Shown here: positions 1-64,000 of the stretch, piece by piece | How the letters are laid out: the number at the start of each line of letters is the position of its first letter | Numbering within the stretch: the first letter of the stretch is position 1 | Source of the DNA: Pseudarthrobacter sp. C4D7 | Lineage (GTDB): Bacteria; Actinomycetota; Actinomycetes; Actinomycetales; Micrococcaceae | NCBI RefSeq assembly: GCF_013359725.1 | Contig: NZ_JABFMW010000001.1 | Span: 1 to 64,000 of the forward strand | DNA length: 64,000 bases | Direction of reading: 5' to 3' | Translations under genes and position numbers: made by a program | Notes under the pieces: model-generated | What the model was told of the DNA's origin: nothing | What the model saw: only the letters and a program-made list of their open reading frames with translations | The model's database searches: none

Positions 1-302
1 GCAGGTCAAACCCTAGTTAGAGACCAGACCCTTACACACTCTATGAAACACCCTCTCTCCTTATTGAACCTGTCAGACCCACAAAGCTCTTTAAGAGCTG
101 CCGACTTGCGTCCACCAGGTCCGCCAGTCCATCCGCGACACCCCAAACGGCGCCACCAAAGCCATTCCCGTGCTGCCATACGGACCCGAACAGTCCCGTG
201 GTTCATCAAACGGCTCCAGGAGAGTTGGCGCAGCAGCCACGACGCTTCGTAACAAACCGCCGTTCACAGCCAATCTTGAGGTTTGCTCCCTATGGTCAGC
301 GC
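1..302. other. intergenic, upstream of first micro-protein
   Basis: No convincing gene. The last 40 bases hold a promoter for the following small gene: TTGAG at 276-280, preceded 11 bp upstream by a poor copy (CACAG at 265-269), then a -10-like TATGGT at 291-296 that ends 6 nt before the ATG at 303. Open frames here look like random high-GC frames and I reject them. Confidence 0.5.
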
Positions 303-446
303 ATGAGCCGGCACGGGGGAAGTTACGACGTTCGCTATTCGAAGCGGGATGTACGGCAGCGCAGGCTGCGGTTTATCTCCTACGTGGCACTGGCTGCCTT
401 GGCCGTTGCCACTATCGGGGTGGTCCTGATGGCGGTGGAGCGCTAA
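303..446 (+). CDS. 47-aa single-pass membrane micro-protein (paralogue of the gene at 14918)
   Basis: Short protein MSRHGGSYDVRYSKRD... with a basic, arginine-rich amphipathic first half and one membrane span (about residues 24-43, SYVALAALAVATIGVVLMAV) ending in a charged tail. The first half is likely cytoplasmic by the positive-inside rule. It is collinear with, and the same length as, the product of 14918-15061 (shared GG[ST]YDVRYS[KR]R and AVAT...VVLMA). ATG 303 is chosen because a -10-like TATGGT ends exactly 6 nt before it and no ribosome binding site is present, the leaderless pattern seen elsewhere in the window. Function unknown; conservation between the two copies argues that it is real. 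Confidence 0.7.
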   Translation: MSRHGGSYDVRYSKRDVRQRRLRFISYVALAALAVATIGVVLMAVER

Positions 447-504
447 GCGCGCCACCGGCACGCAGAGCCAAGAAAGTACCCCTGACCTGCGCTAACACCC
501 ATTC

Positions 505-540
505 TTGAGTCAACCTTGAGGGTAGACCGCAGGGTAAATT
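505..540 (+). promoter_or_regulatory. 11-bp-period direct repeat and putative promoter of the Bcs-like operon
   Basis: TTGAG at 505-509 and 516-520 are separated by 6 nt (TCAACC), giving an 11-bp period typical of OmpR-family regulator sites. A -10-like TAAATT lies at 535-540; transcription would start near 547, just before the ATG at 566. Similar repeats occur at 14880-14895 and 58499-58514. The regulator is unknown; the orphan response regulator at 17445 is a candidate by inference only. Confidence 0.4.
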
Positions 541-565
541 GAGTTCGCCCCGCCAAGGTGGAGGC

Positions 566-2587
566 ATGCTCTCACGTCTCCGGGCAGGGAGCGTTGTTCT
601 CACCTGCGCCCTGCTTGCCGCCGTCCCATTCCAGCCCGCCACCGCCGCAGCCGCCGCTCCCGCCGCAGCACCCGCGGAACGCGTCGCCGCCACCCACACC
701 AACCCGACCACCGCCAACGCCAGCCTGGGCTCCGTCTCGGCCATGCCCGGCCAGTCCGGGCAGGAGCTCGCGGTCCCGGTGGCCCCCGGCCTGCAGCCCG
801 CCCGCATCACCGGCAGCATCGCCGTCACCGGCCAGCCCACCACCGGCACCATCCGCGTCAGCGCTCAGGGCAGGACCCTCCTCGAAGCACCCGCCAAGGG
901 AACCATCGCACTGGACGCCCCCGTCAGCGCGGCGGACCTCACCGACCACCAGCTGGTCCTGGCCCTCGAATACAACCCCGCCGTCCGGGACGTCTGCACC
1001 GCCACCCAGTCCACCGCCACCCTCAGCAGCCTCAGCCTCACCACCCAGGGCACCGAAACCGCGCCCACCACCGTGGCCGAATTCCTGGCCCCCTCCGTAC
1101 CGGCCATCCTCATCCCCGTCCCGGCCGAACCCGCCACGGACGTCTCCGCCGCCGTCCTCGCCGCGTCCGCCGCCATGGCCCACCGTTACCCTGACGCCGC
1201 ACTCAAGCTCGTGCCGCCGCAGGACGTGGACGCCCAGGCCGCTGCCCTCCCCGCCGGCTCCCGCATCATCACCCTCAGCAGCACGGACGGCCCCGCCAGC
1301 ACCACGCTCGGCACCCAGGCCGGCCGCCCCGCCCTCACCATCACCGGCACCGGCGAGGGCCTCCGCACCGCTGCCCGCGCCCTGGCAGACACCAAATCCG
1401 CCCTGGCGGACAGCGCCACCGTCACCGGCATGACCGCCACCGTCCCCGCCGCCGCCGGACCCGAACAAACCTTCACGGACCTGGGCGCCCAGTCCATCCG
1501 GCTGGCCGGCTACGGAACCCAGGAAACGTACCTGGGCGTCAACCAGTCCCAATTCGGCGGCCCCGTCTCCGCCATCAGCCTCCAGCTCCGCGGCACCCAC
1601 ACCGCCATCCCCACCGGCGGGCAGGCCGCACTCTCCGTCTACTGGAACGACTACCTGCTCAGTTCCCAAACCCTGGACGGCGACACCTTCGACCTCACCG
1701 CCGACGTCCCCGCCGGCCACATCCAGTCCCGCAACGGACTCCGCCTGCGCCTCACCGCCCTCCCCGCCGGCGGCGACTGCTCCGGCCCCGCGGGCCTGCT
1801 CCCCATGGAACTGACCGTGGACACCACCGGCAGCAAACTCACCGCCCAGCGCGGAGACTCCATCAAGCCCGGCTTCGCCCGCTTCCCCCAGGTCCTGGGC
1901 ACCACCCTCCCCATCGCGTTCGACGCCGGCGCTACCGCCCAGCAAAACACCATCAACGCCGCCACGCTGGCGTTCTCCCTCCAACGCGACAACGACGCCC
2001 TCCTGGACGTCCGCCTCACCACCCCCGCCGCCCTGCTGGACTCCAGCGACTCCGGGCTCCTGGTGGGCGCCACCCCCTCCACCGCCGACCAGGCCGGCGC
2101 CCCGCTCCGGCTCGCCGGGTTCCGCACCGTCTCCAGCAAGGACATCGAATACGGCGTAGGCACCACCGCCCCCTACGGCGCCCTGGAAGCCTACGAACAC
2201 AACGGCCGCAACCTCCTGCTCCTGGGCGGCTGGGCCCCGGACACCGCCGACGCCACGGCGAAGGCAGCAGCCACCCCCGGAACCCTGCAGGCCAGCCTGG
2301 CCAGCTACATCCAGCAGCAGCCCGGCGGCTGGAGCTCCCTGTCCCGCAACCTCCTGGTCACCCAGACCACCGGCACCCCCGTGCTGCTGGAGACCAACGC
2401 CATCACCCCGCAGGCCGAAGTCACCGACGGCTTCCGGCCGCTGGCACTCTGGCTCGCCGCCGCAGCCGCCGCGCTCATCCTGGCCGCAGGCACCCGGGTG
2501 CTGCTCCGCCGCAAGCACCGCCGCACCGCCCGGGCCCACGCCGACGCCCTGGAACAGGCCGCCGCGGACACCGCCCATGGTCAGTGA
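566..2587 (+). CDS. BcsB-like secreted, membrane-anchored exopolysaccharide synthase subunit
   Basis: About 673 aa: Sec signal peptide (MLSRLRAG, hydrophobic core, Ala-rich cleavage region), long Ala/Thr/Pro-rich extracytoplasmic region, one C-terminal membrane span (FRPLALWLAAAAAALILAAG) and an Arg/Lys/His tail. This is the topology of BcsB, the periplasmic partner of cellulose synthase. The middle matches the BcsB pattern: DVPAGHIQSRNGLRLRL, then a Gly-Asp-Cys, then a Ser and an aromatic/Pro segment (FARFPQVL). ATG 566 is chosen over an in-frame TTG at 539 because it has GGTGGAGG just upstream and lies after the likely -10 at 535-540; the RBS spacing is tight. The gene overlaps the next by 11 bp. 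Role inferred: guides a nascent polysaccharide outside the membrane. Family assignment is by motif reading only. Confidence 0.65.
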   Translation: MLSRLRAGSVVLTCALLAAVPFQPATAAAAAPAAAPAERVAATHTNPTTANASLGSVSAMPGQSGQELAVPVAPGLQPARITGSIAVTGQPTTGTIRVSAQGRTLLEAPAKGTIALDAPVSAADLTDHQLVLALEYNPAVRDVCTATQSTATLSSLSLTTQGTETAPTTVAEFLAPSVPAILIPVPAEPATDVSAAVLAASAAMAHRYPDAALKLVPPQDVDAQAAALPAGSRIITLSSTDGPASTTLGTQAGRPALTITGTGEGLRTAARALADTKSALADSATVTGMTATVPAAAGPEQTFTDLGAQSIRLAGYGTQETYLGVNQSQFGGPVSAISLQLRGTHTAIPTGGQAALSVYWNDYLLSSQTLDGDTFDLTADVPAGHIQSRNGLRLRLTALPAGGDCSGPAGLLPMELTVDTTGSKLTAQRGDSIKPGFARFPQVLGTTLPIAFDAGATAQQNTINAATLAFSLQRDNDALLDVRLTTPAALLDSSDSGLLVGATPSTADQAGAPLRLAGFRTVSSKDIEYGVGTTAPYGALEAYEHNGRNLLLLGGWAPDTADATAKAAATPGTLQASLASYIQQQPGGWSSLSRNLLVTQTTGTPVLLETNAITPQAEVTDGFRPLALWLAAAAAALILAAGTRVLLRRKHRRTARAHADALEQAAADTAHGQ

Positions 2588-4283
2588 CCTGCAGGCGGCG
2601 CCCGCACCCCTGACGGTTGCCCCGGCCGGACCGGCCGCACCGGCGGGGGAGCGGACCCCATGGCTGCGCCGCACCTGGACCGCCCTCGGGGCACCTGCTG
2701 CCGGGCGCCGCGTCCCCGGGACGGCCGCCATCGCCGTGGTGGCGGCCGCCGTCGGCTTCCTGGCCTGCCTCTACACCACCGGGCAGGGCAGCAACCTGGA
2801 TTATTCGGACGCGCAAAGCCACCTCACCATCGCAAGGCGCGTGTTCGACAGTAAAGCGCCCGGGTTCGAACAGCTCGGCACCGTGTGGCTGCCCATGCCG
2901 CACCTGCTGCTCATGCCGTTCATCATCAATCTCTGGATGTTCAGCAGCGGCTGGGGCGCCTGCGTGCTGGGCATCATCGCCCTCGCCGCCACCGCCTCCG
3001 GGCTGTACCGGATCTGCGCCCGCCTGGGCTACGGGCGCACCGGCCGGCTGGCCGCCGTCCTGGTCCTCCTGGCCAACCCCGCCATCCTCTACACCTACAC
3101 CACCGCCCTCACCGAACCCGTGCTGCTCATGTGCCTGGTGGCCGGCATGGCAGGGCTGGCGCACTGGGCCACCAGCCGCCGCCGCATGAGCGCCGGCGAG
3201 CTGGCCGTGTTCGCCGGGATCCCCTCCGGCGCCGCCGTGCTCTCCCGCTACGAAGGCTGGGCGCTGGTCCTCACCGGCACCTTGTTCGTCCTGGTCACCG
3301 AGCTCCGCCGCTCCCGCCAATGGCGGGAGGCTACCAAGATGGCCGCCGCCTACGCCATGGTCCCCGCCGCCGCCGTCCTCTGGTGGCTCTCCTACAACTG
3401 GGCCATCTACGGCAACCCGCTGGAATTCATGTTCGGCCAGTACTCCGCCTACGCCCAGCAGAAGAACATCACCGACGGCGGCCTGCTCCCCACCAAGGGC
3501 AACCTGGGCCTGACCCTCTGGACGTTCCACTGGTCCCTGCTCGAAACCCTGGGCGTGGTGGTGCTCGCCGCCGCGGCGTGCGGTGCCCTGGTGGTGGTGT
3601 ACCGGCGCGGGCTGGCCACCAGCACCCTGCTGGTGGCCGTCACAGGCAGCGCCTACGCCTTCGCCCTGGTCAGCCTCTACTTGGGCCAGACCGCCATCAA
3701 CAACGACCATTCGCTCCCCAGCACCTGGTGGAACAACCGCTTCGCCCTGACCGCGCTGCCCCTGGCCGCGGTGCTGGTGGCAGCGTTCGTGCACCAGGTG
3801 ACCCGCCGCCGTCGGACCCGTTCCTGGGTTGTGGCGTTCCTCCTGCTCGCCCTGGCGGGGCAAAACGCGTGGTGGCTGCAGGACCCCGCCGGCAGGATGG
3901 CCATCCTGGCCGAGGGCCGCATGTCCCACGACTCCAACACCTACTCCTTCGCCGCGGCCCGCTGGCTGAAACAGCATTACGACGGCGGCGGGATCCTCCT
4001 GGACGAAAGCGCCCGCGGGAACGCCGTGCTCCCCATGATGGGCATCCCGCTCGCCAACATCTTCAACCGGGCCGCCGGCGACCACTTTGGCCCCGCCCTG
4101 CAGGACCCGGCCAAGTACGCCAAATGGGTGCTGGTGAACGTCGAAGGCGAGGACGCGCCCCTGGACTCCGGGTTCACGGACCTGGTGCACCAGGCCATCA
4201 GCGCCAGCCCCACGTTCAACGCCCGCTACGCCGTGGTGTTCTCCAGCCCCACGCACCGGATCTACGAAAGGACCGTCAACTGA
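2577..4283 (+). CDS. GT-C fold membrane glycosyltransferase (GT39/ArnT-like)
   Basis: 568 aa, about 11-12 hydrophobic segments. A short cytoplasmic N-terminus is followed by a first span (about residues 50-66) and then an extracytoplasmic loop with Asp78 in YSDAQSHLTIARRVFD, the usual place of the catalytic or metal-binding Asp of GT-C transferases that use polyprenyl-phosphate sugars. A C-terminal soluble domain starts after about residue 430 (ARWLKQHYDGGGILLD). The ATG at 2577 lies inside the end of the BcsB-like gene and the stop overlaps the next start (TGATG), so translation is coupled. Likely adds a sugar or modifies the polymer made by the adjacent GT2 protein. Donor and acceptor cannot be told from sequence. 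Confidence 0.7.
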   Translation: MVSDLQAAPAPLTVAPAGPAAPAGERTPWLRRTWTALGAPAAGRRVPGTAAIAVVAAAVGFLACLYTTGQGSNLDYSDAQSHLTIARRVFDSKAPGFEQLGTVWLPMPHLLLMPFIINLWMFSSGWGACVLGIIALAATASGLYRICARLGYGRTGRLAAVLVLLANPAILYTYTTALTEPVLLMCLVAGMAGLAHWATSRRRMSAGELAVFAGIPSGAAVLSRYEGWALVLTGTLFVLVTELRRSRQWREATKMAAAYAMVPAAAVLWWLSYNWAIYGNPLEFMFGQYSAYAQQKNITDGGLLPTKGNLGLTLWTFHWSLLETLGVVVLAAAACGALVVVYRRGLATSTLLVAVTGSAYAFALVSLYLGQTAINNDHSLPSTWWNNRFALTALPLAAVLVAAFVHQVTRRRRTRSWVVAFLLLALAGQNAWWLQDPAGRMAILAEGRMSHDSNTYSFAAARWLKQHYDGGGILLDESARGNAVLPMMGIPLANIFNRAAGDHFGPALQDPAKYAKWVLVNVEGEDAPLDSGFTDLVHQAISASPTFNARYAVVFSSPTHRIYERTVN

Positions 4284-6304
4284 TGGCAGAGCACGCCCCG
4301 GTCCTCTCCACCGCCCGCGCCGGTGGTCCCGCCGGTTCCTACGACGACGGCGTGGGCGTGCAGTCCGTGGCGCTGGGCCAGTCCCTGCTCCTGGCCGGGC
4401 TGATCACCCCGGAGCAGCTGGACCGCGCCCTGGACCGCGCCAACACCGAAGGCGGCCTGCTGGGCCGGCACATCATCCTGGAAACCGGCCTGAACCGCCG
4501 GCACGTCTACCAGGTGCTGGCCGAACAATGGGATGCGCCCCTGGTGGACCTGGTGCATCACCCCTCGGACGACGCCCTGCTGGAGCAGCTGAGCTTCACC
4601 GAGGTGTCCGAGCCCGGCTGGCTGCCGTGGCACCTGGAGGACGGCGTCCTCACCGTGGCCACTGCCGTCAAACCCAGCGACGAGATCCGCCGCGCCGCGC
4701 TCCGCATTCCCGGGGCCGAACAGGTGGTGTTCCGCACCACCACCGACTGGGACATCAACCACTCCATCCAGCGTGCCTTCCGCAACCACCTGCTCTACGA
4801 ATCCGCCGAACGCCTGGCCGAGGAACAACCGGATGGCTCCGCCCGCACCGCCCTGAACCTGTGGCAGCGGCTCCTGCCCGCCGTCCTGCTCAGCTGCCTG
4901 CTGGGCGGGCTGCTCCTCGATGCGCAGCTGACCGTGATCGTGCTGCTCACCGCCGTGAACGTGGTGTTCCTGGTGAGCATCGGCTTCAAGACCCTGGCCA
5001 GCCTCCGCCAGCCGTTCGACGCGCTGCATGACAGGGCCGCCGCCAGGGCACAAGCCCGGGAACTGGAACGGCGCGGCGTGGGCACCGGGGCTTTGGGGGA
5101 CCCGTCCGGGCTGGCGGGGCGGATCCCGGACGGCGAACTGCCCGTGTACACCATCCTGATCCCGGTGTTCCGCGAGGCCAACATCATCAACAAGCTGCTG
5201 GCCAACCTGGGGCAGCTGGACTATCCGCGCTCCAAGCTGGACGTGCTGGTGCTGCTGGAAGAGGACGACACCGAAACCATCGAGGCCGCCAAGCGCTCCC
5301 GGCCGCCCGAATACGTGCGGATCCTGGTGGTGCCCCGCGGCGAGCCGCAGACCAAGCCCCGGGCCTGCAACTACGGCCTCACCTTCGCGCGCGGCGAGTA
5401 CGTGGTGATTTACGACGCCGAGGACCGGCCCGACCCGGGACAGCTCCGCGCGGCCATTGACGCGTTCCGGCAGGACGCCTTCGAACGCCGTTACCTGGCC
5501 CCGGGCCGGCGCCCGCTGATCTGCGTGCAGGCCGCCCTGAACTACTTCAACGCGGACCAGAACGTGCTCACCCGGCTCTTCGCCATCGAATACACGCACT
5601 GGTTCGACTCCATGCTCCCGGGCCTGGACCGCTCCGGCATCCCGCTGCCGCTGGGCGGCACCTCCAACCACTTCGACACCCGGCTGCTGCGGCTCGTGGG
5701 CGCCTGGGACCCGTGGAACGTCACCGAAGACGCGGACCTGGGGCTCCGCGCCGCCGTCGAAGGCTACCGGGTGGGCGTCATCAACTCCACCACCTGGGAG
5801 GAAGCCTGCTCGCAGGTGCCGGCCTGGATCAAGCAGCGCACCCGCTGGATCAAGGGATACATGGTCACCGCGGCCGTGAACACCCGCAACACCGTCCGGT
5901 ACGTCAAGCGCACCGGGGTGGCCGGCGCCGTCGGCTTCCTGGGCCTGATCCTGGGCACCCCGCTGGCGTTCCTGGCCTACCCGCTGGTGCTCGGCTTCAC
6001 CATCGTCACCTATGTGGGCTACAACTTCGTGGGCCTGGTGCTGCCCGAGTGGCTGCTGCTGGGCGGGGTGGTGTCCATGCTGTTCGGCAACGCCATGATG
6101 ATCCTGGTGTCCGGCATCGCCACCTGGCGGCGGCATGGCTGGCGGATCGCCATCTTCGCGCTGCTCAACCCGGCGTACTGGGTGCTGCACGCCGTGGCCG
6201 CGTGGCGTGCAGCCTGGCAAATGCTCAGCAGTCCCCACAAATGGGAGAAGACACCCCACGGCCTGGACGAGGAATACCACGACGATGGGCGGTGGTCCGC
6301 GTGA
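4283..6304 (+). CDS. GT2 processive polysaccharide synthase with N-terminal GspE/MshE-like domain
   Basis: 673 aa. Residues about 30-90 read as a type II secretion E N-terminal (T2SSE_N/MshEN) domain: LGQSLLLAGLITPEQL followed by a second LGRHIIL...VLAEQ block. Two spans follow (about 197-237). The GT2 core has PVFREA (294-299), acidic LLEEDD (324-329), DAED (378-381), TEDADLG (481-487) and the processive-synthase signature QRTRW (518-522), then 3-4 more membrane spans. It thus has the D, D, D, QxxRW layout of cellulose/hyaluronan-type synthases. There is no PilZ domain. The N-terminal domain may be the regulatory module, since related MshEN domains bind cyclic-di-GMP; this is inference, as the motif is imperfect. 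Overlaps both neighbours (TGATG upstream, GTGA downstream). Confidence 0.8.
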   Translation: MAEHAPVLSTARAGGPAGSYDDGVGVQSVALGQSLLLAGLITPEQLDRALDRANTEGGLLGRHIILETGLNRRHVYQVLAEQWDAPLVDLVHHPSDDALLEQLSFTEVSEPGWLPWHLEDGVLTVATAVKPSDEIRRAALRIPGAEQVVFRTTTDWDINHSIQRAFRNHLLYESAERLAEEQPDGSARTALNLWQRLLPAVLLSCLLGGLLLDAQLTVIVLLTAVNVVFLVSIGFKTLASLRQPFDALHDRAAARAQARELERRGVGTGALGDPSGLAGRIPDGELPVYTILIPVFREANIINKLLANLGQLDYPRSKLDVLVLLEEDDTETIEAAKRSRPPEYVRILVVPRGEPQTKPRACNYGLTFARGEYVVIYDAEDRPDPGQLRAAIDAFRQDAFERRYLAPGRRPLICVQAALNYFNADQNVLTRLFAIEYTHWFDSMLPGLDRSGIPLPLGGTSNHFDTRLLRLVGAWDPWNVTEDADLGLRAAVEGYRVGVINSTTWEEACSQVPAWIKQRTRWIKGYMVTAAVNTRNTVRYVKRTGVAGAVGFLGLILGTPLAFLAYPLVLGFTIVTYVGYNFVGLVLPEWLLLGGVVSMLFGNAMMILVSGIATWRRHGWRIAIFALLNPAYWVLHAVAAWRAAWQMLSSPHKWEKTPHGLDEEYHDDGRWSA

Positions 6305-6684
6305 ACGAATACCTTCCCATGCAGAGGCTGCCGGTGCTGGACCCTCGACGCCTTGCGGATCTGGGGGAGGAGCTGGAGAGTCACCCGGGGGCGCTTTCCT
6401 TCCTGGGCAGCTACCTGGAGCTGCTGCCGGACCGGCTGGCTTCCGTTTCCGCCGCCGTCCGTGCCGGCGACGAAGCAGCCGCCATGGACCGGGCGCTGAG
6501 CCTCAAAGTCACCTCCACCATGGTGGGCGCGCTCCAGCTGGCAGCGGTGGCCGAGGCCTTGGAACCGCTGGTCTGTGCCGGTGACTGGAACGCCCTGGAC
6601 GGGGTGCTCCAGGACCTGGCACCCGCCGTCGCCGCCGTCCAGAAAGCCGGGACCGCCGTCGTGAACGGCGTCCTGCATCCATGA
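6301..6684 (+). CDS. HPt-like helical protein lacking the phospho-acceptor histidine
   Basis: 127 aa if read from GTG 6301, which overlaps the previous stop (GTGA); an in-frame ATG at 6319 is the alternative. The segment ALSLKVTSTMVGA (65-77) aligns with the histidine phosphotransfer motif xHxLKGxxxxxGA, but the His position is Leu66. The flanking amphipathic helices (FLGSYLELLPDRLASVSAAVRAG...) fit a four-helix HPt bundle. A paralogue with the same His-to-Leu change is encoded at 14170-14565. It probably binds a receiver domain or other partner without accepting phosphate; place in the operon suggests control of the GT2 synthase. Function inferred. Confidence 0.6.
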   Translation: MNEYLPMQRLPVLDPRRLADLGEELESHPGALSFLGSYLELLPDRLASVSAAVRAGDEAAAMDRALSLKVTSTMVGALQLAAVAEALEPLVCAGDWNALDGVLQDLAPAVAAVQKAGTAVVNGVLHP

Positions 6685-6797
6685 ACCGGGGAGCCGCGAG
6701 GCAATCAAATCTGTTGACTGGATTTGTCAAATGCATTTACCCGTGATTGGGTGAATAGGGACGGGGATGGAAAGACTGCTTACCAATGGAGGTTTCT

Positions 6798-6950
6798 GTG
6801 GCTTTTTCGGACTACGCCCTTGCACTGACCTCTTTGCTGGGCACCCTGCTGGTTCCCTTCACCGTCCTGTACCACATGCTGCGGCTCAAGCGCCGCGCAC
6901 TCCGGATCCCCGTCCGGTCCGCTCCCGCACCCAGAGGTTATCAACGCTGA
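6798..6950 (+). CDS. 50-aa membrane micro-protein
   Basis: Starts at GTG 6798, 5 nt after a clear GGAGG (6788-6792). Sequence begins VAFSDYALALTSLLGTLLV, one membrane span (about 8-28), then a basic tail (MLRLKRRALRIPVR). No known family. The next micro-protein gene begins 2 nt after its stop, so the two are probably co-transcribed. It would be missed by a 60-aa cut-off. Confidence 0.55.
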   Translation: MAFSDYALALTSLLGTLLVPFTVLYHMLRLKRRALRIPVRSAPAPRGYQR

Positions 6951-6952
6951 CC

Positions 6953-7072
6953 ATGCCGTATGTCGACATCAACCCCCATAAAGGCCGTCCCCGGTGGGTG
7001 GGGTACATCATTCTTGCCGTTCTCCTGGTGCTTACGGCAGCGGTGGTCTCCGCCGCGCTCATTCACCACTGA
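6953..7072 (+). CDS. 39-aa single-pass membrane micro-protein
   Basis: ATG 6953 lies just after the stop of the previous small gene (TGACCATG). Product MPYVDINPHKGRPRWVGYII... has a short polar, basic N-terminus and one strong membrane span (about residues 17-36) ending with Ile-His-His. A longer in-frame extension upstream has no ribosome binding site and crosses the other small gene, so I reject it. Function unknown; it sits between the Bcs-like operon and the ParA-like gene. Confidence 0.5.
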   Translation: MPYVDINPHKGRPRWVGYIILAVLLVLTAAVVSAALIHH

Positions 7073-7184
7073 CCTGCACTGCTGATCTGACGGATCCTGG
7101 CAGGCCCACCTTCCGGACCCCCTAGACTTACTGATTGAACAAGTGCCGCATAACCGTTTGCCGAGAACGTCCGGGGGGACAGAC

Positions 7185-8576
7185 ATGCCACATCCGGCGG
7201 AACAGAATGCAGGCGCCCCAGCAGAGGATGCAGGGCAGCCGCAGCTGCGCCGACGCCGCGACCTTCGTCGTGCCGACGGCTCAGTGGACGATGCCTGGAC
7301 AGGAACCATGCCAGCAGTAACCCCCGAAATGTCCAGTTCCAGCGACGCCGGCAAGCCGGTGACACGCCGGTCCTCCTGGGCGGAAGCGGCGGCCGCCGCC
7401 GACGCCAACAAGCCGTCCCGCGCACCGTCGGCGGCAGCCCCCACTGCTCCGGCAGGTGCGGCTTCTCCAGCCCCGGCGGCGCCGGGCCCTATCTCTTCCG
7501 TTCCCGCTCCCGCTCCCGCGCCGCCGGCCTCCGCCCCCGGTGAGCCAGCCGCCCAAGCTGTTGCCCCGGCGTCGGACGCTCCCGCCGGGACCCCGGCCTT
7601 CCGCCGCAGCCGGCCCACCGTGGCTGACACCATCGCTGACAGCCCCATGCCGGACTTCATCAGCTCACCCGGCCTGTTCGTCAAAGAGCAGAAGCCGCGG
7701 CCCAAGGGCGGCATCCGCGGCGCCCTTTACAACATGACCGGCGGCGCCTGGAACCTGGGGCCGGGCCCCAAGCAGCGCCAGGAGGACGAGCTGGCCCGCC
7801 GCATCTCGCGCCAGCTCCAGGGCAGCTACAACACGGCGATTCTCAGCCTCAAGGGTGGTATCGGCAAGACCTCCACCACGGTGGGTGTGGGCCTGACCCT
7901 GGCCGAATACCGCGGGGATGCGCCCTGCGCCATTGATGCCAACCCGGACTCCGGTGACCTGGTGGAGCGGGCCCTGGGTGAGGGCATCTACCAGCAGTCG
8001 TCGCCGCGCACCATCACGGACCTGCTGGAGAACATCGAGTCGATCGACTCGCTCACGGCCCTGGCCCGGTACATGCACCACGCCGGCCGGCTGCACCTGA
8101 TCGCAGGGGAGCAGGACCCTGAAGTCTCGGACTCGCTGACAGCAGAGGAGTACCTGCGGATCCGCAAGCTCATCTCCAGCTATTACTCCGTGGCGCTGAC
8201 GGACTGCGGAACGGGTGTAACCCACAATGCGATGAGCGGGATCCTGCAGTCGGCGGACAACTTGGTCATCGCCGCCGGCTACGCCGTGTCCGGCGCCAAA
8301 CGCGCCCGCAGCACCCTGCACTGGCTGGCCAGCCACGGCTACGAGGACCTGGCCCGCAACGCCATCGTGGTGATCACGGACAAGGACGAGGTCTCCTCCC
8401 GCGTGGACAAGGACGCCATCGAAGAGCACCTGGCCGGGATCTGCCGCGAACTCATCGCTGTGCCGCACGACCGGGGCGTTGCCGACGGTGACCTGGTGAC
8501 CCTGGACGTCCTGAAGCCGGAGACGCGGCGGGCCTACAAGGAGATCGCCGCGGCCATTGTGGACGGGTACCGGTAG
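7185..8576 (+). CDS. MinD/ParA-like P-loop ATPase with long disordered N-terminus
   Basis: 463 aa from ATG 7185, which follows a GGGGGGA Shine-Dalgarno; a GTG at 7143 is less likely. Residues 1 to about 205 are Ala/Pro/Arg-rich and low-complexity. The C-terminal half is a deviant Walker A ATPase: SLKGGIGKTSTT (about 221-232), AIDANPDSGDL, ALTDCGTG and VVITDKDEV. This architecture is known in actinobacterial ParA-like proteins related to EspI of type VII secretion, and a ParA-like ATPase (BcsQ) is also a normal companion of bacterial cellulose operons. Position behind the Bcs-like operon makes a BcsQ-like pole-targeting role plausible; no ESX genes are in the window. The assignment to either family is open. 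Confidence 0.75.
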   Translation: MPHPAEQNAGAPAEDAGQPQLRRRRDLRRADGSVDDAWTGTMPAVTPEMSSSSDAGKPVTRRSSWAEAAAAADANKPSRAPSAAAPTAPAGAASPAPAAPGPISSVPAPAPAPPASAPGEPAAQAVAPASDAPAGTPAFRRSRPTVADTIADSPMPDFISSPGLFVKEQKPRPKGGIRGALYNMTGGAWNLGPGPKQRQEDELARRISRQLQGSYNTAILSLKGGIGKTSTTVGVGLTLAEYRGDAPCAIDANPDSGDLVERALGEGIYQQSSPRTITDLLENIESIDSLTALARYMHHAGRLHLIAGEQDPEVSDSLTAEEYLRIRKLISSYYSVALTDCGTGVTHNAMSGILQSADNLVIAAGYAVSGAKRARSTLHWLASHGYEDLARNAIVVITDKDEVSSRVDKDAIEEHLAGICRELIAVPHDRGVADGDLVTLDVLKPETRRAYKEIAAAIVDGYR

Positions 8577-8622
8577 GACTAAGCCAGCCCGGCCGCGCAA
8601 GTAGCCCAGGGTTCCAAATTCA

Positions 8623-8665
8623 GGTAGCCGATACCGGGGAAAACACCTCTGGCGGGTCCTACCCT
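8623..8665 (+). promoter_or_regulatory. GGTA-N5-TACC promoter, copy 1
   Basis: Inverted repeat GGTAGCCGATACC (8623-8635), then 24 nt, then -10-like TACCCT (8660-8665), then 6 nt to the ATG at 8672. The dyad centre falls about 43 bp before the predicted start of transcription, where a class II activator would sit. The same layout recurs at 13962, 14643 and 17177. Confidence 0.5.
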
Positions 8666-8671
8666 CGCATC

Positions 8672-8878
8672 ATGATGGAACTAATGGACGGTGGACGCCG
8701 CCGTCGCCGTTTGCCGAAGAGGGAAACGCTGGAGCTTGTTGGATTCACTGCGTTGTCGGTGAGCGCTGCGGCAGTGTTGCTGCCAGCGATTGGTATCAAA
8801 GCCGTGGTGGACGCCTTGCCCTTTGTGAAGACACCCGCCGCTTCGGCTACGCCGGAGGATTTCTACCTCATCAACTAG
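8672..8878 (+). CDS. 68-aa single-pass membrane protein, leaderless
   Basis: Met-rich start (ATG 8672, also 8675), basic GRRRRRLPKRE, then one membrane span (about 23-43, VGFTALSVSAAAVLLPAIGI) and a short Pro/Ala-rich outside tail ending in FYLIN. No ribosome binding site; the -10-like box ends 6 nt before ATG 8672, so the transcript is probably leaderless. It is one of four loci with the GGTA-N5-TACC promoter, which is the only clue to its regulation. No family recognised. Confidence 0.55.
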   Translation: MMELMDGGRRRRRLPKRETLELVGFTALSVSAAAVLLPAIGIKAVVDALPFVKTPAASATPEDFYLIN

Positions 8879-9119
8879 CGCTGCCAGGGCGGCGAGTTCG
8901 GCTGATGTCTCAGCTTATCGATGCCCAGGTAACCCCTCGGCGCGCCGGCCTGATCTCGCAGCGTATGTCCTCTTTCGATGCGCGAGCCTGTTACCGCTGC
9001 TCGTAGCGCCTGACGCGGCCCGAATGCGGGTGTCGAAAAGGACTGCCCGCGTCAATGGCGACCGTGCGCGTCGCCAAGAGCTGCCACCTGCCGTCGTCCG
9101 TCAAACTCGCACCACACGC
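8879..9119. other. intergenic without gene
   Basis: No supported coding frame. Contains GACGCGGCCCGAATGCGGGTGTCG-type palindromic scraps (about 9010-9075) distantly like the intergenic repeats at 29.4, 34.0 and 61.1 kb, then runs into the terminator at 9120. Confidence 0.4.
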
Positions 9120-9156
9120 AAGGTGCCCGCCCCAAACGAACGGGGGCGGGCACCTT
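9120..9156 (-). terminator. hairpin terminator downstream of the hydroxyacid dehydrogenase
   Basis: Perfect 14-bp stem AAGGTGCCCGCCCC (9120-9133) and its complement (9143-9156) with a 9-nt loop, 16 nt past the stop of the minus-strand gene. No long U tract, as is usual in high-GC actinobacteria. Confidence 0.75.
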
Positions 9157-9171
9157 CGGTACAGCGGGGGA

Positions 9172-10362
9172 CTAGACGAGCACGCTCTCGGCCGGTGCCC
9201 CCTGCGCCTGCCCAGCGAAGATGCTGGGGTCCAGGTCCGCCACCGACGACTTGCCCACGAAGCCCATGGCGCCCTTGAACTCCTCTTGGAGGATCCCGAA
9301 CACCCGGTCCACCGCAGGCTCGCCTCCGGTGGCCAGGGCGTACGCGAACGGTCGGCCGGCGAGGGCCGCCTTGGCGCCGAGGGCCACGGCCTTGACGATG
9401 TCGTGCCCGCGGCGGATGCCGCCGTCGAGGTAGATCTCCGCCCGGCCGCCCACGGCGTCCACGATGGAGGGCAGGACGTCGATGGTGGCGGGCTGGGAGT
9501 CGAACTGCCTGCCGCCGTGGTTGGAGACGAAGATGCCGTCCGCGCCCTCGTCCACGGCCCGGGCCGCGTCCTCGGCGTCCATGATGCCCTTGATCACCAG
9601 GTTCCCCTTCCACCCGGAACGGAGCCTGGCGAAGTCCTCCCAGTTGGCGCCCGGGTTCTTGTTGGAGGCCATCCAGTTGTTCATCTCATCCATGCGCAGC
9701 GGCCGGCCGTTGATCTGGTAGTTCCCGTACGTCATCTTCCGGCCGGTGAGCCACCGCCACAGCCACGCCGGGCGGGTGGCGGCGTTGAAGTAGTCCGCCA
9801 CCGGCGGGCGCGGGGGCATGGACAGCCCGTGGTGGAGGTCCCGTTCGCGCTTGCTGGAGGACCCGACGTCGCCCGCCACCACCAGCGTCTCCACGCCCAC
9901 GGCGCGGGCCCGGTTGATGTAGCTGGCCGTCTCCGCCGGGTCCTTCCAGAACGCGATCTGCGCCCACAGGTTGTCCGGCGCCACCTTGGCCACCTCCTCC
10001 AGGGAACAGCCCGCCCAGGCGCTGTGGATGAAGATGGACCCCGCCCGGACCGCGGCGCGGGCCACGGCCGGATCGGACCCCGGGTGGAAAATGGTGAGCA
10101 TGCCCATGGGCGCTACCATCAGCGGCATGGCCAGGGAATGGCCCAGCACGGTGGTGGAGGTGGTCAGGCCGCGGAGGTCCACCATGGAACGCTGGCGGAG
10201 CATCAGGGCATCAAACCGGTCCTCGTTGGCGCGCATGGTGGTCTCATCCAGCGCGCCGCCCTCCAGATAATCCGAAATCATCCTGGGCAGCTGCCTCCGG
10301 GACGCCCGGCGGTAGTCATCAATGCTGACAATCCATTTGTTTCTCAACGGTCCTGCTCCCAC
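9172..10362 (-). CDS. FMN-dependent alpha-hydroxyacid dehydrogenase (LldD/mandelate dehydrogenase type)
   Basis: 396 aa TIM barrel. Family signature SNHGGRQ (280-286) with the catalytic His282, Lys258 in the FMN site, and the FMN phosphate loop DGGIRRG (313-319) are all present. The family oxidises L-2-hydroxyacids (lactate, glycolate, mandelate) to 2-oxoacids using FMN. Start: GTG 10362 has no ribosome binding site; TTG 10347 follows GGGAGCAGGA and may be the true start. It begins 8 nt after the ABC ATPase gene, so it is the last gene of the importer operon; the importer probably brings in its substrate or a precursor. The exact substrate cannot be told. Confidence 0.85.
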   Translation of the reverse strand: MGAGPLRNKWIVSIDDYRRASRRQLPRMISDYLEGGALDETTMRANEDRFDALMLRQRSMVDLRGLTTSTTVLGHSLAMPLMVAPMGMLTIFHPGSDPAVARAAVRAGSIFIHSAWAGCSLEEVAKVAPDNLWAQIAFWKDPAETASYINRARAVGVETLVVAGDVGSSSKRERDLHHGLSMPPRPPVADYFNAATRPAWLWRWLTGRKMTYGNYQINGRPLRMDEMNNWMASNKNPGANWEDFARLRSGWKGNLVIKGIMDAEDAARAVDEGADGIFVSNHGGRQFDSQPATIDVLPSIVDAVGGRAEIYLDGGIRRGHDIVKAVALGAKAALAGRPFAYALATGGEPAVDRVFGILQEEFKGAMGFVGKSSVADLDPSIFAGQAQGAPAESVLV

Positions 10363-10370
10363 GTGTTGGT

Positions 10371-11131
<761 letters not shown>

Positions 11132-11135
<4 letters not shown>

Positions 11136-12094
11136 GGCTGGACCTCCTTTGGGGTGATGCCGGGGCTTGCCGGTTTGGCCTTGCGCGGGCGCCTGATGCC
11201 GCGGCCCGGCGTGATCCCGCCGCGGTTGAAGTGCCGTTCGATGAAGTACTGCCCCAGGCTCAGGATGCTGGTGACCAGCAGGTACCACATGCTGGCGGCG
11301 ATGAGCAGCGGGATGGTCTTGAAGTTGGCGCTGTACACGAGCTGCGCTGAGTACAGCAGTTCCGGGAAGGCCAGGACGCTGACCAGGGAGGTGGTCTTCA
11401 GCATGGAAATGGTCTGGTTGCCGGTGGGCGGGATGATGATCTTCATCGCCTGCGGCAGCACAACCCGGGACAGGATGGCGAACCGCCGCATGCCCAGGGC
11501 CGTGGCCGCCTCCGTCTGCCCGCGGTTAACGCTCAGCAGCCCGGCCCTGACGATCTCCGACATGTAGGCGCCTTCATTCAGGCCCAGGCCCAGGATTGCC
11601 GCCATGAACGGGGTAATCAGCACGTTGGCGTCCACCGAGAAGAACTCCGGCCCGAACGGCACTCCCACGGCAATCCGCGGGTAGATGGCGGCGATGAAGC
11701 CCCAGAACAGGAGCTGGACGAACACCGGAACCCCGCGGAAGAGCCACACCAGGAACGCGGCGGTCCCGGCCACGATGGCGTTCGGCGCCAGCCGGGCCAA
11801 CGCCAGCAGGACGCCGACGACGATTCCCACGGCCATGGAGATGGCCGTCAGTCCCAGCGTGCGCAGGAGGCCCGTGAACAGCCGCTCCGAGGTGAACCAG
11901 CCGAAGACGATGTTCCACTCGAACCGCGGGTTGGTGACCAGGGAGTAGCCCACCAGGAAGATCGCTGCCAGGACGATCGCGGCAGTGAGCCACAGCCCGC
12001 CGTGGCGCTGGTGCGGACGGCCCATCAGGAGCTGCCGGTCCAGTGTTTCGCCGGCCGGTGCTTTGGCGTTTGGTTCCGTGGCGGTGTTGGCCAT
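11132..12094 (-). CDS. ABC transporter permease, His/Glu/Gln/Arg/opine family
   Basis: 320 aa from ATG 12094. A cytoplasmic N-terminus is followed by about five to six spans and the amino-acid-permease core ([39 protein letters not shown]...VVLPQA), which contains the EAA loop that contacts the ATPase. The basic C-terminal tail ([17 protein letters not shown]) overlaps the ATPase start by 4 nt. The gap to the upstream lipoprotein gene is 4 nt. An in-frame Met at 12136 would overlap that gene, so I keep 12094. Confidence 0.92.
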
Positions 12095-12098
12095 GGGG

Positions 12099-13013
12099 CT
12101 ACTGCGCTTTGTTGAAGGCGAAGTCAGAGATGGCACCGCTGCCTACACCCCACTTGTCCAGGATTTCCTTGTACTTGCCGCTCTTGGCCAGGGACTGCAT
12201 GCCCAGCTCGATGGCTTTCTCCATGCCCGCGCCCTTCTTGAAGCCGATGCTGACGGGGGAGACGTCCTTCTCGCCGAGCAGTTCAATCTGGCCGCCCTGC
12301 TTGATGGCGTAGCCCAGGGTGGGTCCGTCGATGTAGACGGCGTCAATGCGGCCGGCGGTCAGGGCCAGGTTGGGGGCCTGCATGTCCGGATAGGTCATGG
12401 CTTCAATGGCCGAATTGCCGGCGTCCGTGCACGCCTTGGAAAGGGCCGGGAGCCGCTTGAGGTCCTGGAAGGAGCCCTTCAGCACGCCCACGCGCTTCCC
12501 GCAGAGGGTGTCGATGGTGAGCTTCTGCGGGTTGCCGGGGGCCACGCCGATGCCGCTGCCGGACTGGTAGTAGTCCACGAAGTCGAGCACCTTCATGCGT
12601 TCGGTGGAGGGGGACATCTGGGAGATGGCCATGTCGAACTTGCCAGCGGAAATGCCGGGGATGATGCCGTCGAACGGGCCGCTTTTGACCTCCGTCTTCA
12701 GGCCGAGGGTCTGCCCCAGGGCCATGGCGATCTCCGGGTCCACGCCGATGGTGGTGGTTCCGTCCGGGGCCATGAAGTGCAGGGGAGGGGAGCTCTGGCT
12801 CATGGTCACAGTGAGCGTTCCCTTGTCCTTGACCTCCTTGGGGAGGGCTGCCGCGGCGGCTTCGTCGACCTTGACGGCTTCCGCGGAGGTTGAGGGCTTG
12901 GGGGCTTCTGACTGGGGGGTGGAGCTCATCTCGGGATTGGAGCATCCGGAGAGAAGTGCGCCTGCCATGGACATTGCGGCGACGGTCACCAACATCGATC
13001 GAAACTGAATCAT
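12099..13013 (-). CDS. ABC transporter substrate-binding lipoprotein (SBP family 3)
   Basis: 304 aa. Lipoprotein signal peptide with lipobox LLSGC (about 20-24), a Ser/Pro/Ala linker, then the bilobed amino-acid-type binding domain (GTLTVTM, FMAPDGTTTIGVDPEIAMALG, SGPFDGIIPGISAGKFDMAISQMSPSTER). First gene of the importer/dehydrogenase operon, divergent from the GntR gene at 13229 with a palindrome between them at 13103. The ligand is not predictable; the linked FMN enzyme suggests a hydroxyacid-related compound. Confidence 0.9.
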   Translation of the reverse strand: MIQFRSMLVTVAAMSMAGALLSGCSNPEMSSTPQSEAPKPSTSAEAVKVDEAAAAALPKEVKDKGTLTVTMSQSSPPLHFMAPDGTTTIGVDPEIAMALGQTLGLKTEVKSGPFDGIIPGISAGKFDMAISQMSPSTERMKVLDFVDYYQSGSGIGVAPGNPQKLTIDTLCGKRVGVLKGSFQDLKRLPALSKACTDAGNSAIEAMTYPDMQAPNLALTAGRIDAVYIDGPTLGYAIKQGGQIELLGEKDVSPVSIGFKKGAGMEKAIELGMQSLAKSGKYKEILDKWGVGSGAISDFAFNKAQ

Positions 13014-13102
13014 CTATACGCCTTCGAAAGTGGGGGGTGGTGGGGCTTCCAACCTGGTGGACAGCATCCGTTGTGGTGTAGATCACTTTGCTGTCCGGTA
13101 TC

Positions 13103-13115
13103 ATGTACCGTACAT
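13103..13115. promoter_or_regulatory. putative GntR operator
   Basis: Palindrome ATGTAC-C-GTACAT in the divergent intergenic region between the importer operon and the GntR/FCD gene. Site size and symmetry fit FadR-subfamily regulators; binding is inferred from position. Confidence 0.45.
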
Positions 13116-13228
13116 CATGCACGATTTTCTGCAAACACCCTTTCCGGCCTGAATCGTTTGTGACGGGACGCTTCCGGAGCAGGTGCTGGTGCCGCCTCCG
13201 CTGACAAAAATTCACATAGGATTCCGAA

Positions 13229-13930
13229 ATGAACGCCGCTTCGCCCGAAGAAGAAGTCCTGATCCCCGGCCGGCCCATGCTGGTGGACCAGGTGTTCGAG
13301 GCCATCCTGTCCCTGCTGCTGGATGACAAGATCTCCACCGGCTCCCCGCTGAGCATTGACGGGCTGGCCAAGCGGTTCAAGGTCTCTTCCACTCCGGTCC
13401 GGGAGGCCCTGGCGCGGCTGGAGACCACCGGGATGGTGCGGCGGGAAGCGCTGCGCGGCTACAAGGTGGCGCCGGAGCCCACCGCGGAAGACGTCGCGGC
13501 CCTGCTGACCTCGCGGCAGATCCTGGAACCTGCGTGCACCAGCCTGGCCTGCACCAACTCCAGCGAAGAACTGGTGGCGGACCTGGAACGCTTCCACCGC
13601 GACCTTGAGGCCTCCCGCCACGGCGGGGACACCTTCGCCGGCTACCGCACCTACTGGCAGGCGGACGAGAACTTCCACCGGCGCATCGTGGAGGCCACCG
13701 GCAACGAGTTCCTGCTCCGGGCCTACGGCTCCATCGAAGGGCACATCCAGCGGTTCCGGCTGATGGTGCACAACGACATGAGCGGGGACCACACCGTGCA
13801 GGAGCACCAGGCCATCATCGACGCCTTCAAGGCTGGGGACTGCGCCGCCGCCACCGCCGCGATGACCAGCCACATCGAGGGCATCAGGTCCCGCTCGCTG
13901 AGCCTGGACAAGTTCGGCCACCAGGGCTGA
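13229..13930 (+). CDS. GntR family regulator, FCD (FadR) subfamily
   Basis: 233 aa. N-terminal winged helix (residues about 20-80, LSIDGLAKRFKVSSTPVREALARLETTGMVRRE) and C-terminal all-helical FCD domain with the usual metal/ligand His residues (FHRRIVEATGNEF, EHQAIIDAF, SHIEGI). FCD regulators commonly sense organic acids. Divergent placement suggests it controls the importer/hydroxyacid dehydrogenase operon through the palindrome at 13103-13115. Inducer unknown. Confidence 0.9.
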   Translation: MNAASPEEEVLIPGRPMLVDQVFEAILSLLLDDKISTGSPLSIDGLAKRFKVSSTPVREALARLETTGMVRREALRGYKVAPEPTAEDVAALLTSRQILEPACTSLACTNSSEELVADLERFHRDLEASRHGGDTFAGYRTYWQADENFHRRIVEATGNEFLLRAYGSIEGHIQRFRLMVHNDMSGDHTVQEHQAIIDAFKAGDCAAATAAMTSHIEGIRSRSLSLDKFGHQG

Positions 13931-13961
13931 ACCCGGGATTTAGCCCATCAATTTGAATTCG

Positions 13962-14005
13962 AGTACACACTACTCGTGTGCCCTCCCGCGCCCGCGGCAT
14001 AGCGT
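13962..14005 (+). promoter_or_regulatory. GGTA-N5-TACC-type promoter, copy 4 (AGTA-N5-TACT variant)
   Basis: AGTACACACTACT (13962-13974), 25 nt, then -10-like TAGCGT (14000-14005); predicted start near 14012, leaving a leader of about 42 nt before the small frame at 14054. One base changed in each half-site relative to the other three copies. Confidence 0.4.
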
Positions 14006-14053
14006 CGGAGTTGGTTCACTAAGGGACTGACACATGCAAGGGGGAGCATAAAA

Positions 14054-14173
14054 ATGGGTGGAAAGCCGTGGGCACCAGGTGCCCGGAATCAAGGACAGTA
14101 CGACGGCGGCGCGTGCTGCCCGCCGCTGGGCCGCGGAGACATTGCCGGTTGGCGGTCCTGGAGGCATCTGTGA
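14054..14173 (+). CDS. 39-aa leader-type peptide coupled to the HPt-like gene
   Basis: ATG 14054 follows a strong AAGGGGGAG. The frame (MGGKPWAPGARNQGQYDGG...) ends TGA 14171-14173, overlapping the GTG start of the HPt-like gene by 2 nt (GTGA). It has Gly, Trp and two adjacent Cys and no membrane span. Either a real micro-protein or a translated leader whose main job is coupling. Predicted from RBS and overlap only. Confidence 0.4.
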   Translation: MGGKPWAPGARNQGQYDGGACCPPLGRGDIAGWRSWRHL

Positions 14174-14565
14174 TCCAGGGGGACGGCCACGAGTTGCCCC
14201 TGCTGGATAGTTCCGTGCTGGCACGGCTGCGCGATGAAACCGATGACGACGACGGGATCTGGCGTCTCTTCGTGCGGAACTTCATTGATCAGATGCCGCC
14301 CCGGATCGAGAAGCTGCGCAGCACGCTGACCAGCGGCGACGCCAAGAGCGCGATGACCGCCGTCCTGAGCCTGCGGACATCGGCGCAGATGGTGGGCGCC
14401 GAGCTGCTGGCCGGCCTGGCCCTGGAGCTGGAACGTGCGGTGCGCAAAGCCGCCGCCGGGCCCGATCCGGCCGGCGTGCTGCCGCACCTTGCCGCACAGC
14501 ATCTGCGCAGGATCCTGCATTCCGGGCAGCGGACCAAGGACCATCTGGAGGCGGCCATAGCGTAG
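14170..14565 (+). CDS. HPt-like protein lacking the phospho-acceptor histidine (second copy)
   Basis: 131 aa from GTG 14170, with GGAGG at 14160-14164. VLSLRTSAQMVGAELLAGLALELE (shown here in part) aligns with the paralogue at 6301 and with the HPt motif; the His position is Leu66 in both proteins and the following Lys is Arg. The N-terminus (LLDSSVLARLRDETDDDDGIW) matches the first helix of HPt domains. Transcribed from the 13962 promoter variant, probably after a leader peptide. As phosphotransfer is impossible, it is likely a docking or decoy partner of a receiver protein; the orphan response regulator 3 kb downstream shares the promoter motif. Role inferred. Confidence 0.6.
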   Translation: MIQGDGHELPLLDSSVLARLRDETDDDDGIWRLFVRNFIDQMPPRIEKLRSTLTSGDAKSAMTAVLSLRTSAQMVGAELLAGLALELERAVRKAAAGPDPAGVLPHLAAQHLRRILHSGQRTKDHLEAAIA

Positions 14566-14642
14566 CGTTTCCGGCGTCTGGGGGACGGACTATTCGGCAG
14601 CCTCTGCCGCCCCGCCGGCAGGTATCCGTGCGGGGAAATTCA

Positions 14643-14685
14643 GGTATCGCTTACTGGTCACATGCGGCCATGGCGCGCTTAGCCT
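14643..14685 (+). promoter_or_regulatory. GGTA-N5-TACC promoter, copy 2
   Basis: GGTATCGCTTACT (14643-14655), 24 nt, then -10-like TAGCCT (14680-14685), 6 nt to the ATG at 14692. Same geometry as the copy at 8623. Confidence 0.5.
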
Positions 14686-14691
14686 GCATCC

Positions 14692-14844
14692 ATGTTTAAA
14701 AGTGTGATCAGCATCTTTCGGCCTGCACCGAAATGCAGGTACTGCGGCCAGGTGCTGCCCCAGACGCCCGACGCGATGTTTTGCTCCCGTGACTGCTATG
14801 ACCATTACCAATACCTGGAAAACGCCGCCGGCCCGGACCGCTAG
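14692..14844 (+). CDS. 50-aa zinc-finger-like micro-protein, leaderless
   Basis: MFKSVISIFRPAPK, then C15xxC18-X12-C31xxxC35 (CRYCG...FCSRDC) and a Tyr/His-rich end (YDHYQYLEN). The four cysteines form a plausible zinc ribbon or treble-clef knuckle. No ribosome binding site; a -10-like box ends 6 nt before the ATG, so the message is likely leaderless. Belongs to the GGTA-N5-TACC promoter group. Function unknown; too small for the usual ORF cut-off. Confidence 0.6.
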   Translation: MFKSVISIFRPAPKCRYCGQVLPQTPDAMFCSRDCYDHYQYLENAAGPDR

Positions 14845-14879
14845 TGTTGGTGCGCCCGCCACTTCACAATGCGAATGTC

Positions 14880-14911
14880 TTGAGCGAACGTTGAGCTTGC
14901 TTTCCTAATGT
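14880..14911 (+). promoter_or_regulatory. TTGAG direct repeat and promoter of micro-protein gene
   Basis: TTGAG at 14880-14884 and 14891-14895 (11-bp period, spacer CGAACG), 10 nt, then -10-like TAATGT (14906-14911) ending 6 nt before ATG 14918. Compare 505-520: both spacers carry AAC at the same place. Confidence 0.45.
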
Positions 14912-14917
14912 ATGGCC

Positions 14918-15061
14918 ATGGGTAAATATGGGGGAACGTACGATGTCCGCTATTCGCGCCGGGAACTGCGGCGGCGCCGCCTGCGGACGCTGTCCTACAT
15001 TGGTTTGGTCCTACTGGCCGTTGCCACCGTTGCGGTGGTCCTGATGGCCATGGCGCGCTGA
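14918..15061 (+). CDS. 47-aa single-pass membrane micro-protein (paralogue of 303-446)
   Basis: MGKYGGTYDVRYSRRE..., Arg-rich amphipathic first half, then one membrane span (about 25-44). Same length and layout as the gene at 303. ATG 14918 rather than 14912 is chosen because it aligns with the paralogue and lies exactly 6 nt past the -10-like box. Function unknown. Confidence 0.65.
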   Translation: MGKYGGTYDVRYSRRELRRRRLRTLSYIGLVLLAVATVAVVLMAMAR

Positions 15062-15087
15062 CCCGGAGCGGCGATTATGCTCGAAAC

Positions 15088-15447
15088 ATGGCGATTCAAG
15101 ATTCTGTGAAGCCCGGTACCGCCCGGAACCAGGGGCTCTGGCAGCGGCGGACCTGGCTGCTGGTTGTTGTAGCGGGATTCATCGTCTACATCCTCGGCTT
15201 TGTCATTGGGCTGCAGCCGTCAGGACCCCTCTGCGGCAGCCCCTTGCTGCGGGACAGCCATGCGGCGGAACTGATGGAACTGCAGCAGGCCGGCATCGGA
15301 GCGGCGGCCGCGTGCTACCGCAGCATTGACTCCGAATCGGTCCCGGTGTGGACCCTCATGGCTGTGGGCGTCGCAGTGGTAATGGCAGGGGTGGCCGCAC
15401 GGATCATCAGCATCCGGCGCGCGCAGGGATCCGCCGGCGTCGAATAA
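15088..15447 (+). CDS. two-span membrane protein of unknown function
   Basis: 119 aa. First span about residues 22-40 (TWLLVVVAGFIVYILGFVIG), an outside loop of about 50 residues with two Cys (PLCGSPL, AACYRS) that could form a disulfide, second span about 86-105, short basic C-terminus. No ribosome binding site; -10-like TATGCT (15076-15081) ends 6 nt before the ATG, indicating a leaderless message. No family recognised. Confidence 0.65.
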   Translation: MAIQDSVKPGTARNQGLWQRRTWLLVVVAGFIVYILGFVIGLQPSGPLCGSPLLRDSHAAELMELQQAGIGAAAACYRSIDSESVPVWTLMAVGVAVVMAGVAARIISIRRAQGSAGVE

Positions 15448-15488
15448 TTCCGGGACGTCCGTACCAGCTGTGACTTGGAGAGTAAGTC

Positions 15489-16766
15489 CTAGGATCCCGC
15501 AGGGCGGCAGCTGGTCCCGTTCCCATATTCCAGCCAGTCAGGCAGCGCAGCAATGAACGCGTTGCGGATGGCGGGGGTGTTGGTGGTGGTCCAGTCGATC
15601 CGGCCGTTGATCTCAACCTCGTTCTTGTCCCACTCGAACCAGTTGATCATTTTCAGGTTGGGGAACTGGGCGTGGGTCTGGGCGCCGAACACCTGTTCCC
15701 ACCACGTCCGCTTAATGTCCGCTTCCGCGGCGCCGCCGGCCGTGGGGTTGTAGAGGGCGGCCGTCTCGGGGATGGCGACCGGTTTGTTGTGCTCTGTGCC
15801 GTACACGCCATAGAAGTCGGGCAGGAGGCTGTCATCGCCGTTGGCCCCGACATAGTTGCCGGTGAGTTGGTCGGCGAACTTGTTGGCCTCGGGGACCTCG
15901 TTTTCGCCCCACGGGTACGTGGCGCCCCAGTGGTACAGGGACATGCCCACCCAGTCCACCACGGCGTCCCCCGGGTAATACGGGGCGTACGGATCGTCCG
16001 CCATGGTGAGGGCGCCGTCGTGATCCGTGTCCAGGGCCGCGAAACCGGCGCTGCCCGCCTTGGCCTCGAACTGTCCACCGGCGAACGGGTACCCGCCGGC
16101 GTAGTTGGGCGCCCACATCATCGCCGAGCCCGGCGCACCCGTGTGGACAGCGTCGGCGACCTGCTTGAACATGGCCTTGTATTCGACCGGCTGCTGGGAC
16201 CAGGGGTACCAGGACCCGTTCATCTCGTGGGCCAGGCGGACGATCACCGGGACACCCTGGCCGTTGATCGACGCCAGATCCTTCACCAGGGCGTCGATGA
16301 CGTCCGGGGTGACGGCGGCCAGGCCCTGCTTGGGTTCCAGGGTCAGGAGCATCATGTGCCCGTCAGCCCGGATCTGGGCGGCGGCCTGCATCAGGTGCGT
16401 CCGTTCCTGGGCTGTGTACGGGAAGTCGGCGAAGGACACGCTGACCGCCGGTTTGTGGCCAAGGTCCGACGCGTACTGGGCCAGCGGCTTGGCGTCCAGA
16501 TTGAGATTCACCCCGAACAACGCGCCCGACGGCGGGACCAGGCTGCTCCGGTCCACCACCTCGCAGGCCGGGGTTGCGGCGTGGCTTTGGCTGTTCGCTT
16601 GTTCCTGGGCTTTACGGTCCCGGTCCGCCAGGCCACCGGCGATGCTGGCAGCACCCAGTCCTGCCGCCAGCACGGCAACACCCACCGGCAGCGCCCAGTC
16701 CTTCAGCCGGCCCAGAACAAGGTCGCGGCGCGTGGCGACGTTCGTTGAGGATACTCGGTCGGGCAA
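15489..16766 (-). CDS. secreted or anchored GH26-like glycoside hydrolase
   Basis: 425 aa. N-terminal signal anchor (about 25-45). Catalytic-domain motifs of family GH26 (beta-mannanase clan): RLAHEMNGSWYPW with acid Glu181, and AIPETA with candidate nucleophile Glu334. An EF-hand-like loop DTDHDGALTMADD (246-258) is inserted in the domain and may bind calcium. Start is TTG 16766 with AGGGGG 8 nt upstream; no better start is in frame. Faces the 15088 gene tail to tail. Substrate unknown: mannan, or an exopolysaccharide made by the nearby Bcs- or Pel-like systems. Confidence 0.8.
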   Translation of the reverse strand: MPDRVSSTNVATRRDLVLGRLKDWALPVGVAVLAAGLGAASIAGGLADRDRKAQEQANSQSHAATPACEVVDRSSLVPPSGALFGVNLNLDAKPLAQYASDLGHKPAVSVSFADFPYTAQERTHLMQAAAQIRADGHMMLLTLEPKQGLAAVTPDVIDALVKDLASINGQGVPVIVRLAHEMNGSWYPWSQQPVEYKAMFKQVADAVHTGAPGSAMMWAPNYAGGYPFAGGQFEAKAGSAGFAALDTDHDGALTMADDPYAPYYPGDAVVDWVGMSLYHWGATYPWGENEVPEANKFADQLTGNYVGANGDDSLLPDFYGVYGTEHNKPVAIPETAALYNPTAGGAAEADIKRTWWEQVFGAQTHAQFPNLKMINWFEWDKNEVEINGRIDWTTTNTPAIRNAFIAALPDWLEYGNGTSCRPAGS

Positions 16767-17176
16767 GGCGGAAACCCCCTGTTGGCCTGCGGCTTTTCCC
16801 CGATCATATGTCCCGGTCCATGGCCGCCGTTCCCACCACGCCCGCGGCCAACGCGCAGACCGGTGGGTTGGCTTCCTTCCTGGACGTATTTCATTCTCAA
16901 TAGAGGGCGAAAATTTATCCGACTAATCAACGCAGAAGGCGTGAAAAAAAATTCCTTTTCGAGGGGAGTTCCCAGCTAATTCCCAGTAACTGAAATGCGG
17001 ACCCCGGTTGCCCGCGCCGCCGACTGCCGTGGACGCCAGGCCGACATGCTTCCCGTCCGCCCCGTCATATATTTCCCCCAAGTAGTAACCCTGCTTACCA
17101 TTGTGGTAACTGCTTCCTGACCTGCTGGTTTGCTGGTGCGGCGGGTCCCGGACAGGTAGTGCCCTCTCGGAAAACA

Positions 17177-17220
17177 GGTAGTCGCTACCGGGGACGTTCC
17201 GGGCAAGCGGCCCTTATTCT
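17177..17220 (+). promoter_or_regulatory. GGTA-N5-TACC promoter, copy 3
   Basis: Perfect dyad GGTAGTCGCTACC (17177-17189), 24-25 nt, then -10-like TTATTCT (17214-17220). Predicted start near 17227. This copy precedes the orphan response regulator. Confidence 0.5.
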
Positions 17221-17228
17221 GCAATTCG

Positions 17229-17279
17229 ATGGAGATCCCTGGCGTGCACCGAACAGGGACTGCGATGGCTGCGGAATGA
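17229..17279 (+). CDS. possible 16-aa leaderless upstream ORF
   Basis: ATG 17229 sits at the predicted 5' end of the response regulator transcript (8 nt past the -10-like box) and reads MEIPGVHRTGTAMAAE then TGA. Supported only by position; could equally be chance. Confidence 0.25.
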   Translation: MEIPGVHRTGTAMAAE

Positions 17280-17444
17280 CGAATTGGGTGAGTTGCATAA
17301 CTTTATACCGATCCACCCCAGGAACGGCTCCGAATACCTACTACCGTATAAAGAGGCCAAAAACGCTTGGCCGCGGGCACATTGGATTTGGAATTTGTGG
17401 TTTGCGGTAAAAGCCGGGTTTGGCCAAGGATTTGATCGGGGGCA

Positions 17445-18239
17445 GTGTTGGAGCGCGGGACGGTAGTGGTTGTCGAGGATGACCCGGACATCAGTGTGGT
17501 GGTGTCCGGGATCCTGCGGGAGGCAGGATTCGGCATCCACGCCTTTGACCAGGGGCAGGCCGGTGTTGACGCCGTCAACAGGCACATGCCCGAGGTAGTG
17601 GTGGTCGACCTGGGGCTGCCGGATATTGACGGGTTCGAAGTGACCCGGCGCATCCGGACCTTCAGCAACGCCTACGTGCTGATCCTGACGGCCAGCAGCC
17701 AGGAACTGGACACCATTCTGGCGCTGGAGGCCGGTGCCGATGACTACCTCACCAAGCCTTTCCGCGCCCGCGAGCTGCGGTACCGGGTGGAGGCACTGCT
17801 GCGCCGCCCCCGGCTCCGGACGGACACGCCCCACCTCACGGCGTCGTCCCTCATGCTGACCGCAGCACCGGAACAGGCGCCGGCCGCCGAAACCCCGGAC
17901 GCGCCGGAATCGCTGGCCCACAACGGCCTGCGCCTGAATGTCTCCACCCGGACGGTGAGCGTTGACGGGGCCGAAGTCCGCGGACTGACAGCCTCCGAAT
18001 TTGAGCTGCTGCACACCATCCTGGTCAACGGACGGGTTGTCCAGAGCAAGGAGGACCTGGCCCAGTCCATGCGCGGTGGCGTGGAGGACCTGGACCGCGC
18101 ACCGGATGAACAGGTGATCCAGGTGCACATCGCCAACCTCCGGCGGAAACTCGGCGACAGCGCCGCCAAACCCCGCTGGATCGAGACCGTGCATGGGTTC
18201 GGCTACCGGCTCGCGGCACCCCTGGAACCGGAGAACTAA
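17445..18239 (+). CDS. orphan OmpR/PhoB-family response regulator
   Basis: 264 aa from GTG 17445 after a GGGGG. Receiver domain (about 6-120) has acidic E11/D12, phospho-acceptor Asp55 (VVVVDLGLPDIDG), Thr82 and Lys104 (LTKPF), all intact. A Pro/Ala linker (about 125-160) leads to a winged-helix DNA-binding domain (GLTASEFELLHTIL ... VHIANLRRKLGD ... GFGYRLA). No histidine kinase lies next to it. Since OmpR-family proteins bind direct repeats with an 11-bp period, it is a candidate reader of the TTGAG-N6-TTGA repeats in this window, and the two His-less HPt-like proteins are possible receiver partners; both are inferences. Confidence 0.92.
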   Translation: MLERGTVVVVEDDPDISVVVSGILREAGFGIHAFDQGQAGVDAVNRHMPEVVVVDLGLPDIDGFEVTRRIRTFSNAYVLILTASSQELDTILALEAGADDYLTKPFRARELRYRVEALLRRPRLRTDTPHLTASSLMLTAAPEQAPAAETPDAPESLAHNGLRLNVSTRTVSVDGAEVRGLTASEFELLHTILVNGRVVQSKEDLAQSMRGGVEDLDRAPDEQVIQVHIANLRRKLGDSAAKPRWIETVHGFGYRLAAPLEPEN

Positions 18240-18369
18240 ATAACGTTCCCAACGGGCTGCTGGGACTCTGCCTATAGGGCTAGCCTGTGAGTGAGCCGGC
18301 AAGTCCATTCGCCTTTCCAACAAATACCTGTGCGGCAGGAGACTGTTCTTCTTCTCGTGGTGGGCCAGA

Positions 18370-18456
18370 GTGGCAACAGGAGAGCTTTTCCGACGGGGTT
18401 TGCGGAGGCTGCTGGAGGTGAACGGGTTCAGCATTGCCGATCTCTCGTGGCGCTGA
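18370..18456 (+). pseudogene. possible remnant of an XRE-type helix-turn-helix gene
   Basis: A short frame from GTG 18370 reads MATGELFRRGLRRLLEVNGF then SIADLSWR and stop. It resembles the first helices of XRE-family repressors (LRRLLE..G.S.ADL) cut off in the recognition helix. It lies in a lower-GC pocket before the phage-like gene at 18548. Weak evidence; could be chance. Confidence 0.2.
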
Positions 18457-18547
18457 TGGAACCATTCGGTGTGTGCTGATGACGGGTGAAACTGACGAAG
18501 CGGTGCCCCTGTGACCGAAAGGGAGCCGGGCGGGGCATAGTTGGAGT

Positions 18548-19039
18548 ATGGCAACCTACGATTCCCGGAGTTTTTACACGCGCGGTGATTCCTTCAGTGT
18601 TGGAGCTTCGCGGGAACACGTGGAACGCTCGCTTCTTGACTTCGGGGCAACCGATGTTCTCTTCAGCCAACGTGGCCACCTCAACGCCATCTCGTTCAGA
18701 GCCAGTGGAAGGCAATTTCGGATCGTCCTCTCTTTGCCGCAGACCGAGCGAAGCCCCGCTGTTCCGGGTGGAGTGTCCGATGTCCCCGGCGTGGAGGTTA
18801 GCGCAAAAGTGCTCGAACTCGATGCCCGGAGGTTCTGGCACGCCTTCGCCCTGTCGACCGACGCTAAACTCGCAGCGGCGGCAGCCGGTGTTGCAACACT
18901 CGAATCCGAATTTCTGGCCCATGTGGTGCTCCCCGGGAACCATACGGTGATGGACGAACTCGAACCCGTCATAGCCTCTGCCTACAGGTCCGGGCAGCGT
19001 CCCTCCATCAGTGCTGCTGCTGGACCACGAACCGATTGA
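18548..19039 (+). CDS. conserved-looking hypothetical protein, possibly mobile-element derived
   Basis: 163 aa, soluble. The layout, MATYDSRSFYTRGDSFSVGASREHVERSL, a ...RASGRQFRIVLSLPQ strand, then RRFWHAFALSTDAKLAAAAAG...SEFLAHVVLPGNHTVMDELEP, resembles a small family seen in actinobacterial genomes and phages, in which an RRxWRxLxL..KAxLEA helix is followed by a FLAxxVLPDG motif. I recognise the pattern but not a function. A CATAGT -10-like box ends 6 nt before the ATG. The flanks (18240-18547 and 19040-19249) are gene-free and lower in GC than the rest of the window, so local transfer is possible. Confidence 0.55.
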   Translation: MATYDSRSFYTRGDSFSVGASREHVERSLLDFGATDVLFSQRGHLNAISFRASGRQFRIVLSLPQTERSPAVPGGVSDVPGVEVSAKVLELDARRFWHAFALSTDAKLAAAAAGVATLESEFLAHVVLPGNHTVMDELEPVIASAYRSGQRPSISAAAGPRTD

Positions 19040-19249
19040 AAAATGGGCAATGGCCCGGCCAGGAAGGACCACCGGCAGGCCGGAAGGCTCATCTTATTGA
19101 GGACCGGGGCGCGTTGAGAGATGACGGAAACCCAGTGGCCTCTTGTGGAGCCCTGCGTTTTCAGCTTGAATTAGCGCCGTCGCACTGGGCGATTTTGTGC
19201 AGTTCTTGGTCTCGCAGGTGCCTGGCACCGCCTTTAGGAAGAAGCTTCA

Positions 19250-20713
19250 GTGAAAGCGTTGCACTGGCTGGGTGCCGTCCGGACAATGGCCCGTCCGCGC
19301 GGCAGGGCACGGGTCATGACCAACGCTGCCGCGGCATTGACCCTGCTGGCGGGCCTGTTCTCCCTCAGCCTCACGTCCGCCGCCACCGTTCCGAGCGCCA
19401 CGGCCGCGGACATCAAGCCGGGGGAGTGGGTTTCCCTGGCCTCCGGCCCGGTCCCGGCCACCAACCCGCTGCAGGGATTCGTCCCGTACGCCGGACAGTA
19501 CAACTCCCTGCCGTATTCCATGGAATGGTTCTACCTCCCGGTGAACGCAGTGGCCACCGGGCCGGGGACCTACGACTGGTCCGCCCTGGAAGCGCAGCTG
19601 AACGCCATTGCCGCGCGCGGCCATCAGGCCGTCTTCAGGTTCTACCTGGACTACCCCGGCAAGCCCACCGGCGTTCCCGCCTACCTGCTGGACGCCGGCC
19701 TGGCCACCCACGCCTACACCGACTACGGCAACCAGGGCATCAGCGTTTCCCCCGACTACAACGATCCGCGCCTGGCCCAGGCGGTGGACAGCTTCATTGC
19801 TGCCTTTGGGTCACGGTACGACGGCGACCGGCGCATCGGCTTCATCCAGGCGGGCCTGCTGGGCTTCTGGGGCGAATGGCACACCTACCCGCACGACGGG
19901 TGGGCTACGCCGGAAAACTGGTCCGCCTCGGCCACGGGACAACAGCTGGTCCTGCAGGCCTACACGGCCGCCTTCACCAAGACCAAGGTGCAGGTGCGGT
20001 ACCCCTCCACGGCCAACAGCAATATGAACGTGGGGTACCACGACGATTCGTTCGCCGCCGAAACCCTGCCCGGATCCGGCTGGAGCTTCGTGGACAAACT
20101 GCAGCAGGCCGGCGCAACGGGTAAATGGCTCACCCAGCCGGTGGGCGGGGAACTCCGGCCCGAACTTCAGCAGTGCCTGTTTGACGCGAATCCGTGCTCC
20201 TGGGCCGCTCCGGAGCAGCGGGACTTCACCGGGAGCGTGGCGGCGACGCATGCCTCCTGGCTGCTCAACCAGTACGCCTTCAGCCCGGCCTACGTGGGGA
20301 CCGCGCAGGCAACTGCCGCCGCGGCGTCCCAGTCCCTGGGCTACCGGTTCCAGGCCACCGGCTTCTCCCTGGCGCCGGGAACGGTGGCTGGGCAAAGCAC
20401 CCTCAGCGTCACCATCCGGAACACCGGGGCGGCGCCGTTCTACTACGACTGGCCGGTGCAGGTGGCTGCGGTGGGCGGCGACGGGAAGATCGCCAGGACC
20501 TGGACCACGTCCTGGCGCCTGACCGCCATCAAACCCGGCATGGCACCCACCCTGGCAACACCGCTTAGTACCGGAGGGCTCCCGGCAGGTCCCTACACGC
20601 TGGTCCTGCGGCCGGTGAACCCGTTGGCCAACGGCGTCCCGCTGCGCTTCGCCAACGCCGGCCAGGACCAGACCCTGCCTGGCTGGCTGACGCTGGGGCG
20701 CACGTCCGTTTAG
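19250..20713 (+). CDS. secreted DUF4832-type protein (TIM-barrel, GH-like)
   Basis: 487 aa starting at GTG 19250 with AGGAAG upstream. Long basic n-region, hydrophobic core (about 25-42) and an Ala-rich cleavage site: Sec signal peptide. The mature part has the DUF4874/DUF4832 pattern: NPLQGFVPYAG near the start, MEWFYLPV, RFYLDYPG, GFIQAGLLGFWGEWHTYP (barrel strand with conserved Trp/Glu), then a beta-sandwich end with ...TIRNTGAAPFYYDWPVQV. The family is unassigned but looks like a glycoside hydrolase with carbohydrate-binding module. It ends 10 nt from the convergent galE of the Pel-like operon, so it may act on the same polymer. Confidence 0.75.
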   Translation: MKALHWLGAVRTMARPRGRARVMTNAAAALTLLAGLFSLSLTSAATVPSATAADIKPGEWVSLASGPVPATNPLQGFVPYAGQYNSLPYSMEWFYLPVNAVATGPGTYDWSALEAQLNAIAARGHQAVFRFYLDYPGKPTGVPAYLLDAGLATHAYTDYGNQGISVSPDYNDPRLAQAVDSFIAAFGSRYDGDRRIGFIQAGLLGFWGEWHTYPHDGWATPENWSASATGQQLVLQAYTAAFTKTKVQVRYPSTANSNMNVGYHDDSFAAETLPGSGWSFVDKLQQAGATGKWLTQPVGGELRPELQQCLFDANPCSWAAPEQRDFTGSVAATHASWLLNQYAFSPAYVGTAQATAAAASQSLGYRFQATGFSLAPGTVAGQSTLSVTIRNTGAAPFYYDWPVQVAAVGGDGKIARTWTTSWRLTAIKPGMAPTLATPLSTGGLPAGPYTLVLRPVNPLANGVPLRFANAGQDQTLPGWLTLGRTSV

Positions 20714-20723
20714 GCTTCTTGGG

Positions 20724-21779
20724 TCAGAGCAGTGCCGGGGCGGCCTGCGGGATGGCGGCTGCCGCCTCTTCGCGGTAGCCGTTGGGATTGTTCTGCTGCC
20801 ACCGCCAGGCGTCGGCACACATGTTTTCCAGCGTTTCGGACGCCTTCCACCCCAGGTCGCGGAAGGCCGCCGTCGGATCCGCCAGGCTGACCGGGGCGTC
20901 ACCCGGACGCCGCTCCGCCACGCTGTAGGGGACCGGCGTCTGCGCCGCGTGTTCAAAGGCGCGGATGATCTCCAGGACCGAATGGCCGCTGCCGCTGCCC
21001 AGGTTCCAGGTGTGCACACCGCGGTGGGCGGCCAGGTAGTCAAGGGCCGCCAGGTGTCCGGCGGCGAGGTCCATCACATGGATGTAGTCCCGGACCCCGG
21101 TGCCGTCCGGCGTGGGGTAGTCCCCGCCGAAGACGTTCAGCTTGTCCCGGCGCCCTACGGCCACCTGCGTGACGTACGGGAAGAGGTTGTTCGGCGGGCC
21201 CTGCGGGTCCTCACCGATCAGGCCGGACGGGTGCGCGCCCACCGGGTTGAAGTAGCGCAGGAGGGCCAGCCGCCACCGCGAGTCGGAGGCCTGCACGTCC
21301 GTGAGGATTTCCTCGATCTGCTGCTTGGTCCTGCCGTAGGGGTTGGTGGCCCCCAGCCGGCTGTCCTCCGTCAGTGGCATCTGCGGGTTGCTGCCGTAGA
21401 CCGTGGCGGAGGAGCTGAACACCAGGGTCCGCACGCCGTGGGTGTCCATGGCCTCCAGCAGGTTCAGGGTGCCGGTGACGTTGTTGCGGTAGTAGCGCAG
21501 CGGCTGGGACACCGATTCGCCCACGGCCTTCAGGCCCGCGAAGTGGATCACCGCATCAACCTGCGCGGCAGCGAACACCCGGTCCAGGGCCGCCGGGTCC
21601 GTGATGTCCGCATGGTGGAAGGCCAGGCTGCGGCCGGCGAGCTGCTGGACGCGCAGCAGCGATTCCTCCTGGGAGTTGCTGAGGTTGTCCACCGCCGTGA
21701 CGTCATGCCCGGCCTGGAGCAGCTGGAGGATGGTGTGGGAGCCGATGTACCCGGAACCGCCGGTAACCAGAACTTTAAT
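20724..21779 (-). CDS. galE: UDP-glucose/UDP-N-acetylglucosamine 4-epimerase (GalE family)
   Basis: About 351 aa. Rossmann motif VLVTGGSGYIGSHT at the N-terminus, VDNLSNS, YxxxK-type catalytic site (NPYGRTKQQIEEIL), YFNPVGAHPSG and VRDYIHVMDLA, all typical GalE. The start is odd: homologues begin MKVLVTGG, but the codon here is ATT (21779-21777), overlapping the upstream stop as ATTAA, with GAGGG just upstream. In-frame TTG 21803 and ATG 21830 would add 8 or 17 unusual residues. In the Pel pathway a GalE-family epimerase (PelX) supplies UDP-GalNAc, and the gene context here fits that role. Substrate preference is not readable from sequence. Confidence 0.88.
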   Translation of the reverse strand: MKVLVTGGSGYIGSHTILQLLQAGHDVTAVDNLSNSQEESLLRVQQLAGRSLAFHHADITDPAALDRVFAAAQVDAVIHFAGLKAVGESVSQPLRYYRNNVTGTLNLLEAMDTHGVRTLVFSSSATVYGSNPQMPLTEDSRLGATNPYGRTKQQIEEILTDVQASDSRWRLALLRYFNPVGAHPSGLIGEDPQGPPNNLFPYVTQVAVGRRDKLNVFGGDYPTPDGTGVRDYIHVMDLAAGHLAALDYLAAHRGVHTWNLGSGSGHSVLEIIRAFEHAAQTPVPYSVAERRPGDAPVSLADPTAAFRDLGWKASETLENMCADAWRWQQNNPNGYREEAAAAIPQAAPALL

Positions 21780-22857
21780 GTCTCTGCCCTCGCTGATAGA
21801 CAACCCCGCTCTGCGGAGCCAGAACAACATGGTGGGGTGCCGGCTGCCCGGCGGCGTCAACCAGCCCGGAAGGGACCTTGACGCGGCGACGGCTGCGGCC
21901 GTCATTGTTGAAGTTCACTGCCGCCCAGCCGCCGCTGAACGTCCGCTGCCACACGTGCCGGCGGCCCTGGGGCTGCCCCTGCGGATCCCCCAGGGGCCAG
22001 TCCAGTTCCGCGATGTGCTGGGTGCGGCTGTAGTCGTCGTGGCCCGTGGCCGTGTAGGAGCCCGCGCCGCCGCCGAAGATCCAGAACGCCGCCAGGCCGT
22101 ACCTGAAGTTGGGGTGGGCGTCGTCGCCGTCGGTGGGGACGCGAAGGATGGACAGGCCGGGCCCGTCCGCCTGGGCCAGCTGCGCCTCGGCCGTGCGGGG
22201 ATCGAACAGGTGGGCCGGCCCGTAGCCCAGCCACACTTCCTCGAAGCCGCCGCCGTACGCCGCGTGGGAGTCCCAGCGGCCCGGCAGGCGCCGGGATTCG
22301 GCAATGTTGGGCACCAGCACCTTGCCAACGCCGTTCAATGCTGCGCCCGCCGCGTGGACCAGCGTGTCCAGGCCGTCCCGGAAGTCGGCCATGGAGGCTG
22401 CCTCCTGGACCGGGGGCCGGATACCGTAGTAGTCCTCGAAGACGTCGTTGTCCGCCATGACCCCGTCAAAGGGGGAGCCGTCCAGTTCGGTGGTGACGTT
22501 CTGCACCCAGCGGGCACGGTAGGCCGGGTCCCAGACCTTCATCTGCCAGTGCCCGCCGTAGCCGTTCCACTCGATGCGCCCGCCGTTCAGCCGCGTGGCG
22601 AACCAGGCGCCGCCGTCGTCCTCTGCCTCCCGGTACGTCACGCCGGAACTGTAGATGGGCCCCGGTTCGTAGGCGCGGGTGGAGGACAGGCACTTGTAGC
22701 AGAGGACCGTCATGTCCGGGCGGCGGCGCTTGAGCTCCGCCGCCGCATCCAGCTCCCACGGCTGCAGGATGGCCGCACGGTAGTGCTCCGCCGCGAAGTC
22801 GATCTGCTCCCGGGAGATGGGATCCCCGTAGCGGATCCACGCACCCACACCGGTCAC
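21775..22857 (-). CDS. putative TIM-barrel glycoside hydrolase in the Pel-like operon
   Basis: 360 aa from GTG 22857, overlapping the stop of the PelF-like gene (GTGA). No signal peptide. Reads as a barrel: GAWIRYGDPISREQIDFAAEHY, strand-like TVLCYKCLSS, WVQNVTTEL, FDGVMADNDVFEDYYG with clustered acidic residues, KVLVPNIAES, then a beta-domain end (AVNFNNDGRSRRRVKV). Pattern resembles the hypothetical hydrolase family GHL15 and the GH114/spherulin-4 group that includes the alpha-1,4-polygalactosaminidase domain of PelA. The lack of export signal means it may act inside or be non-classically exported. Ends coupled to galE. Confidence 0.6.
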   Translation of the reverse strand: MTGVGAWIRYGDPISREQIDFAAEHYRAAILQPWELDAAAELKRRRPDMTVLCYKCLSSTRAYEPGPIYSSGVTYREAEDDGGAWFATRLNGGRIEWNGYGGHWQMKVWDPAYRARWVQNVTTELDGSPFDGVMADNDVFEDYYGIRPPVQEAASMADFRDGLDTLVHAAGAALNGVGKVLVPNIAESRRLPGRWDSHAAYGGGFEEVWLGYGPAHLFDPRTAEAQLAQADGPGLSILRVPTDGDDAHPNFRYGLAAFWIFGGGAGSYTATGHDDYSRTQHIAELDWPLGDPQGQPQGRRHVWQRTFSGGWAAVNFNNDGRSRRRVKVPSGLVDAAGQPAPHHVVLAPQSGVVYQRGQRH

Positions 22858-24587
22858 AGCGGAACCACGGTGAGGGCCTCGGTGGGAAGCTGGTTGGCCG
22901 TGTCCAGGTCCGCCGGTTCCGCTACCGGGAGGTCGCCCAGCGCGCGGTAGATCTGGTTGTAGGAGGACATGACCTCGTGCATCTGGAAGAACTCCTGCAC
23001 GCGGGTGCGGGCGTTGGCCGCGTAGGTGCCGTAGGCGTCCAGGTTGCCGATCACGGCCTGGACGGCGTCCGCCATCTGCACCACGTTGCCCGGGGTGACC
23101 GTTTCGCCGCACGCGCCGATGGTCTTCCCGGCCGTGGTCAGCAGGTCATCGGCGATCAGCTGGGCCACGCCGCCAACATCGGAGCCCACCGTGGGGATGC
23201 CGGCCGCCATGGCTTCCAGGATCACGATCGGCTGGCCCTCGTTGTAGCTGGGGAGCACCAGGAGGTCGAACTGGTCCAGCATCTCGCGGACGTTGACGGT
23301 GCCGTGGATGGTTACCTTGTCCTGCAGGCCCAGGGCCTCGATCTTGGCCAGGCAGGCCTCGTAGTATTCGGGCACGTGCTCGGTGGGGCCCAGCACGTCC
23401 AGGTGCAGGTTGGGGTACCCGCGCTCCACCAGGACCTCCATGCTGGAGAGCAGGTCAAGCAGGCCCTTGATGGGCACCACGCGGGCAATGTAGACCAGCC
23501 GCCACACGTGGTCCGCGGCGTTTTCCCCGATGGTCTCCAGGGCCTGCCGGCGGGCCCGGAACTTCTCGTCGAACTCCTCGATGACCATGCCGTTGGGCAC
23601 CACCACGGACTTGTCGATGTCGGTGCCCAGGCGGGCAGCCTCGGTGATGGCGGTGGGGTACAGGTAGGTGATCAGGCGGGCGCTGGGGTAGCAGAAGCGG
23701 CCCATTTCCGTCCACCAGGCCATCCAGGCGCGCTGCTCTGCCGTGACGTCGAAGGTCCGGTAATCCTCTGCCGTGATGGACAGGGCCATGTTCCGGTCCA
23801 GCAGGGTGTTCACGGTGTCCCGGACGTACAGGTTGTGCTCGGTCAGCAGGAACGCGGTGTCATGGTCCCGTGCGGCCGCCGCGCCCAGCAGGGAGGCGTA
23901 GCCGGTGGTGTGCGCGTGGTAGACCTTGGCCCGGGGCATGGTCTCCCCGGTAATGGCGTAGGCCAGGGAGAAGAAGTTCCGCAGCACCCAGAAGGATTCG
24001 GCCAGCGGCAGGTTCAGCTGCGGCATCCGGTCCTGCAGGGCCTGCATGAATTCCCGGGACCCCAGCAGGGCCCACAGGGGGAACTGCCGGGTGCGCCGGT
24101 TCAGGCCCTGGTCAATCAGGTCCCACAGCGGCTCCACCTCGCCGCGTTCAGACAGGGCGTAGATGGCGTCGAACAGGCGGTGGGACAGCTCCTCGCGCTG
24201 CCTGGAGTCCATGCCCAGGTCCTTGACGGTGGCCGCCATGTAGTCGTGCCGGTGCTCCTCCATGCTGAGGAACACGGTCCGGACCCAGAGCACGTTGGCG
24301 GGCATGCCGTAGAGGTCCGTCAGCGGCGCGCTGGAGTCCCAGGTGATGTGGATGATGCCGTAGCTGAGGTCCGGGTTGTGGGTGACGATGTCGTGCACCA
24401 CGGCCGAGACGCCGCCCTTGAGGTACGGGTAGGTGGACTCCATCACGATGGCCACGTCAACGTCCTGGTACTCGAGCTCCCGGGCCGCGGCAACCGGGCC
24501 CGCCGCAGCTGCCGGTGACGCGGAGAGCGCCAGCGGGGCCGGGTTGCTGTTCCAGCGGGTCTTAAGGTTCTTTAGGGTCGAGTACAT
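22854..24587 (-). CDS. PelF-like GT4 glycosyltransferase
   Basis: 577 aa, no membrane spans. An Ala-rich N-terminal tail of about 40 residues, then the PelF-type opening VDVAIVMESTYPYLKGGVSAVVHDIV. GT4 (GT-B fold) features: VYHAHTTGYASLLGA, LLTEHNLYVRDT, VVPNGMVIEEFDE, VYIARVVPIKGL, and the donor-site block LPSYNEGQPIVILEAMAAGIP (in part) with the E-x7-E pattern, here as E...E around 480-490. PelF polymerises the Pel (GalNAc/GlcNAc-type) chain from UDP-sugars in other bacteria. It follows the PelG-like gene after 80 nt and overlaps the next gene by 4 nt. Confidence 0.8.
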   Translation of the reverse strand: MYSTLKNLKTRWNSNPAPLALSASPAAAAGPVAAARELEYQDVDVAIVMESTYPYLKGGVSAVVHDIVTHNPDLSYGIIHITWDSSAPLTDLYGMPANVLWVRTVFLSMEEHRHDYMAATVKDLGMDSRQREELSHRLFDAIYALSERGEVEPLWDLIDQGLNRRTRQFPLWALLGSREFMQALQDRMPQLNLPLAESFWVLRNFFSLAYAITGETMPRAKVYHAHTTGYASLLGAAAARDHDTAFLLTEHNLYVRDTVNTLLDRNMALSITAEDYRTFDVTAEQRAWMAWWTEMGRFCYPSARLITYLYPTAITEAARLGTDIDKSVVVPNGMVIEEFDEKFRARRQALETIGENAADHVWRLVYIARVVPIKGLLDLLSSMEVLVERGYPNLHLDVLGPTEHVPEYYEACLAKIEALGLQDKVTIHGTVNVREMLDQFDLLVLPSYNEGQPIVILEAMAAGIPTVGSDVGGVAQLIADDLLTTAGKTIGACGETVTPGNVVQMADAVQAVIGNLDAYGTYAANARTRVQEFFQMHEVMSSYNQIYRALGDLPVAEPADLDTANQLPTEALTVVPL

Positions 24588-24667
24588 GGTTGTTTCCTCA
24601 CCTGGTGTTCTGAAGGCTCAAGAGTTTCGGACTGACGGAGGGACGTGCTGCGGCGGCGGGAGCCGGG

Positions 24668-26128
24668 TCACCACGTGGTGGCGTGCCGCCAAAAGAGCGT
24701 GTATTCGGGCTGGCTCCAGTGCCGCTTGTAGAGCGTCCAGCCGACGGCAATGAGGACGAAGTCCGCAGCGCCCAGGATCAGGTAGCTGGCCGAGTGCAGC
24801 GACGAGCCGATCAGGGAGGCGCCGCCGGCGAAGGCTGCGATGCACGCGGCAAGGTGCACGGCGCCCAGGATCTGGGGCGTGACCTGCTCCCCGATGAAGT
24901 CCAGCTCGTAGTTCAGGAGCGTGAGCAGCATGAAGGTCCATGAGGCCAGGGCGGCGGCGACCGTCAGGACCGTGTTGGCGGGATCCAGGCCGGATACTGC
25001 CAGCGAGACCGTGAGGGTCAGCAGCGCCGCGATGGCTCCGGTGAGCACCACGGAGCGGTCCAGGACGCGGACCAGCCGGTTGGAGCTGCCCTTGAGGACG
25101 CTGACCGGGGCGGTGGCGATGTCCTTGTGCAGCCTGCCGAGGGCCCGGTCCACGCCGGGGGCCAGGTGGACGAAGTAAAAGTTGTAGGCGATGACGGCCG
25201 GGAGCATGGCGGCGAAGACGGCCACCACCTGGAACGCGCCGCCGGTCACCAGGAACAGGGCGTACTTGTCAGCCCAGAGGACGGCGCCCATGAGCAGGCC
25301 GCGGATCAGGTCCGTACCGAAGACGCGGGCGCCCAGGTGCTGGGTGAAACTCATGTGGCGCAGGCCGGAGCGCATGGCCACCAGTTGCGTGGCGGTTCCC
25401 ACCAGCGGCGGCAGCCACCACAGGGTGGGTGCCAGGAACAGTGCGGCGGCGTAGCCGGACCAGGCGGCAGCCCAGAGGCCGCGGCGGTTGGCCACGTTGG
25501 CCAGCACCAGGGACTGGACGAACAGCAGGTGCAGGACGCACAGCACCACGTAATGCATCATGGCGTCCCAGGCCCAGCCGGTGGCCAGCCACAGCGGAAC
25601 CGCGAACACGGCCACCAGCGGCAGGGACTGGATGAACATCATGGGCCAGAACTGGCAGAACCGGCGCGTGATCTCGCCGATGTTGCGTTCGGCCATGAGA
25701 TCACCGAGCACGCGGTAGATGGGAAGGCAGGCTGCCTGCGCCAGCCACGGCACCGTAACCGAGGAGGCGAGCACCACGTAGGTCAGCGGCACGCCCGCGA
25801 CGTCGATGCCGGCCATGGCGGGGCTGACCAGCGGGTAGACCGCGTTCAGCAGCAGCACCGGGGACAGATAGAGGAGCAGGGCCGCACCCAGGCGTTCCTG
25901 GGAACCGCCGGCGGCCCGCTGGTCCGCTTTGGAGATGCGGGGCGTGGCGATGAGCGCCACCGCCAGGAGCAACGGCAGGATGGCTGCCGCCAGGACCAGG
26001 ACGGGGGAGCCGTCCGTCAGGAACCGGCTGCCGAACGGCACCATGCCGGAGAGCACCAGGCCGACGATGACGAACACGAACATTTGGCGGGCATAGGTGT
26101 CTTGCAGCAAATATTTCAGTGACGTCAT
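24668..26128 (-). CDS. PelG-like polytopic membrane protein (exopolysaccharide exporter)
   Basis: 486 aa, about 12 hydrophobic segments spread over the whole length (Wzx/MATE-like). The N-terminal LLQDTYARQMFVFVIVGLVLSGM and the cytoplasmic segments (ISKADQRAAGG, RRFCQFWPMMFIQSLPL, ADKYALFLVTGGAF) match the layout of PelG, the Pel export subunit. AAGGAAG precedes ATG 26128. First gene of the operon PelG-PelF-hydrolase-GalE. Identification rests largely on pairing with a PelF-like gene; the pair is diagnostic of Pel-type systems. PelD and PelE equivalents are not found in the window. Confidence 0.72.
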   Translation of the reverse strand: MTSLKYLLQDTYARQMFVFVIVGLVLSGMVPFGSRFLTDGSPVLVLAAAILPLLLAVALIATPRISKADQRAAGGSQERLGAALLLYLSPVLLLNAVYPLVSPAMAGIDVAGVPLTYVVLASSVTVPWLAQAACLPIYRVLGDLMAERNIGEITRRFCQFWPMMFIQSLPLVAVFAVPLWLATGWAWDAMMHYVVLCVLHLLFVQSLVLANVANRRGLWAAAWSGYAAALFLAPTLWWLPPLVGTATQLVAMRSGLRHMSFTQHLGARVFGTDLIRGLLMGAVLWADKYALFLVTGGAFQVVAVFAAMLPAVIAYNFYFVHLAPGVDRALGRLHKDIATAPVSVLKGSSNRLVRVLDRSVVLTGAIAALLTLTVSLAVSGLDPANTVLTVAAALASWTFMLLTLLNYELDFIGEQVTPQILGAVHLAACIAAFAGGASLIGSSLHSASYLILGAADFVLIAVGWTLYKRHWSQPEYTLFWRHATTW

Positions 26129-26807
26129 GTCTTCCTTCGGGCGGCAGGCGGGAGCTGAGAAACCGGTTGCCAGGGCACACGCGACCAGTCAGCCGCGCCC
26201 AGGGCAGCGGTGACGTCAGCGTCGTGAAGCAGTAGGGGTGTAAACGGGAGACCGGAGATGGGGACCGGCGGCGACTGGGGGAGTGCTGCCCCGTCTCAGA
26301 AGGGCGCACACCGCCGCCGGCCCCGGCTAAACCCGGGCAGCCCCTGCTGGGGAACCCGGAACCTTGCGGGGGGCGTAAAAAACGCGTTCCGCTCCACGTA
26401 GGAGCGGCCCGCAGATGACACTATGAGGCCAAGATCAAGAACGGACCATTAAATCGGTTAATAAAAATCCAATGATTTGAGCAAAGGTTCATAAGGCTTC
26501 CTTAAGAAAATTGGAGCCGTGTTAAGCCGCGCCGAATCCGGTCCTGCCGGAGAGCTACGCAAAAGTGCTCATCATGCTTACTGGTGGTGTTCCCTGCTGA
26601 GGCGGGGCGGAGAAGCCGCGGAGCGGCGGGTGTGGGGCGCCCGCGGCGGGCCAGCGTTTCGTGGTGGCCACGGCGGGGGCGCGCCCAGGGCACCGTGGCG
26701 GCCCGACGGCGGACGTACCGCCGTGGGGTGGGGCGAACCCGCGCGGGACGCGGGACAGACCGGGATGAAACGGCAGCCTGAAGAGTTCCGGGCCCGGATT
26801 GCGGCAC
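26129..26807. other. gene-free control region upstream of the Pel-like operon
   Basis: No supported gene. The part from 26420 to 26520 is distinctly A/T-rich in a high-GC setting, with ATAAGGCTTCCTTAAG and TTGAGCAAAGGTTCAT elements. Between it and the PelG start lie about 290 nt of GC-rich, palindrome-rich sequence (for example GCTCC-acgta-GGAGC at 26391-26405), so the transcript may have a long structured leader. I could not match a known riboswitch. Confidence 0.45.
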
Positions 26808-26849
26808 AAAAAAGGCCGGTACGCCAGCGGAATCCGCGGCGTACCGGCC
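26808..26849 (-). terminator. strong intrinsic terminator of the copper operon
   Basis: 12-bp stem GGCCGGTACGCC (26814-26825) with its complement (26838-26849); the loop forms its own small stem GCGGA/TCCGC. Read on the minus strand it is followed by six U (26813-26808). Begins 13 nt past the copC stop. Confidence 0.88.
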
Positions 26850-26862
26850 TCAGCGGTTGTTG

Positions 26863-27420
26863 TTAGTCCTCACCCTCCTGGGTCCGCAGGCGGCGCCGGA
26901 TCAGGAACCCGGCCACCACCAGACCGATGACCAGGACCGCGGCAACGATCCCCACCACAACCAGCTGCGCGGGAACCGCGTTGTCCGCGGTGGCGGTGGT
27001 GGAAGCGGGGGCCGCCGCGGGCGAGGAGTTCGGGCCGCCGGCGGTGAAAGTGAACGTCCCTTCAATGGGGTGGCCGTCCGAGGACACCACCCGCCACACC
27101 ACGGTGTACTTACCCTCCGGAGTGCCCGGCTTGACCGGCTGGCTGACCACGTTGTCCACGATCTGCACCGGCCCGTCCGCCTGGTCGGTGCCGGTGGCGT
27201 CCTCCACCCGGACAATCGAGTTGATCGCGATGGGGGTGTGGTCGAAGGTCAGCTCGATCTTCGCCGGCATGGCACTGACCGTGGATCCGTTGGCCGGATT
27301 GCTGGAGTCCAGGGAGTCGTGCGCCTGGGCCGGCGCTGACGAAACCAGCAGGAACGCGGCGGTGGCCAGCGGCAGCAGGACGCGTGCCAGCCAGGCCGCC
27401 GGGAATGACGTTCGCTTCAC
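26863..27420 (-). CDS. CopC-domain copper-binding protein, membrane anchored
   Basis: 185 aa. Signal peptide ending AQA, mature protein begins with His (HDSLDSSNPANGS), the usual Cu(II) ligand of CopC. The domain includes IELTFDHTPI and the second site VSSDGHPIEGTFTF. A Ser/Ala/Thr linker precedes a C-terminal span (about 153-175) and a basic tail. Known CopC-type proteins bind periplasmic or extracellular copper. Last gene of the locus with YcnI (10 nt upstream). Confidence 0.9.
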   Translation of the reverse strand: MKRTSFPAAWLARVLLPLATAAFLLVSSAPAQAHDSLDSSNPANGSTVSAMPAKIELTFDHTPIAINSIVRVEDATGTDQADGPVQIVDNVVSQPVKPGTPEGKYTVVWRVVSSDGHPIEGTFTFTAGGPNSSPAAAPASTTATADNAVPAQLVVVGIVAAVLVIGLVVAGFLIRRRLRTQEGED

Positions 27421-27429
27421 GGCCCGGCC

Positions 27430-28164
27430 CTACTTTCCGGCGGTGCGGGTGCGGCGGCCGGCGAGAACCAGCGCCAGGGCGGCTGCACCGAGCACCAGGC
27501 CTGCCGCGCCCAGGACCACGCCCCAGACGGACGTGGCGTCACTGGAAACCTCTGCGGTCCGGGATACTTCCCCGTCACTGTGGGACGCCGTGGAATGGGA
27601 CGCGGCAGCAGCGTCGTCGGCCGTTGTCACGAACGACGGAGCCGGGTGCTTGGGCTCCGGCTGCCCTTCGGCGCTTTCTTCATCCCACTTCACCACGCTG
27701 CCGTCCGTGTACGTCTGCGCAGCCTTCAGGGTCACCGTGGTGCCTTCGGCGGGGAGCCGGCCCACCGAGAGTGAGAACGCCTGGTACTGGTTCTGGCCCA
27801 GCTGGTGGGCCTCGTCCGCGGTCCAGACCACCGAGACGGGGGCCTTGGTGACCGTGGCACCTGCGACGGTGACGGGCTTGGGCAGGTCACCGGTGACCAC
27901 CTGCGCGGTCCAGCCCTCCACCGGCTTGACAGACACGGAGGTGAACGGGGTATCGGTGGGCAGCGAGACCTCGAGCTTGCTGGTCTTCGCAGTGGGGGAT
28001 TCGTTGGGGACGTTGAACGTCAGGTGGGAGTAGCCGTTGGCGGCGGTGTCGTCCGGGTCCACGCTGACGTGGGCGGACGCGGCGGTGGCGCCTGCGGCGA
28101 CGATTCCGGCGGCGGCAGCTGCGGCGGTGAGGGTCTTGAGGGTACGGCGGAATGAGGTGTTCAA
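27430..28164 (-). CDS. YcnI-like (DUF1775) copper-associated protein
   Basis: 244 aa. Signal peptide ending ASA, mature N-terminus His-Val (HVSVDPDDTAANGYSHLTFNVPNES) as in YcnI, where this His starts the copper site. The DUF1775 core includes PTDTPFTSVSVKPVEGW and VVWTADEAHQLGQNQYQAFSLSVG. A low-complexity linker and a C-terminal span (about 215-236) anchor it. DUF1775 proteins sit with CopC/CopD in many Gram-positive bacteria, as here. Confidence 0.9.
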   Translation of the reverse strand: MNTSFRRTLKTLTAAAAAAGIVAAGATAASAHVSVDPDDTAANGYSHLTFNVPNESPTAKTSKLEVSLPTDTPFTSVSVKPVEGWTAQVVTGDLPKPVTVAGATVTKAPVSVVWTADEAHQLGQNQYQAFSLSVGRLPAEGTTVTLKAAQTYTDGSVVKWDEESAEGQPEPKHPAPSFVTTADDAAAASHSTASHSDGEVSRTAEVSSDATSVWGVVLGAAGLVLGAAALALVLAGRRTRTAGK

Positions 28165-28293
28165 GGCAAGCCTTCCAAAGGGTGCGCCAAGGGGACCGCG
28201 TGTGCGGCGGCGCGAAAAAAGTTGGACAGCGCGGCGGCCCTTCCTGGCCTGGGTGTGGGCAGGTGGGGACGGCGCGGAGGGGTCGGCAGCCGC

Positions 28294-28917
28294 TTAGAGT
28301 GCGGCCTGGAAGGCCGGTGGCCCGCGGAGGGAAGGCAGCCGCAGGTTGCGCCAGCGGAAAGGAATAACGACGGCGGCCGGCGCCGGGATGTGCGGCCACT
28401 CCGGGATGGCGATGGCGGCCAGGATCCGGACGAGGGGGCGCAGCCAGGCGGCCAGCGCCCATGCGGCTGCCTCGCCCTTGGCCAGGACCAGCGCCGTGGC
28501 CAGGGTTGCCGCGGCGTGCAGGCCCAGCATCAAAGCTCCCGGCACGGCGGCATGCTCAGGCATCAGGGCAGCGGCCGTGGCGGAGTCCGGCAGGGCGCCG
28601 TGGACGTGGGCGCCTTCAGCCGGGGTGAAGGATGTGGACACAGAGAAGGCGTCGAAAGCCCAGTGGAGGAACAGTTGGCTGGACGCCAGGAGCCCGACCA
28701 TTACCGGGGCGGTGATCTTGACCTTCGAGAGAATGGTGACCGGTGCCAGCACCAGTGCCACGATTCCGGCGGCGATGACCGGCTGCGGCAGGACGCCGCC
28801 GGCCAGTACGTGGGCACCTGCGGCCAGGACAAGCATGGCGGCGGTGAAGGCCATGGCCCGGGGGAGGCGGAACGGAGCACTCACGCTATTCGCCGCCCTT
28901 CCCTCTACAGTTGCCAC
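28294..28917 (-). CDS. polytopic membrane protein of the copper locus
   Basis: 207 aa with four to five hydrophobic segments (AMAFTAAMLVLAAGAHVLAGG onward). His residues cluster between spans (LFLHWAF, GAHVHG, MPEHAAVPGALMLGLHAAA), which fits metal handling. First gene of the copper group, 129 nt before YcnI. No family name is secure; role inferred from context and His content. Confidence 0.65.
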   Translation of the reverse strand: MATVEGRAANSVSAPFRLPRAMAFTAAMLVLAAGAHVLAGGVLPQPVIAAGIVALVLAPVTILSKVKITAPVMVGLLASSQLFLHWAFDAFSVSTSFTPAEGAHVHGALPDSATAAALMPEHAAVPGALMLGLHAAATLATALVLAKGEAAAWALAAWLRPLVRILAAIAIPEWPHIPAPAAVVIPFRWRNLRLPSLRGPPAFQAAL

Positions 28918-29005
28918 CTCTACTTTAGGGAACTGCGGGGCCCAGCAGGTAATCCGTGGGGCAGTGGACCGGTGGCCGTGAATTCAGGGTTCGGGGCGCG
29001 GCGCG

Positions 29006-29055
29006 GGAAGGCCCCCGGCCTGCGTGAACTGTCCACCACCGGCCGGGGGCTTTCC
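29006..29055 (-). terminator. hairpin terminator downstream of the 68-aa gene
   Basis: Stem GGAAGGCCCCCGGCC (29006-29020) with GGCCGGGGGCTTTCC (29041-29055), one mismatch or G-U pair, 20-nt loop. Lies 23 nt past the minus-strand stop. Confidence 0.65.
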
Positions 29056-29078
29056 TGTGCTGCTGGGGATGCTGCCCG

Positions 29079-29285
29079 CTACTCCGCGAGCTTGGCCACC
29101 GACTGCGCCCAAAGGAAGAACTTGTTGGTGCCCAGGTCCTTGACCGTCTTGATGTTCAGGGCCTCTTTGAGCTTCTGCGCATCGCTTTCGGACAGGCCCT
29201 TGAGTGCCTCCACCGGCGCTGCAGCCAGCTCATCGATGCCCTTGTCGAGGTATTCCTTGTCGAACTTCGCGTTGATTCCAGCCAT
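29079..29285 (-). CDS. 68-aa soluble helical protein, helix-hairpin-helix-like
   Basis: MAGINAKFDKEYLDKGIDEL..., all-helical. LAAAPVEALKGLSESDAQKLKEALNIKTVKDLG reads like a helix-hairpin-helix (Rad51/Pol beta N-domain type) repeat: GL...A..L...I.TV.DL. AGGAGG lies just before the ATG. Stand-alone gene with its own terminator. Function unknown; nucleic-acid binding is possible. Confidence 0.7.
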   Translation of the reverse strand: MAGINAKFDKEYLDKGIDELAAAPVEALKGLSESDAQKLKEALNIKTVKDLGTNKFFLWAQSVAKLAE

Positions 29286-29389
29286 ACTGTCCTCCTGGTG
29301 CTCGTTGGGGCCTCACTGTGCCGTGGGACACACTCGATATTCAACCACGGCGCCCTTTGAACGGCGCCCTGTTAGCCGGGTGTGGTGCG

Positions 29390-29600
29390 CGCAGCCGTCG
29401 TACGTTTCTGGCCTTGTCCGACGCGCCCCGCCGTTCTCGCTGCGTTGCGTCATTCTCGACGCGCCCCGCCGCCGCCGACCCGCCCCGCATCTTTCGCTGC
29501 GCAGATTCCCGGGCGCACCCCAAATGTGGGCCGCGAAAATGAGCCTGCGCGTCGCGGACGGATTTGCGCGTCGAGGAACGGACCCGGGCGCGGGAGCGGG
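29390..29600. repeat. palindromic intergenic repeat, copy A
   Basis: Between 29286 and 29609 there is no gene. The stretch has two CGACGCGCCCCGCCG blocks (about 29419 and 29456), a core CCCAAATGTGGGCCGCG (29518-29534) and inverted CGCGTCG blocks (29548-29554 and 29568-29574). The same order of GACGCGC arms round a TGTGGGCCGCG-type core is seen at 34015-34115 and 61132-61236. Confidence 0.5.
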
Positions 29601-29609
29601 AACCGGCTC

Positions 29610-30080
29610 CTACCGCGTGTCCACGTCCTCGAACACCAGGAACGTCTGCGTGTCCAGCACGCCGGGCATGGTCTGCAGCTGGTCGAAGATGACCCGGCGC
29701 AGGTCGATGTTGTCCACGGCGCGGACCAGCAGGATCACGTCGAAGTCGCCACCCACCAGCGCAATGTGGTGCACCTCCGGGATGGCACCGAGCTGGTCGC
29801 GGAGTTCGCGCCAGGAATCCTGCTTCAGCTTCAGCGTGACGTAGGCCGAGGATTTGAGCCCTGCCTTGATGGGGTCCACCAGCGCCGTGAACCGGGTCAG
29901 GACCCCATCCGCCGTGAGCCGGTTGATCCGGGAGTAGGCGTGCGCCCGCGAAATGTGCACGTTTTCGGCCACCTGGGTAACCGACATCCGGCCGTCCCTG
30001 GTGAGCTCGGCGATGATCCGGCGGTCTATTCCGTCCAGCGGAACCTCGGCAGCAGCATCCTTGCCCGGCATTTTGTCCAC
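29610..30080 (-). CDS. Lrp/AsnC family regulator (BkdR-like)
   Basis: 156 aa from GTG 30080; ATG 30071 is an alternative. N-terminal helix-turn-helix (about 17-65, LDGIDRRIIAELTRDGRMSVTQVAENVHISRAHAYSRINRL, shown in parts: VTQVAENVHISRAHAYSRI) and C-terminal RAM/AsnC domain (KSSAYVTLKLKQ, HHIALVGGDFDVILLV). Divergent from the 2-oxoacid dehydrogenase operon; AsnC-type BkdR proteins activate such operons in response to branched-chain amino acids, so that role is likely. An inverted repeat lies between the genes. Confidence 0.88.
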   Translation of the reverse strand: MDKMPGKDAAAEVPLDGIDRRIIAELTRDGRMSVTQVAENVHISRAHAYSRINRLTADGVLTRFTALVDPIKAGLKSSAYVTLKLKQDSWRELRDQLGAIPEVHHIALVGGDFDVILLVRAVDNIDLRRVIFDQLQTMPGVLDTQTFLVFEDVDTR

Positions 30081-30110
30081 GACCCCCGTCGGTAATCCAC
30101 GTCACAGTGA

Positions 30111-30159
30111 CAAATCGTCTTCCATAGTAGGCACTTCGGAGCAGCTTCTCCACGATTTG
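30111..30159. promoter_or_regulatory. inverted repeat between bkdR-like and E1alpha genes
   Basis: CAAATCGT (30111-30118) and its exact complement ACGATTTG (30152-30159), 33 nt apart, in the divergent intergenic region. Spacing of arms suits an octameric AsnC/Lrp protein wrapping DNA; binding not shown. Confidence 0.4.
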
Positions 30160-30231
30160 CCCATCCTGTAGATACGAAACCAGCCTCAGGACAATACTGG
30201 GAGGGAATAGTGGCTACCGAAGGACGGACCA

Positions 30232-31458
30232 ATGACGATCTCCGCAGACCACACCGCGACGGACACCCCCAGCACTGCAGCGCCCGAAAACGCGCTGACG
30301 GAAGCTGTGCAGAAGTTCGGCATCACGGTGGAGGACTACATGCTCCCCGCCCGGCACCAGATCCAGATGGTGGACCCGGACGGCAGCCTGAAACCCAAGG
30401 GCGAGCAGGGCACCCAGCCCGGCCACGAATACCCCGTGCCCGGCGACAAGGAACTGCTCGAAGCATACGAACAGCTCGTCGTCGGCCGCCGCGTCAACGA
30501 CCAGAACTCCGCCCTGGTCCGGCAGGGCCGCATGGCCGTCTACCCCTCCAGCCACGGCCAGGAAGCCTGCCAGGTGGCCGCCGCGATGTGCCTCTCCGAC
30601 GGCGACTGGATGTTCCCCACCTACCGCGACGCCGTCGCCGTGATGACCCGCGGCGTGGACCCCGTCCAGGTGATGACCATCTTCCGCGGCGACTGGCACG
30701 GCGGGTATGACCCCCTCAAGTACAAGGTGGGCATCCAGTGCACCCCGCTGACCACCCAGCTGCTGCACGCCGTCGGGGTGGCCCACGCCGCCAAGCTCCG
30801 CGGCGAGGACACCGTGGTCCTGGCCATGTGCGGCGACGGCGCCACCAGCGAAGGCGACTTCCACGAGGCCCTGAACTTCGCCGCCGTCTTCCACCTGCCC
30901 GTCATCTTCTTCGTGCAGAACAACAAGTACGCCATCTCGGTGCCGCTGGCGCACCAGTCCGTGGCGCCGTCGCTGGCGCACAAAGCCGTGGGCTACGGCA
31001 TGGCGGGGGAGCGCGTGGACGGCAACGACGTCGTCGCGCTCCTTGCCGTCCTGGACCGCGCCGTGAAGCTGGCCCGCGAAGGCTCCGGCCCCCTGCTGGT
31101 GGAGGCCAACACCTACCGCATGCAGGCCCACACCAACGCCGACGACGACACCCGCTACCGGGAAAGCGCCGAGGTTGCCGAGTGGCGGGCCAAGGATCCC
31201 GTGAATAGGATGCGCACCTACCTGACGGACCGGGGCCTGCTGGACGACGACGGCGAGGCCCGGATCCGCGAGCACGCTGAAGCGGTTGCCGCGCAGCTCC
31301 GCGAAGGCCTCGGCGAGGACGTCCCCGTGGACCCGCAGGAACTTTTCCGCCACGTGTTCGCGGTGCAAACCCCGCAGCTGAAGGAACAGTCCGCCCTGCT
31401 CGCCGACGAGCTGGCCCGCGACGCCGCAGCTAACGATTCGAAGGAGGCCGGCAAGTGA
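30232..31458 (+). CDS. bkdA: branched-chain 2-oxoacid (or pyruvate) dehydrogenase E1 alpha
   Basis: 408 aa. Thiamine-diphosphate motif GDGATSEGDFHEALNFAAVF...VQNNKYAIS (from about residue 202) is intact. MAVYPSSHGQEACQVA, DWMFPTYRD and the phosphorylation-loop-like region ANTYRMQAHTNADDDTRYR are standard for E1 alpha. The E1 decarboxylates 2-oxoacids and acylates lipoyl-E2. It overlaps the E1 beta gene by 4 nt. The divergent AsnC gene favours a branched-chain substrate over pyruvate; sequence alone does not settle this. AAGGA precedes the ATG. Confidence 0.88.
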   Translation: MTISADHTATDTPSTAAPENALTEAVQKFGITVEDYMLPARHQIQMVDPDGSLKPKGEQGTQPGHEYPVPGDKELLEAYEQLVVGRRVNDQNSALVRQGRMAVYPSSHGQEACQVAAAMCLSDGDWMFPTYRDAVAVMTRGVDPVQVMTIFRGDWHGGYDPLKYKVGIQCTPLTTQLLHAVGVAHAAKLRGEDTVVLAMCGDGATSEGDFHEALNFAAVFHLPVIFFVQNNKYAISVPLAHQSVAPSLAHKAVGYGMAGERVDGNDVVALLAVLDRAVKLAREGSGPLLVEANTYRMQAHTNADDDTRYRESAEVAEWRAKDPVNRMRTYLTDRGLLDDDGEARIREHAEAVAAQLREGLGEDVPVDPQELFRHVFAVQTPQLKEQSALLADELARDAAANDSKEAGK

Positions 31459-32567
31459 GCCCCACCATCACCACCTCGTCCGAGGCCAACGGCAACGTTT
31501 CCGCCGCCACCGCCCGGGCCGCCGCCTCCGCCGCGGCATCAGCGGAGGCCACCGGGCCCCAGCCGGTCACCATGGCCAAGGCGCTCAACACCGCGCTCGC
31601 CGACGCCATGCACGCCGACTCCTCCGTCCTGGTATTCGGCGAGGACGTAGGGCTCCTGGGCGGCGTCTTCCGCATCACCGACGGCCTCACCGCCACGTTC
31701 GGCGAACAGCGCTGCTTCGACACGCCGCTGGCCGAATCCGGGATCGTGGGCATGGCCGTGGGCATGGCCATCAACGGCATGCGCCCGGTCATCGAAATGC
31801 AGTTCGACGCGTTCGCCTACCCCGCGTTCGAGCAGATCGTCAGCCACGTGGCCAAGATGCACAACCGCACCAAGGGCACGGTCAAGCTGCCCATGGTCAT
31901 CCGCATCCCGTACGGCGGCGGCATCGGCGGAGTGGAGCACCACTGCGACTCCTCCGAGTCCTACTACGCCCACACCGCCGGCCTGAAGGTCTACACCCCG
32001 GCCACCGTGGCGGACGGCTACCGCATGCTCCGCGAAGCCATTGACTCCGACGATCCCGTGGTCTTCATGGAACCCAAGAAGATGTACTGGACCAAGGACT
32101 CCGTGGACCTGGGCGAGCTGCGGCGCCTTCATACGGAAGGCACGACGACGGGACGCACCTCTGAGGGGCGGGCCGCCGTCGCGCGTCCCGGCACGGACGC
32201 CACGCTGATCGCCTACGGTCCGTCCGTGCCCACCGCGCTGGCCGCCGCAGAGGCTGCCGCGTTGGAGGGCCGCTCGCTGGAAGTCATTGACGTGCGGACC
32301 ATTGTTCCGTTCGACGACGAGACCGTGTGCGAGTCCGTGCGGAAGACCGGCCGGGCCGTGGTGATCGCCGAGGCGCACGGCTTCGCGTCGGTGTCATCCG
32401 AGATCGTGGCCCGGGTCCAGGAGCGTTGCTTCCACTACCTGGCCGCCCCCATCCGCCGCGTGACCGGGTTCGACGTCCCCTACCCGGCGCCAAAACTCGA
32501 AAAGTATTACCTTCCCGGCGTGGACCGCATCCTCGACGCCGTTGACGACCTTCAGTGGGAGAACTGA
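31455..32567 (+). CDS. bkdB: 2-oxoacid dehydrogenase E1 beta
   Basis: 370 aa. A low-complexity Thr/Ala-rich N-terminus of about 35 residues precedes the E1 beta fold: VFGEDVGLLGGVFRITDGL, RCFDTPLAESGIVGMAVGMA, MRPVIEMQFDAFAYPAFEQI, GGIGGVEHHCDSSE, and the C-terminal transketolase domain (VIDVRTIVPFDDETV, EAHGFASVSSEI). Starts GTG 31455, coupled to E1 alpha. Forms the alpha2beta2 E1 with the upstream product. Confidence 0.9.
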   Translation: MSPTITTSSEANGNVSAATARAAASAAASAEATGPQPVTMAKALNTALADAMHADSSVLVFGEDVGLLGGVFRITDGLTATFGEQRCFDTPLAESGIVGMAVGMAINGMRPVIEMQFDAFAYPAFEQIVSHVAKMHNRTKGTVKLPMVIRIPYGGGIGGVEHHCDSSESYYAHTAGLKVYTPATVADGYRMLREAIDSDDPVVFMEPKKMYWTKDSVDLGELRRLHTEGTTTGRTSEGRAAVARPGTDATLIAYGPSVPTALAAAEAAALEGRSLEVIDVRTIVPFDDETVCESVRKTGRAVVIAEAHGFASVSSEIVARVQERCFHYLAAPIRRVTGFDVPYPAPKLEKYYLPGVDRILDAVDDLQWEN

Positions 32568-32569
32568 CC

Positions 32570-34003
32570 ATGAGCGAACCACGCGTATTCTTGCTGCCCG
32601 ACCTGGGCGAGGGGCTCACCGAAGCCGAGCTGGTGGCCTGGCACGTCTCCGTGGGCGATTCCATCGAGGTGGACCAGCCGATCGCCGAGGTGGAGACCGC
32701 CAAGTCAGCGGTGGAGGTGCCCTCTCCCTATGCCGGGATCGTGGCCGAACTGCACGGCAAGCCGGGGGAGACCCTCGACGTGGGGAAGCCGCTGATCTCG
32801 GTGACGCCGCTTTCGTCTGGCGCTGCCGCGACGGCTGCTTCGGTGGCAGCCGAGACCTACCGGGAAGAGGAGAAGGCCGGTTCCGGGAATGTGTTGATTG
32901 GTTATGGCACCCCTGGCGGGCATGGCCAGGCTCGCCGTACCCGGGCCCGGAAGTCTTCCGTGGCCGTGGACGAGCGGACTGAATCTGCTCCCGCCGAGCT
33001 TTCCAAAGAGGATGAGCTTGCCCTCCTGCGTAGCCGGGTGCCCGGCAAGCTTGGTGCCGTGATTTCCCCGCTGGTCCGGCGGATGGCGCGGGAGCATGGC
33101 GTGGACTTGGGGGACATCTCCGGTTCCGGCGACAGCGGGTTGATCATGCGCCGTGATGTTGAAGCGGCGCTGCGGACCGTGGCTCCGGCACCTGCTCCTG
33201 CTCCCGCATCTGTACCTGCGCCGGAAGCCAAACCGGTGGAAGCGCTGGAACGTCCGGTTGAAACCGTTGAAGCCCAGGGGCGCGACGCGCGGACGGGCCT
33301 GCCCATTTCCGCCCGCACCCCGGTCCGCGGTGTGCGCAAAGCCGTGGCCGCCAACATGGCCCGCAGCCGCTCGGAAATCCCGGAAGCGACGGTGTGGGTG
33401 GATGTTGACGCCACCGCACTGATGGAGCTGCGCGAGGGGATGAAGGCCGGCGGGGCGCAGGTTCCCGGGCTGCTGGCTTTCATCGCCCGGTTCGTCACCG
33501 CGGGGCTGAAGAAGTTCCCGGAGCTGAACACCCGCATCGAGACTGCCGACGACGGCTCGCAGGAGATCGTGGCCTTCGACGGGATCAACCTGGGGTTCGC
33601 GGCGCAGACGGACCGCGGCCTGGTGGTGCCCTCGGTCCGCGGGGCCGAGAAGCTCAGCGCCAGGGAACTGGACGCGGAGATCCGCCGCCTCACCCAGGTG
33701 GCCCGCGACGGCAAGGCGACCCCGGCTGAGCTGGGCGGCGGAACGTTCACGGTGAACAACTATGGCGTGTTCGGCGTCGACGGCTCAGCGGCGATCATCA
33801 ACCACCCGGAGGTGGGCATCCTCGGTGTGGGCCGGATCATCGACAAGCCGTGGGTGGTCAACGGCGAGCTGGCTGTCCGCAAGGTCACCGAACTCACGCT
33901 GACCTTTGACCACCGGGTCTGCGACGGCGGCACGGCCGGCGGCTTCCTCCGCTTCGTGGCCGACGCCATCGAGAACCCCACGTCGCTCCTGGCGGACATC
34001 TAG
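32570..34003 (+). CDS. bkdC: dihydrolipoamide acyltransferase E2 of the 2-oxoacid dehydrogenase complex
   Basis: 477 aa from ATG 32570, 2 nt after the E1 beta stop. One lipoyl domain (1-80) with the lipoylated Lys45 in VETAKSAVEVPSP; peripheral-subunit binding domain (about 155-190, ISPLVRRMAREHGVDL); Pro/Ala linker; catalytic domain with FGVDGSAAIINHPEVGILGVGRI and active-site DHRVCDGG near the C-terminus. E3 (lipoamide dehydrogenase) is not in the window. A palindromic repeat that can act as terminator follows. Confidence 0.93.
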   Translation: MSEPRVFLLPDLGEGLTEAELVAWHVSVGDSIEVDQPIAEVETAKSAVEVPSPYAGIVAELHGKPGETLDVGKPLISVTPLSSGAAATAASVAAETYREEEKAGSGNVLIGYGTPGGHGQARRTRARKSSVAVDERTESAPAELSKEDELALLRSRVPGKLGAVISPLVRRMAREHGVDLGDISGSGDSGLIMRRDVEAALRTVAPAPAPAPASVPAPEAKPVEALERPVETVEAQGRDARTGLPISARTPVRGVRKAVAANMARSRSEIPEATVWVDVDATALMELREGMKAGGAQVPGLLAFIARFVTAGLKKFPELNTRIETADDGSQEIVAFDGINLGFAAQTDRGLVVPSVRGAEKLSARELDAEIRRLTQVARDGKATPAELGGGTFTVNNYGVFGVDGSAAIINHPEVGILGVGRIIDKPWVVNGELAVRKVTELTLTFDHRVCDGGTAGGFLRFVADAIENPTSLLADI

Positions 34004-34014
34004 CCCCGCCGGTT

Positions 34015-34115
34015 TTCGACACGGAAAACCTTCACCGACACGCAAAGAGGCCGGCGCTGCCCACATCTGGGCCGCGCCGGCCTCTTTCCGCGTCGAAAGG
34101 TAATTTGCGCGTCAC
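34015..34115. repeat. palindromic intergenic repeat, copy C, with terminator-like stem
   Basis: AGAGGCCGGCGC (34046-34057) pairs with GCGCCGGCCTCT (34074-34085) round a CCCACATCTGGGCC core; outer blocks CCGACACGCA on the left and GCGTCG and GCGCGTC on the right. Just past the E2 stop, so it may end that transcript. Same design as copies at 29390 and 61132. Confidence 0.6.
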
Positions 34116-34176
34116 CTATGGGCCCGCCCAGGCGTTCGCGGCGACGGCAACCACTTGACGGAAACCCTGGTCAGGT

Positions 34177-34201
34177 GGTTAGTTGGTTGAGTAACTAACC
34201 A
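34177..34201. promoter_or_regulatory. palindrome upstream of YtrA-like operon, possible operator
   Basis: GGTTAGTTGGTTGAGTAACTAACC: arms GGTTAGTT and AACTAACC with a short middle segment, directly upstream of the GntR/ABC operon. YtrA-type regulators bind such dyads overlapping their own promoter; inferred here from position. Confidence 0.5.
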
Positions 34202-34234
34202 TAGAGCCAAAAGCCACTGCACCAGGAGGTCGCG

Positions 34235-34645
34235 TTGATTGAGGACGGAAAGCCTCTCTTCGTGCAGATCGCCGAACAGGTTGAAGACTTGATTGTGGAC
34301 GGAACGGTGGCCGAAGAGGCCCGGGCTCCGTCAACCAACGAGCTTGCAACGTTCTATCGCATCAATCCGGCGACGGCAGCGAAGGGGATCAACATGCTCG
34401 TCAGCAAGGGAGTGCTTTACAAGCGCCGCGGCGTGGGCATGTTCGTCGCCCCCGGCGCCCGCGAGCTTCTGCTCAAGGAACGCCGCAATGATTTCGCCCT
34501 GCGGTACGTACAACCACTGCTGGCCGAGGCGCGCCGGATCGGGCTTGGCCCTGAGGACGTGGCGGACCTGGTCCGCGCAGGCGAGGCCACGGCGGTACCG
34601 GCAACTGCAGCACCAATAGACCAGCCCGACAGAAGGACACCATGA
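34235..34645 (+). CDS. GntR family regulator, YtrA subfamily
   Basis: 136 aa from TTG 34235 with AGGAGG upstream. Winged helix (about 5-75: PLFVQIAEQVEDLIVDGTV, APSTNELATFYRINPATAAKG, GVLYKRRGVGMFV) and a short C-terminal helical tail (LRYVQPLLAEARRIGLGPEDV) instead of a ligand domain, which defines YtrA. Such genes lead and repress their own ABC operons. Here it overlaps the ABC ATPase gene by 4 nt. The sequence GGTTAGTTGGTTGAGTAACTAACC-like palindrome upstream (about 34177-34201) may be its operator. Confidence 0.9.
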   Translation: MIEDGKPLFVQIAEQVEDLIVDGTVAEEARAPSTNELATFYRINPATAAKGINMLVSKGVLYKRRGVGMFVAPGARELLLKERRNDFALRYVQPLLAEARRIGLGPEDVADLVRAGEATAVPATAAPIDQPDRRTP

Positions 34646-35562
34646 GCGCCGTAATCGAGGTCCGGGACCTCACCAAAAGCTACAAGGACGCCGTCGCCCT
34701 GGACGGAATCAGTTTCGACATCGAGCAGAACGCCATTTACGGCCTCCTCGGCCGCAACGGCGCGGGCAAGACCACCGCGATGTCGATCCTCACCGCACAG
34801 AACCTGCCCAGCAGCGGACAGGTGAAGGTGTTTGGGGAGAATCCCTACGAGAACCCCAAGGTCCTCAGCCGCATGTGTTTTGTCCGCGAAAGCCAAAAGT
34901 ACCCGGACGACGCCACGGCCCGCCACGCCTTTGCCGCTGCCCGCCTCTTCTTCCCCAACTGGGATCAAGGCCTCGCGGACGAACTCATCGATGATTTCCA
35001 GCTTCCCCTGAAGCGGACCATCAAGAAGCTCTCGCGCGGGCAACTCTCCGCCGTCGGGGTCATCATCGGCCTGGCCTCCCGTGCCGAAATCACCTTCTTC
35101 GACGAACCGTACCTGGGGCTGGACGCCGTTGCGCGGCAGACGTTCTATGACCGCCTGCTGGCGGATTACGCGGAGCATCCCCGGACCATCCTCCTCTCCA
35201 GCCACCTCATCGATGAGGTTTCAAACCTCATCGAACGCGTGCTCCTTATCGACGCCGGCCGCATCATCATGGACCAATCGGCCGAAGATGCCCGCGCCAT
35301 GGCCACAAATGTGGTGGGTGATGCCGCCGCGATCGACCGGGCCGTGGGCGGACGCGAAGTCATCCACCGTGAAAGCCTTGGCCGCGTTGCCTCCGTGACT
35401 TTTCTCGGCCACCTGGACAATGCCGAACGCTCCGTGCTCGCTGCAGAGGGCCTGGAACTGGCTCCCGTCTCGCTGCAGCAGCTCATTGTCCGCCTCACCC
35501 AGCAGCGTTCAGCCGGCGCACCCCACGTCGCTCCGGCTGCCCCGGAAGGAAGCCTCCGATGA
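34642..35562 (+). CDS. ABC transporter ATP-binding protein (YtrB-like)
   Basis: 306 aa. Walker A GLLGRNGAGKTT, Q-loop region FVRESQKYPDD, signature LSRGQLSAVGV (variant of LSGGQ), Walker B ITFFDEPYLGLD, switch His LLSSHLIDEV. A C-terminal extension of about 90 residues may be regulatory. Overlaps the regulator and the permease genes by 4 nt each, giving a tight three-gene unit. Substrate unknown; YtrA-type ABC systems often respond to cell-wall antibiotics. Confidence 0.92.
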   Translation: MSAVIEVRDLTKSYKDAVALDGISFDIEQNAIYGLLGRNGAGKTTAMSILTAQNLPSSGQVKVFGENPYENPKVLSRMCFVRESQKYPDDATARHAFAAARLFFPNWDQGLADELIDDFQLPLKRTIKKLSRGQLSAVGVIIGLASRAEITFFDEPYLGLDAVARQTFYDRLLADYAEHPRTILLSSHLIDEVSNLIERVLLIDAGRIIMDQSAEDARAMATNVVGDAAAIDRAVGGREVIHRESLGRVASVTFLGHLDNAERSVLAAEGLELAPVSLQQLIVRLTQQRSAGAPHVAPAAPEGSLR

Positions 35563-36293
35563 CCACCCTCAACCCCGTTGCCCACCACACGGCCCCGCGC
35601 AACCGCATGCTCAACGTGGTCCGCCTGCAGTTCCTCAACAGGCAAACCTTCCTCTGGGTTCCGGCCCTGATCCTCGGTGGGTCCTGGGCGCTGTCGATGC
35701 TTATTTTTTGGATCGTGGGCGGTGCAGGCCAGACCGGAGTGAAAGCCGGAGGCGGTGCCCAGGCGCCCCTGTGGTACTTCCTCGCCCTGGGAATCCAGGC
35801 AATGACCATGACTTTCCCGTTCTCCCAGGCGATGAGTTTGACACGGAAAGAGTTCTACCTCGGTTCACTCGCTGCGGCCGCCGTGAGCGGGTTGGGCATG
35901 TCGGTGGTGTTTGTCCTGCTGGGCCTGCTGGAACAAGCGACCGGCGGGTATGGCTTCAACGCGTACTTCTCATACCTGGAATGGGTGTGGATGGCAGGCC
36001 CGCTGGCTGCCTTCCTGACGTACTTTGCCCTGACCATGTTCTTCTTCGTGGTCGGGTTCTGGTTCGCCACCATCTTCAAGCGGTTCGGAGCCGTTGGTTT
36101 GGCAAGCTCCCTGCTGGGAACGGGCGCGGTGCTTGTGGCAGTTGTTGCCCTTGTGACGTTCCGGCAGGCCTGGCCGGCTGTTGCTCAGTGGTTCATGGCG
36201 ACAGGATCATTGGGCCTTACCCTATGGGGGCTGGCTCTCACAACGGTGCTGGCAATCGGGTCCTATCTCACGCTCCGGCGGATGCCAGTCTGA
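35559..36293 (+). CDS. ABC transporter permease of the YtrA-type operon
   Basis: 244 aa with six hydrophobic segments and a short basic N-terminus (RNRMLNVVRLQFLNRQT). Typical ABC-2-like membrane subunit: large FPFSQAMSLTRKEFYLG cytoplasmic loop and a final LTLRRMPV tail. Coupled to the ATPase gene by ATGA overlap. No known substrate-specific motif. Confidence 0.82.
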   Translation: MTTLNPVAHHTAPRNRMLNVVRLQFLNRQTFLWVPALILGGSWALSMLIFWIVGGAGQTGVKAGGGAQAPLWYFLALGIQAMTMTFPFSQAMSLTRKEFYLGSLAAAAVSGLGMSVVFVLLGLLEQATGGYGFNAYFSYLEWVWMAGPLAAFLTYFALTMFFFVVGFWFATIFKRFGAVGLASSLLGTGAVLVAVVALVTFRQAWPAVAQWFMATGSLGLTLWGLALTTVLAIGSYLTLRRMPV

Positions 36294-36388
36294 GGGATGA
36301 GCGCCTGCGACAAGTCGTCGCCGGGGCCCTGAAAAATTCTTTCAATTAGGGTCTTTACGCACTGGCAGCAGGTTACTAAAGTGGGACG

Positions 36389-36510
36389 CGTCATAGTCCG
36401 GATGGGCGCCAGAGGCGTCTGGGAAGGGGGATTGCGCATCACCGCTGACCGATACCAGAAGACAAATGACCACTACGTTGAAGGCCCCTCCTAGAGGGGC
36501 CTTCCCTTTT
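36389..36510 (+). ncRNA. candidate small transcript with intrinsic terminator
   Basis: A good promoter (TTTACG 36354-36359, 17 nt, TAAAGT 36377-36382) lies 60 nt past the permease stop, and a perfect terminator (AAGGCCCCTC-cta-GAGGGGCCTT then CCCTTTT, 36481-36510) follows 100 nt later. The RNA would be about 122 nt. It also contains a 30-codon frame (ATG 36402, ending in the terminator stem) and an RBS-like GGGAAGGGGG, so a micro-protein is possible. Confidence 0.4.
36481..36510 (+). terminator. intrinsic terminator
   Basis: 10-bp perfect stem, 3-nt loop, followed by CCCTTTT. Serves the small transcript and perhaps the upstream ABC operon. Confidence 0.85.
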
Positions 36511-36554
36511 GCCCAGGCCCCAGGCCCCAGGCACCAGGCACAACGGAACCGGTG

Positions 36555-37796
36555 CTAACCGCCCAGTTCTTTGATCCGGCCCTGCAAAAAGCGCCGCTCA
36601 ACCTCGTTGTCCGTGAGGATCAGCGCCTCTTCGAACGCCACCCGTGCCTCTCCGGGGCGGCCAAGCCGGACCAGAAAGTCGCCGCGGGCGGAAGCCAAGT
36701 ACGGGTAGCGGGCCAGCTGCGGTTCGGCTCCCAGCAGATCGAGTTCCGCCAGGCCCTCCGCGAAACCCGCCGCGAAGCCCAGGGCGATGGCCCGGTTGAG
36801 CCGGACCACCGGGGATGGCCACCGGCCCAGAAGCAGGTCGTAGAGGCCCAGGATTTCCTGCCAGTCCGTGTCCTGCCAGGATCCGCTCCCGTCATGGACT
36901 GCTGCGATGGCCGCCATGAGGGCGAAACGCCCCGGGGGCCGGGCAGCCAAAGCGCCGCGCAGGAGCGCCACACCTTCCCCGATGGCCTGCCGGTCCCACC
37001 GTGAACGGTCCTGGTCTTCCAGCAGGACCACGTTGTCCTGGTCATCGAGCCGGGCACCCCTGCGCGCCTCGGTAAGCAGGATCAGCGCCAGGAGCCCGGC
37101 CACATCGCGGTCCAGGGGAAGCAGGACGCGCAGCATCCTTGCCAGCTCCAGCCCGCGGTCGGCGAGGTCCCGGCGCATCAGGTCGGCTCCGGATGGGGCG
37201 GTGTGCCCGGTGGTGTACACCAGGTACACCACGGACAGCACGCCATCCAGCCGCTCGGGCAGCTCGTCCGGCGGCGGCACCCGGTACGGGATGTTGGCTG
37301 CTGCGATCTTCTTCTTAGCCCGGGTGATGCGGGCCGCCATGGTGGTCTCGGGGACCAGGAATGCCCGCGCCACCTCCGCCGTGGACAGCCCGCACAGCAG
37401 CCGCAGCGTCAGGGCCACCTGGGCTTCAGGCGCAAGCGCTGGATGGCAGCAGGTGAAAATGAGCCGGAGCCGGTCATCCGGGATCCCACCAGGCTCCTCC
37501 GCAGGGGACTCCTCCCGCCCCACCAGCCGGGGCAGCGCCCGTTCCGCTGTTGCTGCGCGCCGGTGCATCTCCAGGGCCCGCCGTCGTGCCGTCACCGTGA
37601 GCCACGCACCTGGGTTCCGGGGAATGCCGCCGTCGCCCCAGGTGGCCAAAGCCGCGGCGTACGCGTCCTGGACGGCTTCCTCGGCGGCGTCGATGCTGCC
37701 GGCAACACGGACCGTGGCCGCCAGCACGAAGGCCCACTCGCGGCGGTGGGCGTCCGCGACCGCCGCGGCAACCTCCGGGCCGGCGGTCTCCGGCAT
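36555..37796 (-). CDS. ECF sigma factor, ECF42 type with C-terminal extension
   Basis: 413 aa from ATG 37796, which overlaps the stop of the DGPF gene (TGATG). Sigma region 2 (about 10-75: EWAFVLAATVRVAGSIDAAEEAVQDAYAAALATW in part), region 4 (about 125-180: LTLRLLCGLSTAEVARAFLVPETTMAARITRAKKKI in part), then about 230 residues of TPR-like helices (LYDLLLGRWPSPVVRLNRAIALG...). The long C-terminal domain and a neighbouring DGPF/YCII gene define ECF42. No anti-sigma factor is expected in this group; the C-terminal domain is thought to matter for activity. The DGPF gene is its likely target and partner. Confidence 0.9.
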   Translation of the reverse strand: MPETAGPEVAAAVADAHRREWAFVLAATVRVAGSIDAAEEAVQDAYAAALATWGDGGIPRNPGAWLTVTARRRALEMHRRAATAERALPRLVGREESPAEEPGGIPDDRLRLIFTCCHPALAPEAQVALTLRLLCGLSTAEVARAFLVPETTMAARITRAKKKIAAANIPYRVPPPDELPERLDGVLSVVYLVYTTGHTAPSGADLMRRDLADRGLELARMLRVLLPLDRDVAGLLALILLTEARRGARLDDQDNVVLLEDQDRSRWDRQAIGEGVALLRGALAARPPGRFALMAAIAAVHDGSGSWQDTDWQEILGLYDLLLGRWPSPVVRLNRAIALGFAAGFAEGLAELDLLGAEPQLARYPYLASARGDFLVRLGRPGEARVAFEEALILTDNEVERRFLQGRIKELGG

Positions 37797-38131
37797 CAGG
37801 TGGCCACCCGCACGGGCCACACCTCTACTCCGACGCCGGCCGGGACTTCCTTGGCGATCTCGAGCGCCTCATCGAGGTCCGCTGCCTCTACGAGGTAATA
37901 GCCGCCCAGGGTTTCCTTTGACTCGGCGAAAGGGCCATCCGTGACCAGGAACCCGCCGGCTCCGTCTCGGCGCACCGACGTGGCCGTGGAAGAGGGGTGC
38001 AGGGCTGCTCCGCCGAGGAGGGCAGAACCGCGCCGCTGCTGGAACTCCTGGTAGCTGGCGCTGATGGATTCCCCCTCGGCCTGCCGCGCCACCGCCTCGT
38101 CCTGGTAAATCAGGATCAGGTATTTGGACAT
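37796..38131 (-). CDS. YCII-related DGPF-domain protein
   Basis: 111 aa. MSKYLILIYQDEA start, VTDGPFAESKETLGGYYLVEAADLDEALEIA core with the name-giving Asp-Gly-Pro-Phe. Fold of the YCII/dimeric ferredoxin-like group. AAAGGAGC precedes the ATG. In an operon with the ECF42 sigma factor, as in most genomes that have this pair. Molecular role is not known. Confidence 0.9.
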   Translation of the reverse strand: MSKYLILIYQDEAVARQAEGESISASYQEFQQRRGSALLGGAALHPSSTATSVRRDGAGGFLVTDGPFAESKETLGGYYLVEAADLDEALEIAKEVPAGVGVEVWPVRVAT

Positions 38132-38250
38132 GTGATGCTCCTTTGCCGTTGTGCGGGGCCCTTCACCGTGCCCCTACCCATACGACGCGCACGGGACGCG
38201 CGGATCGACAGCAGGCGGCAACAATTTCCCAGGCAAACCGCCGTCGTCCT

Positions 38251-38799
38251 TCATCCTTCGGAAACGTCCACGCCCAGACGCTCCGCCAACTGCTCCAGCG
38301 TCTCGGGGCGGCCCGCAATCTCCACTGTGCCGCCGTCCGTCAGCAGCGTCAGGGCCTGGACATCGAACTCCTGGATATAGCCGCGGTCCTTGCCGGTCAC
38401 CTTCCGCCGCTCCGGGAGCACCCCACGGACCTTCAGCGTGACAGGCCGCCCGGACGGCTCCAGTGAGTCATACACCGCAGGCTGGAACAGGAGGGTCCCG
38501 TCGCCGGGTGTCAGAATGCCCTGGTTCCAGATGCGTCCCAGCGAACCACTGAGCGTCTCCGGATACCGGATGTAGGCGCGGAGCTGGCCGTGGTCATCCA
38601 GCCGTGCTTTCGCCTTGAGCCGCTGCCGCAGTCCAATATAGGCGAAGGCCGCATACCCCAGGGTCCAGATCACGGCTGTGGTCACGGCGTCTTCCAAAGT
38701 TCGTCCCACGGCCATCCAGATCCCGGTGCTCAGCACGAAGAAAGCCACGTAGCCCAGGGCGAAGGCTTGGTAAGGGTGCGCCCGGATCCAGTCCTTCAT
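38251..38799 (-). CDS. membrane-anchored hypothetical protein
   Basis: 182 aa. Two spans near the N-terminus (about 12-30 and 40-57), then a soluble beta-rich C-terminal domain (about 70-182; GTLLFQPAVYDSL, VTLKVRGVLPERRKVTG, YIQEFDVQALTLLTDGGTVEIAG). No catalytic motif seen. Likely cytoplasmic C-domain. Stands alone between the DGPF gene and the divergent monooxygenase. Family not recognised. Confidence 0.7.
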   Translation of the reverse strand: MKDWIRAHPYQAFALGYVAFFVLSTGIWMAVGRTLEDAVTTAVIWTLGYAAFAYIGLRQRLKAKARLDDHGQLRAYIRYPETLSGSLGRIWNQGILTPGDGTLLFQPAVYDSLEPSGRPVTLKVRGVLPERRKVTGKDRGYIQEFDVQALTLLTDGGTVEIAGRPETLEQLAERLGVDVSEG

Positions 38800-38957
38800 G
38801 GGGCCATCCTAAGCAGGGCAGGGATGCCTGGCTATCGGTGTCCACCCAGGCCGCAAGGTCGTTACATTTCCAAGGTACCGCGCCGCGGGGGCCTTGCCGC
38901 AAGACCACCACCCGGCCGCATACTGGCGGTCGAATCCAGGCGGGGAACGGGGACAAA

Positions 38958-40406
38958 ATGCATGATGCAGTGATTGTGGGAAGCGGTCCCACGGGGTTGA
39001 TGCTGGCGGGGGAGCTGCGGCTGGCGGGAGTGGACGCGGTGGTGCTGGATCGCCGCCCGTCCCAGGACCTGGCCGGCTCGCGCGGAGGCGGCATCCATTC
39101 GCGCACCATCGAACTGCTGGACCAGCGCGGCATAGCGGACCGCTTCCTTGGCGCCGGCAGGACGGTCCAGACGGCCACCTTCGGCAACACGCAGCTGGAC
39201 CTGGGCGGGCTGCCCACGCGGCACCCGTACACGCTGGCGCTGTTCCAGAACTACATTGAGCGGCTGCTGCTGGAGTGGGTTGAGGAGCTGGGCGTGGAGA
39301 TCCGGCGCGGCGTGGAGGTCACCGGGGTGTCAGCGGACGACGACGGCGTGGACGTCCGGCGCGCAGCCGGCGGACCCGTGCGGGCCCGGTATGTGGTGGG
39401 AGCCGACGGCGGGCGCAGCGTGGTGCGGCGCTCCGCCGGCATCCCCATGGCGGGGCCGGATGCCACACGGAGCAGCCTTATTGCCGAGGTGAAGGTAGAG
39501 GGGGAGCCCGGCCAGCAGGGAAAAGTGGATGGCCGAGGCATCCACGGGCTGTACCCGATGGGGGACGGCCTGGTCCGGGTGGTGGTGACCGAAGCCTCCC
39601 TGGGGCCGGCCGCCGAGCCCACCCTGGCGGACCTCCGGCAGGCCTTGGTGGAGGTCTTTGGCACCGACTTCGGCGTCCACAGCCCCACGTGGCTGTCCCG
39701 CTTCACGGACGCCACCCGGCAGGCGGAGCAGTACCGCAAGGGCAGGGTCCTGCTGGCCGGCGACGCTGCCCACGTCCATTCACCCACCGGCGGGCTGGGC
39801 ATCGGCCTGGGGCTGCAGGACGCCGTCAACCTCGGGTGGAAACTGGGACAGGTGCTGCACGGAACTTCGGGTGCCGGGTTGCTGGATACCTACCACGCTG
39901 AACGACATCCAGCGGGGGAGCGGGCGCTCAAATACACCATGGCGCAGTCCCTCTTCCAGAAGTCCGATCCCCGGCAGGAGGCGCTGCGGGACCTGCTCGG
40001 CGAGGTGCTCCGCGTCGATGGTGCCGGGGCGCCCATCGCGGCCCTCATCACCGGACTCGACGTCGCCTACGCTCCGGCATCGGGCCATCCGCTAGTGGGC
40101 CGCCGGATGCCGGACCTGGACATCGCCATAGCTGCCGGGCCGGCCAGGGTGTATGGGCTGCTGCACGGCGCCAATCCGGTGCTGCTGGAATTCGGTGGCC
40201 CGGCGCTGGAGCCTGGCCCGTGGGCAGGATACGTCCGCCACGTCAGGGCAACGTACGACGCCGGGTGGCAGCTTCCGGTGCTGGGCGCCGTCCCTGAACC
40301 CACGGCAGTCCTGGTCCGGCCCGACGGCTACGTCGCTTGGGTGGGCGAGGCCTCGGCGGACGGGCTCACTACCGCCTTGGGCACGTGGTTCGGCCAGCGC
40401 GGCTGA
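38958..40406 (+). CDS. FAD-dependent aromatic monooxygenase (PheA/TfdB/RdmE group)
   Basis: 482 aa from ATG 38958. Dinucleotide-binding AVIVGSGPTGLMLAGEL at the N-terminus, RYVVGADGGRSVVRR (DG motif) in the middle, GRVLLAGDAAHVHSPTGGLGIGLGLQDAVNLGW (GD motif region, quoted in part) and a thioredoxin-like C-terminal domain (about 380-480) as in phenol hydroxylases and polyketide hydroxylases. Uses NAD(P)H and O2 to hydroxylate an aromatic ring. No degradation operon surrounds it, so the substrate is unknown. Confidence 0.88.
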   Translation: MHDAVIVGSGPTGLMLAGELRLAGVDAVVLDRRPSQDLAGSRGGGIHSRTIELLDQRGIADRFLGAGRTVQTATFGNTQLDLGGLPTRHPYTLALFQNYIERLLLEWVEELGVEIRRGVEVTGVSADDDGVDVRRAAGGPVRARYVVGADGGRSVVRRSAGIPMAGPDATRSSLIAEVKVEGEPGQQGKVDGRGIHGLYPMGDGLVRVVVTEASLGPAAEPTLADLRQALVEVFGTDFGVHSPTWLSRFTDATRQAEQYRKGRVLLAGDAAHVHSPTGGLGIGLGLQDAVNLGWKLGQVLHGTSGAGLLDTYHAERHPAGERALKYTMAQSLFQKSDPRQEALRDLLGEVLRVDGAGAPIAALITGLDVAYAPASGHPLVGRRMPDLDIAIAAGPARVYGLLHGANPVLLEFGGPALEPGPWAGYVRHVRATYDAGWQLPVLGAVPEPTAVLVRPDGYVAWVGEASADGLTTALGTWFGQRG

Positions 40407-40768
40407 ACAAAGTGATCAGCGCTCACCGCGTCACGGATGCATTAATCCGGGGAAATTGATCAAAAACTGCGGAAGAGCCCCCTGTTGCCAGGGACCGGCC
40501 CTTTGCTACGCTGATTCCCGGGTCAGGCAGGCGGCCCGTGTGTTGCCGCTTGGGACACCCTTTTCCACCATCACAGCGCCTTGTGGCGCGGCCTTCGGCC
40601 ATCCATTTCCGGGCGTGCAACGGTCCGCACAGCTGGCGCGGATGTGGCCCAGGGTGATCCATTTTTCGGGGGTGGGCCACATCCCGTCTTGAACTCCGGG
40701 GGCCAGCAGCGTGGCTGGCCCCCGGGCCATCTGCCCTGCCGCCGTCCACGGATGCTCAGCCGGGTTCC
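40407..40768. other. structured intergenic region, candidate ncRNA
   Basis: No gene. A -10-like TACGCT (about 40507-40512) could start a plus-strand RNA near 40519. It would include an 11-bp perfect stem GATGTGGCCCA (40641-40651)/TGGGCCACATC (40673-40683) and end at the hairpin 40696-40725. No known RNA family matched by eye. Confidence 0.35.
40696..40725. terminator. bidirectional hairpin terminator
   Basis: 12-bp perfect stem CCGGGGGCCAGC with 6-nt loop between the convergent monooxygenase and ANTAR genes. No U tract on either side. Confidence 0.6.
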
Positions 40769-41506
40769 TCAGTCGTCAAAGTAGGCCTTGGCCTCCTTTG
40801 CGCCGGAGAACCTGTCCACCAGCCCTTCGGCGAGTTCGTTGAGTTTCTGGTTCCTGCTGTTGGAGGCGCTGCGGAGGAGCTCAAACGCCTGGTCCTTGCT
40901 GCAGTTGTTCTGCGCCATGATGATCCCGCAGGCCACGTCGATGACGGTCCTGGTGTCCATCGCGGCCTTCAGGTTGTCGGCGCGCTGCTCCGCGGAGGCG
41001 ATCCGCACGGCAAGCCGCAGCGCCTTGTCCGCCATCTGGCCGAACTTCATCCCCTCGGCTATGGCCCGCTCGCTGAAGAGCCCGCTGGCCGGAGCGAAGA
41101 AATCGAGGACCGCCCCGGCGTCGTCATCCAGGGTCATGGGTATGCCCAGTGAACTGGCGACGCCGGCGGCGGACAGCGCCGTGCGGTACTCCGGCCACCG
41201 CGGATCCGTGGCCACGTCGTCAAGCAGGACCGGAACCCCGGATTCGAGGGCCTCGATGCACGGGCCGTCCCCCAACGACTGTTCGATCCGGTCCAGCACC
41301 ACGGCCGTTCCGCTGCTGCCGCCGATGGTGGCCGTACGCTTGCGCCGGTGCAGGGTGACGGCACACTCAACGGGTTGTCCGGTGGTGCTGGTCATGGTGG
41401 CCGCCGCAAGCCCGGTGAGGTCGTCCAAGACTGATTTGATGTCCTCCATCCCGGCGATGAGGTCCACCAGTTCTTCGAAATCTTCAGCCCGCTCGTGGTC
41501 CGCCAT
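40769..41506 (-). CDS. GAF-ANTAR RNA-binding antiterminator regulator
   Basis: 245 aa from ATG 41506; a -10-like TACATT ends 6 nt before it and there is no RBS, so the message is likely leaderless. GAF-like sensor domain (about 25-165, with SLGDGPCIEALESGVPVLLDDVATDPRWPEY, quoted in part) and C-terminal ANTAR domain (about 180-235: LKAAMDTRTVIDVACGIIMAQ, LLRSASNSRNQKLNELA). ANTAR domains bind paired hexaloop hairpins to prevent termination. A second such protein is encoded at 49677. Confidence 0.9.
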   Translation of the reverse strand: MADHERAEDFEELVDLIAGMEDIKSVLDDLTGLAAATMTSTTGQPVECAVTLHRRKRTATIGGSSGTAVVLDRIEQSLGDGPCIEALESGVPVLLDDVATDPRWPEYRTALSAAGVASSLGIPMTLDDDAGAVLDFFAPASGLFSERAIAEGMKFGQMADKALRLAVRIASAEQRADNLKAAMDTRTVIDVACGIIMAQNNCSKDQAFELLRSASNSRNQKLNELAEGLVDRFSGAKEAKAYFDD

Positions 41507-41622
41507 GCCCTTAATGTAGGAGCGTCGGCCGGCCTCCACAAGACCGGCTTCAGGCCCTTCCTGCCAGCCTCTGCCCAGCTTCCGTCCAGCGTAGTTATGG
41601 AAACGTTATATATGCTTGCTTA

Positions 41623-42828
41623 GTGGTTTTAACGTCAAGCAGCGGAAATTTGCCAGCATCAACAGGAGCGGCAGCACCCGGAGCGGGGCTCCTGGACGGG
41701 CGCAAGCATGCCCTGGACGGGCTCCGGATCGTCGCGGTGGCCGGCGTCTTCTTCTTCCACACGGCAACCGACTCAATGCCGGGTGGCTCCATCGGCGTGG
41801 ACGTGTTCTTCACGCTCAGCGGGTTCGTGATCACCCTGCTGATCATGAAGGAGCGGATCGCCACCGGCCGGCTGAACTTCGGCATCTTTTACGCCAAGCG
41901 CCTGGCCCGCCTCTGGCCGGCGCTCCTGGCGCTCTGTGCCGTGATCGTCACCGCCGGCGTGCTGTTCCCCGAGTCGGGCTGGGGCGGACAGGCAGGATTC
42001 GTCCTTCCTGCTGCCACCTACGTGATGAACCTGGCGCACTTTGGCCTGTTCGGCGACTCGATTGCCGGCGAAACGCTCGGCCCCACCTGGACGCTGGCCG
42101 TGGAGGAACAGTTCTACCTGGTGTGGCCCGTGCTGCTGATGGTGATGCTGCGGTTCTGGAAGGTGCGCACCACTGCCATTGCCACCGTGGTCCTGGCCGC
42201 CCTCTTCGTCCTGAACCGGTTCCTGCTGGTCACCGCGGGCCAGCCGCTGGACCGCATCTACAACGGCCCGGACACCCGGGCCGATGAGCTGCTGCTTGGC
42301 TGCGCGCTGGCCCTGCTGTTCACCGCCGTCCGGCAGGGTTCCCGGGCGCACCGCGCCATGGCATCGGCGGCCCGCTGGGGCGCCCCGGTGGCCGGTGCCA
42401 CCCTGGTGGCGGCACTGTTCCTGCTGAAGGAGCCCGACACCCCCGGGGCCTGGTTCACCACGTTCTGGACGGTGGGCCCCACCGTGCTGGCGCTGCTCTC
42501 GGGCGTGCTGATCGGCTCGCTGGTCCTCCAGCCCGCCGGTTTCCTCTCGCGCATCCTCAGCCATCCCTGGCTGGCGCGTCCGGGCCGGGACCTGTCTTAT
42601 GGCATGTACCTCTGGCACCTGCCGGTTTACCTGCTGCTGATGCCGCTAATCCCGGCGTTGCCGGTCCGCATCGCCCTAACCGCGGTCTTCACCGTGCTGC
42701 TGGCGTACGCGTCCTTCCGCTGCGTTGAGCGGCCGCTGCGTCTCTGGGCGAACGGGAAGCTGGAGCCCGTCGTCGTGCCTTCCAACCCGGCCGCCGCCAC
42801 AGCACCCGTGGGGGCGGCGTCACGCTGA
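41623..42828 (+). CDS. acyltransferase 3 family membrane protein (OafA-like)
   Basis: 401 aa with ten to eleven spans. ALDGLRIVAVAGVFFFHTATD carries the family start motif (LDGLR and the conserved His), followed by GGSIGVDVFFTLSGFVIT, RLARLWPALL and LGPTWTLAVEEQFYLVWP. Such proteins O-acetylate or acylate polysaccharides and envelope glycans. GTG 41623 follows a -10-like TATGCT by exactly 6 nt, so probably leaderless. It could decorate the exopolysaccharides made elsewhere in the window, but there is no direct link. Confidence 0.9.
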   Translation: MVLTSSSGNLPASTGAAAPGAGLLDGRKHALDGLRIVAVAGVFFFHTATDSMPGGSIGVDVFFTLSGFVITLLIMKERIATGRLNFGIFYAKRLARLWPALLALCAVIVTAGVLFPESGWGGQAGFVLPAATYVMNLAHFGLFGDSIAGETLGPTWTLAVEEQFYLVWPVLLMVMLRFWKVRTTAIATVVLAALFVLNRFLLVTAGQPLDRIYNGPDTRADELLLGCALALLFTAVRQGSRAHRAMASAARWGAPVAGATLVAALFLLKEPDTPGAWFTTFWTVGPTVLALLSGVLIGSLVLQPAGFLSRILSHPWLARPGRDLSYGMYLWHLPVYLLLMPLIPALPVRIALTAVFTVLLAYASFRCVERPLRLWANGKLEPVVVPSNPAAATAPVGAASR

Positions 42829-42853
42829 CCCCCGGGACGGCCCGGTGCGGCCC

Positions 42854-43777
42854 TCAGTGCGGGATGTGCTCCTGGTCGCGGTGGGCTGCGGGTTCGATCT
42901 GGAACGTGGAGTGCTCCACGCTGACATCGAAGTCCCGCGCCACGCACCGCTGCAGGTCCGCCAGGATGGTGGCCGAGTGGCCGTCCCGCATGCATCCGTC
43001 CTCCACGGTCACATGCGCTGACAGGACGGGCACGCCGGACCCCACCAGCGAAGCGTGCAGGTCGTGGACATCAATCACGTGCGGCAGCGCCAGGATGTGG
43101 CGGCGCACTTCCGCGAGGTCCAGGCCCGGGGGAGTGTTTTCCATCAGGACGTTGACGGTGTCCCGCAGGAGCGTGAGGGTGCGCGGAATGATCAGTACAC
43201 CGATCAGGAGGGATACGATGGCGTCGGCCCGGGTCCAGCCGGTCAGGGCAATGACCACCGCGGCCGCAATGACGGCGATGGAGCCCAGGGCATCGTTGAG
43301 GACTTCAAGGAAAGCGGCCTTCATGTTGAAGCTGTGATGGCGGCCGGACGCGAGCACCAGCAGTCCCACGGCGTTGCCGGCCAGGCCGATCACGCCGAAC
43401 CACACCATCAGCGGCCCGCCCACCTCCGGCGGTTCGAGGAGGCGGCGGATGCCTTCGACCATGACGAACCCGGCCACGCCCAGCAGCAGGGCGGCCTGCC
43501 CGGCGGCGGCCAGGATCTCGGCACGCTTGTAGCCCCACGTCCGCTTGTACGTGGGTGGTTTGAGGGCCAGCGATGCGGCAATCACGGCAATGAGGAGGCC
43601 GGCGGAGTCGGTGAACATGTGTCCCGCGTCAGCCAGCAACGCCAGGCTGCCCGTCAGAACGGTTCCCACGATCTCGGCAACCATCACCGTGAACGTGATG
43701 GCGAAAACCAGCAGGAGCTTGCCGCGCTGGCCCTGGGGATCGGCAACATCATGGCTGTGGTCGTGGCCGCTGCCCAT
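42854..43777 (-). CDS. CDF family cation efflux protein (CzcD/ZnT type)
   Basis: 307 aa. His-rich N-terminus (GSGHDHSHD), six spans, metal-site motifs ADAGHMFTDSAGL in span 2 (His and Asp) and FLEVLNDALGS in span 5, and a C-terminal cytoplasmic ferredoxin-like domain (HVIDVHDLHASLVGSGVPVLSAHV in part). Exports Zn/Cd-type divalent cations in exchange for protons. Three nt downstream of the second transporter gene, in the ArsR-led operon. Confidence 0.92.
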   Translation of the reverse strand: MGSGHDHSHDVADPQGQRGKLLLVFAITFTVMVAEIVGTVLTGSLALLADAGHMFTDSAGLLIAVIAASLALKPPTYKRTWGYKRAEILAAAGQAALLLGVAGFVMVEGIRRLLEPPEVGGPLMVWFGVIGLAGNAVGLLVLASGRHHSFNMKAAFLEVLNDALGSIAVIAAAVVIALTGWTRADAIVSLLIGVLIIPRTLTLLRDTVNVLMENTPPGLDLAEVRRHILALPHVIDVHDLHASLVGSGVPVLSAHVTVEDGCMRDGHSATILADLQRCVARDFDVSVEHSTFQIEPAAHRDQEHIPH

Positions 43778-43780
43778 GGG

Positions 43781-44539
43781 TCAGCCCTTCCTGCTGGTTG
43801 GCAGGCCCGGCAGCTGCGGTCCGGCAGCATGCGGAACGGCATCAGGCGCTGTGCCGGAGCCGGCGCAGCCCGGGCAGCAGCCCTCCTGGGCATCGGCGGC
43901 CTCGGTCCGGTGCGGAACAGCGCAGCAGGCGTCCCCTTGCCAGGCGTTGATGCCCTCACGGACGGCAATCGCGGCAATGGCCAGGGCTGCGCCGGCATCG
44001 GCCCACCACCAGCCCAGGGTGCTGTTCAGGACCAGGCCCACCAGCAGCACGGCGGAAAGGTAGGTGCACAGCAACGTTTGCTTGGAGTCCGCCACGGCGG
44101 TCCTGGACCCCAGTTCCCGTCCGGCGCGGCGCTGCGCCCAGGACAGAACCGGCATGACGGCCAGGCTGAGGGCGGCAATGATGATGCCAGGCGTCGAGTG
44201 CTGCGCTTCGCCGCCGCCGGCCAGGGAGCGGAGGGAATCCGCGGCCACAAAAGCGGCCAGGGCGAAGAAGGAAACGGCGATGATCCGCAGCGTCAGGTGT
44301 TCCCGCCGCTCCGGGTCCTTGGCCGCGAACTGCCAGGACAATGCCACGGCGGAGGTCACCTCGATCACGGAATCCAGTCCGAAGCCGATCAGGGCGGAGG
44401 AATCAGCCGCGCCGCCGGCCCACAGGGCCACGACGGCTTCAATGACGTTGTACGTGATGGTGGCCGCTGCGAAGAGCCTGATCCGCCGGGTCAGGACGTC
44501 CCGGCGGTCCTTGCGGGCTCCAGCGTGTGCCGTGCTCAC
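43781..44539 (-). CDS. cation transporter related to CDF, Cys-rich C-terminus
   Basis: 252 aa from GTG 44539, overlapping the ArsR stop (GTGA). Five to six spans; GFGLDSVIEVTSAVALSWQF and WWWADAGAALAIAAIAVREG hold the Asp/Glu residues at CDF-like positions. The C-terminal tail contains CC, CCPGC and Cys/Pro-rich sequence likely to bind a soft metal. The pair of transporters behind a CmtR-like regulator points to Cd/Pb/Zn export. Confidence 0.82.
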   Translation of the reverse strand: MSTAHAGARKDRRDVLTRRIRLFAAATITYNVIEAVVALWAGGAADSSALIGFGLDSVIEVTSAVALSWQFAAKDPERREHLTLRIIAVSFFALAAFVAADSLRSLAGGGEAQHSTPGIIIAALSLAVMPVLSWAQRRAGRELGSRTAVADSKQTLLCTYLSAVLLVGLVLNSTLGWWWADAGAALAIAAIAVREGINAWQGDACCAVPHRTEAADAQEGCCPGCAGSGTAPDAVPHAAGPQLPGLPTSRKG

Positions 44540-44862
44540 GCGAAGCACTCCCCGTCGGGCGCGCAGCAGGCCGGATCCACGGCGAGCACCACGCTGAGCA
44601 GGTCCTTGATGGCGTGGCCAACCCGGTGGTCCGCCAGTTCGTACCGGCTCCGCCGCCCGTCCGGCACCGCCACCACCAGGCCGCAGCCGCGCAGGCAGGT
44701 CAGGTGGTTGGACATGCTTTGCCGGGACACGCCTAATTCGTCCGCCAGGTCCGACGGGTAGGACGGCGACTCCGTCAGCGCCAGCAGCACCCGGGCGCGG
44801 GTGGGATCCGATACGGCATAGCCAAAGCGCGCCAGTACCGGCGCATGGGTGAGCGTCTGCAT
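44536..44862 (-). CDS. ArsR/SmtB family metal sensor, CmtR type
   Basis: 108 aa. Winged helix (about 15-80). The recognition-helix region SNHLTCLRGCGLV carries Cys56 and Cys60 and the C-terminus has Cys99, Cys100 and Cys106 (PACCAPDGECFA). Two cysteines in helix 4 plus one near the C-terminus is the metal site of mycobacterial CmtR, a Cd(II)/Pb(II) sensor. The -10-like TACTTT ends 6 nt before the ATG and overlaps a dyad likely to be its operator. First gene of the metal operon. Confidence 0.92.
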   Translation of the reverse strand: MQTLTHAPVLARFGYAVSDPTRARVLLALTESPSYPSDLADELGVSRQSMSNHLTCLRGCGLVVAVPDGRRSRYELADHRVGHAIKDLLSVVLAVDPACCAPDGECFA

Positions 44863-44868
44863 GCTCCC

Positions 44869-44888
44869 AAAGTACAGCGGTGGCTGTA
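44869..44888 (-). promoter_or_regulatory. operator/promoter of the metal efflux operon
   Basis: Perfect inverted repeat TACAGC-GGTG-GCTGTA (44873-44888) lies against the minus-strand -10-like TACTTT (44874-44869). A repressor bound here would block RNA polymerase, as expected for ArsR autoregulation. Confidence 0.55.
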
Positions 44889-44927
44889 TTCAGGCAAAGC
44901 TGGACTCCCGCCCCGGGCGGGAGAGTG

Positions 44928-46451
44928 TCAGCCCAGCGGGTTGGCGGACTGGCAGGTCTGGTCGCTGCCGGTCTGCGCCACGATGCTGCCGGAGGAGTCC
45001 GCGGACGACGGCGGCGCGGCGGGTTTGGTGCCCGTGGCGAAGTCGGATCCGGCGTACAGCTGCACGCCCTGGATGTTCGCCACCTGCTGGACACGGGTGG
45101 CGGGCAGGCCGAACAGTGCGGCTACATCCGCTGCGACGTCCTCGAACCCGGCAGAGTAGTACACCATGGTCTGGCTTTGCGGCTGGGCCGGCAGCTTGGC
45201 CAGATTGGTGTATCCGGCGTCGGACAGCAGCGCGGCAATCGCGTTGCTCCGCGCCGCGACGCCCGTGCCGTTGGCGACCGAAACGGGCTGCAGCGACTTG
45301 TCGTAGGCCGGTGCGGTAGGCGTCTGAGTGGGCGCTGCCGGGGCAGGCTGGCTCAGGTCCGGGCTGTTGCGGAGGGCTGCGAAGAAGTTGGACGCCGCAG
45401 GCTCATCGAGCGCCAGCCGGTTGGGATCCTGCGGGGACGGGACCGTGGGCGTGGTGATGAAGTTGATGTTGGCCGGATCGATGTTCTTCAGCCGGTTGGC
45501 GATGGTGAGCAGCGACGGGATGGAGGACAGCCCCGAATCAACCGTGAGGTTCCGGGTGATGGTGTCCGCAATGGTCAGCGTCTTCTGCGGGTTGCCCAGC
45601 GTGCCCTCGGACTTGAGCTTGCGGCTCAGCGATGCCAGGAAGCCCTGCTGGGCCTGGATCCGCCCCAGGTCTCCGCCGTTGGCGAAGGCGTGCCGGGTGC
45701 GCAGGAACGCCAGCGCCTGGTCGCCCTGCACCTGGGATTTGCCGGCCGGCAGGTTCAGGTGCGAGTCGGGATCGTTGACGGCATCGGTGACGCAGACCTC
45801 CACGCCGCCCACGGCGTTGGAGAGCTCCTTCACGGCGTTGAAGTCCGCCATCATGAAGTGGTCTACTTCGAGTCCCGTGAGCTTGTTCACCGTGTCCACG
45901 GCGCAGCCGATCCCGGCCTGGGCCATGGCGCTGTTGATCATGGCGTCCTGCTGCTCGGGATACTTCTGGTTGGTCTTGGAGTCCGTGCAGGCCGGAACGT
46001 CCACCAGCAGGTCGCGGGGGAAGCTGACGACGTTAACGTGCTTGTTGTCCGCCGAGATGTCCAGCAGCATCATCACGTCCGATTGCCCGTAGCCGGTGGA
46101 CTGGTCCGCCGTGCCGAACTGGCTGTTGTTCCCGTCCCGGGTGTCCGTGCCCAGCACCAGAATCTGCAGCCGGTCCGTGCTGTCATTCACCGCCCCTTCG
46201 GTCCGCTGGCCACCGGCGGTCAGCTCCGAGGTGCTGATGTTGGACTGCAGGCGCCAGGCCCAGTAGCCGCCGAACGCCAGGACGCCCAGGAGCAACACGG
46301 ACACCACGGCGGTGACGGCTTTGACCCATCGGGGGGCACGGCGGAACGGCCGACGGCGGCGCGAACTGGCTTCATACAGCGTGCCTTGGCCAGGGTAGGC
46401 AACGGGACCGCTTTCCTGTTCCGGGCCGGGGGATTTTCTGGAACCGAACAC
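44928..46451 (-). CDS. LytR-CpsA-Psr (LCP) family protein with LytR_C domain
   Basis: 507 aa. Cytoplasmic basic N-terminus (SSRRRRPFRRAP), one span (about 43-66), LCP catalytic domain with ILVLGTDTRDG, SDVMMLLDIS, VVSFPRDLLVDVP (catalytic Arg), ALAFLRTRHAFANGGDLGRIQAQQ (second Arg cluster), a Pro/Thr linker and a C-terminal LytR_C domain (VSVANGTGVAARSNAIAALL...). LCP enzymes attach teichoic acids, arabinogalactan or capsule to peptidoglycan. Divergent from the FtsW/RodA gene. Confidence 0.93.
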   Translation of the reverse strand: MFGSRKSPGPEQESGPVAYPGQGTLYEASSRRRRPFRRAPRWVKAVTAVVSVLLLGVLAFGGYWAWRLQSNISTSELTAGGQRTEGAVNDSTDRLQILVLGTDTRDGNNSQFGTADQSTGYGQSDVMMLLDISADNKHVNVVSFPRDLLVDVPACTDSKTNQKYPEQQDAMINSAMAQAGIGCAVDTVNKLTGLEVDHFMMADFNAVKELSNAVGGVEVCVTDAVNDPDSHLNLPAGKSQVQGDQALAFLRTRHAFANGGDLGRIQAQQGFLASLSRKLKSEGTLGNPQKTLTIADTITRNLTVDSGLSSIPSLLTIANRLKNIDPANINFITTPTVPSPQDPNRLALDEPAASNFFAALRNSPDLSQPAPAAPTQTPTAPAYDKSLQPVSVANGTGVAARSNAIAALLSDAGYTNLAKLPAQPQSQTMVYYSAGFEDVAADVAALFGLPATRVQQVANIQGVQLYAGSDFATGTKPAAPPSSADSSGSIVAQTGSDQTCQSANPLG

Positions 46452-46653
46452 GACAAAAAGACCTTCGGGAGGGGACAGGTTTCCGCTACCCTACCGTCCC
46501 AAGCTGGCAATTCGCCCGGAACCAGTGGACGGGCGGGTGTCCCGGCGCCGTCGGCGGCCCGCGGGGGCGTACTCTTTCTTCTCGGCGGTACCCGCCCAGG
46601 AGATGGGCCCGGCCATGGGGGAAGCCCTGGTGTGAAGGCTGAGGAACGGACAG

Positions 46654-47964
46654 ATGGATACAGGACAACAGCAACGCGGGACGGACCGCCCTGCCCGGCG
46701 CGGGTTGGGGAAACTGGCGGTATGGCTTGAGGACGACTCCCCAGGACGCCTCCGCCCCCTGATCCTGGCGGTGGTCCTCACGCTCTCGGCGATCGGACTC
46801 GTGGAGGTGGCGTCGGCGTCGTCCGTGGAATCCGTGGCGGCAGGAAACAACCCGTACGATCTTCCCCTGAAGCAGGCCATGTGGACCGTGGCCGGCGTGG
46901 TGCTCATGCTGGTGCTGGCGCGCATGTCCGTGCGGCGGATCCGGTGGCTGGGCTGGCCGCTGCTGATCGGCTCCCTGTTCGCCCTGGTGCTGGTGTTTAC
47001 GCCGCTGGGCATGTCCGTCAACGGCAACCGGAACTGGCTGAGCGTGGGCGGGTTTACGGCCCAGCCGTCCGAGTTCGCCAAACTGGCGCTGATTGTCTGG
47101 GCCGCCGGCATCCTGGACCGGAAGCAGGCCCTGCTGGGGCAGTGGAAGCACGCGGTCATTCCGCTGGGCCCCGCCGGCGGGCTGATCATGCTCATCGTGG
47201 CCCTGGGGCATGACCTGGGCACCACCATGATCATCATGATGATCCTGGCCGCCACCATGTTCTACGGCGGCGTGCGGATGAAGGTGTTCTCCGTTGCCGG
47301 CCTGATCTGCGTGGCCGCAGCCCTGATCCTCGCAGCCACCAGCGGCAACAGGATGGGCCGGATCTCCTCCTGGCTGGGCATGGGTTCCGATGAGGACGCG
47401 CAGGGCATGGGCTACCAGGCGCAGCACGGGGCCTACGCCCTGGCCTCCGGCAGCTGGTTCGGCGTGGGGCTGGGCCAGAGCCGGCAGAAGTGGAACTGGA
47501 TCCCGGAAGCCCACAACGACTTCATCTTCTCCATCCTGGGCGAGGAGCTGGGCTTCGCCGGCTCGCTCCTGGTCCTGGCATTGTTCGCCATCCTGGCCAT
47601 TGCCGTGTTCAAGACCATTGCCCGCACCACGGACACGTTCTCCCGGATCGTCGCGTGCAGCGTGATCACCTGGATCCTGGGCCAGGCCGTCATCAATATC
47701 GCCATGGTCAGCGGGCTGCTGCCTGTGATCGGCGTGCCGCTGCCCTTCATCTCCTACGGTGGCTCGGCCATGGTTTCCTCCCTGGCCGGGATCGGGGTGA
47801 TCCTCGCGGTGACCCGTCCCGAAGGGGCGGTGCCCCCTTCGCGCGGCGGCACCCGCCGGGGCCGCGGTTTGCTGACTCGCAGCCTGCTGGGCCGCGGCCG
47901 GCCTGGCGGAGCTATGGTTGACCCGGCTGTGACGCAGCCCCGGGAGCATGCCTACCAGCGGTAG
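46654..47964 (+). CDS. FtsW/RodA/SpoVE family SEDS glycosyltransferase
   Basis: 436 aa, ten spans. SEDS features: NGNRNWLSVGGFTAQPSEFAKLALIVW, large extracytoplasmic loop (SGNRMGRISSWLG...GMGYQAQHGAYALASGSWFGVGLGQSRQKWNWIPEAHNDFIFSILGEELGF, quoted in pieces), conserved VPLPFISYGGSAMVSSLAGIGVIL. SEDS proteins polymerise lipid II. No cognate PBP is adjacent and the gene is not in a dcw cluster, so this may be an accessory copy. Overlaps the MFS gene by 17 nt. Confidence 0.93.
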   Translation: MDTGQQQRGTDRPARRGLGKLAVWLEDDSPGRLRPLILAVVLTLSAIGLVEVASASSVESVAAGNNPYDLPLKQAMWTVAGVVLMLVLARMSVRRIRWLGWPLLIGSLFALVLVFTPLGMSVNGNRNWLSVGGFTAQPSEFAKLALIVWAAGILDRKQALLGQWKHAVIPLGPAGGLIMLIVALGHDLGTTMIIMMILAATMFYGGVRMKVFSVAGLICVAAALILAATSGNRMGRISSWLGMGSDEDAQGMGYQAQHGAYALASGSWFGVGLGQSRQKWNWIPEAHNDFIFSILGEELGFAGSLLVLALFAILAIAVFKTIARTTDTFSRIVACSVITWILGQAVINIAMVSGLLPVIGVPLPFISYGGSAMVSSLAGIGVILAVTRPEGAVPPSRGGTRRGRGLLTRSLLGRGRPGGAMVDPAVTQPREHAYQR

Positions 47965-49195
47965 CGCCGCCGGGAGGGGGCCCGCGGCGCCCATGACTGC
48001 CATCCGGTTCATCCTGGTTTTCGGGATTGTCAGCGCGTTGATGGACATGGTCTACGAGGGCGCCCGGAGCGTCACCGGCCCGTATCTGGGTGCGCTGGGT
48101 GCCTCCGCGCTCCTGGTCAGCGTGGTCACCGGTGCCGGGGAGGCCGTGGCTTTGGTGCTCCGCCTGGTGTTCGGGCGGCTGGCGGACAGGCCCGGGCTCA
48201 GGTGGCCACTGGCCATCAGCGGCTATGCGCTGACGGCCCTGTCCGTGCCGCTGCTGGGAATCACCGACGCGCTCTGGGTGGCCTGCCTGCTGGTCCTGGC
48301 CGAGCGGCTGGGCAAGGCTGTGCGGAGTCCCGCCAAGGACACCATGCTGGCCAACGCCGGTTCGGCGATGGGCCAGGGGAAAGCGTTCGCGCTGCACGAA
48401 GCACTGGACCAGGTGGGGGCGCTGCTGGGGCCACTGTTGGTGGGTGCTGCCCTGGCCCTGTCCGGCAGTTACGGACCCGGGTTCCTGTTGCTGGCCGTCC
48501 CGGGGTTGGCGGCCATGCTGATCCTGTGGTGGCTGCGGCGAAAGGTTCCCAACCCCGGCGCCTATGAGCCGGCGGACATCCCGGCCGCGCCCGGCGCCGC
48601 TTTGGACGAGGCCGGTCCCATGCCGCGCCAGTTCTGGCTCTACGCAGCGTTCAGCAGCCTGACCATGTTCGGCTACGCCACGTTCGGGCTGTTGTCCTTC
48701 CACCTGGTGGCCACCGGACTCCTTTCCCCGGCAGCCATCCCGGTCCTCTACGCCGCGGCCATGGGGGTGGACGCCGTGGCCGCGCTGGTTTCCGGTTGGC
48801 TCTTCGACCGGGTGGGGCTCAAAGTCCTATTGGTCCTGCCCGTCCTGGCCGCCGCCGTGCCGTGGCTGGGCTTCAGCAACAACGCCGCGCTGGCAGTGAC
48901 GGGAGCGCTTGTGTGGGGAGCGGCCATGGGCGTCCAGGAAAGCACCATGCGGGCAGGCGTGGCGGGGCTGGCTCCGGCTGCCCGGAGGGGGAGCGCCTAC
49001 GGGATGTTCACTGCCTGCTACGGCGTGGCCTGGCTGGCCGGCAGTTTCCTCATCGGCGTGCTGTACGAATACTCAATTCCTGCCCTGGCCCTCACTGTCG
49101 CGGCAGTCCAGGCAGCCGCTTTGGTGGTCTTCGCCGTCGTCCGGCCACATGCCGGCCGTCCCGGACGTCAGTCTTCGGAGAAGGAATCCTCCTAA
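47948..49195 (+). CDS. MFS transporter
   Basis: 415 aa (from ATG 47948; ATG 47993 is the alternative), 12 spans. FGRLADRPGLRWPLAISGY and AERLGKAVRSPAKDTMLANA hold MFS motif-A-like loops; the central loop is around residues 195-225. Similar to the MFS group whose members carry RSPARDAL-type motifs in loop 4-5. Substrate unknown. Its stop overlaps that of the convergent 48-aa gene. Confidence 0.85.
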   Translation: MPTSGSAAGRGPAAPMTAIRFILVFGIVSALMDMVYEGARSVTGPYLGALGASALLVSVVTGAGEAVALVLRLVFGRLADRPGLRWPLAISGYALTALSVPLLGITDALWVACLLVLAERLGKAVRSPAKDTMLANAGSAMGQGKAFALHEALDQVGALLGPLLVGAALALSGSYGPGFLLLAVPGLAAMLILWWLRRKVPNPGAYEPADIPAAPGAALDEAGPMPRQFWLYAAFSSLTMFGYATFGLLSFHLVATGLLSPAAIPVLYAAAMGVDAVAALVSGWLFDRVGLKVLLVLPVLAAAVPWLGFSNNAALAVTGALVWGAAMGVQESTMRAGVAGLAPAARRGSAYGMFTACYGVAWLAGSFLIGVLYEYSIPALALTVAAVQAAALVVFAVVRPHAGRPGRQSSEKESS

Positions 49196-49338
49196 GCCAC
49201 CGCTCCGGCAATCTCGGGGCACTCGGCACAGCGGACGTCCGCAACCAGGGAACCGGCGTCGTCCTTTTGGAAATGGGTGACGTGATTGGTGGTCCTGCCG
49301 CAGGTGGGGCAGAAGCTCTGGCTTTGTTTAGTCCACAT
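49192..49338 (-). CDS. 48-aa zinc-ribbon micro-protein
   Basis: ATG 49338, MWTKQSQSFCPTCGRTTNHV..., with CxxC (FCPTCG) and a second CxxC (RCAECP) 24 residues later, a zinc ribbon. TAG 49194-49192 overlaps the convergent MFS stop. On its own strand TATTAT ends exactly 6 nt before the ATG, the leaderless pattern. Conservation of the Cys pairs and the promoter make it credible despite the size. Confidence 0.6.
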   Translation of the reverse strand: MWTKQSQSFCPTCGRTTNHVTHFQKDDAGSLVADVRCAECPEIAGAVA

Positions 49339-49522
49339 GCATGAATAATACGGAACGTCGTGATAAAGGAAAGGTCACTGACCGAAAATTGTGGATCGCC
49401 GCAGTCTCCCGTGATCCGATCTTGACCAAACCTGAGGGCGATTCTTCAGCGAAGGCTGAGATTCACCGCGTAGCTTGGGCGCATCAGGCAGTACGGAAGC
49501 AGTACGGAAGGAGCGCAGGACA

Positions 49523-49633
49523 ATGACCATCACCGATTACTTCGCGGCTCTCGGCGGCATGCTGGCTTCACTCGGATGTGCAGGACTGGTGGCAGGCGGC
49601 CTTATCCGTGCACGCTCACGCCACCAGTCGTAG
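49523..49633 (+). CDS. 36-aa membrane micro-protein
   Basis: ATG 49523 after GGAGCGCAGGA; MTITDYFAALGGMLASLGCAG... with one Gly/Ala-rich span and a basic end (RARSRHQS). A 10-bp tandem repeat AGTACGGAAG/AGTACGGAAG (49491-49511) lies just upstream and includes the ribosome binding site. Function unknown. Confidence 0.45.
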   Translation: MTITDYFAALGGMLASLGCAGLVAGGLIRARSRHQS

Positions 49634-49676
49634 ACGCCGCGGACACCTGGCCGGCCCGCAGCAGTGCCGGCAGTAC

Positions 49677-50429
49677 CTACGCGATCGCCGGGGGTTCGAA
49701 ACGCGTCCGGGGCGCACCGCTGGGCATGGCCTTCAGGATGCTGTCCGCCACGCTGCGGACTTTAAGGTTGCGGTTCCGCGAGGTGCCGGCTAGCCGGCTG
49801 AAGGCGTCGGCATAGGAGCAGCGGTTCTGCGCCATGAGAACCCCGCAGGCAACGTCGATGCTGGTCCTGCTCTCCAGGACCTGCTTCAGGTTGTCGCCGG
49901 CGCGGATCACGCCGTGGACGTCAAGGGCCAGCTTCAGGCTGTGCGACGCCACCTCACCGAACCAGGCCGCTTCCTTTTGCAGGTGGGTGCTGAACCCATC
50001 CGTGGCGGTGCCCAGGAAGACCAGCACGGCGGACGATCCCGGCTGCAGCGCCACGGGCAGGACCAGGGCTTCACCGAACCCATGCTCCAACAGCCGCTTC
50101 CGGTAGGACTGCCAACGTGCCCCGGTCCGGCCGATCACGGTTGGGTCAGTCAACGCGGAACCCGCTGCGGTGGGGCCGTTGCCGTGCTCCTCCTCCGACG
50201 CACACAGGGCGGCCGCTCCGGGGCTGCTCCCCGCCGTGGCAGGGCAGGACCGCTGCCGGTGCAGCACGGCTGCACATTCGATGACGGCGCCTGCCGTGCT
50301 GCTCATCCAGCGGGAGGCAGCATCGGCGAGCTTCTGCAGGGACTCGGCCTCGCCGTCAGCCCCCGTCATCAAGTCCAGCAGGAATCCCTGCTGCCGGGAC
50401 TCGTTATTGATTGCCGGACCAACAGCCAC
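49677..50429 (-). CDS. ANTAR domain regulator with GAF-like sensor
   Basis: 250 aa from GTG 50429 with GGGGG upstream. N-terminal sensor-like region (about 20-165; AVIECAAVLHRQRSCPATAG, QSYRKRLLEHGFGEALVLPVAL), C-terminal ANTAR domain (about 175-235: LKQVLESRTSIDVACGVLMAQNRCSYADAFSRLAGTSRNRN in part). Similar in plan to the protein at 40769. ANTAR target hairpins were not found in the window. Confidence 0.85.
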   Translation of the reverse strand: MAVGPAINNESRQQGFLLDLMTGADGEAESLQKLADAASRWMSSTAGAVIECAAVLHRQRSCPATAGSSPGAAALCASEEEHGNGPTAAGSALTDPTVIGRTGARWQSYRKRLLEHGFGEALVLPVALQPGSSAVLVFLGTATDGFSTHLQKEAAWFGEVASHSLKLALDVHGVIRAGDNLKQVLESRTSIDVACGVLMAQNRCSYADAFSRLAGTSRNRNLKVRSVADSILKAMPSGAPRTRFEPPAIA

Positions 50430-50663
50430 CCTGCACCCCCATCTGCGATTGCCCCCGGCCGTGCTGCCGCGGGTTTCATAAACCTATGGGGCCGGCAGGG
50501 CAGCGGCACGAGTAGCCAGTACTCTACTTTTGCCCTCGCCACTCCGCAGGTACGCATCCGCTCTTTGGCTCCGGGAACCCCGTCCGTGGAACCGGCCCGG
50601 CAGCAAGTGGGCTACCATTGATTTGTTAGACAGCCAAGCAAGTAGGATATCGAAGGAATTCGC

Positions 50664-51182
50664 ATGAACCCGCACGGTGCAAGCGAAGTCTCCTGGTACC
50701 CGCCCCGTGAGGGGGCCCAGCCCGGAGCGGTTGATGTCATCAACGCCCTCCGTGAATTCCGCACTTCCGAAAGCGCCATGCGGCGCCGCACCCGTTCATC
50801 CGCCGCGATGGGGGAGACGGACCTCCTGGCCCTGCGGTACCTGATCGACGCGGAGGCCGCCGGCGCCGAGATCCGCCCCACACAGCTCGGGGCTCGCCTT
50901 GGCATCACCTCAGCTTCGATGACCAGCCTGGTTGACCGCCTGGTAGCCGCCGGCCACGTGACCCGCGAGCCCCACCCGTCGGACCGCCGGGCTGTTCTCC
51001 TCAGGCCCACCCCGGGCGCCGACGAGGAGGTGCGCCACAACCTCAACCAGATGCACAAGCGCATGCTGGAAGCGGCCGAGTCGCTGTCGGCCGAGGAGAT
51101 CAAGGCCGTCATGCACTTCCTGAGTTCCATGCGGGAAGCGGTGGACGCCGTGGAACCTGCCCCTCTGCTGGGCCGGCGGTAG
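50664..51182 (+). CDS. MarR family transcriptional regulator
   Basis: 172 aa. Winged helix (about 60-125: IRPTQLGARLGITSASMTSLVDRLVAAGHVTREPHPSDRRAVLL, quoted in part) with the MarR wing motif DRRAVLLRPT, flanked by dimer helices. AAGGA precedes the ATG. A TTTGTTAGACAGCCAAGCAAG imperfect dyad (about 50621-50641) in front may be its operator; GTTAGAC recurs before the next gene (51200-51206), so both may be controlled together. Confidence 0.88.
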   Translation: MNPHGASEVSWYPPREGAQPGAVDVINALREFRTSESAMRRRTRSSAAMGETDLLALRYLIDAEAAGAEIRPTQLGARLGITSASMTSLVDRLVAAGHVTREPHPSDRRAVLLRPTPGADEEVRHNLNQMHKRMLEAAESLSAEEIKAVMHFLSSMREAVDAVEPAPLLGRR

Positions 51183-51232
51183 ACAAGAAGCGAATCCTAG
51201 TTAGACTAGCTACATTGTTTAGAAACTATCGG

Positions 51233-51742
51233 ATGGCGGATCGCATGACTGCAGTACTTGAACCTCAGGCAGCGGGACGACGGATCCCCGTCCAGGCCCA
51301 CGATGACTTCCGGCTCCACCCGGTTGCGCCGGCCCTGAACGACGCGCGCGAAGTATCCGCTCCGCTGGAAAGCCCGGTGCCGGCCATGGAGCTTGAGGAT
51401 CCGGCCGCACCGTTCCACTGCGGGGTGGCCATGACGTCCGGACCCGTTCCCATCGCCTCCCTGGGGTGGGCACCGCTGGAACTGGGGTCATCCGAATGGT
51501 CCTGCGCCTGCGGTTACACGATGGACGAAACCCCCGCCGGTGATCCCCTGGAGTCCGTCCGGCTGGCCTCCGCCCGGGTGGAAAGCCTCCAGTGGGAGCT
51601 GGACGCCGCGCAGGAGCAGTTTGAAAACGCCCTCAGGAGCGCCTCGAAGCGCGGCGCCGCGCACGACGCCCTGGGCCGGGCCGCAGGGCTTGCCCCCGTG
51701 GAGCTGCAGGAATTCCTGGACGGCGGCGCAAAGCTGCCGTAA
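51233..51742 (+). CDS. hypothetical soluble protein
   Basis: 169 aa from ATG 51233; TTG 51215 (7 nt after a -10-like TAGACT) or ATG 51245 are alternatives and none has a ribosome binding site. Contains FHCGVAM and WSCACGYTMDE, a possible Cys/His metal site, and a C-terminal helical region (SVRLASARVESLQWELDAAQEQFENAL) likely to be a coiled coil. Not recognised. Follows the MarR gene by 50 nt. Confidence 0.6.
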   Translation: MADRMTAVLEPQAAGRRIPVQAHDDFRLHPVAPALNDAREVSAPLESPVPAMELEDPAAPFHCGVAMTSGPVPIASLGWAPLELGSSEWSCACGYTMDETPAGDPLESVRLASARVESLQWELDAAQEQFENALRSASKRGAAHDALGRAAGLAPVELQEFLDGGAKLP

Positions 51743-51789
51743 GTTCCGGCCCGCATACCCGGCGCTGCGGACACATCCTCCCGACAGTC

Positions 51790-51843
51790 CCGAAGTGCAG
51801 CCATCCGTATGTTCAGATGCAGCTGCACTTCGGTAGTTGGGAG
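51790..51843. terminator. long-loop hairpin between convergent genes
   Basis: 11-bp perfect stem CCGAAGTGCAG (51790-51800)/CTGCACTTCGG (51833-51843). Downstream lies CCCGAAATGTGGGCGCCGCG (51877-51896), like the core of the intergenic repeats, so this may be a partial fourth repeat copy. Confidence 0.5.
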
Positions 51844-51909
51844 TGCAAAGCGAAGTGGTGGCCGGCCTGCTCTGGCCCGAAATGTGGGCGCCGCGAGCGG
51901 CCGGGAATC

Positions 51910-52233
51910 CTATGCGGCCAGGCGCGCCGGCGCGGTCCGGGACTGCCGGCGGTCCGCCAGCACGCTGATGGTGCACCGTGCTTGGTCGGGATCGATCCTC
52001 GCGGGCAGGTGCCGCGTCTCGGAAGCGGTACGGAGCATGTCCAGCGCTTCCTGGTCCACCCAGGCGCTGGAGATGTCCAGCTCCAGGTCCAGGCCTCCCT
52101 TAAGGGAGTTGGCGCGCTTCGCCACTACATAGAGGGCGTTGATGCTGTGGATGGTGATATGCCCCTTTGCAATCACCTGGGCCTTGCAATGGTCCAGATC
52201 GACACGGACCACGATGTTCAGCTTGGAATTCAA
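51910..52233 (-). CDS. small STAS-like protein
   Basis: 107 aa. Alternating strands and helices: KLNIVVRVDLDHCKAQVIAKGHITIHSINALYVVAKRANSL (in part) then LDLELDISSAWVDQEALDML, where LDISSA falls at the phospho-Ser region of anti-sigma factor antagonists. A Ser-rich, basic tail follows. No partner kinase is adjacent. Fold suggested, function unknown. Confidence 0.5.
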   Translation of the reverse strand: MNSKLNIVVRVDLDHCKAQVIAKGHITIHSINALYVVAKRANSLKGGLDLELDISSAWVDQEALDMLRTASETRHLPARIDPDQARCTISVLADRRQSRTAPARLAA

Positions 52234-52435
52234 GATGTAGAGCCTTCCCCGGCATTGGCTGCGACGCTGCAGCTTCTTGCATGGCCTGTTTGCTTAAGCC
52301 TCATCCAGAGTAGGCAACCAATGTGATGTGCGCAACATCGTGATGTTTATTACACCGAGGGAAGTTTTCTCCCAGATTGCCTGGCAGTGAAAGAATCGGA
52401 CGTAACCCAGCAGCACCGCCACCGAAGGACACGCA

Positions 52436-53413
52436 ATGAGCAAAGAACAGCTGATCATCATCGGCTCCGGCCCGTCCGGCTACACCGCCGCCATCTACGC
52501 CGCCCGCGCCGGGCTGAACCCCCTGGTCCTGGCCGGCTCCGTCACCGCCGGCGGCGCGCTGATGAACACCACCGAGGTGGAGAACTTTCCGGGCTTCCCC
52601 GCCGGAGTCCAGGGCCCCGAGCTGATGGACGGGCTGCAGCAGCAGGCGGAAAAGTTCGGCGCGCGGATTGAGTACGACGACGCCACCTCCGTTGACCTGA
52701 AAGGTCCCGTCAAGCGCGTGGTGACCGGCGCGGGGGAGACTTACGAGGCCAAGGCCGTCATCCTGGCCACCGGCTCCGCCTACAAGGAGCTGGGCCTGCC
52801 GGAGGAGAAGAAGTTCAGCGGCCACGGGGTTTCCTGGTGCGCCACCTGCGACGGGTTCTTCTTCCGTGACCAGGACATCATCGTCGTCGGCGGCGGCGAT
52901 TCCGCTATGGAGGAAGCAACCTTCCTGACCCGCTTCGGGAAGTCCGTCACCGTGGTGGTACGCAAGGACGAACTGCGCGCCTCCCGCATCATGGCGCAGC
53001 GGGCCAAGGACAACCCCAAGATCCGTTTCGCCTGGAACTCCGCCGTCACGGCCATCCACGGCGACGGCAAGGTCACCGGCGTAACGCTCACTGACACCCG
53101 CACCGGCGAAACCCGCCACCAGGACGCCACCGGCATCTTTGTGGCCATCGGACACCTGCCGCGCACGGAACTGGTGGCCGGCCAGGTGGACCTGGACGAG
53201 GAAGGCTACATCAAGGTGGATGCACCCACCACGTGCACCAACCTGTCCGGCGTCTTTGCCTGCGGCGATGCCGTGGACCACCGCTACCGGCAGGCCATCA
53301 CCGCTGCCGGCACCGGCTGCGCCGCGGCCCTGGATGCCGAGCGCTTCCTGGCCGCGCTGGAAGATGCCGCCAGCATTGCCACAGCCCTGGTGGAAGAGCC
53401 CACCCACAGCTAG
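52436..53413 (+). CDS. trxB: thioredoxin reductase (NADPH)
   Basis: 325 aa. FAD-binding [20 protein letters not shown] at the N-terminus, active-site dithiol Cys135-Ala-Thr-Cys138 (SWCATCDG), NADPH-binding [12 protein letters not shown], and C-terminal FAD motif [21 protein letters not shown]. Reduces thioredoxin with NADPH. Thioredoxin itself is not next door. An intrinsic hairpin follows the stop. Confidence 0.95.
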
Positions 53414-53422
53414 GTTCTCCGT

Positions 53423-53461
53423 GGAAGGCTCCCCAGGTCACACGACTTCGGGGAGCCTTCC
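53423..53461. terminator. terminator of trxB
   Basis: 12-bp perfect stem GGAAGGCTCCCC (53423-53434)/GGGGAGCCTTCC (53450-53461). The stop codon of the convergent gene lies inside the loop. Confidence 0.8.
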
Positions 53462-53779
53462 CGTTAAAACGGAGACGGGGGCGGCAGACCAGCGCTCGCG
53501 TTCGGGCTCGTACGAAACCACTATGGACGCATCAGACCCGCGGGCCTCGTCGATGGCCAGCAGCAGGGCGTCCTCCATGTGCCTGGCGTATTCCAGCCGC
53601 TCGGGCTGGGAACCCTGCAGACCGCCGTCGTCAATCAGCATGTGGCCCTTGCCGTCCACAATGACTTTCAATGAGTACCCGCTGTCCTCGTGGAGGGACC
53701 CCCGGGTGGATGAAATTTCCGTGACCCGGTCTGCCCGGACCAGCCCGTTGCCCAGCGTGCGGATCCACACTTCACCCAT
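53438..53779 (-). CDS. conserved-looking hypothetical protein, 113 aa
   Basis: ATG 53779 with GGGGAGG 6 nt upstream. MGEVWIRTLGNGLVRADRVTEI..., beta-rich with an SM-fold-like first half (VTEISSTRG, SLKVIVDGKGHMLIDDGG) then helix EYARHMEDALLLAIDEAR. No membrane span or catalytic motif. Overlaps the trxB terminator in the opposite sense. Not recognised. Confidence 0.7.
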   Translation of the reverse strand: MGEVWIRTLGNGLVRADRVTEISSTRGSLHEDSGYSLKVIVDGKGHMLIDDGGLQGSQPERLEYARHMEDALLLAIDEARGSDASIVVSYEPERERWSAAPVSVLTGRLPEVV

Positions 53780-53976
53780 GAATGACCTCCCCTTGGATTC
53801 GGGACGCGCCGCAGCGCCCCATAAGGCGAACGCTACTCCTCGGCGGCCCGTTTGTGACCCCCACACTTTTGTGGCTCCGGCCTCTGGCGGCCCGGAGGAC
53901 CTTCGGCACTTCCCCAGAAGCCGGCCCTGCGCGACTCTGGTGCCACATCCCCGACCCGCCAGGATCAATTCCTGGG

Positions 53977-54036
53977 ATCGATTGCTCCGTAATTGCCGTT
54001 TTAGCGGCCCAAAAGGGCATTTACGGAGCAATCGAT
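53977..54036. repeat. perfect 16-bp inverted repeat with nested hairpin
   Basis: ATCGATTGCTCCGTAA (53977-53992) and its exact complement (54021-54036) flank 28 nt that include a smaller GCCC-AAAA-GGGC hairpin. Low-GC arms in a high-GC region, between two promoters. Looks like a dispersed structured element rather than a plain terminator. Confidence 0.65.
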
Positions 54037-54068
54037 GCGAGGACCGGGGGAGCGGAGAGGAGGGTGGC

Positions 54069-54497
54069 ATGGCGGACAGGACTGCCAGCCGGAGCGGCAG
54101 CGTTGGCTCCGCGATCGTCAACGCCCTGCTGCTGTACGGAATCAACGCGTGGCCCGGATGGCAGGTGCTGCCGTTCCTCACTGGCGACATGCCGCGCACC
54201 CTGGACCTCATCAATGCCTCCTTGATAACAGGCATCATCGTGAACCTGGTGTGTGCGGTGATCCATTCCAGGGCACTCCTGGCCCTGGGAAACCTGGTGG
54301 TCATGGGTGTTGGGGTGGCCGCCATGCTGCGTCTCTGGGACGTCTTCCCCTTCGACTTCGGCACCGGCTGGTCAGGCTGGGCTGTCCTGGTGCGGGTGCT
54401 CCTGGTTGTTGGAATCGTGGGCTCAGTCATCGGCGCCATTGTTGAATTGGTCAATCTGTTCCGTGCCCTTGCCGGGCTGGAGCCGCGGGCCCGCTAA
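54069..54497 (+). CDS. four-span membrane protein of unknown function
   Basis: 142 aa from ATG 54069 after AGGAGGG. Four hydrophobic segments (about 12-34, 45-70, 72-88, 100-132). NAWPGWQVLPFLTGDMPRTLDLINASLITGIIVN (in part) in the first half resembles small integral membrane proteins of actinobacteria with no assigned role. No neighbours in the same unit. Confidence 0.7.
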   Translation: MADRTASRSGSVGSAIVNALLLYGINAWPGWQVLPFLTGDMPRTLDLINASLITGIIVNLVCAVIHSRALLALGNLVVMGVGVAAMLRLWDVFPFDFGTGWSGWAVLVRVLLVVGIVGSVIGAIVELVNLFRALAGLEPRAR

Positions 54498-54569
54498 GCC
54501 GCGGGCTGACACCCCTGGCGCCCTTTCCAATACAGGGGGTCCGGATCCGGCGGCCATAGGATAAATCTG

Positions 54570-55787
54570 ATGACTTCCCCGGACAACGCCGAGCCCTTTA
54601 ACCTGCGCAGCATTGCGGTGGCTGCTTTCGGCCCCACACTGCTTTTTGGCATCGGCCAGGGTGCCATCCTTCCCGTGGTGGCCTTGTCCGCCCGGGACTT
54701 GGGCGCCTCGGTGGCGGTGGCCGCCCTGATCGTCACCCTGATCGGGCTGGGGTCCTGGTTCTTCAACCTGCCCGCGTCCGTGGTGACCCTGCGCTTCGGC
54801 GAACGCTGGTCCATTGTGGGGGCCGCCGTCGCTGCCGGCGTGGCCCTGGCCGCCGCCGCCACGTCCTCACTGGCACCGAACGGACTGTGGCTGCTCGCCG
54901 TGGCGATGACCGTCGTCGGGATGTCCGGGGCTGTGTTTGGCCTGGCGCGGCAAAAATACCTCACCGAAGCGGTGCCCGTGGCATTCCGTGCCCGCGCGCT
55001 GTCCACGCTGGGCGGTGTGAACCGGATCGGCGTGTTCATTGGGCCGTTCGCGGGGGCGGCGGCGATGCAGTTCCTCGGCATCGCCGGCGCCTACTGGGTG
55101 GGCGTGGTGGCCATGGCGGCCGCCGCCCTCCTGTCCCTCACCATCCCGGACCTTACGACGCCGGATGTCCGCACAGGTGCGGACGCCGGCCCCCAGCCCA
55201 CGCTCCGCGGCGTCGCAGTGTCGCATGCCGGGGTGTTCCTGTCGCTGGGGGTGGGCATCCTGCTGCTCAGCGCCCTGCGGTCCTCCCGGCAGGTGGTGAT
55301 CCCGCTCTGGTCAGACCACCTGGGCATGGATGCCACCTCCGCCTCCCTGATCTACGGGCTGTCCGGCGCCATCGACATGCTGGTGTTCTACCCCGCGGGG
55401 AAACTCATGGACCGCAAGGGCCGGCAATGGGTGGCGGTTCCATCCACGCTGATCATGGGAATTGCGCTGCTCCTCATCCCGCTGACGGGGTCCTTCGTGG
55501 GGCTGCTGCTGGCCGCGCTGCTGATCGGGTTCGGCAACGGGATCAGTTCCGGCCTGGTGATGACCCTGGGTGCGGATTTCTCGCCGGACCGGGGCCGCGG
55601 GCAGTTCCTTGGCCTATGGCGGTTCATGGCTGATGCGGGGTCCACCGGGGGACCGGTGCTCCTTTCCGGGGTGACCGCCCTCGCCTCCCTCGGCCCGGGG
55701 ATCGCCGCCACGGGCGTCCTGGGCTTCGCGGCGGCCGCCGTCTTCGCCGTCGTCATTCCCCGCCTGAAGCACCGCCGCAACTACTGA
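54570..55787 (+). CDS. MFS transporter
   Basis: 405 aa, 12 spans with a central loop at about residues 195-215. Motif-A-like loop between spans 2 and 3 is weak; the second half has YPAGKLMDRKGRQWVAVPSTL, a typical D-(R/K)-x-G-R motif. No ribosome binding site; -10-like TAGGAT ends 7 nt before the ATG. Substrate unknown. Confidence 0.88.
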   Translation: MTSPDNAEPFNLRSIAVAAFGPTLLFGIGQGAILPVVALSARDLGASVAVAALIVTLIGLGSWFFNLPASVVTLRFGERWSIVGAAVAAGVALAAAATSSLAPNGLWLLAVAMTVVGMSGAVFGLARQKYLTEAVPVAFRARALSTLGGVNRIGVFIGPFAGAAAMQFLGIAGAYWVGVVAMAAAALLSLTIPDLTTPDVRTGADAGPQPTLRGVAVSHAGVFLSLGVGILLLSALRSSRQVVIPLWSDHLGMDATSASLIYGLSGAIDMLVFYPAGKLMDRKGRQWVAVPSTLIMGIALLLIPLTGSFVGLLLAALLIGFGNGISSGLVMTLGADFSPDRGRGQFLGLWRFMADAGSTGGPVLLSGVTALASLGPGIAATGVLGFAAAAVFAVVIPRLKHRRNY

Positions 55788-55844
55788 GGCGTGTTGGCGG
55801 ACCCGGTTGGCGGTCAGGGCGCCTGCCGGGGATATTGTCGACTT

Positions 55845-56546
55845 ATGAGTGATCCCGGCGCCGCCGCCCGCATCAGTCCGCTGCAGAAGGCCGTGTGGTG
55901 GGCACAGGACTATGCCTACGCCGCGGGCTGGCAGGTCCGGGGATTCTTCTCGCGCGTGCAGCCGGCATCCTTCCGCACCGGGGCCCGGCCGCCCGTGGTG
56001 ATCATCCCCGGGGTGTACGAAAACTGGCAGTTCATGACGCCCCTCATCCAGGCCATCCACGACGCCGGGCATCCCGTGCACGTGGTTACGGTGCTCCAGC
56101 GCAACAAGCTGAAGGTGCCGGACGCCGCCAAACTGGTGGCCCAGCACCTGGAGGAGGCCGGGCTCCACGACGCCATCCTGGTGGGGCACAGCAAGGGCGG
56201 CCTGATCGGCAAGTACACCATGTTGTCCCTGGACCCCGAACACCGCATCGACCGGATGATCGCCGTATGCGCACCGTTCTCCGGATCACGCTACGCCCGG
56301 TACATGCTGCTGCCCAGCCTGCGGATCTTCTCGCCGCGGAACGCCCTCACCCTCCAGATGTCCCGCGAGATGGCGATCAACAGCCGGATCACGTCCCTCT
56401 ACGGACCCTTCGATCCGCACATTCCGGAGGGGAGCGTCCTGCCCGGTGCCACCAACATTGAGCTGCCCGTGGCCGGGCATTTCCGCATCCTGGGCGACGC
56501 CGCCACCGCCCGCATCATTGTGGAGCAGCTGAGCCTTCCGGCCTGA
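55845..56546 (+). CDS. alpha/beta hydrolase, lipase/esterase-like
   Basis: 233 aa from ATG 55845; a -10-like TATTGT ends 6 nt before it (leaderless pattern). PPVVIIPGVYENWQFM (oxyanion region), nucleophile elbow ILVGHSKGGLIG with Ser, and a late His in VAGHFRILGD. Similar to PGAP1/lipase-class 2 type hydrolases. Overlaps the convergent flavoprotein gene by 32 nt at the 3' ends. Substrate unknown. Confidence 0.8.
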   Translation: MSDPGAAARISPLQKAVWWAQDYAYAAGWQVRGFFSRVQPASFRTGARPPVVIIPGVYENWQFMTPLIQAIHDAGHPVHVVTVLQRNKLKVPDAAKLVAQHLEEAGLHDAILVGHSKGGLIGKYTMLSLDPEHRIDRMIAVCAPFSGSRYARYMLLPSLRIFSPRNALTLQMSREMAINSRITSLYGPFDPHIPEGSVLPGATNIELPVAGHFRILGDAATARIIVEQLSLPA

Positions 56547-57645
56547 CCTTTCCCGCCGAACGGCCCGGTGAGGCTGCCGCCCGTGGCGCGTCCGCCGCGA
56601 TGTGCCGGGCGATGAAGGCTGCGTCCCTGCCGACGCCGTGGACCATGGAGGACGCCAGCGACTGCTGGAAGGTGGCGCCCAGGACGTACAGTCCCGGGGT
56701 TCTGGTGATCCCGCGGTCTTGGTCCGGCTCCCCGTCCGGCCCGAACACCGGCAGGTTGATCCACGCCAGGTCCGGCCGGAAACCCGTACACCAGATGACG
56801 TTGGCGACGTCCAGCGTTCTTCCGTCTGCGAGCAGTGGCCTGCCGTCCTTGGCGCCCTCCGTCCTGGGGACGCGTTCGACGCCGGCACGCACCAGGTCGC
56901 GGTTCTTCACCCTGACCAGTGGCCCGCTGTGCGCAAGGATTTGCGGCCGGGCCTTCCGCCCGGCGGGGGTATTGAGGTTCAGGACGTGGGAGAAGGCGAA
57001 GAACACGGCGAGGGTGAGGGGCCGTGCTGCCACGGCGTCGATGTGCCAGGGAATTTCGCCGGGGTGCCGGCCGGAGAGGTAGGTCTTGCGGGTGGACGCG
57101 AGTTCCAGGGCGATGTCAGCGCCGGAGTTGCCCGCCCCGACCACCAGGACGGGACCCTCGGAGAGGTCCTTCGGGTTCCGGTAGCTGCCCGCCGTCAGCT
57201 GCGTGATGCCCGTGGCGAGGTGCTCCGCGAATGCCGGAAGCTTGGGCGTGCGGTCCCAGCCGGAGGCCACCACCACGTTGTCCGCTTCCAACCGCTGGTT
57301 GCCGGCATGGATGGTGAAGGTGTGTCCATCGTGGCTGAGGAGGGTGACCCGGGTGCTGTTCCGCACCGGCAACCCGAACTGCTCCGCGTAGCCGCCGAGG
57401 TAGTCGGCGAACTCTTCCCGCGAGGGGTAGGACCAGGTGGGGGCGGGGAAGCGGCTGCCCGGCAGGGCATCGTACCTGGCGGGGGTGAACAGCCGGAGGG
57501 AATCCCAGCGCGTCCGCCAGCTGTCTCCGGTCCGGGGGTTTTCATCGAGGATGACGAAGGGGCGCTTGAGCCGGGCCAGGTGGTAGCCCATGGCCAGCCC
57601 TGCCTGGCCGCCACCGATCACCACGGTGTTGAAGTGCTCCGACAT
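56515..57645 (-). CDS. flavin-containing monooxygenase-like NAD(P)-binding protein
   Basis: 376 aa from ATG 57645 with GGGCAGGGC upstream. FAD motif VVIGGGQAGLAMGYHLAR, second Rossmann motif VLVVGAGNSGADIALELA for NADPH, and TGFRPDLAWINL near the C-terminus, as in FMO/BVMO-like and CzcO-type proteins. It is probably repressed by the divergent TetR protein through the palindrome at 57747. Candidate substrates: small xenobiotics or sulfur/nitrogen compounds. Confidence 0.88.
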   Translation of the reverse strand: MSEHFNTVVIGGGQAGLAMGYHLARLKRPFVILDENPRTGDSWRTRWDSLRLFTPARYDALPGSRFPAPTWSYPSREEFADYLGGYAEQFGLPVRNSTRVTLLSHDGHTFTIHAGNQRLEADNVVVASGWDRTPKLPAFAEHLATGITQLTAGSYRNPKDLSEGPVLVVGAGNSGADIALELASTRKTYLSGRHPGEIPWHIDAVAARPLTLAVFFAFSHVLNLNTPAGRKARPQILAHSGPLVRVKNRDLVRAGVERVPRTEGAKDGRPLLADGRTLDVANVIWCTGFRPDLAWINLPVFGPDGEPDQDRGITRTPGLYVLGATFQQSLASSMVHGVGRDAAFIARHIAADAPRAAASPGRSAGKVRPEGSAAPQ

Positions 57646-57746
57646 GATGCCCTGCCCTTCCGCCCCGGACCGCTGCGGGTCCATGCCTGCGCTTCCATGC
57701 CTGCGCTGGACTCCGGCCTCACTGTGCTGGGGGCTTCCTGCTACAA

Positions 57747-57771
57747 TTCATCCGAATAGCATTCGGATGAA
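57747..57771. promoter_or_regulatory. perfect palindromic TetR operator
   Basis: TTCATCCGAAT-AGC-ATTCGGATGAA: 11-bp perfect arms with a 3-nt centre between the divergent flavoprotein and TetR genes. It abuts TACAAT (57742-57747), a good -10 for the TetR gene, so binding would repress that promoter. Confidence 0.75.
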
Positions 57772-57789
57772 ATAAGGTTAGGCCCGGCC

Positions 57790-58443
57790 ATGAGTGGAGT
57801 CAATGCCCCCGCCCGCCGCTATTACTCGCCCCGGCGGACGGAGCAGGCGGCCGCCACCCGCGGCGCCGTGCTGGCTGCTGCCCGCGAGCTGTTCATCGGG
57901 GAGGGGTACCGGTCCACGACGGTGGCGGGTATCGCGCGGCGGGCCGGGGTGGCCGTCGACACCATCTATGCCACCATCGGGCGGAAGCCTGACCTGCTGC
58001 GGGAGGTCGTGGAAACAGCCATCTCCGGGACCGGGCAGGCAGTGCCCGCGGAGCGCCGCGACTACGTAATCCGGCTGCGGGAGGCGAACGGGGCGGCGGA
58101 GAAGATCTCCATCTACGCGCATGCCCTGGCCGGCATTCAGCCCCGCCTTGCGCCGGTGTACCTGGCCCTTCGCGATGCTGCCGGCACGGATCCCGACTGT
58201 GCGGCGCTGTGGACCGAAATTTCGGACCGGCGGGCGGCCAACATGCTGCTCTTTATCCAGGACCTGGCCGCCACTGGGGAGCTGCGAATTGACCGCCCCG
58301 CCGCCGAACTTGCCGACGCTGTCTGGAGCATGAACGGACCCGAGTACTGGGTGCTGCTGGTGGACCAGCGAGGGTGGACCCGGGACCAGTTTGCCGACTG
58401 GTTGGCCGATGCCTGGAGCAGGCTGCTGCTGCGCGCTGTTTGA
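57790..58443 (+). CDS. TetR family regulator
   Basis: 217 aa. HTH (about 18-65: TRGAVLAAARELFIGEGYRSTTVAGIARRAGVAVDTIYATIG, quoted in part) and a helical C-terminal ligand domain. Divergent from the monooxygenase gene with a perfect palindrome between, a classic autorepressed pair. Ligand unknown. Confidence 0.92.
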   Translation: MSGVNAPARRYYSPRRTEQAAATRGAVLAAARELFIGEGYRSTTVAGIARRAGVAVDTIYATIGRKPDLLREVVETAISGTGQAVPAERRDYVIRLREANGAAEKISIYAHALAGIQPRLAPVYLALRDAAGTDPDCAALWTEISDRRAANMLLFIQDLAATGELRIDRPAAELADAVWSMNGPEYWVLLVDQRGWTRDQFADWLADAWSRLLLRAV

Positions 58444-58498
58444 ACGGCCTTGTTTGGATAGAAGCGCAGGTCAGGGCGTGGTTGAACTTTCAAATAAC

Positions 58499-58514
58499 TT
58501 GAGCTTTTGTTGAC
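58499..58514 (+). promoter_or_regulatory. TTGAG-N6-TTGAC repeat upstream of the TasA/SipW-like operon
   Basis: TTGAG (58499-58503), 6 nt, TTGAC (58510-58514): the same 11-bp period as at 505-520 and 14880-14895, though the AAC in the spacer is replaced by TTT. About 90 nt before the first gene. Confidence 0.35.
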
Positions 58515-58602
58515 GTTTTACCTCCTCACTTCCTGAGGTTGGCCGTGCAAAGTGGAACCCAGTTAGACCACAGCACACCAACCAAGTCTGAGGGGACACA
58601 TC

Positions 58603-59166
58603 ATGAAGAACAGCACTCTGATCAAGGGCACCGCCGCTATCGCCGTTGGCGCCGCACTCCTGCTGGGCGGCGGAGGAACGCTGGCCGCATGGAACCAGGA
58701 AGCCAGCGCCGACGCAGGCCAGATCGTTGCCGGCGATCTGGGACTCCAGGCACAGACCGGCGTCTGGACCGACGGCGGGACCCAGCAGATTGCCGACATC
58801 ACCAAATACCGTGTGGTGCCGGGTGACAAGCTGACCTTTACCCAGACCCTCACGGTAAAGCTCCGGGGCGACAAGATGGCGGCCCAGATCAAACTCAACG
58901 ACGTAATTGCCAGTACGTTCAGCAAGAGCAACGTCCAGATTGACCCCATCACCATCAAGAACGCTGCGGGCGAAACGGTCATCGACAACCCGATTCTCAA
59001 GCCCGTCGCGAACGATACCCAGACAGTCACGGTTTCCACGACCTTCCACTTCCTGAGCACCACACCTGGTCTCGAGAACGTCAACGCCACCTACGACCTC
59101 AGCAAGGTGTCCTACACCCTGCAGCAAGTCATTACCGGTAAAGATGGCCTCGTCGTCACCCCCTAG
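58603..59166 (+). CDS. SipW-dependent-type exported protein (TasA/CalY-like)
   Basis: 187 aa with GAGGGG before the ATG. N-terminus KNSTLIKGTAAIAVGAALLLGGGGTLAAWNQEA (in part) is the alternate-type signal peptide recognised by SipW-like peptidases: hydrophobic core then Leu/Ala-Ala-x-W and an acidic start of the mature chain. Mature part is beta-rich (QIVAGDLGLQ, RVVPGDKLTFTQTLTVKLRG, TVTVSTTFHF), like camelysin/TasA matrix proteins of Bacillus. First gene of an operon with the peptidase at 59843. Confidence 0.8.
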   Translation: MKNSTLIKGTAAIAVGAALLLGGGGTLAAWNQEASADAGQIVAGDLGLQAQTGVWTDGGTQQIADITKYRVVPGDKLTFTQTLTVKLRGDKMAAQIKLNDVIASTFSKSNVQIDPITIKNAAGETVIDNPILKPVANDTQTVTVSTTFHFLSTTPGLENVNATYDLSKVSYTLQQVITGKDGLVVTP

Positions 59167-59241
59167 CACCGAAGCCTGGGCGGGTGGCTGAACAGTCACC
59201 CGCCTGGATGCCAAGGACAGGACGACAACCAGGAGGGGACC

Positions 59242-59853
59242 ATGCGCACCAAGCGCAGGCTGCAGGCGGCGGCGCTGACCGCCATCGCAGTGGTCCTTGG
59301 CCTGTTCGCCGTGCAGGGAACCTACGCGCTCTGGAATGCCGTAGCCTCGGCGTCGCCGGGGACCATTCAGTCTGCATCGTTTGATACGACTCTCCAGGCC
59401 GTCAACACGGGGACCACGACCACCATGACGCTCGCAGACGGGAAGACCGCCGCGAATCTGACGCTCTCGCCCGCGGGAACGCTGGGGCCGGGCACGTCGG
59501 TCTACGGCGGCGTGGTGGTCACGAACAACACGAACGCCGGCGGCCAGTTCAACACCGCGATTACGGCGGGACAGCCCAGCGTGGCGAACCTCAACGGCGG
59601 ATCCCTGGCCAGCTACATCACCGTCACCGCCAAGGTGGCAGCGTCACCCGCCGCGTGCAGCAATGCCAGCGGTTACGCGGCGATTGGGACGGCCGGGCTG
59701 GTCTCACCCGCAGTGGCCAAGGCAGGATCAACCGTTTTCTGCTTCCAGGTGGGCCTCATCTCCGGCACTCCATCAACAGTGAAAGGACAAGCAGTGACCA
59801 TCCAAACCACGCTCACCGCACGTCAGCTCTGCGGGGTGCCCAGTGGCTGCTGA
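59242..59853 (+). CDS. SipW-dependent-type exported protein
   Basis: 203 aa, AGGAGGGG before ATG 59242. Signal region RLQAAALTAIAVVLGLFAVQGTYALWNA then Ser/Ala-rich start, again the SipW-type GTYALW motif. Thr/Ser/Gly-rich, beta-sheet mature chain with four Cys (AACSNA, FCFQV, QLCGVP, SGC). Overlaps the signal peptidase gene by 11 nt, so co-translated. Probably a surface or matrix fibre component. Confidence 0.78.
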   Translation: MRTKRRLQAAALTAIAVVLGLFAVQGTYALWNAVASASPGTIQSASFDTTLQAVNTGTTTTMTLADGKTAANLTLSPAGTLGPGTSVYGGVVVTNNTNAGGQFNTAITAGQPSVANLNGGSLASYITVTAKVAASPAACSNASGYAAIGTAGLVSPAVAKAGSTVFCFQVGLISGTPSTVKGQAVTIQTTLTARQLCGVPSGC

Positions 59854-60487
59854 CCTTACCGACCGCCTGCTGGGCGGAGGTACCCTGCCCTCCCGGCAGA
59901 ACACCGAAAATGCGGCAACCGCCAAGCAAAGCGCGGGCATGCGCAACGCCGCATGGGCCGCCGTCGGACGCTTCCTGAGCATGGCCGCCATGCTGGTGGC
60001 ATTGTTCGCCGCCCTGGTGCTGATCGTGGTACCGGTGGCCACGGGCTCGCAGACCTACACCATTCTGACCAAGTCCATGGCGCAGAAGTACCCGCCGGGA
60101 ACGTTCATGGTGATGAAGCCCGCTCCGTTCGATGAGCTCAAGTACGGCGACGTCATCACGTTCCAGCTTTACTCCGGCAGGCCGGATGTGGAAACGCACC
60201 GGATTGTCGGTTTCGGGTCCACGCAAGAGGGCGAGAAGACGCTGATCACCAAGGGCGACAACAACGGCGCCATCGATGCCAACCCCGTCCGCGCCATCCA
60301 GGTCAAGGGCAAGCTGTTCTACGCCGTCCCGTACGTGGGTTTCGTGGCCAACTTCCTGGGAAATTCGGACCGGGAGACGTGGACCGTGATCGCCGCGGTG
60401 GCACTGATCGGCTACGGGGCCATCACGGTGTACAAGTCCGTCCGCAAAACCCGCAAGCGCGACGACGCTGCTGCCGGGGTGGCCTAA
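59843..60487 (+). CDS. sipW: SipW-like (ER-type) signal peptidase I
   Basis: 214 aa from GTG 59843. N-terminal anchor (about 44-68), then box B with catalytic Ser78 (ILTKSMAQKYPPG), box D with His119 (VETHRIVGF) in place of the usual Lys, box E LITKGDNNGAIDANPV, and a C-terminal span (about 178-196). Ser-His instead of Ser-Lys marks the ER/SipW subclass, which in Bacillus cuts TasA and TapA. Flanked by three genes whose products carry matching signals. Confidence 0.92.
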   Translation: MAADLTDRLLGGGTLPSRQNTENAATAKQSAGMRNAAWAAVGRFLSMAAMLVALFAALVLIVVPVATGSQTYTILTKSMAQKYPPGTFMVMKPAPFDELKYGDVITFQLYSGRPDVETHRIVGFGSTQEGEKTLITKGDNNGAIDANPVRAIQVKGKLFYAVPYVGFVANFLGNSDRETWTVIAAVALIGYGAITVYKSVRKTRKRDDAAAGVA

Positions 60488-60976
60488 ATGGCACGGTTCC
60501 GGAGCCTTCCAGGTGCGGCGCTCGCCGTCGGAGCCTTCGTGCTCATGGTGCTGCTGGGGGCCGGCGGCGCCTCGGCCTCGGCCCTCTGGCAGCAAAGCGC
60601 GACGGCGACCATGACGGTCACCGCCTCCGGAACCTGGTCCGCGCCGGTGTTCACCACCCCTGCCTGCAGCAACGTGGACAACGCCAACAAGTACGTGTCC
60701 CTGGGGTACTCGGGATTCTCCGAAGCTCCCACCAGGCTCACCTTCTCGGCAGCCGGGACCAATGGGGTTTACGGCCCGAGCGCGGACATGGCCGGCCCGT
60801 TCGGCACGTCCGGGACCGTGGCACTGTTCGGAGACTCCACGATCTTCAGCCAGGTCACCACCACCCCGGCCACGGTCAGGATCGTGGCCACATTCTCGAA
60901 CGGTGTACAGGCAACCACCACAGTGAAGGTGAGCCTGGACATCGGCACGGGAAACAAGAAGATCTACTGCGCCTGA
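60488..60976 (+). CDS. SipW-dependent-type exported protein, short
   Basis: 162 aa, ATG directly after the peptidase stop (TAAATG). Signal ALAVGAFVLMVLLGAGGASASALWQQSA with the ASALW motif; mature chain beta-rich with FTTPACSN and a final KKIYCA, so one disulfide may close the fold. Followed by a large terminator. Likely third matrix-type substrate of the SipW-like peptidase. Confidence 0.78.
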   Translation: MARFRSLPGAALAVGAFVLMVLLGAGGASASALWQQSATATMTVTASGTWSAPVFTTPACSNVDNANKYVSLGYSGFSEAPTRLTFSAAGTNGVYGPSADMAGPFGTSGTVALFGDSTIFSQVTTTPATVRIVATFSNGVQATTTVKVSLDIGTGNKKIYCA

Positions 60977-60987
60977 GGTATCCACCG

Positions 60988-61059
60988 GCCAGCTCGGCGG
61001 AAGAAGGTGCCGCTGCATCCCCCCATGCAGTGGCACCGTCTCCTGCCGAGCTGGCTTTT
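60988..61059 (+). terminator. two-tier terminator of the TasA/SipW-like operon
   Basis: Outer stem GCCAGCTCGGC (60988-60998)/GCCGAGCTGGC (61045-61055) followed by TTTT; inner stem GGTGCCGCTGCAT/ATGCAGTGGCACC (one mismatch) round a C-rich loop. Confidence 0.85.
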
Positions 61060-61131
61060 GGGTTGTCGGAGTCGGGATTCGCCCCTGATGACCGGTTTTG
61101 CGCAGGATCAGCTGCTCCCCGGAAGTGGCCT

Positions 61132-61236
61132 GGCGACGCGCAATTTCCCCTCCGACGCGCATCGCCACTTCCGCGCCCGATATGTGGGCCGCGAAAGGGA
61201 GGATGCGCGTCGCGAGGGAAGTGGCGCGTCGGGAAT
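61132..61236. repeat. palindromic intergenic repeat, copy B
   Basis: Nested arms GACGCGCAATTTCCC, TCCGACGCGCATC, core CCCGATATGTGGGCCGCG, then GATGCGCGTCGCGAGGGAA and GTGGCGCGTCGG: the most complete copy of the family seen at 29390 and 34015. The region 60977-61374 holds this, the terminator, and no gene. Confidence 0.6.
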
Positions 61237-61374
61237 GTGCCCCGGCACTGCCCGCCCAGCGGAGGCCCCGCCCGCCCCGCCGTGGCGCCCGGCCTGGGGA
61301 CGGTGCCTGCCGCCGTCGTAAGTTCTCCATGTGTCCGCCGTCCGGCGGCCCGGGGGACTCCGTACACTGGCTCC

Positions 61375-61752
61375 ATGTCATGCCGAATCAGCGAACTGGT
61401 CCTGAACTGTGACGATCCCGAACTGCTTGCGCGGTTCTGGTGCGACGTCCTTGGTTATGTCGAGCTGGACAGGGAAGAGGGGATGGTCGAGATCGGGCCA
61501 CCGGACGCCGGGTTCGGCGGGTTGCAGCCCACCATGATCCTGAGCGCCAGCACCAATCCGAGGGTGGGGCGGCTCCCACTGCATATCGACGTCAACCCGG
61601 TGGACCGGGACCAGGACGCCGAGCTTGAGCGGCTGCTGGCCCTCGGTGCACGGCCGGCGGACGTTGGCCAGGCCGGCGACGAGTCATGGCACGTCCTGCA
61701 GGATCCCGAAGGAAACGAGTTCTGCCTTCTGCGCAAGCGGCTCGAGCCCTGA
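61375..61752 (+). CDS. VOC (glyoxalase/bleomycin resistance) superfamily protein
   Basis: 125 aa from ATG 61375; a -10-like TACACT ends 6 nt before it. Two beta-alpha-beta-beta-beta modules: ISELVLNCDDPELLARFWCDVLGYVELD and LHIDVNPVDRDQDAELERLLALGA ... HVLQDPEGNEFCLL (quoted in pieces). His and Glu at the usual metal positions (LHIDV, PEGNEF). Substrate unknown. Confidence 0.88.
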   Translation: MSCRISELVLNCDDPELLARFWCDVLGYVELDREEGMVEIGPPDAGFGGLQPTMILSASTNPRVGRLPLHIDVNPVDRDQDAELERLLALGARPADVGQAGDESWHVLQDPEGNEFCLLRKRLEP

Positions 61753-62077
61753 CCGGGACCGCGGCGCTCCCTTCCCGAACGGGCTGGAATGCCGGGCGGC
61801 GCCCACTTCAAGACGCCGCCCTGGCACCTGCCACTCTTCACGGCGCCGCTCAAGCAGGGGAACCCCAATCCTTCAAGGTTTCCTCAAGACTCCCGGGCAG
61901 GACGCTGGGAATCCCGTGCCGGGACGCCTGATCGTGCTGCCGTGGGGGTGCCCCGGGAGCTCCGGCCCCCACCATAAAAACGGGACCGATGACCTTTACG
62001 GGAGACGGGGCGGAAACGCTACGTTGTAGCTGCGTATCCGGGCGCATCCCATCCCATCCTGTTGCTAGGGGATTGAC
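61753..62077. other. intergenic without gene
   Basis: No supported coding frame. Contains an inverted-orientation copy of the TTGAG-N6-TTGA repeat (TTCAAGGTTTCCTCAA, 61872-61887) and an upstream region for the gene at 62078 with GGGGATTGAC just before its GTG. Confidence 0.4.
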
Positions 62078-62404
62078 GTGGAACTTTTCAGCGACAAACC
62101 CGCGCTGGCCGCGGCTGCCCTCACCCGGCTTGTCGCCGCGGATTCCCGGACCAAGGGCAGGCCTGCCGGCCGCCTCCAGGCCTACCTCAGCGACCTGGTG
62201 GTGCGCAACGGCCCCAGCATTGTTGAGCAGCTGGCCATCGAGCTGGCGCGCCAGCACCTGGCCACCCTGGACCGGCTGGCCCAGGCCACCGGCAAACCGG
62301 CCGCGCGGTACCTGGATGAGCTGGAGCTCGCTGCCGCGATGCAGGAAAGCATCGGCCGTGACAGTGCGCAGCTGGACACCACGGATCCCGACGACGGCAC
62401 CTGA
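62078..62404 (+). CDS. small helical hypothetical protein
   Basis: 108 aa from GTG 62078. MELFSDKPALAAAALTRLVAADSRT..., mostly alpha-helical and Ala/Leu-rich, acidic C-terminus (DTTDPDDGT). No membrane span. LAIELARQHLATLDRLAQATG... could be a helix-turn-helix-like pair but no wing is seen. Not recognised; stand-alone gene. Confidence 0.6.
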   Translation: MELFSDKPALAAAALTRLVAADSRTKGRPAGRLQAYLSDLVVRNGPSIVEQLAIELARQHLATLDRLAQATGKPAARYLDELELAAAMQESIGRDSAQLDTTDPDDGT

Positions 62405-62440
62405 GGCCCAGCCCGGCACAGGGGAGGTGCCTGGGGGCAT

Positions 62441-63364
62441 TTACCTCCGGGGCGTTCCCCGCCGCCGCGAGGCGAACGCAAACAGCGAAGTGGTGGCCAC
62501 CGTGGCCAGGTATCCGGCGATCACGATCAGCGAGATGCCGGCCCAAAAGTAGTTGGTGGTACTGGTTTCCTGCCAGGGGCTGGGAGCAATCCGGATCAAT
62601 GAATACACCGCAACCCCGGCCGACGCCAGCCCGATCAGCACCGGCAGCGTCAGCCAGATCCGGGCCGAGCCGAGGTGCCCGCCAAACCCGTCCCACTCAT
62701 TCCAGGACCCGCGGCGCAGGATCAGCCAGCCGGCCGGAATCATGAAGGCACCCACCAGCAGGAACGCCGCCACCACGTCCGCCGGGCGGTGCCACTGGTT
62801 GATCAGGGTGGACACCCCGGACGCGATGGCGAACGTGCCGCCGATGAAACCGGCCATGGGACGCCAGCGGGGAGAGACCATCAGGAACACGGCCGCCGCG
62901 GCGGAGGCTGCCAGCGTGGTGTGGCCGGAGGGCAGCGAGTTCAATTCCAGGGTCAGCACGCCCTTGTCCGGGCGCGGCGGCAGCAGGTCCTTCAGCACCT
63001 GTGTGGCCACGTTGGCGCCGATGCACGCTGCCACGGCAATCCCGGCTTCGGCCCAGTGCCGCCGGATCACCGTGACAAACAGGACCACGACGGCGGCCAT
63101 CACCAGCGAGATGGTGGGCAGCCAGTCCAGGAACCGGGTGGCGGCCTTCCCTGCGGGCCCGTGCATCTCCACGGCTTCCACCAGCGCGGACTCGTCGATG
63201 AATTGGCCCGTGGTGGTCTGGACGAAGAAGTAGTAGGTGGCAACCAGTCCGGCAAGGCACGCCATGGTGGACAGCACGAACAGGAACGCCGAGCCCGGGG
63301 AAGGCCGTGCCGGAGTCCGGGCGGAGAGTTGCCGTGAAGAAGTCATCGCGGTTAAGGGTGACAT
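62441..63364 (-). CDS. PAP2-family membrane phosphatase
   Basis: 307 aa (ATG 63364; Met at 63346 is the alternative), six spans. PAP2 signatures KDLLPPRPDKG, SLPSGHTTLA and VSTLINQWHRPADV supply the catalytic residues of lipid phosphatases. May dephosphorylate undecaprenyl pyrophosphate or phosphatidic acid. An extra C-terminal pair of spans follows the core. Confidence 0.9.
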   Translation of the reverse strand: MSPLTAMTSSRQLSARTPARPSPGSAFLFVLSTMACLAGLVATYYFFVQTTTGQFIDESALVEAVEMHGPAGKAATRFLDWLPTISLVMAAVVVLFVTVIRRHWAEAGIAVAACIGANVATQVLKDLLPPRPDKGVLTLELNSLPSGHTTLAASAAAAVFLMVSPRWRPMAGFIGGTFAIASGVSTLINQWHRPADVVAAFLLVGAFMIPAGWLILRRGSWNEWDGFGGHLGSARIWLTLPVLIGLASAGVAVYSLIRIAPSPWQETSTTNYFWAGISLIVIAGYLATVATTSLFAFASRRRGTPRR

Positions 63365-63382
63365 AAAAAGCTGGAAGGACGC

Positions 63383-64000
63383 TCAGCCGGCGGGTTGGGC
63401 GGGGTCCAGCCGGGGGAGGGCGGCGGCAGCCACCAGCAGTGCCAGCGCGCCCAGCCCGAACGGCAGGGCGGTGGCAGTGGCGATGGCCCCCACCAGCAGC
63501 GGCCCGCCGGCGTCGCCGAGTTCGCGGCCCAGTTCCGCCGAGCCCATGGTCCGGCCCATCCGTTCCGGCGGCGTGGTGTCTGCCAGGTGGGCGAAGCCCA
63601 GCGGGGTGGTCACGCCGATGCCGGATCCGATCAGCGCCGCAGCGAGGAAGATGGTGACCACGCCCGGGGCGGCCGCCACCAGGGCGATGCCCGCGGCCAC
63701 CAGGAGCAGGCCGGTGGTGGTGCCCTTGTTGTCGCTGACGGCGTGCCGGTCCCGGAGCCTGCCGATCCACGGCTGGGTGAGCACCGAGCCCAGTGCCACG
63801 ACGCTCACCGCGGCGGTGCCCGCGAAGGCGTCCAGGCCGTGGCGCGTGGCCAGGGCGGGGAGGAAGCCGACGGCGGCACCCAGGGCACCGGTCGACGCGG
63901 CCAGCACCAGCGTGGGGACCAGGAAACGGCGCTCACCCACCTGCCGGGCCAGGTCCATTACCGTGTAACGTTTCCGCGGCAGCGGTGCCAGGTGCGGTAC
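63383..64000 (-). CDS. MFS transporter, partial (5' end outside the window)
   Basis: The frame stays open to the right edge. The visible 205 residues have six spans, the C-terminal half of an MFS protein: FAGTAAVSVVALGSVLTQPWIGRLRDRHAVSD (motif-A-like G-R-L-x-D-R), GSGIGVTTPLGFAHLADTTPPERMGRTMG. A Met at 63958 is probably internal, since a normal MFS would need another 190 residues upstream. 18 nt after the start of the PAP2 gene, likely same strand unit. Confidence 0.75.
   Translation of the reverse strand, partial: VPHLAPLPRKRYTVMDLARQVGERRFLVPTLVLAASTGALGAAVGFLPALATRHGLDAFAGTAAVSVVALGSVLTQPWIGRLRDRHAVSDNKGTTTGLLLVAAGIALVAAAPGVVTIFLAAALIGSGIGVTTPLGFAHLADTTPPERMGRTMGSAELGRELGDAGGPLLVGAIATATALPFGLGALALLVAAAALPRLDPAQPAG

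Follow-up and report, generated by a model that had tools for sequence, protein, structure and literature searches.

A proposed diverged, reduced Pel-like exopolysaccharide operon with a structured leader element in Pseudarthrobacter sp. C4D7

Gene content and conservation of the locus

The window analysed here is a 64,000-nucleotide stretch of DNA from Pseudarthrobacter sp. C4D7. Between positions 20724 and 26128, its minus strand carries four genes, read from profile searches of the predicted proteins as galE, a GHL15 glycoside hydrolase gene, pelF and a pelG-like gene. A preliminary description had placed four minus-strand genes in this interval, and these proved to be real and conserved. 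The features of the locus are as follows.

24668-26128, minus strand: PelG-like polytopic membrane protein, possibly a diverged MOP-type exporter (486 aa; PF16933 silent, Foldseek, profile comparison with 11 PelGs)
22854-24587, minus strand: PelF, DUF3492 and GT4 glycosyltransferase (577 aa; NF038011, tree, invariant columns)
21775-22857, minus strand: GHL15 putative glycoside hydrolase (360 aa; GTG start; PF14885)
20724-21779, minus strand: GalE (351 aa; probable AUU start; TIGR01179)
26249-26336, minus strand: leader RNA element (covariation in nine related leaders; no significant Rfam match)
19250-20713, plus strand: DUF4832/DUF4874 protein that faces the operon and is predicted to be secreted (uncertain start codon; PF16116)
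17445-18239, plus strand: OmpR-type response regulator (PF00072 and PF00486)
14068-14565, plus strand: Hpt-domain protein, 165-aa ORF (PF01627, 31.2 bits, cut-off 24.6)

The stop codon of pelF overlaps the GTG start of the GHL15 gene (22854-22857), whose TAA stop in turn overlaps the ATT that is the probable galE start (21775-21779), while the pelG-like gene and pelF show no overlap, with 80 bases between them. The ORF ends at 21905 (galE) and 23112 (GHL15) are over-extended, the likely starts being 21779 and 22857, respectively. Two plus-strand ORFs (26927-28033 and 28222-29844) gave no Pfam match and were read as shadows of minus-strand genes. A GH26-like protein is also encoded near the operon.

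The PelG-like, PelF and GHL15 genes occur in the same order in all 14 loci read in context (the window, L010-L019, L061, L076 and L077; retrieved using the PelG-like protein or PelF as query), and the arrangement is therefore not due to chance. Frame breaks are present in L018 and L019, L077 is a decayed remnant and one of the 14 loci lies on a plasmid typed as conjugative; on account of the frame breaks, alignments A1 and A3 omit L018, and A1 omits L019 as well. GalU, the OmpR regulator and the Hpt protein are frequent companions of this core trio, with homologues of the response regulator in 8/11 and of the Hpt protein in 6/11 other loci examined, even where their position differs. Neither these Hpt/OmpR neighbours nor the leader RNA had featured in the preliminary description.

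Products of the operon and missing Pel components

Judged by its sequence, the glycosyltransferase is a genuine PelF. It matched NF038011 at 245.5 bits (cut-off 100), retains 51 of the 72 PelF-invariant columns and groups in the tree with the PelFs of reference pel loci (support 95/87; eight Arthrobacter-type PelFs included; two usable outgroup rows from the five GT4 loci tried). The PelF-like GT4 of the preliminary description is thus borne out, the profile having matched and the grouping being with reference PelFs rather than with unrelated GT4 families.

GalE matched TIGR01179 at 452.8 bits (cut-off 262.3), and its Ser298 corresponds, by our own count, to position 299 of the E. coli enzyme (1lrk). 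This gatekeeper serine is present in 9/9 cluster GalE copies (rows L071 and L073, read out of frame, excluded), and the other GalE above the TIGR01179 cut-off in the genome has Phe at this position. In the available parts of two sources, a small gatekeeper residue is given as a mark of epimerases that also make UDP-GalNAc (PMC5349592, PMC6668579), and the Neisseria GalE with Ser uses UDP-GlcNAc whereas that with Phe does not, S299F abolishing this use (PMC5349592). The cluster GalE is therefore predicted, from this residue, to act on UDP-GlcNAc/GalNAc too, which fits its suggested role as the supplier of UDP-GalNAc.

The hydrolase belongs to GHL15 (PF14885, 175.9 bits, cut-off 27, E value 2e-51), which rules out GH114 as its family; its resemblance to GH114 is one of local similarity alone (P 0.0018, 71 columns). 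No PelA-type hydrolase (GH114/GH166) was found in the operon, GHL15 standing in its place, and of the kinship with PelA/GH114 enzymes claimed previously only the local likeness to GH114 survives. The GHL15 structure model (low confidence, pLDDT 49) returned endo-fucanase (GH168) barrels as fold matches, taken solely as support for a TIM barrel. A phmmer search of solved structures gave no match for the PelG-like protein, PelF or GHL15 at the limits set. The facing protein matched PF16116 (34.7 bits, cut-off 29.2). By hydropathy, which is not a signal-peptide predictor (the annotated polygalactosaminidase of L064 scored just 1.19), a hydrophobic N-terminus is absent from GHL15 in 13/13 usable copies (14 rows) and present on the DUF4832 protein in 8/8 (10 rows), in agreement with the earlier proposal of a DUF4832-type secreted protein facing the cluster, its secretion being predicted.

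It is unlikely that GHL15 leaves the cell by a signal-peptide-free route and acts outside as Pel hydrolases usually do. The Pel hydrolase of Bacillus cereus carries a signal sequence (PMC7112168, available part), and hydropathy may miss a signal peptide, as the L064 score illustrates; however, a predicted secreted partner is already encoded in 12/14 loci (a DUF4832 gene beside the operon in nine, an unnamed protein in three), and other actinobacterial PelF loci repeatedly carry a signal-less Spherulin4 and a secreted GH114 gene.

PelD had been reported as missing, and its model (PF16963) was indeed silent across the genome, although this model is of limited sensitivity, having matched 2/4 pel records used as positive control. 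The genome encodes three GGDEF proteins, all ordinary-looking on reading. No deacetylase (PF01522) was found in the window, with seven matches elsewhere in the genome, and the polymer therefore need not be cationic Pel. We consider it quite unlikely that this is a standard Pel system whose PelD, PelE and deacetylase are encoded elsewhere or are too diverged for recognition, its product being ordinary, partly deacetylated Pel. The grouping of PelF, the GGDEF proteins, the seven polysaccharide-deacetylase matches and the two control records missed by the PelD model would all suit such a system, and actinobacteria are among the holders of pel loci (PMC7112168, available part), but the silence of the PelD model, the unremarkable GGDEF proteins and the lack of a deacetylase in the window all count against it, as does the silence of the PelG profile.

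That profile (PF16933) had no match in the genome and none in the exporter, a polytopic membrane protein for which profile searches gave no significant family; an ordinary PelG is thus ruled out. Nevertheless, the first 36 Foldseek rows for the exporter model were all MATE/MOP, MurJ or WzxE (best E value 0.0038, on a low-confidence model, pLDDT 55), and the protein shares a collinear W-x-D-K motif with PelG. Against a profile of 11 PelGs it scored 34.5, compared with a maximum of 23.5 in 200 shuffles (0/200 as good) and of 26.1 among 15 other membrane proteins, although the hhalign probability of the match was only 13 % over 84 columns. Four of the 11 reference PelGs lack a PelG annotation (L107 is hypothetical; L108, L110 and L111 were chosen by ORF position in unannotated records). 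The exporter looks like a distant PelG relative, possibly of the MOP type. The PelG-like polytopic exporter first proposed is supported to the extent of this likeness, whereas the failure of the PelG profile, named at the time as grounds for rejection, goes against it. We give little credence to the alternative that the membrane protein flips lipid-linked glycans and is not a chain exporter of PelG type, with PelF making a lipid-linked or wall glycan: MurJ and WzxE do appear among the Foldseek matches and the GH26-like protein would suit other surface glycans, yet an initiating sugar-phosphate transferase is not among the four operon genes and the best motif match is PelG (MurJ and Wzx profiles lay outside this comparison).

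A structured leader element upstream of the pelG-like gene

The leader element lies at -121 to -208 from the PelG-like ATG and folds into an outer stem of 13 pairs and an inner stem of seven, with the 3′ internal loop CCCCCAG and an apical loop near CUGAGACC. A MAFFT alignment of nine leaders contained two-sided changes in seven pairs (17 cells), but two of the five covariation measures failed to beat shuffled alignments: 45/500 shuffles were as high for pairs with two-sided change and 471/500 for further pair types. Folded by itself, the L014 leader does not adopt the consensus. Across 49 copies, 17/20 pairs show two-sided changes (201 cells) and pairing reaches 98.9 %, and from these comparative data we regard the RNA structure as shown by covariation. 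It is very unlikely that the element is instead a DNA operator or mobile repeat, for although its outer stem is near-palindromic and 7/49 examined copies have no listed gene class downstream on the same strand, the inner stem has two-sided changes in all seven pairs while both loops are nearly constant, the element lies upstream of sufS-like genes in 10 loci and of pelG-like genes in nine, in sense orientation, and at most six copies were seen per genome (11 candidates scored per genome).

The leader model matched 221 of the 395 genomes of the family (Micrococcaceae), with four matches, two of them placed, in the genome studied here. The element was matched in 9/22 sources with PelG-like DNA; its absence from the other PelG-like loci indicates that the system can do without it. 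Genes following the examined copies include pelG-like, exopolysaccharide sugar-transferase, sufS-like and regulator genes, two copies preceding ANTAR-domain genes. The loci for this survey were hand-picked and mostly high scorers rather than random (40 regions, of which one, L178, comes from the window itself and another, L173 with 601 bases, was set aside), with gene classes drawn from the same loci and genes up to 900 nt downstream counted.

No Rfam family exceeded its gathering cut-off, which rules out a known Rfam riboswitch; RF02959 (15.5 bits, cut-off 40.6, E value 2.9) is one of the overlapping chance-level matches. An ANTAR target and an intrinsic terminator were likewise rejected, as the consensus is one nested hairpin and a long U run was not seen in the alignments. 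A search of the leader for promoter motifs gave none of use, and an exact-pattern search returned 0 matches in 128 loci, the pattern being too strict. In a literature search by title and start of abstract, whose coverage mostly excluded subscription journals and preprints, neither the cluster nor the RNA was described in Arthrobacter among the papers listed; the main text of PMC7112168, in its available part, does not name Arthrobacter, and the cluster may appear in the organism-listing supplements of that paper. The leader is probably a new class of regulatory RNA.

Proposed mechanism and relation to known systems

Taken together, we find it reasonably probable that the operon encodes a diverged, reduced Pel-type exopolysaccharide system with Hpt/OmpR and leader-RNA control and an intracellular GHL15. 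In this system, GalE would make UDP-GalNAc, as its gatekeeper residue suggests, and PelF, by analogy with its family, would polymerise it in the cytoplasm; the chain would then cross the membrane via the PelG-like, putatively MOP-type protein. GHL15, translated from an overlapping frame and with no visible signal peptide, may cut or clear nascent or stalled chains inside the cell, which is the least certain step, and the DUF4832 protein would act outside it. To judge from the neighbourhood, an Hpt/OmpR phosphorelay likely exerts control in place of PelD and c-di-GMP, and the structured leader RNA may act at the level of the transcript, before the pelG-like gene is translated.

On a broader reading, which we rate at slightly better than even, the leader is a new Micrococcaceae cis-regulatory RNA (a riboswitch or protein-bound) that places several exopolysaccharide operons, among them the present one with no PelD detected, under common control with sufS-like genes and LuxR/ANTAR regulators, and PelF systems of actinobacteria have a glycosidase inside the cell that is coupled to the synthase. 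The locus bears on how far Gram-positive soil bacteria can strip down a Pel-type synthase and place it under new regulation, and such an operon could make a Pel-like polymer without PelD. The RNA element connects several surface-polymer operons across the family and makes it possible to look directly for the ligand or protein that binds it, and a synthase-coupled hydrolase inside the cell, if true, would bring a new step into the control of the polymer.

The operon is reminiscent of pelDEADAFG of B. cereus, as described in the available part of PMC7112168, in that PelF and a polytopic exporter are accompanied by GalE and a glycoside hydrolase. It differs in that the genome gave no match to PelD and the window none to a deacetylase, the exporter falls outside PF16933, GHL15 shows no visible signal sequence whereas the B. 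cereus hydrolase has one, and Hpt/OmpR neighbours and a leader RNA are present. The reduced gene set resembles that of Gram-positive loci in which pelF and pelG alone were identified (PMC7112194, S3 Fig, available part), although those came from HMM matches to both and the PelG model is silent here.

Other PelF loci, comprising 28 from actinobacteria (L078-L105; 24/28 from one genus, labelled g37) and others on Deinococcus/Thermus plasmids (L066, L112 and L113), likewise pair PelF with a polytopic protein outside PF16933. Their PelF, however, forms a separate branch (98/97) and their membrane protein belongs to another family, and they carry Spherulin4 or GH114-like genes where the window has GHL15 (Spherulin4 in 25/28 and GH114 in 14/28 of the actinobacterial loci). 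Actinobacterial ANTAR-target RNAs are also leader RNAs, and the two copies that precede ANTAR-domain genes recall them; in the available part of PMC8164766, such targets consist of two hairpins joined by a linker, with hexaloops carrying A1 and G4, whereas the element described here is a single nested hairpin with an internal loop.

Operon organization and the PelF and PelG-like proteins

We read the cluster as a pared-down operon of the Pel type that keeps a polymerase, an exporter, an epimerase and a hydrolase and is controlled in its own way. As far as can be judged from sequence, it would work like Pel; however, tests for PelG, PelD, a deacetylase in the locus and a PelA-type hydrolase came out negative, and hence it is not classed as a full Pel member. 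The genes concerned lie in a host genome of 4.32 Mb, placed in the Micrococcaceae and close to Pseudarthrobacter by its nearest named loci (L010 and L018, both Pseudarthrobacter), and are as follows.

Features of the cluster and its surroundings
24668-26128, minus: PelG-like polytopic membrane protein
22854-24587, minus: PelF
21775-22857, minus: GHL15, putative glycoside hydrolase (PF14885)
20724-21779, minus: GalE
19250-20713, plus: DUF4832 protein
17445-18239, plus: OmpR-type response regulator
14068-14565, plus: Hpt protein

The GTG start codon of GHL15 overlaps the stop of PelF. The start of galE is most likely an AUU within the ATTAA at 21775-21779, overlapping the GHL15 stop, as ATT occupies this position in 9/9 copies and 3/9 lack an in-frame upstream ATG, GTG or TTG.

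The PelF identity proposed in the preliminary description was borne out by profile NF038011 (245.5 bits; cut-off 100). In a tree of 36 proteins, including the PelFs of 11 reference loci (seven with an annotated adjoining pelG), the Arthrobacter-type PelF group clusters with the reference PelFs (support 95/87) on a long branch (2.76); 15 PelFs of other actinobacteria and Deinococcus/Thermus form a separate branch (98/97), and two GT4 outgroups from the same genome also fall apart. The clade of reference PelFs alone has support of only 66/27, placing the Arthrobacter-type group either beside or inside them. Five Arthrobacter-type PelFs retain 51 of the 72 columns invariant among eight reference PelFs.

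The same description had named a PelG-like exporter; profile PF16933, however, was silent on the membrane protein and across the whole genome. Foldseek with an AlphaFold2 model of pLDDT 55 returned MATE/MOP, MurJ or WzxE chains in each of the top 36 rows (best E value 0.0038). Comparison with a profile of 11 PelGs, four of them without PelG annotation, gave a local 84-column match around a W-x-D-K motif (hhalign P 0.0022, probability 13 %). Its score of 34.5 was above that of every one of 200 column shuffles (maximum 23.5); reversing the alignment gave 18.5, and the highest value among 15 other membrane proteins, from an ABC permease, was 26.1. The motif is present in 11/11 PelG-like sequences, lies at positions 241-266 in 9/11 PelGs and occurs in none of seven other PelF-adjacent membrane proteins. 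We read the PelG-like protein as a very distant PelG, outside PF16933.

The PelD model found no match in the genome, which encodes three GGDEF proteins; as the model detected only 2/4 pel records in the positive control, PelD is likely, though not proven, to be absent.

Distribution and neighbouring genes

The PelG-like protein was found in 3/394 genomes of the class and 20/245 of the family (5/32 genera). Across the class, PelF was above cut-off in 27/394 genomes and PF16933 matched in 6/394, every match being local (30-35 bits). PelG-like protein, PelF and GHL15 co-occur in 14/14 loci read in context, with GalE and DUF4832 also present in nine. In the 11 other loci, a response regulator (8), Hpt (6) and GalU (6) occur at differing positions; GalU had no match in the window. 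The whole set is carried by pTC2, a plasmid of Paenarthrobacter aurescens TC1 typed as conjugative. Two proteins adjoining that cluster, annotated only as sensory box and regulatory domain proteins, look to us like a GGDEF-EAL and an RsbU-like protein. Locus L077 (9059-10775), from a 2.0-Mb genome, is a decayed PelG-like/PelF/GHL15 remnant. The L019 cluster has Micrococcaceae relatives, yet the title of its contig names Vibrio cholerae 35D; the record is probably mislabelled or contaminated. Close to the window edge (539-4283), genes for a BcsB-like (PF03170) and then a PMT_2-type protein suggest a second surface-polysaccharide cluster.

A leader RNA element

A nested hairpin lies at -121 to -208 relative to the PelG-like ATG. 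In a MAFFT alignment of nine leaders, 94.4 % of cells were paired, with two-sided changes in seven pairs (17 cells); slid controls never went beyond 57 % pairing or three such cells. All 500 shuffles were exceeded by three of the five measures, while pairs with two-sided change were matched by 45/500 and further pair types by 471/500. Folding z-scores of eight of the nine ranged from -1.3 (L014, which does not adopt the consensus fold) to -6.5 (L013). The covariance model matched 9/22 sources of PelG-like DNA, the nine that built it; the top score in 570 kb of other loci was 21.8 bits.

Among 395 family genomes, 221 matched at E ≤0.01 (approximately four expected by chance, E values being rough), covering 19/32 genera, with up to six copies seen per genome (11 candidates scored in each). 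In an alignment of 49 copies (48 at ≥51 bits), fitted to the model and biased toward it, 98.9 % of cells were paired, two-sided changes affected 17/20 pairs (201 cells) and five of five measures exceeded 500 shuffles. Loops near CUGAGACC and CCCCCAG varied little.

Same-strand downstream genes of these copies were sufS-like (10), pelG-like (9), exopolysaccharide (EPS) sugar transferases (7, from six loci, one with tandem elements), an 85-aa protein (6), LuxR-type regulators (3), metallo-beta-lactamase-fold (2) and ANTAR proteins (2) and three single others; 7/49 had none of these classes. Pfam bore out these classes for the six sugar transferases, the three LuxR-type regulators, both ANTAR proteins and both lactamase-fold proteins, and identified three sufS-like proteins as class-V aminotransferases; the name sufS for these genes is one that we infer. 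The tandem elements (L168, 4484-4686), ahead of an EPS sugar-transferase gene, recall some tandem riboswitches. Rfam 15 gave no significant match to the element, and literature searches, judged by their listings and by passages of PMC8164766, turned up no description of it. In another family genome, L152 (3511-3637) matched Rfam Cis8_sRNA slightly under cut-off (51.5 vs 58 bits).

Predicted GalE specificity and hydrolase location

Ser298 of the cluster GalE aligns, by our count, to residue 299 of E. coli GalE (Cys in the 1lrk sequence). Ser occupies this gatekeeper position in 9/9 cluster copies, and the second above-cut-off GalE of the genome (L072) carries Phe. Passages of PMC5349592 report that a Ser enzyme accepts UDP-Glc and UDP-GlcNAc, a Phe enzyme UDP-Glc only, and that S299F abolished use of UDP-GlcNAc; those of PMC6668579 describe a small Cys or Ser there in broad-specificity enzymes.

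GHL15 begins directly with its conserved domain. By a 15-residue Kyte-Doolittle measure, a crude one (the annotated polygalactosaminidase of L064 reached only 1.19), none of 13 usable GHL15 copies (14 rows; maximum 0.64) has a hydrophobic N-terminus. One is present in 8/8 usable DUF4832 copies (10 rows) and in 3/3 copies of an unnamed protein after GHL15 (L016, L019 and L076). The class-wide PelF matches supplied 28 further actinobacterial loci; in the DNA read from them, tblastn with their own sequences as queries found a Spherulin4 gene in 25 and a GH114 gene in 14 (Pfam confirming three and two proteins, respectively). A hydrophobic N-terminus is lacking in 25/26 Spherulin4 rows and present in 14/16 GH114 rows. 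These loci (L078-L105, 24 under one genus label) also encode an unnamed polytopic protein family.

We suggest that GHL15, as a putative intracellular hydrolase, may trim or clear nascent chains. In this it would differ from B. cereus PelAH, which carries a signal sequence according to passages of PMC7112168, whereas GHL15 here lacks a hydrophobic N-terminus.
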